From Amphiura filiformis (taxonomy: Eukaryota > Echinodermata > Ophiuroidea > Amphilepidida > Amphiuridae), in the NCBI RefSeq assembly GCF_039555335.1, contig NC_092628.1:60189547-60253546 (forward strand): a stretch of 64,000 nucleotides of DNA. The letters are read 5' to 3'. The notes under the pieces were generated by a model, which was given only the letters and a program-made list of their open reading frames with translations, made no database searches and had not been told where the DNA came from. Positions 1 through 64,000 of this stretch are shown piece after piece (the first letter of the stretch is position 1; each line of letters opens with the position of its first letter). Made by a program: the position numbers and the translations under genes.

Positions 1-172
1 TACTCACAACTAATCGGCAAGTCTAAGAAACAATGCACATGCAAATCACGCTAAGTAGCAGTCTCTATCTTGCACATGCATGACACTCATACTACGCATG
101 GCTAAGGCTAAGCTGCAAAGATTCATAATATATCATGCAGTATAAACATCATTGGGATGGTTAAAACTATCA

Positions 173-685
173 AACCCCAGTGGGGTCACTCCGATTGTGG
201 CCTGTACATCATCTGATATAATCAACTTTTGAAAAGCACCCTAAATAAGGATTTAATCCTTGGCTAAAACGATACCCTAAACAGGTAAAACGCACCTGTT
301 TCCACACCCAAAACAGGGATTTTATTCCTTGCATCAAATTTCATACCCTAAAGAAGAATTGGCTCACAGGCCACATGGCTAAAATCATGAACTTCAATCA
401 ATTGGCCGGATGCACACCGGATGAGCCGAACGGAAAATTGTGCAACTGCAATATTTTCGTAATACCACATGCTTTTTGAAGATCATTTCCCCTTTCATAT
501 TTATCTCAGTATCTGTCCAATTTATATACCCTTTCCGCATATCAGCACATTGCAATTTTTCATGTTTTTGACACCCTAATAAACACGATACGCACATATC
601 GTGCCTACCCACGAAAAACTACCCTTTTTACGCGTTTTTATTATCGCGGATGGTGTACAGGCCACAATGGGAGTGACCCCCTGGG
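173..685. mobile_element. Inverted-repeat (MITE-like) element
   Basis: Two arms of about 40 bp at 173-213 and 648-685 are inverted copies with few mismatches; both contain TGGCCTGTACA followed inward by CATC. The 430 bp between them has no convincing gene and repeats short CCCTAAA words. The target duplication is unclear. A non-autonomous DNA transposon is the simplest reading. Confidence 0.6.
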
Positions 686-734
686 TATTAAACGGCATTG
701 GTTGATAGTAAAAATATTCAATGGTAAACAACCA

Positions 735-2480
735 ATGAGAATTTATATATATGAGTGATATTATTACATTTATGTGGTCCATCTATTGTGGATGGCCATA
801 TTTTAATACTATGTCCATACTATGTCCTTTCTTTTCTGTACCACAAGTAATCCATTATGGTTGTTGTATATCTGATGATCATCCCTTGCCTGTCAAAAGA
901 GTCCACATTTCTTGTCTAAATTTGGCATTTGTACTCATCAAAACCACTATACTCAACCAATTCCAAGCTTCAACAATCCAGAAAATGATGATGTATTGAT
1001 TAGGTGGTATATCCATCTGCCTGGTATAACTATATAGATTGTTGCTTATGAAAAATGGCACCCATACAAGAAAATTCAAAACTGTGATTGCAAGGAAAGT
1101 GGCAGTATTTTTCAAGTCAATCCAAAGTGATGAGTATTGACCTTTGACCTGATTATTTGGCATCCCTGTGAATTGATGCTGTCTCTTTTAATGGCTTTGA
1201 GTTGAGTATGACTGATGTGCAAAAGATGCATGTAGATGAATGTCATTATTAGAGTTGGGGTGCAGAAAGGAATGTAAACCAGCATATTTGTATTAAATGC
1301 TACTTTGAGTTCTATTCCACACAATCCAAGAAATGGAATGAATTTTGTCTCTGGACCTAATAGATAAGAAGTAATCCCCAAAACAATAGCTGTGATCCAA
1401 ATGATAGCATTTGCATACCTTATTCTTCGAGTGGTCACTATAACCGGATACCTGAGTGGTTTTGTAATTGCTATGTGTTGGTCAATGTTCAAACCTAGCA
1501 GTGAATTCATAGATGCAAAATAAAATGTCATCAAAGCTGCAGGTGACACGATCCGACACAAAACTTTTCCAAATGGATAATATCCAGCAAAATAGGGATA
1601 TATAGCTAAAGCTACTGGTATACCATTTCCAAGGTTTGCTACAGATATAGACATGAAAAACAGTCGAGCATGATTTGGTATGGCTTTTGTTTTTGGTAGT
1701 ATCAATAAAGCAGTACCATTTACCACAAGTATCATAGCTGTTGTGAAGAAGAGGGAAATTCCATGCACAGTTGCAAAACTAGGTGACGGCTGATTGTCAT
1801 CTGCAATTTCTGAAACATTTTCCATATTTCCATCAGTAAGTAACTTAGTCTGCTGATCTGAAAATTTTCAGATGATCTCTGCAAATATTTCTTTGGTGTG
1901 AGGGCATCTAGGGGAAAGTCCAAGATGCATGTATATGTATAAAAACTGAAAACCAATAATTATGTGTTTACATGTGTTGATGCAAAAATATTTGCCAAAT
2001 AGCTAGTATATGTAGTTCTAGTACTCAAGCAATGCAGAGTTGGAATAAAGAGCTTGGATTGGGAGTTATTGATTAATGATTGGCAGGCTAGGCAAAGTTT
2101 CATGCAAGTAATTAGGCTTAATATTTATTGGCCATATTCTTTCTTGTAGGTACTATTTGAGCCATATATTTGATTGATTGGTATTATTTCAAATCTGAAA
2201 TGAAATTGGCAATTTAATATGTACTATAATGCTTCCCTAAATTGAAATCACGACAAGGATTTGATAGTGGAATTATTGATTATGTGAGATTTTGATATGA
2301 AACTAACCTATGGTTGGTGAATAAGTTCACATTGAGATATGTATTAACTATAACATGACCAAACATAAAATACCTCAATGCACAAAGCAACTTGAAGCGC
2401 AAGTATTACACATGGTCCAATTGATGACATCATTCAAACCATCATAATTATAAGCACAAAAACCTTTAGCATTTGTGAAG
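735..2480. repeat. Segmental duplication, receptor copy 1 unit
   Basis: This stretch pairs with 4811-6610. Similarity extends past the receptor reading frame on both sides: the 3' flank near 735-880 matches 4811-4905, and the 5' flank near 2040-2150 matches 6170-6280 (shared words around TTTCATGCAAG and TTGGCCATATTCTTTC). The receptor was therefore copied with about 0.7 kb of upstream DNA, which may include its promoter. Confidence 0.7.
879..1825 (-). pseudogene. Class A GPCR, frameshifted copy 1
   Basis: A rhodopsin-class receptor closely matching the intact copy at 4905-5867. The first frame (1825 down to about 1190) covers the N terminus through TM5, starting with MENVSEIADD. The second frame (about 1163 down to 879) holds TM6 and TM7 with LVWVPF and NAKFRQEMW. 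Near 1184-1190 the run that is T5 in the intact copy is T4 here, so one base is missing and TM6-TM7 fall out of frame. The DRY position reads DQH. The stop comes five codons earlier than in the intact copy because CGA became TGA. It could be a young pseudogene or a homopolymer error in the assembly. The ligand is unknown. Confidence 0.85.
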
Positions 2481-4573
2481 GCCTCAAATGAGCCCTAACC
2501 TTGCAAAAATGTTCCAGTCCAGTGTTTTTGCATCAATGGATGCAGAAGCTCATGTTGGGTAACATATACCTCATGAATAAACTTGATACATGCTATCCAA
2601 TCCAAATATTTTATTTTTGTAAATTGCAAACGCAAATAGAGGTCAGTAATAATTTACAATTGACCACAAAGTGTGTTGTTCCAATCGTAAATATTAGTAA
2701 CCTCCATGAGCGCTGTGTATAGCTCAAGGACAATAACTTATTTTGTAGTCTGTATTGCTATATTGCCCTTCTCAATCATCTCCTTCTCTCTCCCTCCACT
2801 TTCTCTCCCTCTTACCATCAAATAAATGTGATAATTATCTCCTTCTTTTAGGCTTAGGCCTACTCTCATCTCTATTCCCTGCCCTCTTTCATATATACAT
2901 ATATACAGTTAGGTGTAAATCACAGGACATAGGACAGGAGAGGGTATATCCCCTTGACATGCTTGACAAGGGGTGGGGTAGCTGATGTTGCAGGCTCTAT
3001 GCTTATGTGAGAAAGTGTAGTCTAGGCCTAGGAGTTTCTCTCCCAGTAAAATGCAATTGTAATCAATCAATTGGTCAAACATTCATTTTGTGAGAATATT
3101 TGACTAATAATTGCCCTCTCCAGGGCCGGGGGCATCGCTGTTTATAACTCTTTCCCCTTTCTCGGTCAATCGTGGTAAAAAACCTCAGGATGAAAGTGAA
3201 AACTTCGTAAAAGTCTGTTAATCATATTTGATTAATATAATGGGGAATGCCCGCATCATAGTTCAATATCGGGTCACAATCAGTAGCGTATCATTTATCA
3301 AGCAGCCAGGAAGGGGGGCAGGGGGCAAAGTATCCCAGTCAACTCTTACCGTGCTGGCCAGCTCCATCTACATCGGACAGAAATCGACCAGCCATTTTTC
3401 CCCCCAAAAGACCTACATTTATTTGGTGTTTTGGGGGGAAAATATATCTTCAATACAAAAGGTCAGAATTTCAATTGATCATTGGCTTTTCATTCCAGCT
3501 ACATACACTTTAAGTACATATCATTCGATTTATAAAGTTTACTTTGAGGACTGTTAAATATCAAATATATCAAAACATCTAAATTCTAATCATTTGCCAT
3601 ATATTATGGATGTGTTCAATGCATTGGTCTGAACCACATCCGATTCCGAGTTACTCTATTTAGGATGGTGTGGTTAGCGATTGACAGGTGGTTGAGTTTC
3701 TTATTTTGTCTAATTGAGATATTCCCAGGATTTTTCTCAGACACAATTGACAACAATCCATAAGGCAGCGGCACCGTATTAGTGTCATGTTTATTATAAC
3801 CTCCTTAGTTTTTCATCACTGTTGTTATAACATTTTACATACCTTTTTTGTTTGATTAATATTTTCAATTTTAAATACTAATAGGTGGCTAGGATGCTAA
3901 AAATGACGATCCAAGAGAAGCTGTGTATACAAGAAGGCTTATGTGGACTGAGAGTAAGTAACTTTAACAGTTTGTTCTATATAATACAAGTTTGATTAAG
4001 CTCAAAGAAATTATTTCCATTAATATTTCCGTGAGGAAATGAAAAATGTTCAGAATTTATTAGTTTCATCTATCAGGATAATAATATTGATTATCATCAG
4101 TGTGATAGTTGGATTTCCTTCAGAATGAGTATCAGCAACTAAGAAGTCCATTGGTGTGTTTAAAAACTACTTCAATCATGGAGCAAGTAGTAAGAATTTG
4201 GATTACTCACTTAAATAATTAAATAATGTCATTTTGGTTCACTATATTTGACAACCTTGACCTAAGGTGGATCACTCTGCCTTGCCATCTGTGTCATGAT
4301 GATGCTTTGCCAGATTGTTCTCTGTTTTGCTAGTCTTCCAGCCCGGTCTTCCAGCTTCCACCAGGAATATCAAGTTAATGGTTGAGGAGTCTGTCTTGAT
4401 GCAATATGTCCATCTTTTTGTGGGTCTTCCTTTTCGTCGCTTTGAGATTCCATATTTTGATATTCTAAAAGTAGGAATTTGCTCACTGATATTTCTCTCA
4501 TCTATCATTAGAAACTTATTCAAAGTTCACGAATGCAAAGGAATTCTGGTGCATAAGAAATACTGGCACATTT
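2481..4573. other. Intergenic, no clear gene
   Basis: I see AT-rich single-copy sequence with a CT-rich patch near 2755-2830. Apart from the weak candidate exon at 3893-3953, I find no gene or named repeat. Confidence 0.5.
3893..3953 (+). CDS. Possible orphan internal exon
   Basis: A 61-nt block is bounded by an AG acceptor (GTGGCTAG) behind a T-rich tract and by a good donor, GAGA|GTAAGT. One frame is open and reads NDDPREAVYTRRLMWTE, which looks protein-like. I do not recognise the family and see no partner exon nearby. It could be an exon of a plus-strand gene such as the oxidase further along, or chance. Confidence 0.22.
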
Positions 4574-4717
4574 CATAAGGAGGAAGCGCCCTATTTAGCC
4601 TAGCTTTGGATATTTAATTATTTTCTTTATTTTCCACTCGACTTACTTGGGTGAAAATCATTGAAATAATTAGATGTCCAAAAAAGCTAATGTTAAATAG
4701 GGCACCTCCACCTTATG
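4574..4717. mobile_element. 144-bp foldback element
   Basis: The arms at 4574-4615 and 4673-4717 are inverted copies, both carrying GCCCTATTTA and beginning CATAAGG. Even the central part (TTAATTATTTTC against GAAATAATTA) can pair, so almost the whole element folds into one hairpin. This is typical of a small MITE. Confidence 0.7.
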
Positions 4718-4810
4718 TTATAATTCTCCTCCATATCTGCATGCAAACTAGAATTTCTGACTTCTGACTGATTTTGCTTGATCACATCATCAATGAGCTG
4801 TCTGTAGAAT

Positions 4811-6610
4811 TATGAGTGATATAATTACGTTTTATAAATTGTTATTTTGAGTGTACATAGTATGTCCATTCTTTTCTATACCACAAATAAGCCATTTAAG
4901 GTTGTTATATAACTGATGATCGTCCCTTGCCTGTCAAAAGAGTCCACATTTCTTGTCTAAATTTGGCATTTGTACTCATCAAAACCACTATACTCAACCA
5001 ATTCCAAGCTTCAACAATCCAAAAAATGATGATGTGTTGATTAGGTGGTATATCCATCTGCTTAGAGCCGTATAAATTAATGGCTACAGAAAATGGCACC
5101 CATACAAGAAAATTCAGCAGCGTGATTGTAAAGAAAGTGGCAGTGTTTCTCAAGTCAATCCAAAGTGATGAATATTGACCTTTGACCTGATTAGTTGTCA
5201 TTCCTGTGAATTGATGCTGCCTCTTTTTGATGGCTTTGAGTTGAGTATGTGTGATGTGCAAAAGATGAATATAGATGAATGTCATTATTAGAGTTGGGAT
5301 GCAGAATGGAATACAAACCAGTATAGTTATTGTATTAAATGATGCTTTGAAGCTCATTCCACAAAATCCAAGAAATGGAATGAATTTTGTCTCTGGACTT
5401 AATAGATAAGAAGTAATCCCCAAAATAATAGCTGTGGTCCAAATGATAGCATTTGCATACCTTATCTTTCGAGTGGTCACTATAACTGGATACCTAAGTG
5501 GTTTTGTAATTGCTATGTATTGGTTAATGTTCAAACCTACCAGTGAATTCATAGATGCAAAGAAAAATGCCATGAAAGCTGCAGTTGACATGATCCGACA
5601 CACAATTTTTCCAAAGGGATAATATCCAGCAAAATACGGATATATAGCTAAAGCTACTGGTGTAACATTTCCAAGGTTTGCTACAGATATAGACATGAAA
5701 AACAGTCGAGCATGATCTGGGACAGCTTTTGTTTTTGGTAGTATCAATAATGCAGTGCCATTTACCACAAGTATCATAGCTGTTGTGAAGATGAGTAAAA
5801 TTCCATTCACTGTCACAAAAATAGGTGACGGCTGATTGTCATCTGCAATTTCTGAAGCGTTTTCCATGGTTTCTTCTGTTTTCTTTCTGTTTTCATCAAT
5901 AAGTAGTTAATCCATTCATCTGAACATTATTTTGCTGTTCAGACACCATAAAGTTAAAGCTTCAATTCTCATATAATTTGCTTGTTATACTCACTTTGAT
6001 TTGCAAAAAATTCAAAATGATCTGTGCAAAACTTTGGTGTGAAAGCATCTACGAAAATTCCAAGATGTATAAAAACTGAGAACTAATAATTTCGTTTGCA
6101 AGTGTTAATGCAAAATTAATTCAGCAATAATAATTACTGGCCGAGTAGCTAGTAGTAGTAGTATAGACAGAATTAAACCAAGGCGCTTTGATTGGGAGCT
6201 ATTGATTTATAATGATGGGCAGGCAAAGTTTCATGCAAGCAATTAGGTTTAATATTTATTGGCCATATTCTTTCTTGTTTACCACTACCATTTAAGCCAT
6301 ATATTTTATTACGGTAATTGGTAGGCCTATTGCTTCAAATCTGAAATGAAATTACCAATTTTAATTCTCTCCTGCATGGACTATAATGCTTTCCTAAATT
6401 AAAATCACGATCAGCATGTTATAGTGAAATTTTGGATAGATCAGTTGAAAATTTAATATAAAACTAAGTATGGTGGGTAAATAAGTTCACTGTTGAGATA
6501 ATAACCGTAACCCTGCCAACATTAAAAACCTCAATAGCTCTCAATGCACAAAGCAACTTCAAGCGTGAGTGTCCAACATGATCCAATTTTGTAATCATCC
6601 CAACTATATG
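4811..6610. repeat. Segmental duplication, receptor copy 2 unit
   Basis: Partner of 735-2480 in the same orientation. The unit carries the intact receptor plus about 0.7 kb of upstream DNA. Identity is high in the coding part and lower, with indels, in the flanks. Confidence 0.7.
4905..5867 (-). CDS. Intronless rhodopsin-class GPCR, intact
   Basis: A single-exon receptor of 320 residues with seven membrane segments and a short tail. An N-glycosylation site lies at N3 (NAS). TM1 carries N36 in VVNGTALL. C90 before TM3 and C169 in the second extracellular loop form the conserved disulphide pair. TM4 has W143, and TM6 keeps WVP at 256-258. Three family signatures are changed: the TM2 aspartate is N64 (SVANLGN), the DRY motif is N115-Q116-Y117, and the TM7 NPxxY stretch reads SIVVL. 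I chose the start at MENASEIADD because all three copies share it. It acts at the plasma membrane, presumably through G proteins. Tandem intronless copies resemble echinoderm lineage-specific receptor expansions. Ligand and coupling cannot be read from sequence. Confidence 0.9.
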   Translation of the reverse strand: MENASEIADDNQPSPIFVTVNGILLIFTTAMILVVNGTALLILPKTKAVPDHARLFFMSISVANLGNVTPVALAIYPYFAGYYPFGKIVCRIMSTAAFMAFFFASMNSLVGLNINQYIAITKPLRYPVIVTTRKIRYANAIIWTTAIILGITSYLLSPETKFIPFLGFCGMSFKASFNTITILVCIPFCIPTLIMTFIYIHLLHITHTQLKAIKKRQHQFTGMTTNQVKGQYSSLWIDLRNTATFFTITLLNFLVWVPFSVAINLYGSKQMDIPPNQHIIIFWIVEAWNWLSIVVLMSTNAKFRQEMWTLLTGKGRSSVI

Positions 6611-7876
6611 CTTGAAAACCTTGGCAGGCCAAGGTACACGTTAATGGCGTGCTATCTCCAGACATATGTTAAAAACCTGAGGGGTCTGTGATTCAGCGCA
6701 TATTCGTCTCAGGCTCACACCGGAGAAAACTATTTCTATTTTTTTATCCCTTTTACCAAAAAGCACATGGGATGGTAGGGTTAAGTTTGAGATATGTATT
6801 AAGTTTCACAACATATTAGCAAATCTTATATTATTAGTCATAAGGTTTATGGATTATGAATCAAGATGCACAATACAGGATTCTCTTCTACCACACGCAT
6901 ACATTGCATTGTTTTGTTTTATTGTTCATTCTTTTTCCTTTAAATACAAGCCCAAAGAGAAGTAGGCCTAGGACAAGAGTGTGATACATTCAAACCCAGC
7001 GAGTCGGATTCAGTAAAGCCAAATAACAAAACAGGTTCTGTAGTAAATAGCATATTACTAATCAGTCAAAATCATACATGCATTTTGTATATATAATTAA
7101 GATTGACAGTTAATAATAAATATGCTTATATTACCAAATCTGCATCTTTGTGTTAGAGGCTTACAAAATGTTTGGCTGCATTCAAAATGTCTATGGCTTC
7201 ATTCTGACAACATGTTACAAGACTCTAAAATCACATGACATATCATTTATACACAAACGCGCCAGAAAGGGATTTAATATTTTATTTACTACGCAAATAA
7301 TCTATTTCTATGTCCCACAGAACTTGTGTATCTATTGGGAACTAACCTTCGTTATGCATTTTGAAATGTACGTGTTGATGGTTGCGCTCTACATAATAAC
7401 AAAAGAGGAGCTAGGCTGTTCTCTGTGTCAAAAAATATCATAGAATGTATGGCGCACTTGTCTATAATAATTGTGCAATGATGCGCAGAGTATCCTGGGC
7501 AGGCACTCAACTGACACGCATGTGTATGTGTGGCTGCAACTTTCAATATTGGGGTCTTTCACTAGGTGCAAAATTGTGTGAAAAGTACAGTCTTTTAAGG
7601 ACATAATGATTGTGTGAAAAATAGATTGTTTTTTTAGAAGGGGGTGCTCAATATTGGAAGTCTGTCAGCCTTCAGGGAGAATTAGAGAAATTGTGTTTAA
7701 AAGGCGTCATTTGCCAGCGAGGATTTTGTTAAAGAATGGGGGTTATTAAAAATAGGAAAAATATGGGGTCTTGAGGGGTGACGGATAAAAGATAGTGGGT
7801 CTTGGCCTGGGTCTGAGGAACCACACAGACCTTAATATTGGGTGCACATCACAGAGAGTATGACTGGCAATAATAT
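6611..7876. other. Intergenic, no clear gene
   Basis: AT-rich sequence between receptor copies 2 and 3. Short reading frames near 7150-7546 show no family signature. No inverted repeats or arrays were noticed. Confidence 0.45.
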
Positions 7877-8808
7877 TCAGGATCTATTACAGCATTTACC
7901 AGTCAAAACATTCCATATTTCTTGTCTACATTTGGCATTTGTGCCCATTAAAATTGTCATGTTCAACCAGTTCCCAGATACAGCACACCATAGCATAATG
8001 ATCAGGATATGAGGTGGTATAGTCATCTCCTTGAAATCATACACAATGTAACTGACAAAGAATGGCATCCACACAAGCAGATTAACTATTGTAATTAGCA
8101 GGAATGTACCAATGTTTCTCATTTCAACCATCGTATAATGACAACTGTGTTGATGTTGTTGTTGTTGCTCCCTTCGTTTAATGGTCTTAATATGAGAATG
8201 AGTGATACTCAGTAGATGGATGTAAACAAGTATCATCACCAAAGATGGTACAATAAATGGGGTGAAAATCAGTATTTCTTTGATACGCCCCAGGTAACCC
8301 TGCACACAAAATCCAAGATATGATTTAAAAGATGAGGATGGTATTCTTATGTGATTCGCCACACCTATAGACACTGCCAGAAGCCAAATGATCCCAGTGG
8401 CATAGCGTATCCTTCTGGTTGTCACAATCAAGGGATATTTCAATGGTTTTGTGATTGCAATATACCTATCTATGTTCAGGGCTAGGAGAAAAGTCAGAGA
8501 AGCAATTAAGCACATAGTGAGAACAGCAGATGTCATGAATTGACACACAGGTAGTCCAAGAGAATGTCCAGTAAAAAATGGATAGATGGCCATAGCAAAA
8601 GGGATACCATTTCCAAGGTTTGCCAAAGATATCGATATGAAAACAGACGAGTGTGTTTTGGTACAGCTTTTGTGTGTGGTAAGATCAACAATGCTGTAAC
8701 ATTCACCACAAATGTAACAATAGTTGTTAGTACAAGATATGTTCCATGAAAAGTTGCAATTGCGGTTGAAATCTGATCATCAGGTGAAATTTCTGAAGAA
8801 TTCTCCAT
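7877..8808 (-). pseudogene. Class A GPCR, frameshifted copy 3
   Basis: A more distant member of the same receptor family. The N-terminal frame starts at MENSSEISPDD (8808) and covers TM1; the second frame, from about 8626, covers TM2 to the tail. At about 8638-8645 the intact copy has ATG followed by A5, while this copy has A4, so one base is missing between TM1 and TM2. Unlike copies 1 and 2 it keeps a true DRY (NIDRYIAITKP), but its TM7 reads NMTIL instead of NPxxY. The third inner loop has a glutamine run, REQQQQHQH. The break may be genuine decay or a sequencing error. Confidence 0.82.
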
Positions 8809-9090
8809 TTTCATACAAAGTAGAGTTGAAAGTAGTGGAGCCAGTTGATTCTGCCTCACTCTTCTGTGATCAGTTGCAATGAAGCACATGTACACTTAAC
8901 AAATGAATCTGCATTTGAAAGTTTTCTTTTGAAGAATAAAAACAACTTGGATAGTTCAGTGGTTTGTAAGAGTACACTGCAGGATACATGTATTCAAAAT
9001 AGGCAAAAAATGGTGAAGGCATGCACTCACTTGTAACTGTAATAGCTTATATTAGTGTAAACAAAATAATTGAGTGTAGCAATATAATGG

Positions 9091-9332
9091 ACTCGTGTAT
9101 GAAATTAGTGCATAGCTATTAAACACATTAACTATAGCGAATTTATATCAGACATTCATACATTCCTAGAACTCTGTATGAAACTAGTGCATATGGCTAT
9201 TAAACACATTAACCATAGCCAATTTATATCAGACATTCATAACTCCTAGAACTCTGTATGAAATGAGTGCATGTCTATTAAACACATTAACCAACCATAG
9301 CCAATTTATATCAGAAATTCATACACTCTTAG
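9091..9332. repeat. Three-copy 80-bp minisatellite
   Basis: Units start at 9091, 9171 and 9251 and are 80, 80 and 82 bp long. Each carries CTATTAAACACATTAAC and AATTTATATCAGA. It lies in the space between the receptor cluster and the oxidase exons, with no gene inside. Confidence 0.85.
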
Positions 9333-9781
9333 AACCATATAGCCATGCACAGTCAAAAAATCCATAAGAAAAATATGCTGAGTGCATACATATTGTATTA
9401 TTACACTAGATCCTGCATAGTATGTGCTTCATGCTGTGTGTTCGTGTGTTGCAGGATCTTGAAGGTGGCTGCATTGGTATTGGTCAAATTTTCAGACATT
9501 TTTAGTATTTTGTTTGTTTGGGGCCCATAAAATTAGTAGAAATTGCAGAAATTCTTTGTTACGTATGATATGAAGTAGCTTATTTAATGCAGATCCCTTG
9601 TTAGCTCTTGTTGCTCGAGAGATTGGACACAATAACGCACCTGCGCTGAATGTTAATTCGTCCAATGCACTTCACCATGCAGGGCTTGTGCATGGGATGA
9701 TCAAGTTTATATTGTTCCTTGTCTCTGTTCATGTTCATGTTATCGCCCTGCTTGACCATACCTGTATTTGATTTGTTACAG

Positions 9782-9882
9782 GACTGGGGTAAGAAACCAT
9801 ACAATGGTGGATATCCTGTGAATGTGATGACTCCCGGTGCTTTATCTTATTTCAATGATGGATTGACTCAGCCATTTAATAG
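9782..9882 (+). CDS. Flavin monoamine oxidase-like exon, first copy
   Basis: A 101-nt exon encoding part of the FAD-binding C-terminal region of a MAO/L-amino-acid-oxidase family flavoenzyme. It reads DWGKKPYNGGYPVNV and onward to QPFNR, which aligns with the MAO stretch EQYSGGCYTTYFPPG. A natural-looking acceptor precedes it (TGATTTGTTACAG), and a GTGAGT donor follows at 9883. It ends in phase 2 and joins the exon at 15229 in frame. It differs from the later copies: Tyr replaces the cysteine that anchors FAD covalently in MAO, and Asn replaces Asp near the end. Upstream exons with the dinucleotide-binding domain were not seen and may lie before the window. Confidence 0.75.
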
Positions 9883-9910
9883 GTGAGTACCTAGTAGCTA
9901 AATGTCACAG

Positions 9911-12732
9911 GACTGGGGTAAAATTAAGGAACCATACAATGGTGGATGTCCTGTGAATGTGATGACACCAGCTGCTATATCTTATTTCTATGATGGATTG
10001 ACACAGCCATTTGATAGGTGAGTGCCTAGTATCTAGATGTCACAGGACTGGAGTAAGGAACCATACAATGGTGGATGTCCTGTGAATGTGATGACACCAG
10101 GTTCTATATCTTATTTCTATGATGGATTGACACAGCCATTTGATAGGTAAGTGCCTAGTATCTAGATGTCACAGGACTGGAGTAAGGAACCATACAATGG
10201 TGGATGTCCTGTGAATGTGATGACACCAGGTGCTATATCTTATTTCTATGATGGATTGACACAGCCATTTGATAGGTGAGTGCCTAGTATCTAGATGTCA
10301 CAGGACTGGAGTAAGGAACCATACAATGGTGGATGTCCTGTGAATGTGATGACACCAGGTTCTATATCTTATTTCTATGATGGATTGACACAGCCATTTG
10401 ATAGGTGAGTGCCTAGTATCTAGATGTCACAGGACTGGAGTAAGGAACCATACAATGGTGGATGTCCTGTGAATGTGATGACACCAGGTTCTATATCTTA
10501 TTTCTATGATGGATTGACACAACCATTTGATAGGTGAGTGCCTAGTATCTAGATGTCACAGGACTGGGGCAAGGAACCATTCAATGGTGGATGTCCTGTG
10601 AATGTGATGACACCAGGTTCTATATCTTATTTCTATGATGGATTGACACAACCATTTGATAGGTGAGTACCTAGTAGCTAGATGTCACAGGACTGGGGTA
10701 AGGAACCATACAATGGTGGATGTCCTGTGAATGTGATGACACCAGGTGCTATATCTTATTTCTATGATGGATTGACACAACCATTTGATAGGTGAGTGCC
10801 TAGTATCTAGATGTCACAGGACTGGGGTAAGGAACCATACAATGGTGGATGTCCTGTGAATGTGATGACACCAGGTGCTATATCTTATTTCTATGATGGA
10901 TTGACTCAGCCATTTGATAGGTGAATGCCTAGTAGCTAGATGTCACAGGACTGGGGTAAGGAACCATACAATGGTGGATGTCCTGTGAATGTGATGATAC
11001 CAGGTGCTATATCCTATTTCTATGATGGATTGACACAGCCATTTGATAGGTGAGTGCCTAGTATCTAGATGTCACAGGACAGGAGTAAGGAACCATACAA
11101 TGGTGGATGTCCTGTGAATGTGATGACACCAGGTTCTATATCTTATTTCTATGATGGATTGACACAGCCATTTGATAGGTGAGTGCCTAGTATCTAGATG
11201 TCACAGGACAGGAGTAAGGAACCATACAATGGTGGATGTCCTGTGAATGTGATGACACCAGGTTCTATATCTTATTTCTATGATGGATTGACACAGCCAT
11301 TTGATAGGTGAGTGCCTAGTATCTAGATGTCACAGGACTGGAGTAAGGAACCATACAATGGTGGATGTCCTGTGAATGTGATGACACCAGGTTCTATATC
11401 TTATTTCTATGATGGATTGACACAACCATTTGATAGGTGAGTGCCTAGTAGCTAGATGTCACAGGACTGGGGTAAGGAACCATACAATGGTGGATGTCCT
11501 GTGAATGTGATGACACCAGGTGCTATATCTTATTTCTATGATGGATTGACACAGCCATTTGATAGGTGAGTGCCTAGTAGCTAGATGTCACAGGACTGGG
11601 GTAAGGAACCATACAATGGTGGATGTCCTGTGAATGTGATGACACCAGGTGCTATATCTTATTTCTATGATGGATTGACTCAGCCATTTGATAGGCGAGT
11701 GCCTAGTAGCTAGATGTCACAGGACTGGGGTAAGGAACCATACAATGGTGGATGTCCTGTGAATGTGATGACACCAGGTTCTATATCTTATTTCTATGAT
11801 GGATTGACTCAGCCATTTGATAGGCGAGTGCCTAGTAGCTAGATGTCACAGGACTGGGGTAAGGAACCATACAATGGTGGATGTCCTATGAATGTGATGA
11901 CACCAGGTGCTATATCTTATTTCTATGATGGATTTACACAGCCATTTGATAGGTGAGTACCTAGTAGCTAGATGTCACAGGACTGGGGTAAGGAACCATA
12001 CAATGGTGGATGTCCTGTGAATGTGATGATACCAGGTGCTATATCTTATTTCTACGATGGATTGACACAGCCATTTGATAGGTGAGTGCCTAGTATCTAG
12101 ATGTCACAGGACAGGAGTAAGGAACCATACAATGGTGGATGTCCTGTGAATGTGATGACACCAGGTTCTATATCTTATTTCTATGATGGATTGACACAGC
12201 CATTTGATAGGTGAGTGCCAAGTAGCTAGATGTCACAGGACTGGGGTAAGGAACCATACAATGGTGGATGTCCTGTGAATGTGATGACACCAGGTGCTAT
12301 ATCTTATTTCTATGATGGATTGACACAGCCATTTGATAGGTGAGTGCCTAGTAGCTAGATGTCACAGGACTGGGGTATGGAACCATACAATGGTGGATGT
12401 CCTGTGAATGTGATGACACCAGGTGCTATATCTTATTTCTATGATGGATTGACACAGCCATTTGATAGGTGAGTGCCTAGTAGCTAGATGTCACAGGACT
12501 GGGGTAAAATTAAGGAACCATACAATGGTGGATGTCCTGTGAATGTGATGACACCAGGTGCTATATCTTATTTCTACGATGGATTGACACAGCCATTTGA
12601 TACGTGAGTGCCTAGTAGCTAGATGTCACAGGACTGGGGCAAGGAACTATACAAGGGTGGATGTCCTGTGAATGTGATGACACCAGGTTCTATATCTTAT
12701 TTCTACGATGGATTGACTCATCCATTTGATAG
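9911..12732 (+). repeat. Tandem array of 22 oxidase exon copies
   Basis: Twenty-two further copies of the 101-nt oxidase exon. They start at 9911 and 10046, then every 129 bp to 12497, and last at 12632. The consensus reads EPYNGGCPVNVMTPGAISYF, then YDGLTQPFDR. Every copy is open through the exon; the only length changes are two in-frame 6-bp insertions (copies at 9911 and 12497). Each has an AG acceptor and nearly all a GT donor; copies at 11594 and 11723 have GC instead. The spacer is only 28 nt, without a pyrimidine tract, so it is probably too short to be removed as an intron. Because 101 is not a multiple of three, joining two copies shifts frame and meets a stop within about 14 codons. 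Only one copy could be used per mRNA. Confidence 0.9.
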
Positions 12733-12748
12733 GTGAATGCGTTGTAGC

Positions 12749-12836
12749 TTTCTATGAAGGATTGACACGGCCATTTGATAGGCAAGTACCTAGTAGCAAG
12801 ATGTCAAAGGACTGGGGTAAGGAACCATACAATGGT
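12749..12836 (+). pseudogene. Broken oxidase exon fragments at array end
   Basis: Two partial copies close the array. Positions 12749-12781 match the 3' third of the exon (ATTGACACGGCCATTTGATA) and 12810-12836 match its first 27 nt. The array therefore decays at its 3' edge just before the next repeat begins. Confidence 0.75.
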
Positions 12837-12887
12837 TCTAACTTACATTTCTCAGTTACTTTTCATCCATTTCATCACCACAATCTA

Positions 12888-14862
12888 TATAATAATACGC
12901 TATTCTCTGTCTCTCTGTCTGTCTGTCTGTCTGTGACTGCTAATGTGAGGCCACCGTAGGTGATACGGGGCTCAAACTTGGTGGGTGGGTGCAGCTTGGT
13001 ATGAGGAAGAACAAGTTTATATTTTTTAAGGTCAAAGGTCAAGGACGGGGTCAAGTTCAATTGAAGTCTAATTTCAAATACTTTAAATGGCCAATCTAAC
13101 CATGCCATTGTGTTGACCTTGGACTATCAAACAAAAGTTTCCACAGTGACCTTTTCGTCAGACCAACGGTTAAGAGGTCAAAGGTCAAGAAAGGTAAAAA
13201 TTTCAAACTGCCCCTATGAAGCTCAAACTTGGTGGGTGGATGGAACTTGGAATAACAAATAAAAGTTTCCACAATGACCTTTTTGTCAGACCTACGGTTA
13301 AGAGGTCATAGGTCAAGAAAGGTAAAATTTCAAATTGCCCCTATGGAGCTCAAACTTGGTGGGTGGGTGGACCTTGACTAACAAGCAAAAGTTTCCACGG
13401 TGACCTTTTCATCATACCCACGGTTAAGAGGTCATAGGTCAAGAAAGGTAACAAATTCAAATTGCTCCTATGGACCTCAAACTTGGTGGGTGGATGGAAC
13501 TTGGACTAACAAACAAAAGTTTCCACGGTGACCTTTTCGTCATACCTACGGTTAAGAGGTCATAGGTCAAGAAAGGTAACAATTTCAAATTGCTCCTATG
13601 GACCTCAAACTTGGTGGGTGGGTGGACCTTGGACTAACAAACAATAATAATACGCTATTCTCTGTCTCCGCCTCTGTTTGTCTGTGACTGCTAATGTGAG
13701 GCCGTCGTAGGTCGCACAGGGCTCAAACTCGGTGGGTGGGTGCAGCTTGGTATGAGGAAGAACGAGTTTATATTTTTTAAGGTCAAAGGTCAAGGACGGG
13801 GTCAAGTTCAATTGAAGTCTAATTTCAAATACTTTAAATGGCAAATCTAGCCATGCCATTGTGTTGACCTTGGACTATCAAACAAAAGTTTCCACGGTGA
13901 CCTTTTGTCAGACCAACGGTTAAGAGGTCAAAGGTCAAGAAAGGTAAAAATTTCAAACTGCCCCTATGAAGCTCAAACTTGGTCGGTGGATGGAACTTGG
14001 AATAACAAATAAAATTTCCACGGTGACCTTTTTTGTCAGACCCACGGTTAAGAGGTCATAGGTCAAGAAAGGTAACAATTCAAATTGCTCCTATGGAGCT
14101 CAATCTTGGTGGGTGGGTGGACCTTGGACTAACAAACAAAAGTTTCCATGGTGACCTTTTCGTCATAGAGGTCATAGGTCAAGAAAGGTAAAAATTTCAA
14201 ATTGCCCCTATGGAGCTCAAACTTGGTGGGTGGGTGGACCTTGGACTAACAAACAAAAGTTTCCACGGTGACCTTTTTCGTCATACCCACGGTTAAGAGG
14301 TCATAGGTCAAGAAAGGTCACAATTTCAAATTAATCCTATGGAGCTCAAACTTGGTGGGTGGGTGGACCTTGGACTAACAAACAAAAGTTTCCACGGTGA
14401 TCTTTTCGTCAGACCCACGGTTAAGAGGTCATAGGTCAAGACACGTCAACATCTCCAAGTTCCCCTCTGGAACTCAAAGTTGGTGGGTGGGTGGACCTTG
14501 GACTAACAAACAAAAGATTCCACGGTGATCTTTTCTTCAGACCTACGCTTAAGAGGTCAAAGGTCAAAAGGTAAAAATTTCAAATTGCCTATGGAGCTCA
14601 TACTTGGTGGGTATGTGGAAATTGGACTAACAAACAAAAGTTCCATTGTGACCTTTTTGTCAGACCTACGGTTGAGAGGTCATAGGTCAAAAAACAAAGA
14701 TTTCAAATTGCTCATGGAGCTAAAACTTGGTCGGTGGGTGTAACTTTGGCCAAGGAAGCCCAGGTTTGTGTTTGTTAGGTCATCCATGGTCAACAATTTT
14801 GAGATCTGCAAAAGCCAATAACTATGACAGCCGAGAACCGCAAAATACGGGTAACCGCCTAG
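12888..14862. mobile_element. GGTCA-rich tandem array in a Helitron-like element
   Basis: About fourteen diverged units of roughly 120 bp, each with AAACTTGGTGGGTGG, a CCACGGTGACCTTTT word and GGTTAAGAGGTCA. Several places hold a perfect AGGTCAAAGGTCA. A larger duplication of about 750 bp is also visible, because the CGCTATTCTCTGTCTC start recurs at 12900 and 13650. The 3' edge carries GCCGAGAACCG and ends in CTAG at 14859-14862, like the copies ending at 54086 and 61718. It lies inside the last intron of the oxidase gene. Confidence 0.7.
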
Positions 14863-15228
14863 TATAGTAGAATTAGAATATTCATATATTTAACTAAATA
14901 AATCACATTCTTCCATAAAAATGCACTAACAGATCTAATTTGGTAGTTTTTCCAATAATATGTGCATCCTGTATGGTCGCAGCCATGTCAGAATTTCAAC
15001 CCGGAAGTCATATTTTGCGAATTCTGGCAGTTATGTTATTCCTTGAAAATTCACTTCCAATAAATGCCCCCTTTTTGAAATTGCAACCTGACATTTAATA
15101 GAGTAAATACAGTATATACTTTTATTTTAAAACAATGATGAATGTAATTATAATCATCATTTCATTCTACTGTCAGTAAATTGTTCAAAATAATACCCTT
15201 CTGTACTATTTTACTGTCTTCCTTATAG

Positions 15229-15349
15229 AGTCCATTGGGCTGGCACAGAATCAGCATCAATATGGCGTGGGTACATGAGTGGAGCTGTCCAGTCAGGAAT
15301 GCATGCAGCGGATGAAGTGCTTGCATGCCTCTGGCCAGGTTTATCATGA
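15229..15349 (+). CDS. Flavin monoamine oxidase-like terminal exon
   Basis: The last coding exon of the oxidase gene. A pyrimidine-rich acceptor (CTGTCTTCCTTATAG) precedes AGTCCATTGG. The first base completes the Arg codon left by the 101-nt exon, giving DR|VHWAGTESASIWRGYMSGA, then a helix ending EVLACLWPGLS and a TGA at 15347. This is the family's C-terminal FAD-binding signature (AGTE...W.GYM.GA...G..AA.EVL in MAO), including the Tyr of the aromatic cage. Family enzymes oxidise amines or amino acids with oxygen, releasing peroxide. No hydrophobic tail anchor follows, so mitochondrial-membrane MAO itself is unlikely. A donor-like GATGATGTAAGT just after the stop might permit a longer alternative end in another frame. 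Confidence 0.82.
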
Positions 15350-15805
15350 GGAGCTAGATGATGTAAGTTTGGATATGACCTTGCCGGCAGACCTTGGTGT
15401 GCAAATGTAACCCCTGGTAAATGTTTAAAATCGTGCAGGCTATTTTAGGGTATTAATAGATACCTATTTAAAATTTTAGTTTTCACTGATCACATTGTCC
15501 CCTTTTAATTTCGAGCCAAACAAATAAAGTTTAACAAAGAAAATTGCTATTTCATTCCAGCGCCTACAATGCGTATATTAGCTGACCGATCGTATTACAT
15601 GTACTATTGAGCAGAGCTTTATACAGCTGGGATGTATAAATAAGACGTAAGATGAATAGAGATAATAATGCACACAGTTTATAAGTCACTGATTCAATAA
15701 TACATGTACACATAAGCTGACATGCATGAAACATGTTAACCATCATTCGAACTTAAAATAAAACTGTAGATCTCCGGATTTAATATAAAAAGCACTTCAG
15801 GCGTA

Positions 15806-15999
15806 ATGTTCGCTCATACTACACTGTAATTGCTTTGCGGTGCGTTGCCACACCGCATTGTACTGCAAAATACTGCATTATGGTATCGCAATACATTTTA
15901 ACTTGGAAATGAGATGAGTTACGTTCAGCTGCGGCAAAAAGTAATCAATATATCGGCAACGCACTGCAAAGCAATTGCAGCGTAGTATGAACGGACCTT
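15806..15999. mobile_element. MITE, family A, copy 1
   Basis: Inverted ends both carry TTCATACTAC-like and AATTGCTTTGC words (right end reads CAATTGCAGCGTAGTATGAA). The interior word GGCAAAAAGTAATCAATAT recurs in reverse at 32291-32490, so these are two opposite insertions of one element family. No coding capacity. Confidence 0.75.
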
Positions 16000-16291
16000 T
16001 AGTCTTTCACATGGTATTTTAATTAGTACACCATTTGGGCGAAATTCAAGAAAAATTGAGGGTGTCGCTGTTGAGCAAATCACATATTATCGTTTTAAAT
16101 AAGGGTAAGAGGTCACATTTTGGACAATGTTGAGGATTCTGTCTGTACGGATCGATAGTTGTACTTGTAGCTACATGTACTGTATAGCAGGAATTTTTCG
16201 CGGGGGTTTCATTTTTGAGCTTTTCATGGTTGAACAGGCAGCTACACAATTTTTACCCTGTGAAAATATTTAATACACATAGATATAGTAC

Positions 16292-16645
16292 TTAGGGCTG
16301 TGCAATAATTATGAGGCGGGGGTAAAATTTCGAATGGCCCTCCAAAACTGCTTGCCCCCCTCTTGGCCCGCCAAAAATCTTTGCCCCCTGCACATGCCAA
16401 CTTTTTGGGATCCCAATTTTCAAACCTTAAATGGTCTAGGTATATGTTGCGAGCGCAGCGAGTGGGAAAATTTGCATATTAAAGCGTTTCCGTACTGTTT
16501 TCCTGAGCCTTTTTAGAGCATTTTATTTAAAAGGCCCCCCAATGAACGTGTGCCAAAAATCCCTTGCCCCCCTCTTGGCTGGCCAAAAATTGATTGCCGC
16601 CCAATTTTACCCTCCCCAGGGCTCATAATTATTGCACAGCCCCTT
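16292..16645. mobile_element. MITE, GTGCAATAATTATGAG family, copy 1
   Basis: The ends are inverted: GGGCTGTGCAATAATTATGAG at the left and its complement at 16623-16642. The interior alternates C-runs with TTGGCC.GCCAAAAAT words. The same termini recur at 44530, and single ends occur at about 40786, 56122 and 57536. The open frame 16334-16516 is only repeat sequence. Confidence 0.75.
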
Positions 16646-18499
16646 AATGTAAATATACATTATAAGAAATGCTTTTTAACACCCACTATACTGTCCAGAA
16701 TTGATAAAATTACGAAAAATTAACCCAGCAAAAATATCTCACTATACAGTAATTGAATGGAGCTTCTCATTTATCAACATAGACTACCCCGTAGTCCACT
16801 TGCCCTTTGTGCATTCACTGGATATTGTATTTAAGCTTAAAACTCTGATTTAATTAATGTGTGCACAATTGATAGATTTTCACATCTGATCTTTTCAGTC
16901 ACCCTACTCCCTCTGTTTGTTAGCTTCCCAAGTGGAGTACTGACTTTGGATTGCGGTTTAATTGCTTTTACACGGTTGTCTATGAGCTTCTATGGATAAG
17001 ATTGTCGGAAATCTGGCCTACTAAAATTGGCCATGATCTGTAATGCATCTTTAAATGGATCTGGCTTGCGACAGCCCAAAAATCTCGTTATGGTTTAAAT
17101 CCTCCGGGTACCTGTCATTACCATTAATAACTACATGGTACACAAGTATGCGGCCTTTGTGTTGTGTAATTGCATGAACGCGCCTGTGAGTGCATGAGCT
17201 GCCTTGTATTTGCTTGTGGTTAAATTTGATTGATAAACAAGTATGATTGACAGTGTGAGTGTTGGGGACTTTGCCCGCTCAAAATCCGCTTAAAATTGAA
17301 AGTTCATAGTCCATTTTTAACCTGGAATTTCGCGATTAATAAACTGGCAGATTCTAAAATCAGAATTGTTCAGTATTGAAGTGCCAATACAATTATGACA
17401 TTATGATATGTTGCATTCAATAATAAAGCCTACGTACACTTTACTTATACTGTCACTAATATAATTATATAAACTTTTTCATAACAATTTTGTACTAGTA
17501 TTTTGATGTAATAAATATCAGTATAATTTCGAGTCCAACTGAATGCTTTCATCATGCATTAAAAACATGCTTTTATTTATCAAAAATCAACTATGGCATA
17601 GTCTATTATCAACACTGCCATTTTCTTCATTTTGCCAATTTTTTCATATGGTAAAATTATCAAATGACAATTTTATTAACTTGTCTTTTTCATTAAAGCT
17701 ATTGCTACTTTTTTGTTTCAAATTTGTCGCACTTTTGCTGGGATCACTGCTGGTGCCTACTGTATTTTCCATCTATTTCTAATCAGTTGATTGAAATAAG
17801 CATCATTTTCAATTTGCAGGCTTGTATAGAAATTGACAAACTCTTCATGTGTGATCTGAAAAACAATGGGAAATTAGTGAAAATTAGTAACTCAATTCAA
17901 AACAAAGATAAACTAGAGCCAATCTGTGCACAAAGTGCATGACCGTAAGCCAGGCCATGTTACAGTTCAGGGTTTTAGATATGGTTTTTGGCTGGAGCTG
18001 GCTGACTGCCACAAAAGACTTTGTCTAACAAATAATGTTTTCACCATGATAAAAACTTAAAAATAGCAACAACAAAAAAATTAGGAGGTTGATACTTTGG
18101 AGATGGAAGGAGTAGCATTTTTTAGGGAAAATCACATGAAAATATGAAATCAGATTTTCGGCCATAATGACCTTTGTATGATCTTTGACCTCGATTTGGT
18201 CATGTTACATTTGTGCCACTAATAGCCATTTTGATCCTAGTGACCTAAACTTTGATGACTTACTAGTATTCCCTCCAAAAGCCACTCTATCTGACTCAAC
18301 TGTTATCACATAGTTTGGTATGATGTGAAGCATCTCTGGTAGGAGTGCAACTTTGTCCTCCCCTACTAGCACATCCACTATTTCTGGCTCCCATTAAAAT
18401 GATTGAAATACCGGCATAAAATGCCATAGGTGGGGAGTGCGGGTCATCAGCATGGCATGATATCGGGCCATCCCCCTTTAAAGCCCCTAAGTATGTTAC
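16646..18499. other. Intergenic, no clear gene
   Basis: AT-rich sequence between the oxidase end and the EF-hand gene. Apart from the diverged repeat at 17612-17755, I see no gene. I searched by eye for the missing last calcyphosin exon (an EEF..YYAG.S motif on the minus strand) and did not find it. Confidence 0.4.
17612..17755 (-). repeat. Diverged direct repeat of 19093-19232
   Basis: About 140 bp resembles 19093-19232. Shared words are CCAAATGACAATTT-like and GCTGGGATCACTG. On the minus strand both translate to a similar SDPS...KLSF.(I/N)F...NEEN pattern, open at 19 kb but with a stop here. This may be a duplicated exon or an unnamed repeat. Confidence 0.4.
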
Positions 18500-19643
18500 C
18501 TTTCCATCTGGATCGTCTGGTGTCGAATCAAAAGTTGCCAAGTAGTTTTCAAACACTTCTTCTTCAGTCCATGTCCCATCTTTATATTTCGGGTGTTGCC
18601 TAAGATTGTTTAAGTCTTGTAGGTCTTCTACAGTGACAACACCATCACCATTCTTGTCAAATTTCTCAAATGCTTTGTCAAGGATATGCATTCGTGATTC
18701 AGACATTGGTGGCTGAAAATATATAGAAAGTGTTTAGAAATCTAATCATTCAATGTTTGCAGTGGTATATAGAGCGCAATTTCCAAAATCATTCGCAATA
18801 CCAGGACAAGTGCATGCTAAGCATGCACAAATTTGCCATTTTAATGCCAAAATTGTCAAAAATTAGGTTAAAGGCCCATTCAGTGATTTGCACATCCGGA
18901 TGATCGTAAAAATCATCAAAATTCAGATTTTGGTACCTTTGTCATTGTCATAGATGTGCTAACATAGCCTGCAAGTGGTTCAGCCAAAACCCATCTATTA
19001 AGACAAAATAAGACATTTTACACGAATCTGTAATTTTGATACTGACAGTATCTAAATTAGCTACATGTATTTGAATGGGGCTTCAACTTCGTCAGTACTG
19101 CTGTTTTCTTCGTTTTTTGCCAAATTTGTCATTTCAAAAATACCAAATGACAATTTGAATGACATATCCTTCACTTTTAAGCAATTTATAAACAATTTTA
19201 ATTTTTTTACACTTGCGCTGGGATCACTGAATGGGTCTTTAAATGTAGTGTAAAACATGAGTAGAAATACAAATTATGAATTTGGTTCAATATGCGCCTG
19301 ATATTTTGAGTCAGCAGAGGTGAAAACTTCCCCCTCCCATTAATATGCCAAAGTCATTATTGTCATTTGTTGTCATCAGTCACCAAAGCCCCCTGAAGGC
19401 CGCTCTGATGACTACACCCAGGGTCTATACTATTATTATGAAATGTTAAATCTAATACTACTTACCCTTAAGCCTAACAAGAATTCGTTTAAGTCAATGG
19501 TACCACTGCCATCCTTGTCTAATGCCTGAAACATAACCTTGGCTTCATCTGGATTAACTTCAACTCCGAAATCAGGAAGAAATTTCATGAATTCTTGCAA
19601 ATCTAACGAATTATTGCCATCATCATCCATAATTCGAAATGCT
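18500..19643 (-). CDS. Calcyphosin-like EF-hand protein, two exons
   Basis: Two minus-strand exons, 19466-19643 and 18500-18712, join in phase to give LLGLR|PPMSESRM, as in calcyphosin (LRPPMS). The first exon has two 12-residue calcium loops, DDDGNNSLDLQE and DKDGSGTIDLNE. The second has DKNGDGVVTVED, then HPKYKDGTWTEEEVF and the irregular fourth loop DSTPDDPDGK, all diagnostic of calcyphosin. Splice sites fit: TTTTTAG acceptor, AGG|GTAAGT donor, TTTTCAG acceptor and AAAG|GTAACA donor. Both ends are missing: the N-terminal exon and the final exon with YYAG and the C-terminal Trp were not found. Calcyphosins are cytosolic calcium-signalling proteins. Reading past the donor at 18500 gives unrelated residues to 18296, probably intron. 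Confidence 0.88.
19093..19232 (-). repeat. Diverged direct repeat of 17612-17755
   Basis: Partner of 17612-17755. It lies between the two calcyphosin exons, and on the minus strand is open from 19258 to 19061 (FSDPSASVKKLK ... NEENSSTDE). No splice site pair makes it a convincing exon. Confidence 0.4.
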
Positions 19644-20806
19644 CTAAAAATTTATAAACAAAGGAAACCATCTGTTGATATATTGCATGGTCTACCGTGG
19701 ATGTTACTGCAACTGGGGATCGGCCCGTTAAGATGTGCAATTGACTGTAAACAGCCTAAAAATGCATTCAAAGAGCAGGTCTATTGCAAAAACAACATCA
19801 TATCATTGGCAAGCTAATATTATGAGGACATTGAAAATGACTCCTTTTTTGAGAAAATAAGACATTTAAAATTGATATTCCGCAAAAACCAACTGAAGCG
19901 ATGAGTTCCTTCGAACGAGACAGATTTGGCCTAGAAAAAAATTGATGTCATGAAGTGACTGTGCCTGTTTTGCGAGAAGGGATTATAAACATTCTCAATG
20001 CACAGAACGTATACTGTTGTTGTTCACAGAAAAAACTCTAAATTAAGTATTACAAATTTAATGGTTTTTAAACATATGGATAAAATCAGCCGCTTCTTTT
20101 TTTATATATTAGTAAATTGTGAGAACCACTGAACCAATACCAGGCTTGTTTGTACTCATTTTGATGCATTTTTCATACCGATTCCAAATATGGTCATGAC
20201 AATTTACATTTCTGAAATTTCTGAATTTTTAAAACAAAATTTGAAAGTTGTCATCTGCAAATCAACACCCGCTTGGAGAGGGTTAAAAATGTAAATATGG
20301 GCTCATAATAGGTTACACTGTAGTCAAAGTTGTTTCATTTTCATTCAGTGTAATTAATGTGCTTAAGGGCTGGAGTATGGACGTTTGCACAGTAATTTTT
20401 GTCGGACATGATAGTTCTTCAGACATATCAAATTGCATTCTGAATACGAAGAATGTCCTTCTGAAATTCACAATATGATACACATTTTATGGTAAATGAT
20501 TGAAAATTGATATTTTTGATATTTAACAGTCCTTGAAGTAATTCAACTTTATAAATCTAATGATAGGCCTAGATGTACTTAAAGTGTATGTAGCTAGGAT
20601 GAAAAGCCCACGATCAATTGAAAATTTTGACCTTTTATATGTGCCTGTCCTTGTTGGTTGATAAACACATTATTTTGGTCCTTTGCAAAAATACATGAGG
20701 TACATATGCAACTTCAAAAATGTTGCTGAATTTTAGGGTGTTTTAGACAGGTGTATTATCAGTGAATTACTTCATTATTTTGTATTCTACCATTATTCCC
20801 CTCTAG

Positions 20807-20895
20807 GTGATGGTTTCATCTTAGATGTAGACGAGGTTCCTCAAGACATGATGATAACCTCAACTGTAGTAGAAGAAGCTCAGTCAATACTATAA
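20807..20895 (+). CDS. Possible 3'-terminal exon, unknown protein
   Basis: A strong acceptor (TTATTCCCCTCTAG) is followed by an open frame DGFILDVDEVPQDMMITSTV, then VEEAQSIL and a TAA at 20893. It would be entered in phase 1, which does not fit a direct splice from the visible oxidase exon. I do not recognise the protein. It could be the end of another plus-strand gene with unseen exons. Confidence 0.35.
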
Positions 20896-21371
20896 TAGCT
20901 AGGTAAGACTGCATAGAAGAGCTATTCCATTTAAAGTACACAATACACTACCCCTGTGGAAGGTTCAGCTGAAGTCTGCCACAGAGGGAGTATGAGTTTT
21001 CATTAGAATAGACAGCTGGGTAACATTTGAAAAACTCACTCCATTTGTGGTGGAAGATATAGGTACAGCCCCGGGTACAGCCATACTACCTCTGTGGAAG
21101 ATTTAGCTAAATCAGTCCATAGAGGGAGTATAGGTTTCAGGTAGAAAAGACAATCCGGTTACTTCCATTGGAAATACTCATTCCAGAAGATAGAGGTAAA
21201 GCCGTAATACAGGGGGATTATGGGTTTCAAAATGATTAACTCTGATCAATTACATTTGAAATAAAATACTCCCCTGTGGAAGATATTTCCAAAATCTACC
21301 ACAGGGTAGTGTGTATTTCAACTGGAATAGCCCTATGGAGTGTGTCACATATCGTTATTTAAATTTGTAAA

Positions 21372-21819
21372 GCTGAATTTATACTCAATCACCAAGCAAT
21401 TGCGATGCACCGCTTTTGGAAAGTGATGGGCAATCGCTGAATTTTGCAATGCATCGCTTGTCGTTTTTGCATTTATACCTATCACAGTGATATAGCGATT
21501 GCAGACAACATTGAATTAAAATAATGTTCTGAATGCCACAGAATACATTTTTAGAGCATCCATTGCTGTCAATAATTATTGCTTTGAATTATTTCCACAC
21601 CAAAAGTTAATAATTGAGAAAGGTAAATTAATTAGCAAAATAATAGATCCAATTAGTTGGAAATGATTGGTTGATGCATTCAGGTGTCAAGTGATATCGC
21701 TCGAAAGTTGAGATTTCTTCAACACACGTCGCCTCGGCAATTTGTATTGAAAACTGAAGTAAACATTCAGCATGTGTGAGAATCGCTTTTCTGCCAAAGC
21801 GATCAAGTATAAATTCAGC
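21372..21819. mobile_element. MITE with 14-bp perfect terminal repeats
   Basis: GCTGAATTTATACT at 21372-21385 is exactly inverted at 21806-21819. Just inside, both ends carry GATTG/CGATCG-like words and AGCGAT motifs. A related single end (CGATTGAATATAAATTCAGC) lies near 54683. The reading frame 21628-21846 is part of the repeat. Confidence 0.65.
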
Positions 21820-21877
21820 AGGGAGGGAGTTCGGCCTTTTGATCATATTTGTATTCTTTATGTTCTTTAAGCAGTCA

Positions 21878-21935
21878 AGTTAGCTCGAGTTAGTCAAGTT
21901 CGAATATGGTGCGAGAGGTTGCAGGCCCAAGCAGA
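21878..21935 (+). mobile_element. SINE head (tRNA-like 5' part)
   Basis: GCAGTCAAGTTAGCTCGAG resembles the acceptor and D-arm of a serine-type tRNA with an A-box-like TAGCTCGAGTTAG. It is followed by an anticodon-arm-like GTGCGAGAGGTTGCAGG. The T-arm expected next is absent here but appears at about 26465 beyond the satellite block. The tRNA resemblance is by eye. Confidence 0.4.
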
Positions 21936-21949
21936 AATTCTATACAGCA

Positions 21950-23515
21950 AGAAGTGTATCAAAAGTGTATCAAAGTGTATTAAAACTGTATCAAACAGCA
22001 ATTTAATACAGTTTTGATATACAAAGGGTGTATTGAAAATGTATCAACTGAAAATATAAGGTATCAAAACTGTATCAAATACCACCTAACTGTATCAAAA
22101 ATGTATCAAAAGTGTATCAAATTTGAACTTAGTTAATTTTGGCCATGCTTGTGGTGTATCAAAAGTGTATCAAATTGAACTTTGCAGTTTTTCAGTGTAT
22201 GTAAAGTGTATCAAAGTGAACTTTTGGTGCTAGATGTATATCAAAAGTGTATCAAATTGGACTTAGTCAAATTCTGGCTGCATACAGTGTATCAAAAGTG
22301 TATTAAATTGGACTTTGCCTGTTTTTAGTGTATGTAAAGTGTATCAAATTGAACTTAGTTAATTTTTGGTGTCTAGAGGTATATCAAAAGTGTATCAAAT
22401 TGGACTTAGTCAAATTCTGGCTGCATACAGTGTATCAAAAGTGTATTAAATTGGACTTTGCCTGTTTTTTAGTGTATCAAAAGCGTATTAAATTGGACTT
22501 AGTTTATTTTGGGTGGCTAGAGGTATATCAAAAGTGTATCAAATTGGGCTTTCATAAACTGACCTTTTGTAGTGTATCAAAACTGTATCAATAACTGATC
22601 ACATGTCTAGATAATGACTCATCATTTTCAAATTTGCCCATGTGGCATGTATGCAGTTAACACCAGGATTTGCATTTGGAAATGTACTGTATTTTAGAGC
22701 AAATTATGGTGTTTTATTTATCATGATGACGATACAAACATGCTTGTAGACTGCACATTAGGTTACAATGTAGTTGTAATCAGGGACTGTGATTAAAGAG
22801 GAAATATCTGACTTTGTTCTGATAAGGTAAGCTTACTATATATTATATATAGGGCCTCAATGTATATGTATTAAGCATGAATATAGCACATGCCTGTATA
22901 GTAGATGTTATTGGTAGCCTTTTTGTCTCTTTATTGAGGGTAACAACTTCAGTGACAAGCACTGCATTCCAAGCAGGCCTTCTGATGTATGTATGTTCCA
23001 TTTTGGTTGGGTTTTGCTTCTTTTTTGCAAGACTTTCTCACACATTTATCCTATTGCGTTGTAATTTTGAACGTTGATAGGGGAAAGTGCATTGCGCTGC
23101 TCCGTGATGGGGGAAACTGCTAGAGGTCAGCATTAGCAGTAGAGGGCAGTGTTGAATTTGAGCTTGATTAGACTAATTTCAAAATTTGACCTTTGACCCC
23201 TTCACTTTGGGGTCATTAATGTTTGCAAATATGTTTAGATCATGTACGGATAATTCTTGTTGAATTTGAGCTTGATTGGACCAATTTTGAAATTTGAAAA
23301 ACTGTATCAAAAGTGTATAAAAAACTGTATCAAAAGTGTATCAAAACTGTATCAAAAGTGTATAAAACTGTATCAAAAGTGTATAAAAACTGTATCAAAG
23401 TGTATCAAAAACTATCAAAAGTGTATCAAAAAACTATCAAAAGTGTATCAAAACTGTATCAAAAGTGTATCAAAAACTATATCAAAGGTGTATCAAATGG
23501 CATGTATCAAAAATA
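21950..23515. repeat. GTATCAAAAGTG satellite, left block
   Basis: Two repeat patches, 21950-22600 and 23290-23515, are built from GTATCAAAAGTGTATCAAA in plus orientation. In the first the word is spaced about 50 bp apart by TTGGACTTAGTCAAATT-type filler; in the second it is nearly continuous. About 690 bp of non-repeat DNA separates them. The frames open here (22328-22594, 23257-23559) encode only VYQKCIKL-type repeats. Confidence 0.85.
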
Positions 23516-23559
23516 GGGCGGTCCAGCTGGCCAGCATTAGAATTGGAATGCTGATTTGA

Positions 23560-26290
23560 TACAGTGACATATTCGATACACTTTTGATATAAATTATGTA
23601 TGAAATGTGTATGAAATGAAAGGATAAAAATTTCAACGCTAATTTGATACAGTTTAAATTGGAACCCTCATTTGATACAGTAACATATTCAATACACTTT
23701 TGATATAAATTATGTATGAAATGTGTATGAAATGAAAGGATAAAAATTTCAACGAAAATTTGATACAGTTTAAATTGGAACGCTGATTTGATACAGTAAC
23801 ATATTCGATACACTTTTGATATAAATTATGTATGAAATGTGTATGAAATGAAAGGATAAAAATTTCAACGCTAATTTGATACAGTTTAAATTGGAACCCT
23901 GATTTGATACAGTTACATATTTCATACACTTTTGATATAATTATGTATGAAATGTGTATGAAATGAAAGGATAAAATTTGAACGCTAATTTGATACAGTT
24001 TAAATTGGAACGCTGATTTGATACAGTTAGATATTTCATACACTTTTGATATAATTATGTATGAAATGTGTATGAAATGAAAGGATAAAAATTTCAATGC
24101 TAATTTGATACAGTTTAAATTGGAACCCTCATTTGATACAGTAACATATTCGATACACTTTTGATATAAATTATGTATGAAATGTGTATGAAATGAAAGG
24201 ATAAAAATTTGAACGCTAATTTGATACAGTTTAAATTGGAACCCTGATTTGATACAGTAACATATTCGATACACTTTTGATATAAATTATGTATGAAATG
24301 TGTATGAAATGAAAGGATAAAAATTTCAACGCTAATTTGATACAGTTTAAATTGGAACCCTGATTTGATACAGTTACATATTTCATACACTTTTGATATA
24401 ATTATGTATGAAATGTGTATGAAATGAAAGGATAAAATTTGAACGCTAATTTGATACAGTTTAAATTGGAACGCTGATTTGATACAGTTACATATTTCAT
24501 ACACTTTTGATATAATTATGTTTGAAATATGTATGAAATGAAAGGATAAAAATTTGAATACAAATTTGATACAGTTTAAATTGGAACCCTCATTTGATAC
24601 AGTAACATATTCGATACACTTTTGATATAAATTATGTATGAAATGTGTATGAAATGAAAGGATAAAATTTGAACATAAATTTGATACAGTTTAAATTGGA
24701 ACCCTCATTTGATACAGTAACATATTCTATACACTTTTGATATAAATGATGTATGAAATGTGTATGAAATGAAAGGATAAAAATTTGATCGCAAATTTGA
24801 TACAGTTTAAATTGGAACCCTTATTTGATACCGTAACATATTCGATACACTTTTGATATAAATTATGTATGAAATGTGTATGAAATGAAAGGATAAAAAT
24901 TTGAATGTTAATTTGATAGTTTAAATTGGAACGCTGATTTGATACAGTTACATATTTCATACACTTTTGATATAATTATGTATGAAATATGTATGAAATG
25001 AAAGGATAAAAATTTGAACGCAAATTTGATACAGTTTAAATTGGAACCCTCATTTGATACAGTAACATATTCGATACACTTTTGATATAAATTATGTATG
25101 AAATGTGTACTAAATGAAAGGATAAAATTTGAACATAAATTTGATACAGTTTAAATTGGAACCCTCATTTGATACAGTAACATATTCGATACACTTTTGA
25201 TATAAATTATGTATGAAATGTGTATGAAATGAAAGGATAAAAATTTGAACTCTAATTTGATACAGTTTAAATTGGAACCCTGATTTGATACAGTAACATA
25301 TTCGATACACTTTTGATATAAATTATGTATGAAATGTGTATGAAATGAAAGGATAAAAATTTCAACGCTAATTTGATACAGTTTAAATTGGAACCCTCAT
25401 TTGATACACTTTTGATATAAATTATGTATGAAATGTGTATGAAATGAAAGGATAAAAATTTCAACGAAAATTTGATACAGTTTAAATTGGAACCCTCATT
25501 TGATACAGTAACATATTCGATACACTTTTGATATAAATTATGTATGAAATGTGTATGAAATGAAAGGATAAAAATTTCAATGCTAATTTGATACAGTTTA
25601 AATTGGAACCCTCATTTGATACAGTAACATATTCGATACACTTTTGATATAAATGATGTATGAAATGTGTATGAAATGAAAGGATAAAAATTTGAACGCT
25701 AATTTGATACAGTTTAAATTGGAACCCTGATTTGATACAGTAACATATTCAATACACTTTTGATATAAATTATGAATGAAATGTGTATGAAATGAAAGGA
25801 TAAAAATTTCAATGCTAATTTGATACAGTTTAAATTGGAACCCTCATTTGATACAGTAACATATTCGATACACTTTTGATATAAATTATGTATGAAATGT
25901 GTATGAAATGAAAGGATAAAAATTTGAACGCTAATTTGATACAGTTTAAATTGGAACCCTGATTTGATACAGTAACATATTCAATACACTTTTGATATAA
26001 ATTATGAATGAAATGTGTATGAAATGAAAGGATAAAAATTTCAATGCTAATTTGATACAGTTTAAATTGGAACCCTCATTTGATACAGTAACATATTCGA
26101 TACACTTTTGATATAAATTATGTATGAAATGTGTATGAAATGAAAGGATAAAAATTTGAACGCTAATTTGATACAGTTTAAATTGGAACCCTGATTTGAT
26201 ACAGTTACTTATTTGATACACTTTTGATATAATTATGTATCAAATATGTATGAAATGAAAGGATACATTTCATTTGATACTTTTTTGATA
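23560..26290. repeat. 116-bp satellite array, about 23 units
   Basis: A regular tandem array with a 116-bp period: AGTTTAAATTGGAAC recurs at 23652, 23768, 23884 and so on. The unit holds TTTGATACAG, ATTCGATACACTTTTGATAT and a TATGAAATG pair. The core word is the reverse complement of the left block's, so the array is inverted relative to its flank. One short unit near 25400 lost about 25 bp. After 26290 the pattern decays, and plus-oriented GTATCAAAAGTG returns at 26430-26460. Confidence 0.92.
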
Positions 26291-26464
26291 CATTATCTTG
26301 GCATTTGATAGACTTTTGATATGTATAAAATGTGTATGCAATGTTAATTTGATACAGTTTTGATACATAAAAGTGTATGAAATGAGGGTTCCAATTCAAA
26401 GCCTTTTATTTCATACATTTTTCATACGTATCAAAAGTGGTGTATCAAAAGTGTATCAAATTTC

Positions 26465-26812
26465 AGCCAGGGGGTTCGAACCCTGGTGGTGCCTAGTACG
26501 CTCTCGTGGATAAATTGAGTTAGCTTGAAATTCCCCTGGACAAGGAACTCACTGCTAATTTGTCTCGTTGTAACCCGCACGAAACACGGGAGCTGATCCT
26601 GGTTGCGATGGTTATTTGTGGTATGTCTAGGGTGTGCGCTCTTGAAGCAGCAAAGTCCCTGAATTGTTGTTTAATGGTTTATGGAATGATGTGGGGCCAT
26701 AGTGATCAGCGACAACCTGTAAAGTGTGCTGAGGCTTGTGGATCAACGTCTAGGCGTTGTGACTGTGCATAGCGCACTATAAATCACTACGCTTTTTTTT
26801 TTTTAATATCCT
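26465..26812 (+). mobile_element. SINE body and tail (tRNA-derived)
   Basis: It opens with GGGGGTTCGAACCCTGG, a perfect T-arm stem-loop and Pol III B box. A body typical of invertebrate SINEs follows, with a CCCCTGGACAAGGAACTCAC word. It ends TAGCGCACTATAAATCAC, then a T-run at 26792-26803. No A box lies directly upstream; the matching head may be at 21878-21935. The 70-codon frame at 26560-26772 is inside the SINE and is not a gene. Confidence 0.55.
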
Positions 26813-26929
26813 ACATGTCATGTTGTTTGTTGTATTCTTAATTTATAACTGTGAATTGCACATCAATTCAGCTTTAATAGTAAACCACAAATAATAATAG
26901 CTTTCATAGAGAGTTTTTTCTGTTTTCAG

Positions 26930-27292
26930 ATGATTTATCTGTTTTTGATCCCGATGGTACCCAAACTGGATATACACTATGATATCCCTAGGGACACCAT
27001 TCTTCATCATCGCTACTAGAATCCACGTAGAGCGCCACCCCTTAGATTATGAAGTCACATCAGCAATATCCATCCAGATCCAAGTCCAGGAAATCGCATT
27101 GTCTCTTTTACTGACCAAAACGTTTCATATCAACATGACGGATATACCTGAACCACCGACAACCCTCACCAGTGACGGTAACATCACCATATGGGTAGCA
27201 GAAACCATAAAGGCGCCAACGTCACTCGGAACGATTTTGTCAGATGACCCGGACCATTTTGACGGTGGGATGACGTATATTATTATGGTATA
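26930..27292 (+). pseudogene. Cadherin-like repeat exon, frameshifted
   Basis: After a good acceptor (TTTTTTCTGTTTTCAG), one frame reads DLSVFDPDGTQTGYTL and stops at 26980. A frame shifted by one base continues the same domain: SLGTPFF, HVERHPLDYEVTSAISIQIQ, KTFHINMTDIPEPPTTL and GTILSDDPD. This order (DPDG, LDYE, TD..EPPT, then a new repeat with DPD) is that of cadherin-like repeats in large extracellular adhesion proteins. An indel near 26974-26980 breaks it. The last codons ATTATG|GTATAG could be a donor. No neighbouring exon was found, so it may be an isolated fragment of a dead gene. Confidence 0.65.
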
Positions 27293-27299
27293 GCCCCTG

Positions 27300-28130
27300 A
27301 TTACTACACCAAATATTCTGTACATAATAATTAGTCATCCTTAATATCCAGAATATTTTTCTGTACAAAAGTAGTACATGTTGATATGCTTCCGACACAA
27401 AAAATAGTCCTGGAGAAATTTTTACTTCCAGTGTATCTGAATGGTGCTCTTTATAAAGCAGCAATATTTATAACAAAAATACTGGTATGTGCAGATAACA
27501 TAAAGTAATTATGTAAACTTGTAGCGATGTTAATAAAATGCTCGTTTTACAATTAATAAATTGTGCAGTTTGTAGCAAAATATATTAATTAAATACCCAT
27601 TTCTCTTGTACAATGTGCTAATTGAAGTGCAAATTATTTGTCTTTACACTTGTGAAATCATTTGTAATTAACCTGATATGAACTGTCAATAGATATCAAA
27701 TGTATGTATAATACCTTGTCAAGTCTAACTAATAAATTGTATGATAAAGTGGAATGTTGTATGATAGAATCATTATGTGTGTGGTGTATTTTACCCCATA
27801 AGGTCCATATGCACAGAACAAGTTAAACCACATCTAACTTTATTTTTTCTTTTCCTCATTTACTTATAGTAAAGTGCCAAAAATTAAACTGCAGCTATCT
27901 AATATTTAGAGAATAAAGGTATTGTTTTTAGCCGATGAAGTGGGCATTTCTTAGTGATGCTCGATGACATGTGACTCTGTAAAAGCAGTGGTAAAAAGAA
28001 AGTCATTATACCACATGATAAGAGTATGCTCATAATATGCTCAAAATATAAAATTGTATTTTGGACTTGGCAAGTCTTCATAAATCAATTGCCACTTTTA
28101 CATCATTTTGAAGGCATGCCTTTCCGAGCA
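27300..28130. other. Intergenic, no clear gene
   Basis: AT-rich sequence with no gene, array or inverted repeat that I could see. Confidence 0.4.
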
Positions 28131-28592
28131 TAAGGACTCGTATCCATAGGCTGTTCCCTTGTGGCGTGTGCCCTTGTTCCGTGTTCACTTGTTCCCATGT
28201 GACCTGACACACAGACAACAAACCTTTGTTTTGCTTAGTGGCCACTAAGGGAACAAACCAAAAGATCGATGACGTCCTATAAACGTAACTAGTTTCGTTT
28301 CTCAGCCGACCCCCTCCCTCCCTGCCAGAAACGTAATAATGAAATGTTGAAAATTTTGACATAATAATAATGACATATTCTTCAGACCGATGCTTTTGCA
28401 CAAACGTAATCGAGTATTTTTACCCCTCCCCCTAAAACGAAACTAGTTTCGTTTATAGGACGTCATCGATCTTTTGGTTTGTTCCCTAAGCAAAACAAAG
28501 GTTTGTTGGCTGTGTGGCAGCTCACATGGGATTAAGTGAACACGGAACAAGGGCACATGCCACAAGGGAACAGCCTATGGATACGGGGCCTA
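28131..28592. mobile_element. Foldback element with ~160-bp arms
   Basis: The left arm (28131-28310) and right arm (28430-28592) are inverted copies. TCCATAGGCTGTTCCCTTG at 28143 is complemented at 28564-28582, and AAAGATCGATGACGTCCTAT at 28260 is matched at 28456-28475. The loop of about 120 bp has no gene. A MITE or foldback transposon. Confidence 0.82.
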
Positions 28593-28599
28593 ATGTCCC

Positions 28600-29320
28600 T
28601 GTTGATGGTTCACAATTTCTGAAATAAACTTCCAATTAATGCTGAACTTTTTTGTAATTTTTATTTTGAAGGGAGGTACGTCTTTGGAATAGATGGTCAG
28701 GAAAGCAGACCTCAGGTATTCCAGATAACAGACCATCCTACAGGCCTTCATGTGTTGCAACAACAAAGAAAACATACAATACACAATTACACACACAATC
28801 TAGATACTTTTCTGTTGATTTATTAGCTCAACAATCCGTACACAATCAACCCATATAATACATGTGTTATGACATCAGCAAATTCAATTTATGCTGCTCT
28901 TTTTGGCACTAGGGTACATTCAGAAGAACAATATAGTGGATAGGCAATTCACATCCTCCTATTTAAAGTGCCATCTTGGTATTTTAAAACAATTGAACAG
29001 ATTAAGGGATAAATATAAAATTAGGACGATAATAAAAAGGTGAAATTTGTCTGCTTCCAAAACTAGTTATCCATACTTGTTTCTTCAGTTATGCTGAATA
29101 CCTATTATAATCTGTTGATGTATTGAGAAGGAGTAGATATTGGATTTAAGTGCCATAAAAATGTAAATGCAATACATGATTTTGGTAAGAAACTTCAGTA
29201 AATATATTTAGTAAGAAACTTTTTCGAACATAAATTTAACATCAACTTATATAATAATTGTAACTTAAATTTGTGTTACTAGTTTTACAATTTAATGGCT
29301 GAACTGATGTCAGTCTTTTT
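28600..29320. other. Intergenic, no clear gene
   Basis: AT-rich sequence with no supported feature; a short frame at 28590-28796 on the minus strand has no recognisable motif. Confidence 0.4.
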
Positions 29321-29324
29321 CCAA

Positions 29325-30337
29325 TTATTACAATCGCAAATTTCCAATTTGCGAGTGTTCTGTTTTTGGTCAGTTCTTCTTTCTTTCTTTCTTCTGTCAA
29401 ACTTTTAACGAGCCATCGTAGCTATATGCTTTAAGCCAATGTGACCATATTTGGTCACAAGGACCATGGTGGGGGACAAATGTTACATGACCAACTCGGG
29501 GTCAAAGGTCATCCAAAGGTCATTATGGCCAAAATGTGATTTTCACTAAAAATGCTTCTTCTTCCACAAATTACATAACACAATGTCGTCACTTGCATAC
29601 CTGCATCGCCTTTAGCCAGTGTCTAAAAGTTGTACAAAGAATTGGGGTCAAAGGTCATTAAGGGGGTACAATCTTACAATTGGGGTAAAATCTTACAATT
29701 GCATTATCTCAACATCCGTAAGGGGTATGGGGCTCAAACTCAGTGACAACAAATCTCATGACCAGGGGAACATTTTACAGGGGTCACGTCAAAGTTCATG
29801 CAGAGGTCAAATTTAAGAAATGCATTTTCTGTACATCTGTAATGGTAATACGGGACTCAAACTCTGTGACAACAAACTTAATGACCAGGGGAATATTTTG
29901 GAACCCTTTGCAGGGGTCGGGTCAAAGGTTATCTTGGGTCAAATCTTACAATTTCCTTTTCTGGACATCTGTAAGGGATATGGGGCTGAAACTCAGTGAC
30001 AACAAATCTCATGACCAGGGGAACATTTTGTAGGGGTCAGGTCAAAGGTCAAATTTTAGAAGTGCATTCTTCGCACATCTGTAAGGGGTACGAGACTCAA
30101 ACTCGGTGACAACAAACTTAATGACCAGGGAGAATATGTTTGCAGGGTCAGGTCAAAGGTTATCTGGGGTCAAATCTTATACCGTAATTTCATTGTCTGT
30201 AAGGGTATGGGGGCTTAATTTGGTGACAACAAACCTCGTGACCCGGAAACATTAAGGTCAAAGGTCAGGTCAAACGGCCATTAAAGGATTACATGCCTTG
30301 CGATTGTCTGCGCTCTGTGAGCGCAAATTATCTCTAG
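29325..30337. mobile_element. GGTCA-rich Helitron-like element
   Basis: About six diverged units of 150-160 bp carry AACTC.GTGACAACAAA, ATGACCAGGG(G)A and GGTCAAAGGTCA. The 3' end is suggestive: a 6-bp-stem hairpin GCGCTCTGTGAGCGC at 30310-30324, nine nt, then CTAG at 30334-30337. That is the usual 3' layout of Helitrons, whose ends read CTRR. The 5' end is not certain. No helicase is encoded. Confidence 0.55.
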
Positions 30338-30344
30338 TTGACCT

Positions 30345-32285
30345 TGTGTTGTAACTCAAAATTAAAACATAAATCCGATTAACAGTCTTAACAATCTGAA
30401 AATGATGCTAATATATAATAAGTTTGTCACTTTTTTATAAAAGCTGTTGTCAACAAACCATGTGTGTACTGTATATTCTCAAATAGTCGCCCTGGGGCGT
30501 TGCATTTTCCAAAAGGGGGACGTTTATTAGAGGTCATTTAAAGAACGAAAATTCCTGTTAAAATCATTAGATAAGCTTTAAAACTCACACTGAAATAACG
30601 AACTATGAACTTTAGGAACAATGATTTCTGGTTCAATTCTGGGTTTATGATCAGACTTTTGCAAACTACCGATGCCATTAGCGATTGTGAATGCACCTTG
30701 GTAAGCTTTCTACACAAGAAATATCAGCATTTTTTAAACATCTTGGTTGAAAAAAATGGTGGGAGGGAGGCATTTAATTGTAGGGGGTGACTATTCGAGG
30801 ATATACGGTATGTATAAATCTGCCAAGGTATTGAAAACAATGAAAATAACATATTGGTACAGTACTTTTCAAACTGTTATTGTCAAGTTTGTAAGAGAAA
30901 CAAGAATCTATAATAAAGCAACTGAAAATTGACAACCTATTATTACAGTGTCATAGTTTGAAGTTCATAGAAAGGGATTTTCAAATAGAGCATAATGCAG
31001 TTTTCAAAAGCTCTCATCTGTGATTTTTGGATACGGTTCCATTCAGGTTTCTATCAGGTGACAGAATGGGCAGAATAATCATTGTTTTCAAACAATGAAC
31101 ACAACATAAATTCAAAATAATTAAATAGTATTTACAGAATTTACATACATGCAAATGATCTGACACTATCTGCAATAAATAGCCTACAATATTTTCTAGT
31201 TTTTTACAAGACTAGCTCTTCATAGTTTGAAAGTGATTTCCCCCTGAACACTGGCTTTAAAAATCCTAATACAAAGATGCACAAAGTGGCTCTACTGTTT
31301 ATTTTTCTGGGTATTTCCTGATCTGCGCACAAATTTAACATTGTAAAGTTACAAAGCAAAACAAGCATATTACAAGCTTCCTGATTTTTATATTTTATGT
31401 ACATTTTAGTGCACAAGCTTCCAGAAAAGAACGGCACTGTCTGGCGCTGATAATGAGCAACATTTGTGACACTTCATGAGGGCCGAACGCAGCTTTCACG
31501 CATCAATCAGCCAATCAGATTACTGGCCTGTTGTTATGATTGTGTGTCGAATGTCATCCGATTGAATCAGCCAATCTGAACCCCACTTACGTGTTTATGC
31601 TGTGTACACCCTCCAAAAGCAAGAGAGTGCCATTCTTCTCTGGAAGCCAGTGTAGTATAGCATTGAGCAGACATATTTTTCCCATGAGAAAATATGATAA
31701 CTAGGCTATATAATAGAGCTATATAAAACAAAAGTTGTTTCCCATTGGCCTTGTGCATTTTGTCTTTGGGAGCCAATTTTACAGCATTTTTTTGAAAATC
31801 TAGAAAAACAATGTATTTTCAAGCAAAAAATGAATGACAAAATATTTTTTAAATTTCTCAGAAGCAATGTGAAATCAATAAATCCCATCCATCCATAATT
31901 TCCTAAAAAATTTCATGTCTAACCTACTCTGACATGCTACATTTCAGGTTTTAGCCTAAATACAATTCCCGCATTTTTATATATTTCAGCCCGCTTTTGG
32001 GGCTTTTTGGCCTGCATTCACATGCTTTTTCAGGTTTTTCTCACTAGTTTCAGTTTTTTGAGTGAAACTGAGTGGCATCTCTGGACATTAAATATTTGTG
32101 ATTTGAGGCATATTTTGCCACAAATCCCGACTATAAAAATAATATAACAAACTACACAATGCATTTTGGTTTTTAAGCTATGTGAATCAACCTGATTTTA
32201 AAGTGTAAGTCTGGCAAGATTTAAAATGGCTGAAAAATAATTAACCTCACAACACCGTAAAATCTGTGCACCCCTACTACCAGTA
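30345..32285. other. Intergenic, no clear gene
   Basis: AT-rich sequence; several 60-77 codon frames show no motif. No arrays or inverted repeats were found. Confidence 0.4.
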
Positions 32286-32290
32286 AATAT

Positions 32291-32490
32291 CAGTTCATAC
32301 TATGCTGCAATTGCTTTGCGTGGCTGATATATTGATTACTTTTTGCCGCACCTCAACGCAACTCGTCACATTTCTAAGTTAAAATGTATTTAACTCTATT
32401 GCGATACCGCAGTGCAGTATTTTACAGTACGATGCAGTGCGGCAAAGCACCGTACCGCAAAGCAATTGCGGCATAGTATGAACGGACCTT
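32291..32490. mobile_element. MITE, family A, copy 2
   Basis: Inverted-end element running opposite to 15806-15999. Both termini include TTCATACTATG and CAATTGC(TTTGCG), and the interior carries ATTGATTACTTTTTGCC. Comparing the two copies sets the ends near CCGTTCATAC and GTATGAACGG. Confidence 0.75.
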
Positions 32491-32494
32491 AATG

Positions 32495-35210
32495 CTGGTT
32501 GTATCCTACGCTGTTGAATATTAGCCTACACTTTTTTCAATTTCCATTTCACATGATGTGAATTTGTAACTAGCAACTGCGCAATCAAAGTGTTGATTTG
32601 ACCAATTTCTGTAAGTAGTCGACTTTTTCGCCAACATTTAACAGGTGATGTTATTACCAAAATATACATAATTCACAGCTTTTGAATATTTTGTTTTCCA
32701 GGGGAAAATAGTTGCCATAAAGTTGGAATCAAATTCCTCCAATATTAGTTGCAAAATATAATACAAATGGTCTTAAACCTTTGATAAGTGAAATGTCAAA
32801 ATGGTACACTTGGGGTAGTATATATAAGAACAATATATGACTGTTTTGTACTTAGCTTACCCTTTCCAAGAGTTTTTTTTTAACTGACAGGTTTTAAAAA
32901 AAAGAAAAGAAAACCGTCCGTTAATGTATGGCCTGATCTGAGCAATCAACTCCAGCACTACTGGCAACTGCTAGTGAAATGCTAAAATAATTGAAATATA
33001 ATCCATATAATTTCACTCTGCTGAAGAAATGTAAAATGGATGTGACACAAAATTATTGTAGAACTATTTCAAATTTAATGAAGACCATGATTACAAGGGT
33101 ACTTTTAAGATTGGCAGTCTACAATGCCAACATAATTACTTTTCTAAACCAGCTGTGGCCTTTGTAACATTGTATTCTTTGATTTACTGTTTGGTAAGTA
33201 CTTAATCAGCTGCAATTAGAAACAACATTTAGAAACTGTTTATGGTCCCACAAATTACTCTTTTTAATACTTATGTGTTGTATTTCTGGTGAATGTATAG
33301 TTCAATTAATTCATATTCTAATCAAAGTGAACAAGTTTTTCCACACTCTTTTCCATATCAAAGCTTTAAGTTGCCGTTTCCTTCACCCCAGTTGACACTT
33401 TACCCTTTGAACTATTCAAACACCTTTCACTAAATGATCAACCCTTCACACTGCATTCAACTTACTACCATTAATATACATAAATGTACATGTATTAGCA
33501 CCTTCAAGAATGTGTGCAAAATTACAATACAGAGTGTAATCTAAAACCACAAAACACTTCAGCAGATTGTGACCAATTTGGTCAAATTCACAAGAATCTC
33601 AAACATGTCACTTTGCTTTGCAGCTTCCTCACTCTTGATCCCAATGTCATGCTATTTGCCCTCACTGAATGGTTCTGACACACTATATGCTTGGCTTAAC
33701 ACTTGCTAATAACACTAAATTGTGTTACAACAGAAATCACCCATTAGACAAGGGCTTGCAACAGGTGGCTCAGTCATGGGCCAAATTCTGCCCGCGAAGA
33801 ACTGACGAGAAACAAAAATGGGTGAAAAAATCAATAATAATAATAGGCCTAATGTTAACAAAAATGAAAAAGATAGACCAGGCCAAGCTTTTGTTTGTTG
33901 GTTATATTTCTTCTTTAACCTGGGACACTCAATCAGTTGAAAACACAATTAATCATCTGTTCTTCCTTAAGGCCCAGGGAAAGACGCTAAGACGGGCCCC
34001 TCAACCACATCCGCTATACTTGTGCTTTACAGGCACTTACAGACCCGAATCAACAGTTGAGAGCCCCTGCACTAAAATTTGTTTGGCTTATACATGTAAT
34101 AGGCGAAAATTATTCAACTTGTGTTATTGCACGCATCAATGAAGTCACAACTCAGGCTCATGTAAATTCACTTAAGCGCAAGCACAACTAGCGTAAGCAC
34201 TGCGCCCAACTGTGTGCCATTCTATGCGTTATGAAATGTTTCTGGGAAGTGAAACAAATTTCAAGTCTGACAAGCCTAGATATGACCAGGTTTTCTGACT
34301 TGCCACACCCTATTATGCATTTTTGTAAAAGTTTTGGCTCGGGTGAGGTAGATAGAAGTAGCAAACGCAAACTCACAAAGGCTAATATTTTGTGCTGTAT
34401 AATACAAAAATATGTCAAGTAGCATACAATGTCTCTACCAAACAATGAGTGACATAAGCAAATTTTCATGCAAGTACTACCATGCTTTTGATGCCGTTTA
34501 GTATATACATTTGGTTCCAAATAGTTCTAATCACAAGCACACACAAGTTGACACCCAATGGACAATATTGGTGTCATTTCACAAAGTAACCACACAATCA
34601 AAGCTTCTTCATTTTCTAACTGCTTATCTACAGCAAAAGTAATTCACATTAGGTCCCCTGAATTATGCAGTTAAATAATGTAATCAATTACAGGATTTGA
34701 GTTTGGGGCATCTGAGTGCATTACACATAAGATACCAGTGCAATTTATGACATGCCTTAAATTAATGACCAGTGCTATAGTGTGAGTTGACATAGTCCTT
34801 ATTTATAACATGCCTAGAATTGTAATCAATCCCTGGAATTATGTCATTCAATCCAGCAGATTTGTACCAGACCTTTCACAATCATGGCTTAATGGCTTCA
34901 TCCACAGAACGTGCCTTAAATCAGCAAAAACATGCAATATCACCTGCAAGCATTTGCATCGTGATTGGGTGCTGGTTGCAGGGCTGCAGTGTATCATTTG
35001 CATGCTGTGCCAAATTTAATTAATGCAAGTACAATCTAGCACTGTCTTCTATTGAGAGTAAGATCAGTTATCATCCCTTGAAACACCGTGCTACATAAGC
35101 GTATTCACTATCCTAACACTGCCTGCGTAGGATTTCAAGAAGAACATTTTAACATCATCTTTTTGTTTCTCATTTTAAAAGACAGAGCAATAAATCTTGG
35201 CATGATTATT
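32495..35210. other. Intergenic or 3' flank, no clear gene
   Basis: AT-rich DNA downstream of the ARL6IP1 stop. The 157-codon frame at 33669-34142 has no family motif or splice context and is probably chance. I could not place the ARL6IP1 polyadenylation site. Confidence 0.4.
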
Positions 35211-35211
35211 C

Positions 35212-38200
35212 TCATTCCTTCTTATTCTTCATTTGGTTCTTGGTCTGTCGGATAAATGACACCACAAACTGCAATGTGCTTGCGTAGTACTTGGCTATGA
35301 TGCCCCGATGGTTGAGACCTGGTACCAGGACAAGGAATACACCTGTTATGAATAGAAACATTGACAAGTTGTTAATTAGATGCGAATGATAAGCTGCAGT
35401 GCAGCCATTTGTTTTTACATTTTGCAGTTCTTGGAGGCACATATTGAAACAGCAATTCTGAGCATAATTTAGTTGTGACCTGTTTGACCTCCATGACCTT
35501 CAAAACAAGTCTTATTTACAGCATTATTTTCTATGTGTGTGTGTGTGTGTGTCTTTCTTAAACAATACACAAAATGGCCAAAACACAATATACACTCACG
35601 TACAACCTTGTGTTATTTTATCAATACAGTTGGAAATGATTAACACAGAATTGCTGAACACACAAAATGTATTTTAGTCCCAAGCATATACTTTATACAT
35701 TATAATGACCCATTAACACATATTTTTGTAAAAACTACAATCTTCGTCCTTGACAGGTATACCCTGCTCACCACCCTAACCCAAGGAAGACAGGGTATTC
35801 TGGAACTTTAGGAAATAAGACAATATTCTACTTTTTGCACCTGAATTCTTCAAATACTGTTGTCAAAACAAAAGTAGGAAAGGGTGTGTATCTGTGATGA
35901 CAGTTAGCCCTGCTTTCAGTGTCCTATTTTGAGTAAATTATATTGTGAATTACAAACGAAAAGAAAATATGTATAATCAGGGTTGTAGCTACGATGGGCG
36001 GCAGTGGGCAGTGGAGCCCACCACTCACTTCCGGAGCCCACCATGCACTGAAGGTTCATTTTGATGCTAGAGCCCACCACTCAAACTTAAAAAACTTGTG
36101 TATTTTACCAAATCTATCCTTAAAGTATCCACTTTTGTTGACATCTTCCTAAATCAATGAAATTCTGTAAATTGCTACCCAGCACTCAATTTCTGCTAGC
36201 TACCACCCTGTATATAATAGTTTCATAATTTAAACAGATCTTGTTTTGATTGTTTTACTTACTGAGCAACCACATGAGGAGTAAATTTGGAATAAGATTT
36301 CCAATGAAGGCAACAACAGACAACACCCCTATCACTGCAAAGAAATACTGAAACAAAGCAAAATTTCAAGGAAATTAATCACTATGCTCAACCAAGCATA
36401 CAGTAACTTCAAAGAATGATATATACAATGGTAGTAATTCGCTATATGAACGAGGTAAAAGAATGATGCTCTTCACAACTAGTTTATAAATTAAGATTAC
36501 GGACACAAATGTTCTTGGTAAAACTTCAAACGTAACAGTCATGCAGGACATTTCACTCAAACTGATCTTAGGTTTGTGTTTATTTTTTTTATTTGTAAAT
36601 GTTCTCAATCATCCAGGTGGATAGAAAAATCAAACAAAATATTTAAATCAATTCATCTAGCCTTACTTTTTATATTAAATCAAACTTAACATTGATGTGA
36701 AAGGGGAATTAAAGTCAATACTTTGAAATGCCTGGCAGTAACATGTGAGAGAGACTTTTCAAATAAATACATACATGTATATGCCACTTGATTTCAACTG
36801 ACAGTTAACTCCACATCAAGAGTATGTAACTGGCTGACTTGGAAAGAGAAAATGTCACTTTCGGTGCACCAGTAGTATTGGATCAAAACAACAATGTTCA
36901 CTAACACATACCAGGTGCTCCCAATAACTGACCTGTTTTGGCTTTGAGTCCCTTGTCTCTTTGACCCACTTATAAGTCCTGATGACTTTGTCTTTACTGT
37001 GGATGAGTATGATACAGATCTGTTGCAGCTTGCGCTCATGCTCTGCTGTCCTGCAAATAATGAAACAAATAAAAAACACATAGCATGTAAAATAGCTTTG
37101 TACCTTATTTAAAGTTATTTCAGATTTAAGGTTGGGCTTGTAGTATATATTTTAGGAAAGGTGAAAAGGGTATGTAAAAACACAGATATTTATCTGTGGT
37201 AAAAATGATTTCATCCATTGTCAAAACCTGTTTTAGACACAAGGAACAGCTCCAGATTGACAATATTTACCAGATTGACAAAACTGGCAATATCAAATTC
37301 ACATTTGAAAAAGAAGAAAACAGGCTAATCACTTTCTTGACATTCTCATTGTTAAAAAGCAGAGCGGTTCAAAAGTTCTTAGTTTACCGGAAAAAGATGC
37401 ACACAAATCAGTACTTTAATTTCTAATTACACCACCCACTTCAACACCAGCTCGGGTGTATATTAATGGACAGAAAGGACAAAGTTATTGCAGAGGAGGA
37501 AGACAAGCGTATTGAAGAGAGCAAAATCAAGGAAGCCCTGAAAATGTGTGGATATCTGGTAAGGGTTTTTAAAGATGTAAACAACTAGAAACATCACAAT
37601 TTTCAACACAAGGTGGCAATTGGGATACCTCCACCATGGGGTGATTTAAATTCAGAAAGATATCAGCTAAATGTCAAACTGTATGATTGCTAAACAAACA
37701 AACATAACCTCAACTGACCTTTTGAACTCTGTATGTGACCTTGGATACCACCAATACATGACGATATTCATAATAATAAATAAGTAGGCAGAGTTTCTGA
37801 CCATGGCCCACCTTTCCTGAAAATCTGAAGTAAATCCACCTATGGTCGCATGTCACAAATAGGTCACCCAAAAATGGAGGATCCGAAACATGAAAACACT
37901 TTCTTCACACTGCTAATTAAAGACACTTTTCCCTATTATATTACTGTACAAAGTGTGCACATAATGCTCCAAAATTTCTAAATAGCCTACCTCTTGCCTG
38001 TGTCACCCTGCTTTTTCAAAAGTACATAATCAAAGAACTAGATGAATGCTAAACCCAGGGGTGTGATTGGTGCTTTAAGAAAAAAAACCCAAGGCAATGA
38101 AATTGCGAAGCGGAGCTGTCGCCTGTTGCGGCTGGGGGTCCAGGGGCCCGCTTAAGGGCCCCTGGTGGGGTCCAGGGGCAACGCCCGGTGGGGGTCGAGG

Positions 38201-41200
38201 GGGCGAAGCCCCTGGAAGCCAGAGGGTTTTACACACTTGAGCACCACTGAGATACAATTTCATGGGGTAAAATGCAAAAATGAGAAACTGTTAAAATACT
38301 TCACTTTATAGTATAAAAACATTTATTATCTGTGAATACATACTTCCAGTATCATATCATTCACATACACATGAGAAATTGCATCACCATTTTTGCACAG
38401 TACAGCGTGTCTATAATTTAGTATAAATCATCCAGTCAGGGTTCTAAGGAATTTTCATTTTAAAATTGGAGATTTTCTTATATCTGGAAACTGAAAATTC
38501 CGGAAATGTGACATCTCTGTTAAGCATTAGCTCTTGGTCCAGGGCCACTCCAAAAGCAAAAAAATCCGGAATTTTTTTTTAATCCCAAAAATCCGGAAAA
38601 ATCCGGAAAAATCACACCCCTGTAAACCTAATAAAAATTATTGTTTTCTTGTTCAACTGACATGAATTCTTGACCAATCTATCTAAGTTGACTCCATTAA
38701 CAACAGGATTGACCACACATACTATTAAACCTATCATTTTGTCTTACCATTCTTCTGTGTTGAAGTACTTCTGGAAGACAGTGGGTACCAGATAGTCAAT
38801 CAGACATAGCTTCATCACTATCAATGCTATGGTGGTCAGTATTGAGGGCTCCCACCACCACAAGATTCTGCAAGGAAATCAAATTGAAGGTAAAAAACAA
38901 AACAACATACATACAGGAGGAGGCTTGAAAATATTAAGTGTGCTGATCTACTACATTGTATACTTGACCTCACATAAAGATGAGAACAATGCATCCATGA
39001 GGACACATTATTTTCAAACCCTGGTCAATACCCTACTTGGAAAACATACCCATATTTCCCTTTAATGAGGTCACAAATACAGTGGATAAGCAGTGGTGGT
39101 GCCAGGATTTTATTTTTATTGGGGGTGGGGGGGGGGGGGTGAATTTCAGTGGGGAAAATCAACCAATTTTGTGCAAGATTGCCGAAAAAAGTGTAAATTT
39201 TCATAATTTTGGGTTTTTACTGGGGCAAGAAAAATATTGGGAGCAAGGGGACATTAGCTGCAAAAAGTGGACATTTTGTAATTTTGGGCTTTTAAAGGGG
39301 GTGGGGTGGGGTGGGGTGGGGACAAGACAAATATTGGGGGGTTCCATCCCATAGTGCCACCACTGTGGTACATCAATGAGAGGTAAACTATCAAATCTCT
39401 TCAATTGATGGTTGTGTGAATGATTCATAATTTAGTTACCGGTACTGTGAAAGGGTTCATTATAATGAAATGGTAATGTAATTGATGAATAAATTTCTTG
39501 TGCAAGCAAGTTACTTACCCATAGCACAGTGTAACCAATGTTACAAGAATGGCTGGATAACTGTCATCTTGCCATCGTAACCATCTATCAGCATGTAATA
39601 AGATGTGTCTCCAATCATGTAATGTATTCTCTAATGAGGCTATCTCCTCATCCTACAAAATCAAAACAGGTTAACTTTAGTAACACCACTTTACAAAATG
39701 TAGACATGTTTGTTAATTTGAGGGCAAGAAATAATGACATAAAGTTTTAAATCCACAATGTACAATTTCCATCAAATTTTAATTTTGTTTTTCTTTACTC
39801 AAAATGCTAAAATAAGATTAGTACTGTCAGGGTAGCGCTAATGCACGATGTCTACGATCGGGGACATGTGGAACTGTTTTTGGGACTTAATAAAATTAAC
39901 CTTAAGCTTACCTAATGCATTCAACAAGAATATCTCAGACGCACAGAAAACAGGCACGTAAAAACTTATTGACAGGGCACAAAACAAATTCTGATCATTT
40001 CAGACAAAATGTCAAAAATAAATACTCCAAGAACTATATCAGATCATTCACTCTAAATACCAATCTATTGAAACATCGTGCGAGTCAAGGCTCTGCGAAT
40101 GAAATAATGTAACAATTGACTCCACCTGCAAAGAGTCTCTCTCTTGTATGTAAACTGTCGCTGGGGGATTTCCTGGATCATGCATGCACAAATATTTTTA
40201 TACTACTCGTGCAACGCCGACGACTATCGGTATAGTTTTATACCATAGAAAATCATCATTTAACTAATTTTCATGTCATGCTGATTGCTGAGTAAAATTT
40301 AAAATGGAGTTTCCAAAACACAAAATAATAGGCAATATAGGATAAAATAGCAGTAAATTAGCGCAACACAGTGAGATTTGAGGTGTTGAATTCTGCACCA
40401 TTAACATTAAAAATACACATAATAAACATAGTCGCGTCGCGTGATCGTAATTTTTCAGAACTTTGAGATCTCAAAAGGGGGGGGGGGCCAAAAAAATTTC
40501 GTGATGAAATTTTTTTGCATCAGCCCCCACCTTACAAGTGTTTGTGAACGGTCCCTAAGTAAGCAAGCAAGCAATAAGTTTTGAAGGGTTTGATTCAGGT
40601 TTAGGAGGTGAAAAGTTAGAGTTAGGACTATGTTTGCAATAATTAAGGGTTGGCGTTTTGGCTAAATAAAAAGCCCCACAAAATGCATAATTAGATGAAC
40701 AATAAGGACTGGATTGTAAAAAAAAAGAACCCCTAGTTTTTAGGTTTGCACCCCATATTTTGGATTTTCTTGGGAGTTCAAAGGTTGTGCAATAATTATG
40801 ATGGTAAAATTGGGGGTGGGGGTTGGGATTATTTTTAGGGGCGAGAATGTTTTGTTTTGGCAGCCCAGGGGGGGGGGGGAGGGAGCGCAATTTTTGGCAA
40901 GACAAAAAAGGGGGGACAAGTGATTTCAAGCACACATTCATGGGGGATGTTCAAAACAAAACACTCGAAACAGGCTTTCTAAGAAAATAGTAGCCTTTAG
41001 TAGGCCTATGGAAACTTTTACATGTTCCTGCTCAGTGCTCAATCTACAAATACAGTTTTTATAATCAGGCCGGGGTGCAAGCAATATTTATTTTTACTTT
41101 TCGCTTGCTATGTTTTTTGGGTGTAATGCATAATATCCATCTCATGCTCTCGTCAAAGGTTTACTGCAAAATATTATTCATATGATCATGCATCTCGGGT

Positions 41201-42111
41201 TACGGTCGGTCATGGTGGGCTAAAAGTCAGGATTGCAAGATCCAGAAGTACGAACTCCCTTTTTTTAACCACTAGTATATACTTCTCTGGTTTCCACATG
41301 GCGTGATCATGATCATGTGATGTATCAGTACTGATGAATTTGCCGTACAGACAATGACCTGAGCTCACATTCATTATTTTCCATTGCATTAAAGGAGTAT
41401 TTCGTGATCCTAGCATCCTCTTTTTATGATATTTTTCAGTAGATATCCACGAACGGTCCCAAAATTTCAGTTGATTCCGATTTTGCACTGCTCCATAGAC
41501 AATGTGTTGTAATTTCGTTCTGGTATATATACCAGAACGAAATTCAAATTTCACGATATCTTTGCTAAACGAATTAATCTGCAAGAAATTTTTTGTATAT
41601 AAACATTATGTAGCCAGCGGTTTCCAGTGATATAAAAATTTCAACTTTTTGTGTGAAAAGTGGGGGGATGATGCTGTGGATCACAAAATGCCCTTTTAAA
41701 TATGTAAATATAATTTATATATTTAGGGCACGGAGTACAACTCTGATATAAAATTGGATCGGTTGAGCCCATATTTATTGGTCGAGCTATGTCGAGTTTT
41801 AAAATATTGGACGAGACGTAATCGAGTCCTATACCTGATCTCATGTACCAATACCTTGTGTATTGGTACATGATTCGGCGGGTATACTTCAGCAATAGCG
41901 AATAAGTGGTCGCTTTTTTACTCTTTTCAAAACGTCACATGTACACCAAATACAGCCCCGAAATGGTCTACTTTTAGCGTGCCTTAACTCCGAAACAGTT
42001 TAGTCAAAGTTAAAATGCGATCCCCAACCCTTTGCTTACCTTGGACGAATTTGCAGTATTTTCCGCTAGCTCCGTGTTGAAAAATGTCCGGTACTTGCCC
42101 GGTACAAACAT
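35212..42111 (-). CDS. ARL6IP1: ARL6IP1, complete six-exon gene
   Basis: Encodes the ER membrane-shaping protein ARL6IP1, a reticulon-like hairpin protein. Coding exons are 42040-42111, 39519-39652, 38748-38867, 36933-37050, 36263-36347 and 35212-35342. They total 660 nt (219 residues plus stop; human has about 203), and every intron is GT-AG with matching phase. Landmarks match the human protein: EEIASLENTLHDW (ETASLEEQLQGW), IDYLVP (ADYLVP), EW|TAEHERKLQQIC, KPKQ|YFFAVIGVLS, then VPGLNHRGIIAKYY and a lysine-rich end QMKNKKE. Four hydrophobic stretches form two membrane hairpins. I chose the ATG at 42111; an in-frame ATG at 42186 would add 25 residues. Introns carry several transposon relics. 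The promoter and first exon are duplicated near 52 kb. Confidence 0.95.
37196..37588 (+). mobile_element. Penelope-like retroelement relic
   Basis: A decayed fragment of a Penelope-type reverse transcriptase, antisense within an ARL6IP1 intron. It reads IKFTFEKEENRLITFL, then VYRKKMHTNQYFNF, a TAA stop, and in the same frame LHHPLQHQLG and EEEDKRIEESKIKEALKMCG. The order (IKFT.E, VYRK.THT, HHPL.HK.G, ALK.CGY) is the family's RT C-terminal region. Catalytic and endonuclease parts are missing, so it is dead. Confidence 0.72.
38056..38622. mobile_element. DNA element with target duplication
   Basis: CAGGGGTGTGATT at the left end is exactly inverted at the right end (38610-38622). The 6 bp TAAACC directly flank both sides (38050-38055 and 38623-38628). 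The CAGGGG start recalls hAT elements, but those usually make 8-bp duplications. The core at 38110-38220 is unusually GC-rich with GGGGTCCAGGGG-type words. It lies in an ARL6IP1 intron and encodes nothing. Confidence 0.72.
39091..39365. mobile_element. CAGTGGTGG-ended MITE
   Basis: The ends CAGTGGTGGTGCCAGGA and TAGTGCCACCACTG are inverted. The interior has two G-rich stretches and AAAATCAACCAATTTTGTGC, also seen near 62365 and, more diverged, near 56425. It inserted into an ARL6IP1 intron. The first half resembles the CAGTGGCGTAGCCAGGA end at 56530. Confidence 0.65.
40450..40557. mobile_element. Truncated MITE, CCGTTCACAAACACTTG family
   Basis: Only one end is present: CAAGTGTTTGTGAACGGTCCC at its edge, with CAAAAGG and G-runs inside. 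The full copy is at 45926-46213. Immediately beyond the end is a TAAG/CAAG tetranucleotide tract, as next to the other copies. Confidence 0.6.
40786..40941. mobile_element. Single end of GTGCAATAATTATGAG family
   Basis: GTTGTGCAATAATTATGATGG marks one terminus, and a G-rich interior follows to about 40920. I do not see the matching other end. The Pro-rich minus-strand frame 40555-40941 comes from these G-runs. Confidence 0.45.
41389..41699. mobile_element. TTAA-flanked MITE, copy 1
   Basis: The termini TTAAAGGAGTATTTCGTGATC and its near complement (ATCACAAAATGCCCTTTTAA) are inverted and each begins with TTAA. The centre is a perfect palindrome around CGTTCTGGTATATATACCAG at 41515-41534. The same element lies reversed at 50156-50500. 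TTAA borders suggest mobilisation by a piggyBac-type transposase, by inference. No coding capacity. Confidence 0.78.
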
Positions 42112-42720
42112 AGAAATGGCCACATTTGCTTCAGTCCTGGTATGAATATTTCTTCCGTATAAATCCAATGGTTCCAACGTGGGCATCACGATGATAGTCT
42201 CCTACACAACCAGATTGTGTCGGCCTGACGCTCGTCGATCCTAAAAGTGAGGACAGCGTGAGCTCTTACCTGCGTAAAAGTCTGTTCGACAAAGGCAATA
42301 AGGATGATTGACAGCGCCGTTCATTGGGCGGAGCATTATATTATATTACGCCATGACAGCAGACAGGTTGCGCTGTTCTCTGACCTTGACTGTTCGTCAC
42401 GTAGACAATACCGTGACCTGGGTACACGTACAAAGCTGGGGGGATGCGACTGCGGCCGCCATTTTGACACGCGGTATCTACTCTTCAGAAAAATTACTTT
42501 TGGTGACGTTTTATATCAAACAATTTTCGATAACGGATTTCTACTAGGATTTCAATTTTTATTAATGAAGGTGCATGTAGTTTTGAGGAATAACACGGGA
42601 TGTTTGAGTTTTATTTCAACTGGTGGTGTAGGAAGGTGAGTGAATTCGTGAATGAGGCCGGGATTGAGGTTTCGTTGTTTCAACGATCCGATAGTAGGAT
42701 ACTAAACGTAGGCTAAAATG
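41990..42720. repeat. Duplicated ARL6IP1 promoter-exon 1 segment, original
   Basis: This segment contains ARL6IP1 exon 1, its upstream region and a plus-strand donor-like GGAAG|GTGAGTGAATTCG at about 42637. It matches 51900-52400 and 54090-54245 with many substitutions. Shared words include GTACTTGCCCGGTACAAAC, GCTCGTCGATCCTAA and CAACTGGTGGTGTAGGAAGG. The upstream part is CpG-bearing and could be a bidirectional promoter, but no plus-strand gene was confirmed. Confidence 0.72.
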
Positions 42721-43006
42721 TCTAATGACGCCATGTTTACATGAAAACATTAGCTGTTGCTATGCCAGTGTCGTTGAATTTGTTACCTAAATTCCTTTCA
42801 GGATATTCTGATTTCACTTATTTATGATGTGTACGAAAATTCACCATATAAACTCAAAAGTGTGAATGCAAGCTGTTATTGCTGACAATAGAAACATTGT
42901 TGCAAGGTCATTAAAAACAGGTACTGTATTACAGACGTACTTTGGCCGAAACGAGATACAGGCCAGTTAGGCAGTCTAGTCGAGTCCAATATTTTACAAC
43001 TCATTC

Positions 43007-44000
43007 AGTACGGGCGCACAGACTTTTTACCGGACTTTCTTACATTAGAGGATGTCTTGCAATAAACAGACATTATTAAATATTCGTAATTATTATTTCC
43101 CACCGTACCCTAAAGTCCGGTGATTGAAGGAAGTCCTGTTATAACGTGAAAACTACCATCAGAGGACATTATCGAAGTATGCATTCGCCAGTGTGTAAAT
43201 GGCCGCTGTTATTTTCACTCGGCGCAAGCGCAGATGGCTCATTTTTAGATGACGTCACCACCATAATCGGTCGGAAAAAGCTTCCGACTTTGGATTTATG
43301 AATGAAATTTAGCAGCGGAGTTTCCGGAGTTTTCGAATTATGCAAATACTCAACCTATGACCTTTTTACGTCAGAATATTAATAAGCATCATGGCGCCCA
43401 CTGAAAAAAAATCCGATGGGAATTGATTCAGTTTTCAGCAAATTATGCTACTTTTTTGAGCAGCTTATCGATAAATAATTCCACTAATGTGAGCACGATA
43501 TTTTGAAAATGTATGCAGTGGAATGTGGTTTAAAAAATGACTTATAAATTTTGTTTGGGAGTCGGAAATTAACTGTAGTAAAATTTGACTCCTCAGTTGT
43601 TGGAAATTCTTTCTTGGAACAAATAAAATATATTTTGTTTGAAATAAGTCAAATAATAAATTGTTTATATTACGTTGCTAAATATGTATTGCATTGTTCG
43701 AATTGTCTATGGATTTTTCAATGGAAAACAAGAAATAGCAAAATATCAGTAACATCCCAGTTTGCCGTAACCCCGGCCCCCGCCATGGTCGACTTAGGGG
43801 TTCTTTTCACGGTGAACACGATGACGCTATTCACGACATGCGATACTCAATCGTTTAGCCCGAAGAGCATGTTAAAAACATAATGTCTCGTTATGACAGG
43901 ATTTCCGATATTGCAGGACAGCAAAGTCCGGTTGGTAAAATAATTCCCGTTATTGCGGTACAAGTAAGTACGTCTCGTAAAAACTCTGTGCGCCCGTACT
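43007..44000. mobile_element. ~1-kb inverted-repeat element
   Basis: AGTACGGGCGCACAGA at 43007-43022 is exactly complemented at 43985-44000. Flanking blocks also align in inversion (GTCCGG, GTCCTGTTATAACG and CAATATTT words). The interior has no transposase frame that I recognise. A related half-end may lie near 41750-41830. A non-autonomous DNA transposon is likely. Confidence 0.55.
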
Positions 44001-44045
44001 GTCATTGCGAGACCAATAAATATTGGGCGTAAAGCATCCAATTTT

Positions 44046-44106
44046 ATCATTATTATGTTTTGGATCCAATATTATCACAACTTGGATCCATCAAAACATA
44101 ATAATG
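44046..44106. repeat. 61-bp hairpin palindrome
   Basis: ATTATTATGTTTTGGATCCA pairs with TGGATCCATCAAAACATAATAAT-type sequence across a short loop. It may be a tiny foldback element. No gene is in it. Confidence 0.6.
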
Positions 44107-44529
44107 TCATTTCATGGGCTGTGTACTTGTTCTGGTACAATTTACTCTGCCAGTGGCAGTGCCACACAACGCGCACGCAAATACATGTTAAGCTGTACCG
44201 GTATGTTTACTTTTATTATGGCATTTATGCAATTAGTAATTGGCATAAAACGGGTAACATTCTGAGGACCAAACTTCTCATGCTTTATCTCTGATATATA
44301 AGGGCATATTTACATATACATTTATTTCTTTATTCACCTTGGTTTCAAGTCCTGCTTTGGTTCCATTGTTGGAATCGTCGGAATTCCTTCCGTGCGCCGC
44401 CATTTCTGTTTTGAATGTTTTGATTGGCACCTGTCAAACGTCGAGGGCGGTATAACGTATACAGTTTTCCCAGGGGGGGTACTTGTTTGCTGCTTGCTTG
44501 CTTCCTTGCTTGCTTGCTTGCTTACTTAC

Positions 44530-45022
44530 TTAGGGGTGGTGCAATAATTATGTGTACCCCCGGGGGTGAATTCTCAAAATGGTCTGCCAAAATCGCTTGC
44601 CCCCCTTTGGCCGTGCAAAAAATCTTTGCCCCCTTCGACATGCCAAAAACCTTTGCCCCCCCCCCCCCTTTTGACGTGCCAAAAAATCTTTGCCCCCCCC
44701 CTTACACATGCAAGATTTTGGGGAACCCGAATTTAAAACCTTAAATTGTCTTAACATATAATGCGGCGGAGCGAGCAGGAAATATTGCATATTTGAACGT
44801 GTTAAGAACGTTTTCCCACGCCTTTTAGGGCGTAATATAGAAACAGTGCCCAAAATATCTGTGCCAAAAATTGCTTGCCCCCCCCCTTTCGACTTGCCAA
44901 AATCGCTTGACCCTTTTGACCTGCCAAAAATGCTTGCCCCCCCTTTTGGCCTGCCAAAAATCTTGCCCCCCCTATAATTCACCCCCGGGGTAGGCTACAC
45001 ATAATTATTGCACCACCCCTTA
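44530..45022. mobile_element. MITE, GTGCAATAATTATG family, long copy
   Basis: Near-perfect inverted ends: TAGGGGTGGTGCAATAATTA at the left and its complement ending CACCACCCCTTA at 45022. A second inverted block, CCCCGGGGGTGAATT / AATTCACCCCCGGGG, lies inside each end. The interior repeats CTTGCCCCCC and GCCAAAAAT words. The left edge abuts a CTTG/CTTA tetranucleotide tract (44485-44530), and more CTTA follows the right edge. The minus-strand frame 44548-44982 is glycine-rich repeat. Confidence 0.8.
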
Positions 45023-45086
45023 GGCCTACCTACTTAGGAGCGCTTAGGACCTACTTACTTACTTAGGCCAACTTATTTATTTACTT

Positions 45087-45896
45087 ACTTTAATAGGGTA
45101 CGGTCGGAATATGGGACCATTAAGGACGTTTAGCTTATTTGCATAAAAACTAAAGAAGATATGCCCACAAGAGATTGTTATGATGAACAACCTGTCCTTT
45201 AAGATTAATAAAACAGGCAATGTTACCTTGTTTTTATGTTTGTTTGGACGCTATGACGTCAAAATGACGTCATCGTCAAGTGTCCCAGGGACACTGTGTT
45301 ATCTCTATGGTGAAAATCAAAAAGTTCAGAAAATCACTCTTTTGTTCTAAAAACATTTTTGTTACATGATTTTGAATGTTAAATGCAAATTTCTACAAGA
45401 AAATTCAATTTTCTAAATAGTTTTGCTTTTCGCATTGACAATGCACACAATTTCCTATGTAGGCCTATCTCATATTACCTGCACCCATTCAGTTGAAAAT
45501 CAGAGAAAATAATCATTTATAAAAGGAAAGTGCCACTTGTCAGTGGAATTTTACCTGCTGATAAGCTTAAGCCATCACCTATCATAAAAAATGACAAATG
45601 CCCCCTCAGTACCAGAGTTTTTGGATACACAATCATAAAATGTGACGTCATTGATTTTATATCAGGCCAAAAAAACGACATAATTTTTTGGGCAATTTCA
45701 CTCTTTTTGGCATTGATTTCCAAGAGTTTGATACACAGACTCCAAAACTGCATTTCTAGAAGCACAATTGATGTCTCTAAACACTTAACAAATCAACTTA
45801 AAGTGTTTACCTTCTCTAATCTACTTTTTGTTAAAATGAAAACAGGTGTCCCATATTACCTGCTGTCCCATATTACCTGCAGCTACCCTACTTTAA
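45087..45896. mobile_element. Possible inverted-end element
   Basis: The left end (ACTTTAATAGGGTACGG then AATATGGGAC) resembles the complement of the right end (GTCCCATATTACCTGC then TACCCTACTTTAAAG). The interior repeats ATATTACCTGC several times. The 132-codon frame at 45530-45928 has no recognisable domain. Confidence 0.45.
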
Positions 45897-45925
45897 AGCT
45901 TATTGTTTGCTTGCTTATACTTTAC

Positions 45926-46213
45926 TAGGGACCGTTCACAAACACTTGTAAGGGGTGGGGGCAGATGCAAAAAAAATTCATCACGAAATTTTTCGCCCCC
46001 CCTTTTGAGATCTCAAAAATTTCAGAGCCCTCCCCCTTTTTGACATGAAAATTATGGGTAAACCCGGCCCCATAGAAAAGCATATAAACTCAATTTTCCC
46101 AGGAAAATTTGTGGTCATTTTTCAGGCCCCCCCCCTATAGCCCTAACAGGGTCAACAATTGGGCCCCTTTTTGCATCAGGCCCGCTCCAACAAGTGTTTA
46201 TGAACGGTCCCTT
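45926..46213. mobile_element. MITE, CCGTTCACAAACACTTG family, full copy
   Basis: The ends TAGGGACCGTTCACAAACAC and its complement (GTGTTTATGAACGGTCCCTTA) are inverted. The interior has C-runs and TTGAGATCTCAAAA. CTTA tetranucleotide repeats follow directly after the right end. The partial copy is at 40450-40557. Confidence 0.72.
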
Positions 46214-46664
46214 ACTTAGTACTTACGGCACTTACTTTACTTACTTACTTAGGCGAGGCCTCAGCCCAGCTCTTCGGATAGGCCTAGATGAGACGCCCTT
46301 ACTCTCCCCACATTTGACGGTAACCCAAGTTTTTTTTCCAAGCTGTTCCCAAAATTCCTTTACCGGGAAAAGCACACGAAAATATGATTAAGTGCGCGCG
46401 TAGCACGCGAAAATTTGCTATTTCAATGCTAAAATTCAAAGGGGATGTATTGGAGTCACCGAGCCACTGCACCGGAGCAACATTTCCAAATCTTCCCACT
46501 GTACTAAAAGAACATTACCTGGACAAATATTAAGATTAACAAAGTTGAGGACAATATGTGCCCTAAAATCGTGCCAAAGGAAGATGCATAATAGAAAATA
46601 GGGCTTTTACAACTTTTGGTTAATTTAGTCCCAGTATTTTGATCATAGGCCTACAAGTTTTGGC

Positions 46665-46806
46665 GATTCCTTCATGTAATTTTACACGAAATTAGGGTTA
46701 GGGTTAGGGTTAAGGTTATAGGGTTAGTTTAGGGTTAGGATTAGGGTTAGGGTTAGGATTAGGTTAGAGTTAGGATTATAACACGAAATAATTACATGAA
46801 GGATCG
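46665..46806. repeat. Interstitial TTAGGG tract inside inverted repeats
   Basis: Positions 46693-46780 are degenerate TTAGGG repeats, the metazoan telomere unit. On both sides lie inverted words: CGATTCCTTCATGTAATT at the left, and AATTACATGAAGGATCG at the right. The telomere-like tract therefore sits inside a small foldback unit. Confidence 0.75.
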
Positions 46807-47382
46807 ACCCAAGTTTTATGCTTTTTCCAGGCATCATATTATTTATGATTTACATTACAGAAAGGATTATTATAACTCTCATTTTTTGAGGTTCGTGTTC
46901 GATCAAGTTCAAGATGAACTCGCAGATTTACTCACAGAATTGTTTTTCTGAGATATGACATTATTTCTTTCAAATATATTTCTCAACAAATTAACACCAA
47001 ATATGAGTAAAAACAATTGCTGTACGAAAATATGATCAATTTCAAAAAAAATATTTGACCGACCAAAGTTACCGGTACTCCGCTGACCGAAGTTACCCCA
47101 TTTTACGGTTGGTCATATTGAATAATTATTAATTTTCACATGACCCCCATATCAGGAAAAATAAAATCACATATTTCTGTTTGTTAAAGTGAAAATCACA
47201 TATCCCCCTATATTTCTCCCGCCCCCATCCCCTTTAAATAATGACCGGTCCCTTTTTGTAGAACCTTTACCGGTATTTCTTAGAGTGCACCACCCCGCAC
47301 CCCATATGTTTTTGAGTGGCCTTTCTTTTCTATGAACCTCATCTTGTTCAATTTTGTAATAGCTAGGTTTATTATTTTTTCC

Positions 47383-47822
47383 TTTTAAGGGGGCACACCA
47401 TCCACCACTGCCCAATTTTTGGCCTATTTTTGCATTTTTCTCACAAATTAAAGCGCATTGGTGACAAATAAGATATGTATATTTTAGGGGCAAGGACTAC
47501 AACTAGGCCTACTGCACTGGAAATTTTATTTCAGCACAGACAACAGTTGTGGAGTTACAGCCAAAAATGAGGGAAAACCAATATTTGATCAATAAATCAA
47601 TAACTACTTGCCTTGAGTTGCTGAATTTTCAGTGCATATAGTTGTAGTCCTTGAATTGCCCGGATGCCCATTGCCCCTATATATATATAGGCCTAGGCCT
47701 ATATTTTTTTTTTATAATATACGCCTAGGTCCTATATAGGCCTATCTCACTTGTCACCAATGCGCTATAATTTGTGAGGAAAATGCAAAAATAAGCACAA
47801 AATTGGCCAGGGGCCCTTCTGA
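47383..47822. mobile_element. MITE, GGCCAATTTTGTGC family, full copy
   Basis: Long inverted arms: GCATTTTTCTCACAAATTA and GCGCATTGGTGACAAATAAG at the left are complemented at 47750-47800, where TTGTCACCAATGCGC occurs. Further in, AAGGACTACAACTA pairs with TAGTTGTAGTCCTT. Related single arms are at 54768-54960 and 59740-59875. Confidence 0.72.
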
Positions 47823-48111
47823 GCACTGAGTAGGCCCCCGAGTAGGCCTAATACAAGGCCTACTATTTTTTTGGCATGCATTCAGGAAGTGCCACTGATT
47901 ACTGAACATGCTGAAGAGAGAGACCACCACTCCCTTTGCACCAACTTTTCAAGAGATGTCGCTGTTGTGTTTACCGGTGTCAAAATTGATTTAACATCAT
48001 CACAAAGACGAAGTTCAACACTTACCAATAGATTACCTTCAAGTCGTGTGTGTGTGTATTGCCAAAGTGGTTGATACAGGGAATTTTGACTACATCAGGC
48101 CATTTACAAAC

Positions 48112-48315
48112 ATGGCGTCTTTGAACCATTCCCTTGAAATGGACACTGAGGAAAAAGTACGTGAAAATGGACCCACCGATGCAGTAAAATCCAAATGGGT
48201 CCGGCTAAATGTTGGAGGAACGTATTTTCTAACAACCAGGACGACACTATGCCGTGACCCGAAGTCGTTTCTATGCAGGCTTTGCCAAGAAGACCCTGAC
48301 CTCAATTCAGACACG
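48112..48315 (+). CDS. KCTD2/5/17-type BTB protein, first exon
   Basis: A 68-codon first exon with a strong donor, GACACG|GTAAGC. After a variable N terminus it reads [20 protein letters not shown], then [18 protein letters not shown]. This is the start of the T1/BTB domain nearly as in KCTD2, KCTD5 and KCTD17 ([25 protein letters not shown]). These proteins form pentamers and act as CUL3 ubiquitin-ligase adaptors in the cytosol, known also to target G-protein beta-gamma. I chose the ATG at 48112 for its context (AAACATGGCG); an in-frame ATG at 48046 is possible. The next exon (DETGAYLIDRDP in relatives) was not found and probably lies beyond the window. Confidence 0.92.
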
Positions 48316-48358
48316 GTAAGCTTCTTGACTGTATTTTTATTTACATACTATATCCAGG

Positions 48359-48392
48359 CTGGACACATCACACTACCGTGTGATGTGTCCAG
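48359..48392. repeat. Perfect 15-bp-stem hairpin in KCTD intron
   Basis: CTGGACACATCACAC at 48359-48373 is exactly inverted at 48378-48392 with a 4-nt loop, 43 bp after the exon 1 donor. It could be a tiny element end or an RNA structure. Confidence 0.75.
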
Positions 48393-48399
48393 TTCGTCG

Positions 48400-50150
48400 C
48401 CGAACTCGCATATAACATGGAGAGCTTAGCATAACGGCCTGCCTATTTACGCTTCCTGAAAACACTCTTGCACATAACATACAAAACCACAAATTCACTA
48501 AATTCAACTTGCACTACCGACACCATGAAAAATATTTTAATTATTACCGATCCTTCAGAATACTTGCAAATATTGGCAGTTTCATAAAATCCTGCTGCTG
48601 AAAATCGTAAATTCCACAATCTTCTGTCAGATCCAGGTCAGTAATCACAGGTGGGCGAATCTACCAGCGTGACAAGACCAGAGATAATAAAAAGGATGAG
48701 AGGCCACGCCCGTACAAATAGCTAGCCTGATTGGCAAGCGCCGTCGCTGGCCAGATCTTCTACGGTCGTGTATGATGAGTAGAGACCATAGAGCCCTATA
48801 TAGGGCTCTGTGGAAGAAACAGTTCCTAATTTTGAAGCCATGGATAATATATTCATTTATACGAGAACCATATTTTTGTACCAATCACAGAACAGAATTT
48901 CACTTAACTCACAGCTGTCAATCATTCTTGTGAAACGTAAGCTCCGCCTAGTATCAAGGTCTTCTTCTGCGCATTGGTTGTGCGCATTAACTAGCCTCCA
49001 GCACAAATCCTGTGCACACGATCAGGTTGGATGGGCGGTTTACGCCTGGTTTACACAACAGGAACTGCGATGCATCCTAAACTGGATCGTTTCCGTGTAT
49101 TCGCATTGCATGGTGGGTAATCGCCTGCCAATTTGCGTAGCTTCACGTTCACAACAGTTTAAAATCAACACAGGTAAATCCATATAAAAATTAACATGGA
49201 CACAAAATTGACATAGCTTATGTAATTCAAATAATAAAATAATAAAATGTAATATTATCATGATAGATGCTCGTTTTATTAAAACTTGAAAAGATTATTA
49301 AGTCCAATAATTTGTTTGTGTTAGCTTGCACGAGTCACAAAATGGCGACCCATCACGCATTTTCTGCATGTGCCGACATTAGTAACTCATAGTGACTGTC
49401 CTCAAACTAGCGCCAGTGTGTCTCAGGCCTGATAACGACCCCAGGTAATTTAATGCAGAAAGTTTTCTTGCGAACAGCTGCAGGTGACAATTAAACAATG
49501 AACACGGCTTGTTTATGTACATGCGTGGGGAGGCTTGTACGTCAGCTGACGTGTTTTGGACATGTTCGGCGTAAAAAGTGTCGTTTTTTCTTCATGAAAA
49601 ATACCAGCGATGACCAGTTTTTGTGGGCTATTTGATTTACAGGTATGTCGGTTCGTCATAGGGTAGAAATGATAGCTGTACAATTTGTATAACATACAGT
49701 TTAACATAGGCCTAAACATTTATGGGCACAAATCGACCTTCCGTATTATGCACAAGTATGTGGAAGTGGCAGGCATACATACATACGTGCATTGTTTTTG
49801 TATGTAATGTTTGTAATATATCTTATCTGTGCATATATGAATGCTATGATCTTTTACTGATTCAAATTCTTGGTAGACCAACGGGTTGGTATCACTGTGT
49901 GCAAATGAAATACTACATACAGTGCAGAGTAAACATCAAAAACAGCATTCATGCAATGCATATTGTCTTGATTCTGATTCCCCCATGTTCCCACCAGCAT
50001 TGGCATTGCAGTAACAAAACGCACATAATAAGGCAAGTAAAATAAATAACATGCATATTGTCCCCACCCTCACCGATTTTTGGAGATTTCCCAATTAACG
50101 CGGGCTGTGCACTATAGACATTGTTTCTTTCGCGAAATTGAGGTTTTTTG
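48400..50150. other. KCTD intron or flank, no clear gene
   Basis: No exon was recognised. A perfect 20-bp palindrome, AGAGCCCTATATAGGGCTCT, lies at 48790-48809. The rest is ordinary AT-rich sequence with several short frames lacking motifs. Confidence 0.4.
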
Positions 50151-50155
50151 ATATG

Positions 50156-50500
50156 TTAAAGGGGCATTTCGTGATCCACAGCCTCATCCCCCCACATAAA
50201 AAAAAAAAAGTTGAGATTTTTACACCACTGGATACCTCTGGCTACATAATGTTTATGTACCAAATATTTCTTGCAGATTAATTCGTTTAGCAAAAAATAT
50301 CGCCAAATTTGAATTTCGTTCTGGTGCACCAGAACGAAATTACAACACATTGTCTGGAGCAGTGTAATACACATAATCATGCATAACTCGCAAACGCAAA
50401 ATCGGAATCAACTGAAATTTTGGAAATAAGCTTTTTTCGTGGATATCTACTGAAAAATGTCATAAAAAGAGGATGCTGGGATCACGAAATCCTCCTTTAA
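50156..50500. mobile_element. TTAA-flanked MITE, copy 2
   Basis: Reverse copy of 41389-41699, with TTAAAGGGGCATTTCGTGATC at the left and ATCACGAAATCCTCCTTTAA at the right. The central palindrome is conserved in a changed form, CGTTCTGGTGCACCAGAACG at 50318-50337. TTAA lies at both borders. Confidence 0.78.
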
Positions 50501-50509
50501 TACAAGGAA

Positions 50510-51895
50510 TGAAAATCCAGATTTGTAAACTCCAACTGCAATTTTTAAGGATTTTATTTCACTATTCCACTCGTGTTTGAAATTGAAAAAGAAAGAAAAT
50601 CTTTGTTGTACCAGCCAGGGTACACGCGCGCAACAACGCATCGCGTTGCGTATCGCGCAATTTGTTGACGCACAAATACGCTACGCATACGTGACGCTTA
50701 TCTGCATGCGCGGCGCATCAATATATTATGGAAACACCACGGAAGCACTGATTTCACAAAAACCTAGTGGTCAAATGGCTCCGTTTTAGCTGATAAAATG
50801 TGGGTTTTTCAAGTTCTTCCCCGATTTAAATATCAAGTTATGAATGGATTTCGCTCAAACTTCTCAAGGGGCCGTGTATTTACCCGATGTTCATGTAATG
50901 TAAGGTAGAAAAACGAGAAATGCCGCATTCTCCTGTGAGCTCTGATCCAAGTGCAAAATGTGACCACTTTAAACTTCAACAGCCATTATTTCAATGTTCA
51001 TTTTCTCGGTAAAATGACGATTTAGGTACACGATAACTCAATAAATACAGCATCTATAGGTAAGCAAATATGATCATCGTATGAAGCATGATCGACTCAA
51101 GAAACGGTTTTCCCATTTTTTTATATTTTGGTCTATTTCCGATTTTAGACATCATTTTGTGCAAATAGGCGTTTGTGAATTTTAAAAAGTTCATTTTGAT
51201 GCCTTATATGGTCAATATCTCCAAAAATAAGGCCAATATCAAAAAACTAAAAAAAGCGTTTTTGGAATGGAGCCTCAAGATGGAGATAAAAACAAAATAA
51301 AATATTTTGGAAAGAGTGTTTTTTGTTATGATGTACCGAACAAATATTGCCAAAAACTCACGTTTTTATGATTTTTTTCATTACTATTGTTTTTACACCA
51401 AATCTATATTTATATTAAGATTCATTGGTGTCTTGCCTTTATAAAAATGTATACTTTTATATGTCTTGCGCGAATAATTACAAAGTTATTGTACTTTTAC
51501 TACATGCATGTCTGAGAGTACACAGCTGCCTTAAGCTTGAGGCTCCATCATGAATCAGGCGAGAAAAAAATCCAGGGGGATCAGCGAACCAGTCAGTCGT
51601 CGAAACAACTTTGTTCAAGCAAGATTGCAGAATTACAAGGACTTTTTTTAAATGGTCAGAATTTGTACTTCAGCGCCTGTGTTTCTGGTTAAAAGTAAGC
51701 AAACTTTTCAGAAAAGATACATAAATGTTAGGTTTAATTGCAGCCAAATTTGACAATCAAAAAAATTGTTTTTTAGCGTTATAAAAGTGTCGACAGCCTC
51801 AGGTCCCTTTGTTTTCTCCGACTTGGGCCGGTATGGTTCCCCAGTCTACCTTACGATCCACAGTAACTATCGTGTCGTCATGGATACTGATAGTA
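50510..51895. other. Intronic or intergenic, no clear gene
   Basis: A CpG-rich patch with CGCG/TGCG words at 50620-50720, then AT-rich DNA. The word GGAGCCTCAAG near 51270 recurs inverted as CTTGAGGCTCC near 51537, hinting at a diverged inverted-repeat element. No gene seen. Confidence 0.4.
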
Positions 51896-51922
51896 AGGTA
51901 GATTTGTCGATCAAATTAATAC

Positions 51923-51990
51923 CTTTGGACGAATTTGTAGAGCTCAGTCTCCGTGTCGAAAAATGGCTGGTACTTGCCCGGTACAAACTT
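51923..51990 (-). pseudogene. Duplicate of ARL6IP1 exon 1, start lost
   Basis: Matches ARL6IP1 exon 1 (42040-42111) in the same orientation. The residues FVPGKY are kept, but the ATG at the start is AAG (51988-51990), the exon is 4 nt shorter so the frame shifts, and the donor reads AAAG|GTATTA. No downstream ARL6IP1 exons accompany it. It is a dead copy of exon 1, although its promoter part could still be active. Confidence 0.75.
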
Positions 51991-52401
51991 AGAAATGGCC
52001 ATATTGCTTCAGTCCCGTGAATATTTCTTCAGTAGGCCTACTCTATTGGTTCCAAGTGGGTTCCAACGTGGGCTTCACGATGATAGCCTTCACTGCCGCT
52101 CGTCGATCCTAACAAACCTGTGATAGCCACATACAGTAGCTTACAGTCTGGCGGCTGGCCTGGATGAGACTAATTTTATACACATGTGATGACGTATCAG
52201 CCAATCGTAAGCCTTGTTTATGTCCGTTTAGCTGGACTGCTCATGCGTCATGCCGATCTGCGGCAAGCGACATGAAAGTATGAAACCAGCATTAGAGCCG
52301 ACATTTTGACATGCGTTCTGCGCGTGAGAAAAATAACGTTTTGTTGACGTTTATCAAACAAAATTTCCGATAACGGGTCATACTAGGATTTCATTTTTTA
52401 T

Positions 52402-54086
52402 GCCTCCACAATCCACATACTGTTTTAGCAATGTCCGAGCTTCCGTGCTTCAAGGTCATATACTGAGGTCAAAGGTCATTTGAGGTCAAAGAAGGTAAAC
52501 TTGTAAATTTGGTCTCATATGAACAGTTCAAATTCTATTGCAACCAAACATTTTCGGACGGGTAAGCGGGTACCCGCCCGAGATTACATTACCCGGGCAG
52601 GAAATACATGTACCCTACCCGGGTGCACGAAATTAAAAAAATAAAAACAAATTTTTTTTTTAAAGTTTTTTACTTTTTCGGTTTAGTAGTGTCCTGGACC
52701 TAGACCTAAATGCTAGGATCATTCATGGTTGACCTAAAAAAAATGTTTTGTATTCATGTCATACTCTATTAATGATTTCAAAATGCATTCAAATTCAATG
52801 TATTTTGAAATCATTAATAGACTATGACATGAATACAAATTATCAATTTTCATATTAAAAATACAAAACATCTTGAAATTTTTTATTTTATTTTTAGGTC
52901 AACCATGAATGATCCTAGCATTTAGGTCTAGGTCCGGGGACAACCGAATTTTTTTTTTTTTTTTTTGCAATTTGGTACCGGTTAAATTATTACCCGAAAA
53001 TGCCAGACCTAGTCATAGCTGCACTTTGGGAACCCTCATATATTGGTGGTGATTAAAGGTCATATACTGAGGTCAAAGGTCATTTGAGGTCAACTTGTAA
53101 AACACCATTATTTTGAGACTTTTGGTTAAAATGTGGTCTCATATGAACAGTTTTTATCCTAATGCAACCAATCTTGGGTCATAGCTGCACTAGATGGGAA
53201 CCCTCATTATTTATTTATTTATCAGGGGACCTTTTTTATACTTTGTTGCATGTATTCCTACAAGGGGCATTTTCCTTATTTACCTCTTTTGGGGTCATCC
53301 AGGGTCACCCAGGGGTCATCTGAGGTCAAATTAGTTAAAACTTGTATGGGCATGAAACTTTGATGGGTACAGTTAACATTTGGAGCCAAATTTTGGAAGG
53401 TCATTTTCGGATTATCCAAGGTCAACCCAGGGGTGATCTGAGGTCAAATTGGGTGGGTTGATTTAACATTTTGAGTCAAATTTTTGGAAGGTCATTTTGG
53501 GGTCATTTGGGGTCACCCAGGGGTAATCTGAGGTCAAATTAGTAAAAACTGTTGTCTGTGCATGAAACTTGGTGGGTACAGTCAACATTTAGAGCAACAT
53601 TTTTGGAAGGTCATTTTGGGGTCACCTGGGGTCAGCTGAGGTCAAATTAGTCAAAACCGTCGTATGGGCATGAAACTTGGTGGGTACAGTCAACATTAAG
53701 AGCCAAATTTTTGGAAGGTCATTTTGGGGTCATCCAGAGGTCATCTAAGGTCAAATTAGTACAAACTGTCATATGGGCAGGAAACTTGGTGGGTGCAGTC
53801 AACATGTAGAGCCAAAATTTTGGAATGTCATTTTGGGGGCACCATCTGAGGTCATATTAGTAAAAACTGTCATATGGGCATAAAACTTGGTGGGGACAGT
53901 CACCATCAGCCAGGTAATTGCGATAGCTGAGTCATCCAGGGGTCATCTGAGGTCAAATTCAGTCTGCCCTTCAGGCTTGAAACTTTGCATCAACTTTTGA
54001 GTGCCACATCGCTGCCTTTGGTGGAGGCATCACAGTTGACACTGTGCGTCGAAAACAGCGACATCTGAGAACCGCCATCCATCTAG
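52402..54086. mobile_element. GGTCA-rich element inserted in duplicated segment
   Basis: The uninterrupted sequence at 42560 gives the empty site. The insertion runs from GCCTCCACAATCC to ...CCATCCATCTAG and is bordered by TTTAT at 52397-52401 and 54087-54091, a likely target duplication. It holds about eight units with GAGGTCAAATTAGT, AAACTTGGTGGGT and GGTCATTTTGGGGTCA. Its left end GCCTCCAC is complemented by GTGGAGGC near 54020. The CGACATCTGAGAACCGCC end matches the copy at 61718. Confidence 0.78.
52548..53006. mobile_element. Nested foldback element with 95-bp arms
   Basis: Inside the GGTCA element lies a unit with ends CATTTTCGGACGGGTAA and TTACCCGAAAATGCC. Within it, 52691-52785 and 52800-52938 are long inverted arms: GACCTAGACCTAAATGCTAG, then ATCATTCATGGTTGACCTAA, both complemented. 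This is a later insertion into the older element. Confidence 0.72.
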
Positions 54087-54479
54087 TTTATTAATGAAGT
54101 TACATTTTGTTTTGAGGAATAACACAGGGAGTTTTTAGTTCTATTTCAACTGGTGGTGTAGGAAGGTCGAAGGTGAGTGAATTCGTGATGAGGTTTTCTT
54201 GTTTCAAAGATCCGATAGTAGGATACGAGACGTAGGCTAAAAAGGTCTTACGCATGCGCGGTGGTGTTCTTGAAATCATCTAGAAACGCTTCATTCGCTG
54301 GTATCGTTTCAGGCGGTCTTGGTACGAGTACATGTCACCCATGCACCACGCAATGGAATAGCAGACTGGTACTGCACAGGTTCGCTGGTTACCAGTTGCT
54401 CTCGTCTATGTAATCGGCAATCGCAGAGCCTAAAAATCATGGCGCACATATCATGACATCGGGAATTGACGCCAATTTT

Positions 54480-54710
54480 ACGGTAAAAGCAGTCAGACCG
54501 GGAGTTTCAAGAAGTGCTGTGTATGTGTTTATATTAAGTGCATTGTGCATTCACCATATTTATGTGCATTTTTGCTGAGCGACAAGCGATCGGAATTTGA
54601 CCAGTGAGGTGGCACGCTCTTCCCAACGCTACAAAAAGTGCTCTTCCTCATTGGCTAAAAACCATTCGCTATCGCTCAGCGATTGAATATAAATTCAGCT
54701 TAAGTTGAGC
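54480..54710. mobile_element. Diverged relative of the 21.4-kb MITE
   Basis: CGATTGAATATAAATTCAGC near 54683 matches the 21.4-kb element's end. GCTGAGCGACAAGCGATCGG near 54575 pairs partly with CGCTATCGCTCAGCGATT near 54668. Only one clear terminus is seen. Confidence 0.4.
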
Positions 54711-54767
54711 AATAACAGATGACATATGACACAGGTTTCTAGAGTACATGTATTTTACTAGATATAC

Positions 54768-54960
54768 TTAACGGTGGTACTACACCCCTTGATAAATTTG
54801 ACTATTTTCGCATTTTTCTCACAAACTAATAAAACACTGGTAAAAAAAGTTATGTTAATTTTGTATATTATATATAGGGGCAAGGAATCCAGTTACTACA
54901 CTGGAATTTCAGTGACTCAGGACAAGTAGTTTTTGATTTGACCGTCGTCTATTTCAGTAC
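54768..54960. mobile_element. Single arm of GGTGGTACTACACC family
   Basis: GGTGGTACTACACCCCTTG is followed by CGCATTTTTCTCACAAACTA and GGGGCAAGGAATCCAGTTAC. It matches the left arm of the element at 47383-47822 and, inverted, the end at 59740-59875. The two could be the ends of one large nested composite or separate solo arms. Confidence 0.5.
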
Positions 54961-55019
54961 AATTTTTTCAACAATTAAGGGTACATACTCTAGTATACTG
55001 GTTTGATTGGTCTAAAAAA

Positions 55020-55530
55020 ATATTTTCAATTTCTAAGCAAGGCACTGTTGGCAGGGCACCCTTTTAAAGGGTGCCACTTGGAAATTTGGAAAATCCTTAA
55101 AAGGGTGGGGGTTTAAACTTTGTTGGTAAAAAGGGTGGATTGATATAAAGGGTGGGAGTAAAATAAAAAGGGTGGGAGTGCCAGCTTACAATATATTTTC
55201 ATTGAATGATAAAATAACCACAAGAATAAGTGCCAAACCACTGTCAGCAAAACATATCGCAAGATAAAATTCCATTTGATGCATGTTTACATCCACTAGG
55301 TTATTGTGATGATAGGTGCAGAATTCGGCGTACTTGATTTACTTCAAACCAAATTGCCTGTGACTTCATCAATGTATACAAATAGGGAAAAAGCAAAAAG
55401 TGGTGGGGTCAGGGATTTTCAGTATAAAGGGTGCCTCAGTAAAAAGCGTGGGGGTCAGGAATGTTCAATAAAGGGTGCCTTAATAAAAAGGGTGGGGGTA
55501 AAATAAAAAGGGTGGGGATCAAACCCCACT
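55020..55530. repeat. AAAAGGGTGGGGGT repeat, copy 1
   Basis: AAAAGGGTGGG words recur about ten times with TAAAATAAAAAGGGTGGGAG variants, beginning at GGCACCCTTTTAAAGGGTGCC. The related copy at 59925-60660 runs in the opposite direction. No coding frame of interest. Confidence 0.6.
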
Positions 55531-55559
55531 GCCAAGTATGAAGGCGATATGACTATTAA

Positions 55560-56118
55560 TCAGGTGATTTAAAAAAAACGAAAAAAACCCATGAAAGTGT
55601 CCTATTTCGACAATTTTGAATTTTGGTAGATGGTTGTTAAGGACGCTTATTTGTTAGCGATGTATGTAGTCTCATTCACCGTCGGGTTGCCAAAAGATTT
55701 CAGCCCGAATCGCGGGTCAAATAATCGAAAAGTCGCCCATTATGTCTCTTTACCATTGGTTTCTATGGGACATGAAACTATCGGAAGTCGCGGGAGCCAA
55801 TGTTGAAAAGTCGCCCAATTTTTTTCTTAACCATTGGTTTCTATGGGACAGGAAATTGTCAAAAGTCGCGGGAAAAATCTTCAAAAGTCGCCCAATTGGG
55901 CTACCAAATCGCGGGTTTGGCAACCCACGTGTGTAACCACTGTGGTGAAACTAGAAGCGCTGAGTTACATTGGCACCCGAGACTGCCTGGTTGATAATAT
56001 TAATGAGGTGACGTCATGCGTAGTATACTACTAGGCCTGTGTATGATTTGCCTGAACTGATGATGTATTAGGGTGCTTAGAATTAATATTGCAAGACCAT
56101 TTGTCAGAATCCAATCAA
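55560..56118. repeat. Short tandem duplication, AGTCGC motif
   Basis: Two to three diverged units of about 75-80 bp (55725-55900) carry AAAAGTCGCCCA, CCATTGGTTTCTATGGGACA and GTCGCGGG. The remainder is single-copy sequence without a gene. Confidence 0.55.
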
Positions 56119-56400
56119 TTGGGGGCTGTGCAATAATTATGAGCTCTGGTGGGAGGATAACATGGGGGGTGAGCAAGACAATTTTGGCGATCGGATAAGG
56201 CCTAGGGGAGGGGCAAGCAAAATATGGAATCGCATATTATTTTCCTTCTCGCTGCCCTCGGAACATAGGCCTACATGATCATTTAAGGTTTGGAAATTGG
56301 GATCACAAAAATTTGGCATGTGCAAGGGGGGATTTTTGACAGGCTGTCTCCCCTTTACATACCAACCCAATCCTTTTTTTTTTTGGGGGGGGCAATGGGG
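56119..56400. mobile_element. Single end of GTGCAATAATTATGAG family
   Basis: GGGGGCTGTGCAATAATTATG starts the unit, and G-rich repeats follow. No matching terminus was found on the right. The Pro-rich minus-strand frame 56137-56574 arises from G-runs. Confidence 0.5.
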
Positions 56401-56524
56401 ACAAGGTGATTTGTAGGGGAAGTCAACCAATTTTGACCAAAATTGTGGTAAAAGTTGAAATTTTTGTAAGGGGGGGGGTACATTGAAAGTGGGTGGGGGG
56501 GGGACTGGGAAATGAAAAACATTT

Positions 56525-56760
56525 GGAGGATGCAGTGGCGTAGCCAGGACTGGTTCAGAGGGGGGGCAAGGCAAATTTCAAGGGAAAAATTTTGTGAAAA
56601 TTCCAGTGTCAAAACTGGGCTAAATGCCGGGCTGAATGACAAAAAAGGCCTCAAAATCTTAAATATCAGGGCGGCCAGCATCCCCGGGGGAAATAGGGGG
56701 CAAGGCTTCTCACAGAGGGGCAGCCCCCTTGCTACGTGTCTAGGGGGAATGCAGACATGC
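56525..56760. mobile_element. CAGTGGCGTAGCCAGGA element end
   Basis: GCAGTGGCGTAGCCAGGACT starts a G-rich unit with GGGGGGCAAGG. This terminus is common in metazoan hAT-type non-autonomous elements. The opposite end is not visible. It is similar to the ends at 39091-39365. Confidence 0.5.
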
Positions 56761-56984
56761 CAACTAGTACGGTTTCACCGTATTTTGTACGGTAAAACGT
56801 GAAAAATACGGTAGTACGGTCAACCCAAAAAAAATACGGTATTCCAGAATTTTGACCAAAATAATAAAATGTTGTGTCTGAAAAAGATAAACAGCTGCAA
56901 GATTAGACTACCGACTGAATTACTGGTATCATTTGAACACTTTCTTGGTCTGTTAAAGTGGTAGCCTACATGGTTTTTCTCTTG

Positions 56985-57470
56985 ACTTTCGATGATGCAT
57001 GCACATTAAAAAATTATTATTTAATTTAATAGGCCTACTAAGATGCTTTCCGAAATAATTTTCTTCCGACTTGCAGATTTTTCATGCACATTAATATTTT
57101 TTATTAACCACCTAATGCTACGTCTTCTGAAGGTATTTAGTTAACTCTTTAGCTCTTTTGGTGCAAAAGAAAAAGCTTACAAGAAGGTTTCCAACCTCCT
57201 TTTACTTCCGACTTTCGCACCATGCATGCACATTAAAGAAATATTTAATAGGCCTATAAGATGGTTTCCGAAATAATTTTCTTCTGACTTGCAGATTTTT
57301 CATGCACATTAATATTTTTTATTAACCGCCTAATGCTATGTTTTCTGAAGGTATTTAGTTAACTATTTGTGCAAAAGAATAAGCCTACAAGAAGGTTACC
57401 GACTTCCTTTTACTTCCGACTTTCGCACGATGCATGCACGTTAAAGTAATATTTATAGGCCTACGAGATG
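56985..57470. repeat. ~220-bp tandem duplication
   Basis: Two units from about 57031 and 57251 share TTTCCGAAATAATTTTCTTC, GCAGATTTTTCATGCACATT and TTTTACTTCCGACTTTCGCA. A partial unit precedes them at 56985. No gene inside. Confidence 0.78.
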
Positions 57471-57535
57471 GTATGTATGGCTGTATAAAAATTGTTTGAT
57501 GATCCTTCTGTTCCAAAAAAGAAATCAAATTTGTT

Positions 57536-57640
57536 GTGTAATAATTATGAGCCCCCGGTGCCAAAAATTGCTTGCTCCCTACTTCCGCCTGCCCGAAATC
57601 ACCTGCCCGCCCCCTCTCTGGGGCGAAGCGATGGGCCTAC
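57536..57640. mobile_element. Short GTGCAATAATTATGAG relic
   Basis: GTGTAATAATTATGAGCCCCC with CAAAAATTGCTTGC matches the element family at 44530. It is truncated at the microsatellite that follows. Confidence 0.4.
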
Positions 57641-57689
57641 TTGCTTATTTTAATTACTTCAGATTGGTCCAAGCCTTTTCTTTTCTTTT

Positions 57690-57702
57690 TTTCTTTCTTT
57701 CT

Positions 57703-57753
<51 letters not shown>

Positions 57754-57866
57754 TCTATTTATTTATTTTTTATTTATTTAATTTTTTATTTATTTTTTAT
57801 TTATTTATTTATTTATTTATTTAATTAATTAATTTTATTTTATTTTATTTTATTTTATTTTATTTT

Positions 57867-57902
<36 letters not shown>

Positions 57903-57965
57903 TTTGTTTGTTTGTTTGTTTGTTTGTTTGTTTGTTTGTTTGTTTGTTTGTTTGTTTGTTTGTTT
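57690..57965. repeat. TTTA / TTTTA / TTTG microsatellite
   Basis: Long runs of TTTA (57700-57830), TTTTA (57830-57870), TTTA again and then about sixteen TTTG units (57900-57965). Frames across it encode only FIYL repeats. Confidence 0.95.
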
Positions 57966-57969
57966 ATTA

Positions 57970-59735
57970 CTTCGTTGTACACCTAAAGAGTAATATTTGA
58001 GTGAGTTTGTGAGTGAAAGAAAAATAAAAGAAAGAAAATAACTCAATCCGACACGCTAGCTCATTAATATTCATGACCTGCTCTATGGCGTATATGCATA
58101 CGTCAACAGAATGCGGCCATTTAAAAAAAAAATTGTCCGGAGAGATGTCAAGCCAGGAATATAAAATGGAAATTGCCTCCTTTTGAGCTGATCGATGTAA
58201 GTAAACCGTGTGGCATATTAATTATGCTCCATCGTACACTATCAACGTTCCCATTTTAGTTGATTTTGAGCGCTAACTTACGACAAAATTACATTTTTGT
58301 CCTAAACACATGTGCTAGCGTAGAAATGTAATTAAGCCGAAATTAGAGTACACAGCCATCTAAACCGCCCAATTCTGAAAAATTGGTCGATAATATTGCC
58401 TCAAATGTTACATGTGCTTGAATACCAACATGCCTGGATGTCTTGTAAAGTTGAATTTTTGGGAAATAATAAATTAATCTATGAATTCCGGAGAGTTTAA
58501 AGACAGTTTGACAGATTCAAAAGTTCAGTCGAAAATTTACGTTTTCTAGAACTTGTAAATTGTATTTCGGAGGCTCAGATATTAAAATTTTATAGCAAGA
58601 ATGTAATTTTGGAATGTTTGACATATGCCTACAATTTGGTAGAGAAATCGGTGTGAAGTATAATATAATGTCAATGGTCCAAAAATAAAACAGCGAGCGG
58701 TGCAAGCGAGGACCCAAGTCATAGGCTTCCAGTGAAAATCTGATTAAGGCTATAAAAATAACAATGAGAAAATAGTAATATATAAACCTTTACCTTTAAG
58801 ATGAGGTATAACTTTTATTTTTCTGATGATTATTTCTGGGCCAAATTTGATATTTAATGTGGCAAATTCATCCCATTTTTTGCTCAAAACCTCGAAAAGA
58901 GGTAGTACCCTTAAGCCGTATTCAGTTTTGCATGGTGGGCATGTATGTGAATTCGCAACTTTCATTGACATATGATTTGAAAGCAAACATACAGGCCTTC
59001 GTTATGTACCAATATGGGCATTGGCATGATTGGCAGTGTTTCACAATACTGTCATGATGTCAAATTGTATTCGTAGGTAACATTCGGTTACCAAAATTTA
59101 CCTACGAATACTTGCTTTTATTGTTGACATCTCAGAAATATTTAAACGCAGGCTATTGAAACTTGGTAGAATAAAGAGTGTATTACCCTGCACTATTGCT
59201 TAACTATTGTTTACTATTCTCTCAGTTTGTGGAAATGACACAGCTTTTAACATGTATTCGGAGGTAATGCATATTTTTACCAAACCTACCTTTGTGCCAT
59301 TTAGAATTTCTGGCAGCTAAACACAATAATAAAGATGTCGAATGCAATGCATTTCAGTATTGGACATATCAAAGCTTGTATCAATTATGCGCATTTATTA
59401 GTGATTTCCATTTTTAAAGATATATCTAGTGCTATGAAAAATTGTATTCGTAGGTAATGTAAAAAATACCACTCAAAAAATGATCACAAAAAATTCATAA
59501 TTATATACAAATATGTGAAAAATTGAACAGGCAATCTTTGAATACATGCCTTTCAGGAAATCAATTTAGATTCAATCCAATGACTTCTTTTCATAACTGA
59601 TTTGGATGTTTTTAAAAATACTTTAAGAAATATTTTGAAAAAATGGGTAAAAATAGCATGTTTTGAGGTCTCTGTTTCTAAGTTTTTCACAGAAGGGGGT
59701 CTTATTATATATGGCGCGAATGCCAATTGATTAAT
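57970..59735. other. Intergenic, no clear gene
   Basis: AT-rich DNA. GTATTCGTAGGTAA at 59069 is inverted 15 bp later as TTTACCTACGAATAC, and the same word recurs near 59254 and 59443. No gene or further array. Confidence 0.45.
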
Positions 59736-59739
59736 ACTT

Positions 59740-59875
59740 TTAAGTTATGGCCCTGAACATGCCGCGTACACTTTTCATTGGATTCGACCATATATTTGTC
59801 ACCAATGTCCTATCATTTTTTGAGAAAAATGCAAAAATATGCACAAAATTGGCCAGGTGTAGTACCACCTTAAAT
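59740..59875. mobile_element. Inverted arm of GGTGGTACTACACC family
   Basis: TTGTCACCAATGTCCTATCA, GAAAAATGCAAAAATATGC and AAATTGGCCAGGTGTAGTAC, closing with CACCTTA. This is the right arm of the element family seen at 47383-47822. Confidence 0.55.
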
Positions 59876-59924
59876 GCAAACTTGCCAACAAATTAATACT
59901 ATACATGTAGGACACCCTACCGAA

Positions 59925-60660
59925 GTACCGTTTGTCAGGGGGTCAAACCCCTGGCAGTGGCACCCTTTTTATTTTTCACCCACGCTTTTTAGCCAGGCGC
60001 CCTTTTTATCAAAAATTGAGCCCCAATCTTTTGTGACCAAAGCTTACAACACTGGAGTTATCAAATTCGGAAGACTGAACATCAGCGCAAATTTCACAAA
60101 TTTCATAGTCATTTCCATTAAATTTAGTTAAAACTATCTGCACCATCCTTGTCCATTTCAGATTCCAAATTGATGCAGAATTTATCCTCATCTAACAAGC
60201 ACTCATGATTTTCTTCTTCATTAGAAATATTTGCGACATTATTGGCACAATTACTGCATGCAATTATCTTACGAAAAAGATTTTTTAAAACCAGATCTTC
60301 CACCATTTATTTGGATTCTGTATGCATGTGGGAGAATAGTAGGGGGCTGACATCCTGAATCGATTCGATGGTGATACATCAGTCTCTACACAGCTGCTGT
60401 GGTTCCGCTCACTCCACTACTAGTGTGTAGCAAGTGGGCCTAAGCTGCTGTGTAGAGACTGACTAATCGTGCCATTTATAAAATTTATGGATCATCAAAT
60501 TTACTATGGGTGATGTTTACAAGTTGAATTACTTTATTATATTGGTAACTTTACCCACACGCTTTAATATTGCTCCCACGCTTTTTAGAAACCCACCCTT
60601 TATACAGTAAAAGTTTAACCCCCACCCTTTTTACCGATTTTGGGAATTCCAAACCCCCAT
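59925..60660. repeat. AAAAGGGTGGGGGT repeat, inverted copy
   Basis: CACCCTTTTTA, CACCCACGCTTTTTAG and CCCCCACCCTTTTTACC words are the complement of those at 55020-55530. It holds the hairpin at 60379-60462 and a minus-strand frame (60306-60009) that is acidic and Cys-containing but unrecognised. Confidence 0.55.
60379..60462. repeat. 84-bp hairpin
   Basis: TCAGTCTCTACACAGC is complemented at 60447-60462, with CTGCTG/CAGCTT just inside and a loop holding CACTCCACTACTAGTGTGTAG. A small foldback nested in the repeat at 59925-60660. Confidence 0.7.
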
Positions 60661-60875
60661 GCTGTACAGTGAAGAAAGCGTGTCAGACAAACAATGTAAA
60701 GGTTCTACAACTTGAGAATATGTCCTCAAACGTTCGAAATTTGTATTTAATACAACTGTCCCTGCTCATGTTATGATTTTTAGGCAGTGTTTGACTTGCA
60801 AAATTTGAAAATGATTTACTATTGTGCAAATTGTGCAACATATTAACTGTTCTAACTGTGCAGAACTGATTTGCT

Positions 60876-61345
60876 GACAGGCTTTTCAAAAAAGGTTACG
60901 GTTACTCTGTGCAACAGTCTTCTCAATTGCTACATACGGGTGCGAATCCTGGGCAATGACAAAGAATGACAGGAAGAAGATAGACGCATTTGAGATGTGG
61001 TGCTATAGGAGGCTGTTGGGAGTATCTTGGAAAGACAAGACAAATATCTGGGTCCTGAATAAGATTGGCACAGACTTAAACATTAGAAAGTCTATCATTG
61101 ACAGGAAATTGCGCTACTTTGGCCACATTGTAAGAAATGATGGTGGAGTTGAGAAGCAGATTCTTCAGGGAGTTGTGGAAGGCCATCGTGGAAGGGGACG
61201 TCCATCAACATCTTGGACAAATGATGTGATGAACGTTTTATCACATGGAATGTATGGTGCAACATGTTTGGCTTTTGATAGAAGTAGATGGCGTACTCTT
61301 GTACATGTTTGGCTTTTGATAGAAGTAGATGGCGTACTCTTGTGA
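60876..61345 (+). mobile_element. LINE 3' end, reverse-transcriptase tail
   Basis: An open frame, 5'-truncated, reads LRLLCATVFSIATYGCESWA, then FEMWCYRRLLGVSWKDKT, DRKLRYFGHIVRNDG and GHRGRGRPSTSWTNDV, ending DRSRWRTLV. This is the C-terminal region of non-LTR retrotransposon reverse transcriptases (YG.E.W, YRR.L.I.W, RKL.Y.GH..R, GRGRP...W). The polymerase core is absent, so it is a dead-on-arrival copy. Its end has a 41-bp direct duplication (starts 61262 and 61303). Confidence 0.82.
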
Positions 61346-61409
61346 AGACCACAGCAGCTCAATGCTGCGCCATCTGGCCCAGAGAGAGAGAAAGCCGTTT
61401 CTTGTTAAA

Positions 61410-61718
61410 TCTGTTCTATGGGCATGAAACTTGGTGGGTATTATGACCATGTATATAAGAGGGAAATTTGTTAAAGGTAATTTTGGGGTCATCCATGGTC
61501 ATTCAGGGGTCATCTGAGGTCAAATTCATGAAGTTTGTCCTTTGGACATGAAACTTGGTGGGTATTGTCACCATTTATTCTTTAAAGGTCATTCTTGGGT
61601 CATCCAGGGGTCATCTGAGGTCAAATTCAGTCTGCCTTTGTGTGCCAAATCGCTCCCTTATGTGGAGGCATCATGGTCAACGCAAAACTGCGACATCCGA
61701 GAACTGCCGTCCGTCTAG
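61410..61718. mobile_element. GGTCA-rich Helitron-like 3' end
   Basis: Two units with GAAACTTGGTGGGTATT and GGGGTCATCTGAGGTCAAAT, then GTGGAGGCATCATGG, CCGAGAACTGCC and CTAG at 61715-61718. This is the 3' part of the element inserted at 52402-54086. Confidence 0.7.
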
Positions 61719-61719
61719 T

Positions 61720-63712
61720 TTTAAACTAGTTTACCACTTGGTCCGTCAAAATTAAACTTTTCATGTAGTAAACCCCTTCTGTCCATTACCCGAGGCTAGC
61801 ACTACCACTGTTGTGGAGCAGGCATGATTAAAAATACTACCAAAGTGTCTTGACCTATTTGCACTAAATTGTGGAATTTAAGTGACCAATTATTCAGTCT
61901 GAAATACTTATTTCCTAGAACTTAACAATCATTTGATAAATTAATTTGTCTGATGACACAGAGTCCTTTACCTTTATTGGCTGTGCGCAGCTTTATGGCA
62001 ACCTAAAATTCTGGCATCAAATAATGAAATGGTATCTCATGACTCAAGTCCTAAGAGGTAGTTTAGAAGATCAGCTGCCATATCTTGTGTAAAATTGACA
62101 TAGTAAAGGAAATGATTCAATTTGCAGAGAAGTTGGAAGTCGTATGATAACTTAATTGCTGAATGAGGTGGTTGATGTGTATACGTGTAGTTTGTCAGGT
62201 CCAAAATTGAAAGCAGACCATGATGCAAGATATCATTTTGGTTGGAACATAGACTCAAATCCCTAGTATTAGAGGGTCTGTGGTTGGAATTAAGATTTTG
62301 AGCTCTGTGAGCATCAGTTTTTCGGGGGTGAGGGGCATGGGGCAAAGTGAATTATAGGGGGTAAAATCAACAAATTGTGCACAAAATTGCCCCCAAAGTG
62401 GAAATTTTAGTAATTTTGGCTTTTTACTAGGGGGGAGGGGATAGCAAGAGTTCTCATTTATTTTGGCCTAAGCAACTACTAGCATGACAGTTCCTGATGT
62501 AAATTGACAACTGTATGGATATTAGGCAAAAAATAAAAGGTCTGTTTGCCCTTTTAGCTCAAAATTTATTTGGGTCGGTAGGTTGATCTTTTTTTTTTTT
62601 TTTTTTAAAGATCGCAAAGTATTCCATGGTATCGACAGCTTGCTATGGACCATTTGGTCAATGAGAAACACTTAACAGTTATTAATTCTAGCTAATTTGC
62701 AGGCACAGGCTGTTGTGTTAGACTTTCAGCAAAAGTTTTTGGTCTTGGTCAGTAATGTTCACCTAGGCAACTTTAACAGAATGCGCGGCGCAACTCTGCT
62801 TGTATGTCCAACGCAGTCAAGGCGCATTCGGTATGTTGTTAACGCAAGCAAATGTGGTGTAAACAAAACAAAATTTGCATTCAAAATGCCACTTAGATTT
62901 TTTAATTATTTTGAATTTTGGCGCACTGAAAGCAGAGATTATAGATTCATTGGTGCACAAAGATGCATATTTAGACCATGCGCCAGATACAGCTTTTACA
63001 AGTGTGAAAGTCTTACCGTTTTAAAATTTAAGGACGTTTTGTGCATAATTTTGACATTTTTTTACTAAAACGTCGATTTCTCAGAGTTCACTTTTGACAA
63101 TATTGCGCGATTTTTGTGACAAGATAACTCGAAAAATATGCAATCAAAGGGTAAACTTTTTGCACTATCCTTTAGAGTAGGCCTACATCAAAGTCTAGGG
63201 AAGGTTTTTTCATTTTTCAAAATATTTGTTTTAAACAAAAATATACACCATTATGTGCAATTTTTAGCTTAATAGAGTGACAAAATTGCTTTTTTCACAT
63301 GTTTTTTACAAAATTACGAAAAAAGAGACAATTTCAAAAAATAAAAACCTTCCCTAAGTTCATGTCTCTTCTTCATGAAAAGCTAACTGAATTTGTTTTA
63401 CTCCGTACGGATTTTTTTCTAAGTTGTCACAAAAAAATGGGGGTAAAAAAGTGATTTTTTGTGATGTTTTCAAAAACTTGAGATTTTTCAACAAATCTGC
63501 GTCACCATGGGATTCCTTGACTCATTTCCTTTCCAAAAATGTATAGTTTTATATACTTTGGACATACAATTCAGAAATAATGAAGCTCGAAAAGGTCCAT
63601 GTTCTCTCCCATTACTCTGCCCTTAAGTTACGTAGTCATGCATTTGTTTTAAATATAGACCTACAGCATTCTTTGACATGTGAATATATTAGGTCTACGC
63701 CTTTTAAGATTT
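61720..63712. other. Intergenic, mostly featureless
   Basis: A G-rich unit at 62325-62450 shares AAATCAACAAATTGTGCACA with the MITE at 39091. A T-run lies at 62590-62606. The 123-codon frame at 62697-63068 has no motif or splice context. Nothing else supported. Confidence 0.45.
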
Positions 63713-63894
63713 AGGGATTCAATCGTGTTTCACCGTTGTTCATCATTGATTAATGATGCGTCCGCGTCGTCTGCATGGTTTACTTCACGAGGGCAGCTTT
63801 AGCTAAAGCTGCCCAAGCGAAGTAAACCACGCAGACGCGCCAGACGCGAGTTGTTAATCGGTGATGAACAACGGTGAAACATGATTGAATCCCT
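63713..63894. repeat. 182-bp near-perfect palindrome
   Basis: AGGGATTCAAT at 63713 mirrors ATTGAATCCCT ending at 63894, and pairing continues through TTTCACCGTTGTTCATCA, then GTCTGC and GGTTTACTTC, to a perfect 24-bp centre at 63791-63814. Only a few mismatches and small indels are seen, and there is effectively no loop. A foldback element is likely. Confidence 0.85.
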
Positions 63895-64000
63895 TTCAAC
63901 AACGAAAACAAGCTAAATATTGTCCAATTCTCATGATTTTTTTATTCGGAATATCTGTTTGTTATTTCCACTCAACCATAACATGTTGATAGCCTACAAT

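Follow-up and report, generated by a model that had tools for sequence, protein, structure and literature searches.

Tandem repetition of a monoamine oxidase-like exon in Amphiura filiformis: probable passengers of a minisatellite expansion

How a coding exon comes to stand 23 times in succession with its frame and splice borders intact, and whether such copies are a set from which one is chosen, is the question raised by a locus on contig NC_092628.1 of the ophiuroid Amphiura filiformis. In the window (the whole stretch of 64,000 nucleotides that was analysed), Tandem Repeats Finder reported an array at 9774-12749 with a period of 129, 23.0 copies, 95% matches, 0% indels and a score of 5305, which is far beyond chance. 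Each 129-bp unit consists of a 101-nt exon that encodes the FAD site of a flavoenzyme resembling monoamine oxidase (MAO) and a 28-nt spacer, as an earlier note on this DNA had described. The same note held that all copies are open and that the only indels are in-frame ones of 6 bp, and this was also found: the coding frame was open in 23 of 23 copies, and the exon measured 101 nt in 21 copies, a common 6-bp insertion extending it to 107 nt in the other two (copies 2 and 22). The spacer was 28 nt long in 22 of 23 cases, the one after copy 23 being broken. A single terminal exon follows the array, as had been claimed, although two damaged partial copies that went unmentioned lie between (Table 1). 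A strong-looking donor, GTAAGT, was noted at 15363-15368, 14 nt past the MAO stop, so that the "terminal" MAO exon could precede an intron in the 3' UTR.

The exon was preceded by AG in 23 of 23 copies and followed by GT in 21 and by GC in two, with donor sequences of GTGAGT (18/23), GTGAAT (2), GTAAGT (1) and GCGAGT (2). The motif NGGCP, said to be that of the repeated exon, was retained in 21 copies and GGCP in 22; copy 1 reads GGYP and is the one copy in which the cysteine of the FAD site is absent. A change of Trp to Arg at residue 2 was present in three of 23 copies, and the 23 copies together encode 13 distinct, near-identical peptides. Near-identical tandem repeats are difficult to assemble, and an assembly error could have inflated a lower real copy number, but 19 of the 23 units are unique and only copies 11 and 12 and copies 14 and 20 form identical pairs, and this explanation is regarded as highly improbable.

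Table 1. Positions of array components and associated features in the window.
Feature	Position	Strand	Remarks
23 whole exon copies with spacers	9782-12732	+	Starts 9782, 9911, 10046 ... 12632
Copy 1 of MAO exon	9782-9882	+	GGYP (FAD Cys to Tyr); E5K, I21L, Y25N and D33N relative to array consensus
First 28-nt spacer	9883-9910	+	GT...AG; copy 1 donor GTGAGT
Exon copies 2-23	9911-12732	+	101 nt (107 nt in copies 2 and 22), 28-nt spacers between
Copy 2	9911-10017	+	In-frame 6-bp insertion as in copy 22
Copy 22	12497-12603	+	6-bp insertion as in copy 2; last exon base G to C
GC donor in place of GT after copy 15	11695-11696	+	
GC donor in place of GT after copy 16	11824-11825	+	
Partial copy 24	12749-12781	+	3' third of exon only, 31/33 nt as in consensus; GC donor next
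Partial copy 25	12810-12836	+	First 27 nt of exon, 27/27 as in consensus; other intron sequence next
128-bp minisatellite	13115-14746		13 copies, 77% matches, 6% indels; same intron as MAO array
Terminal MAO exon	15229-15349	+	Includes stop TGA at 15347-15349
Candidate polyadenylation signal AATAAA	15523-15528	+	173 nt past terminal-exon stop
116-bp minisatellite	23541-26265		23.7 copies; non-coding in appearance

The proposed MAO identity was borne out by database comparisons. When a consensus copy was fused with the terminal exon, the product matched the last 65 positions of the Pfam Amino_oxidase profile (PF01593) with E=1e-8 and MAO-B in PDB with E=1e-14, and corresponded to residues 395-460 of the MAO-A probe, which is the region of the FAD site, the repeated exon alone corresponding to residues 395-429. 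In a search with a profile of five proteins, all 23 copies and the terminal exon were recovered with E≤1.3e-5 while the next open reading frame of the window scored E=5.6. Relatives were also found in bacterial and archaeal plasmid records, with 42-52% identity among the best 20 of 34 matching records. The match to the end of PF01593 and the presence of the cysteine in all copies but the first are features of the C-terminal part of a flavin amine oxidase. The FAD cysteine was present in four of the five profile homologues, the Arthrobacter protein being without it, and copy 1 also lacks a glutamate that is present in three of the five. In dog MAOA, exon 12 encodes the FAD binding site (PMC5237129), so that the exon repeated here represents the same part of the protein as vertebrate exon 12; the available part of that report mentions no repeat of the exon, whereas here it is repeated and its first copy is without the cysteine.

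Other searches were negative or uninformative. None of 54 pattern matches was confirmed in a protein scan of genome contigs, a scan that is insensitive since plasmid records do contain relatives. A 35-nt exact pattern had no matches in viral contigs, and an Rfam scan returned nothing at gathering scores. The amine-oxidase match was absent from a whole-frame Pfam scan of 1-14702 and one frame of 14701-28700, to which no weight is given because it missed the known copies too. Two matches in whole-frame scanning, TAXi_C (E=0.018) and GP68 (E=1.3e-5), the latter within the array in another frame and with no single stretch passing, were taken for repeat artefacts.

Evidence of selection on the frame was sought in the differences among copies. 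Variable sites among copies 1-22 numbered 22 of 101 in the exon and 7 of 28 in the spacer (Fisher p=0.80), and among copies 2-22 the corresponding values were 15/101 and 6/28 (p=0.40). Copy 23 was left out of these comparisons because its spacer is broken; its inclusion gives 24/101 and 15/28. Thus, exon and spacer diverged equally, an outcome that had been named beforehand as one that would speak against an exon array kept for use. The comparison of synonymous with non-synonymous differences, also called for in the earlier note, gave a neutral-like result. With each derived allele counted once, 17 of the changes in the 23 copies altered an amino acid and 7 were silent (omega 0.70-0.87 with transitions weighted 1-3, binomial p 0.46-0.82), the corresponding numbers for copies 2-22 being 9 and 5 (omega 0.52-0.64, p 0.21-0.54). 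As point estimates these values of omega (0.52-0.87) lie below 1 but, at the low power provided by 24 exon changes, they are not different from 1.

The preservation of open frames and splice dinucleotides was also compared with chance. The chance that 24 random exon changes include no stop codon was 0.29-0.35, and the chance that 31 substitutions and one indel do damage (by a stop, a frameshift or the loss of a splice dinucleotide) no more than once was 0.23-0.27. If a GC donor is taken as harmless, copies 1-23 are without a damaging change, for which the neutral chance is a borderline 0.052-0.064, and this is the strongest hint against neutrality. The ratio of indels to substitutions in copies 1-22 of the MAO array was 1:29, compared with 3:26 in the 116-bp array (p=0.35) and 7:40 in the 128-bp array (p=0.14), all small numbers. 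These counts were taken from 22 of 23 delimited units of the 116-bp array (one 99-bp unit being left out), from eight of the ten units delimited in the 128-bp array and from copies 1-22 of the MAO array, whose copy 23 was set aside together with the two partial copies, which record larger deletions. The argument that a frame would not survive in an ordinary minisatellite thus fails here, given the chance of escaping a stop and an indel share not distinguishable, at these numbers, from that of a non-coding minisatellite. With exon and spacer equally variable, 17 replacement to 7 silent changes, and these values for stops and indels, selection on the frame was considered and not shown. Where an array has been homogenised recently, and few independent changes have therefore accumulated, neither open frames nor AG...GT borders are a sign of selection.

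The relationships among copies bear on how the array grew. Mean exon differences were 9.7 for copy 1 and 7.5 for copy 23 compared with 2.5-5.0 for copies 2-22. Interior copies were closest to one another at lags of 1, 6, 7 and 8 (0.006, 0.020, 0.010 and 0.024, respectively, of 20000 permutations, uncorrected for the 12 lags tested), and no single tree could accommodate 13 of the 45 pairings of informative sites. The ends of tandem arrays tend to decay. The homogenised interior, the diverged ends and the block-wise similarity seen here point to unequal exchange, slippage or conversion together with edge decay and, in 23.0 head-to-tail units of 129 bp, are the properties of a minisatellite.

A natural comparison is provided by the 116-bp array, which resembles the MAO array in copy number, unit size, divergence (3.9 substitutions per unit in 22 of 23 delimited units, as against 3.0 in copies 1-22 of the MAO array) and share of indels but differs from it in unit sequence and, unlike it, does not look coding. 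Within the 116-bp unit stands TTTGATACAGTTT, which is the motif AAACTGTATCAAA from the consensus of an array at 23298-23497 in reverse complement, and this complementarity suggests that related arrays in opposite orientation lie side by side. The 128-bp minisatellite has a period close to that of the MAO array and a different sequence. Seven tandem arrays with periods of at least 22 and at least three copies span 8582 of the 64000 bases, an eighth (27-bp, 44862-44973) being outside this sum, which suggests that expansions of this kind arise readily in the region. A degenerate interstitial TTAGGG repeat of approximately 14.5 copies (46692-46778) and a long TTTA tetranucleotide run of approximately 70 copies (57682-57968) were also noted in the window. 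Two of the options in the earlier note, a neutral minisatellite with an exon inside it by chance and a homogenised array, are supported by the diverged ends, the block-wise similarity, the neutral-like ratio of replacement to silent changes and the matched 116-bp array.

Whether individual copies could be spliced was assessed from their acceptors. The consensus for branch points is yTnAy. Acceptors were judged by the AG exclusion zone method, in which the 3' splice site is sought as the first AG past the branch point, any AG within the last 12 nt being disregarded (PMC1431707). The acceptor of copy 1 has an AG-free zone of 76 nt with four yTnAy matches, including one at -27, and that of the terminal exon a zone of 52 nt with one match. 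For copies 2-23, with AGs every few nucleotides, the zone is 13-16 nt and contains no match in 22 of 22 cases. The stretch scanned for yTnAy was approximately 79 nt for copy 1 as opposed to 16-19 nt for copies 2-23, and because of this much shorter stretch the density of AGs is the stronger point against the latter acceptors. Of the 20 positions from -24 to -5, pyrimidines occupy 13 upstream of copy 1, compared with 10 upstream of copy 2 and likewise of copy 14. Thus, only copy 1 seems to have a complete acceptor, by human-derived rules that may not be those of the host, and by the same rules usable splice signals are incomplete at 22 of 23 acceptors while the donors look fine. The AG...GT borders that had been noted nearly everywhere are therefore real as dinucleotides but, as splice sites, those of copies 2-23 seem to be without the remaining parts of an acceptor.

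The spacer itself is probably too short to be spliced as an intron. The limits for this come from human work, in which a 43-nt intron is named as spliced in cells (PMC4463651) and constructs required at least 46 nt from donor to branch point for productive splicing (PMC11291888); ciliates, in contrast, are described as splicing introns of approximately 25 bp (PMC5014332). A join of two copies (14 and 20) runs into stops, in agreement with the earlier claim that joining two copies is non-productive, and the unspliced stretch of copies 14-15 has stops in both spacers, on which ground a continuous repeat protein was rejected. With one good acceptor, a spacer that would not be spliced and stops in the longer products, the array would behave like one exon followed by a long passenger intron.

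These findings bear on the possibility of a mutually exclusive exon array, in which one of 23 copies would be included and others kept out by steric hindrance at the 28-nt spacer and by frame-dependent decay of multi-copy products. The open frames and AG...GT borders, the stops in the two-copy join and a spacer seemingly of insufficient length for adjacent copies to be spliced together are in keeping with this arrangement. In contrast, the lack in 22 of 23 copies of both an AG-free zone longer than 16 nt and a branch-point match within it, the near-identity of the 13 products and the absence of constraint specific to the exon argue against it, as does the failure of the copies to show diversification under coding constraint (omega as above, at low power). 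Complementarity between spacer and flanking introns, as might allow selector-docking pairing, was within chance in a crude ungapped test of the consensus spacer: the longest helix was 9 in both flanks compared with shuffled means of 9.4 and 10.6, and 148 and 197 of 200 shuffles reached a helix of 9. We therefore hold a mutually exclusive array to be very unlikely, and the option of one exon selected from a set, as raised in the earlier note, is not supported.

Two further readings assign the array a regulatory role. According to one, the acceptor of copy 1 faces 23 donors that act as decoys, use of a distal donor keeping spacers and stopping translation after copy 1, such that copy number would tune output. 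The donor sequences, most of them GTGAGT, and the immediate stops in unspliced read-through of copies 14-15 are compatible with it; however, the donors are as variable as the rest of the array and the spacer is without constraint, and little credence is given to this account. According to the other, an exon-sized VNTR would dial MAO output, a proximal donor giving enzyme and a distal donor a product that is truncated or decays, and monoamine breakdown would be tuned by a heritable number of copies, and in a stronger form later copies may sometimes be used, restoring the FAD cysteine absent from copy 1. This is likewise thought to be quite improbable.

The remainder of the gene was sought in the 64-kb window by tblastn with five MAO proteins, which detected no credible MAO exon besides the array copies and the terminal exon. 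The best other match was with a Deinococcus protein (E=0.34 at 44556-44645); with MAO-A the value was E=3.1. In a held-out profile test, which is a guide only since real exons differ from clean pieces, 11 pieces each of human MAO-A and an Acinetobacter protein, all 35 aa long and upstream of the FAD-site region, were searched for, of which 9 and 10, respectively, were detected at E<0.05. Insensitivity alone is thus unlikely to account for missing all other MAO exons, and most are not in this window. Three GPCR-like loci on the opposite strand (879-8895, minus) separate the window start from copy 1; they are related to one another, rhodopsin-like and in tandem, the middle locus (4905-5906, minus) being a single open frame and the other two each being split over two overlapping frames. 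Elsewhere, Pfam matches indicated an EF-hand coding stretch at 18296-18733 on the minus strand and a BTB_2 coding stretch at 47995-48429 on the plus strand. An open frame at 60878-61345 resembles the tail of a LINE reverse-transcriptase ORF; it had no Pfam match and contains a 41-bp perfect duplication (61262-61343).

The locus may accordingly be a dead fragment, in which the end of a MAO gene was either duplicated to a place apart from the gene itself or is what remains of a gene in decay, with nothing translated here. The missing exons in a search that recovers most test pieces, the intervening receptor loci, and the absence from copy 1 of both the FAD cysteine and the glutamate common to three of five homologues favour this interpretation, while the open terminal exon with its good-looking acceptor and the AATAAA past its stop do not, and the other exons may sit on the far side of the window start, in which case the receptor loci would be nested within a long intron. 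A dead fragment is a serious prospect, somewhat short of an even chance, and is compatible with a passenger array.

The most satisfactory explanation, and one that we consider probable, is that a minisatellite expansion captured the MAO exon, was homogenised by unequal exchange and has been tolerated, the copies being passengers rather than a chosen set. The process would have begun with tandem duplication of a 129-bp stretch of a MAO-like gene, comprising the FAD-site exon and approximately 28 nt of intron. Expansion to 23 whole copies would have followed by unequal exchange, slippage or conversion, as in minisatellites, the interior becoming homogenised and the edges decaying. The spliceosome could still use one good acceptor, that of copy 1, with one donor, longer or multi-copy inclusions would end at stops, and no function would be needed for the expansion. 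Since splicing could use at most one copy, the surplus copies lying in the last intron, such an array would be tolerated. A transcript made through copy 1 would, in the absence of the FAD cysteine, specify an enzyme that is defective or without covalent FAD, or else the locus is decaying, at which point the passenger array and the dead fragment overlap. What the earlier note observed is confirmed and its interpretation is partly supported.

Human minisatellites that overlap exons, as internal tandem repeats in segmental duplications (PMC2812944), resemble the MAO array in that expansion takes in an exon or an exon-intron boundary and alters gene structure; their variable units average 30 bp in four copies, whereas here a 129-bp unit with a whole exon and both borders is present in 23. 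Dscam-type mutually exclusive exons (PMC9013439, PMC6071210) are similar in being tandem copies of equal phase of which only single inclusion keeps the frame. Unlike them, the copies here are near-identical, without constraint and separated by 28-nt spacers, 22 of 23 acceptors look incomplete and the crude test gave no docking pairing. A MAO exon array was absent among the literature matches listed; most subscription journals lay outside the search, and no claim is made that such an array is unpublished.

The unusual feature of the array is that a whole coding exon with both its borders can reach 23 copies by minisatellite dynamics. Its open frames and AG...GT borders also serve as a caution, in that, in an array homogenised recently, such features are no evidence of selection. 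The spacer measures 28 nt and the length of the exon is not divisible by three, so that the rules of splicing would themselves make the surplus copies harmless.
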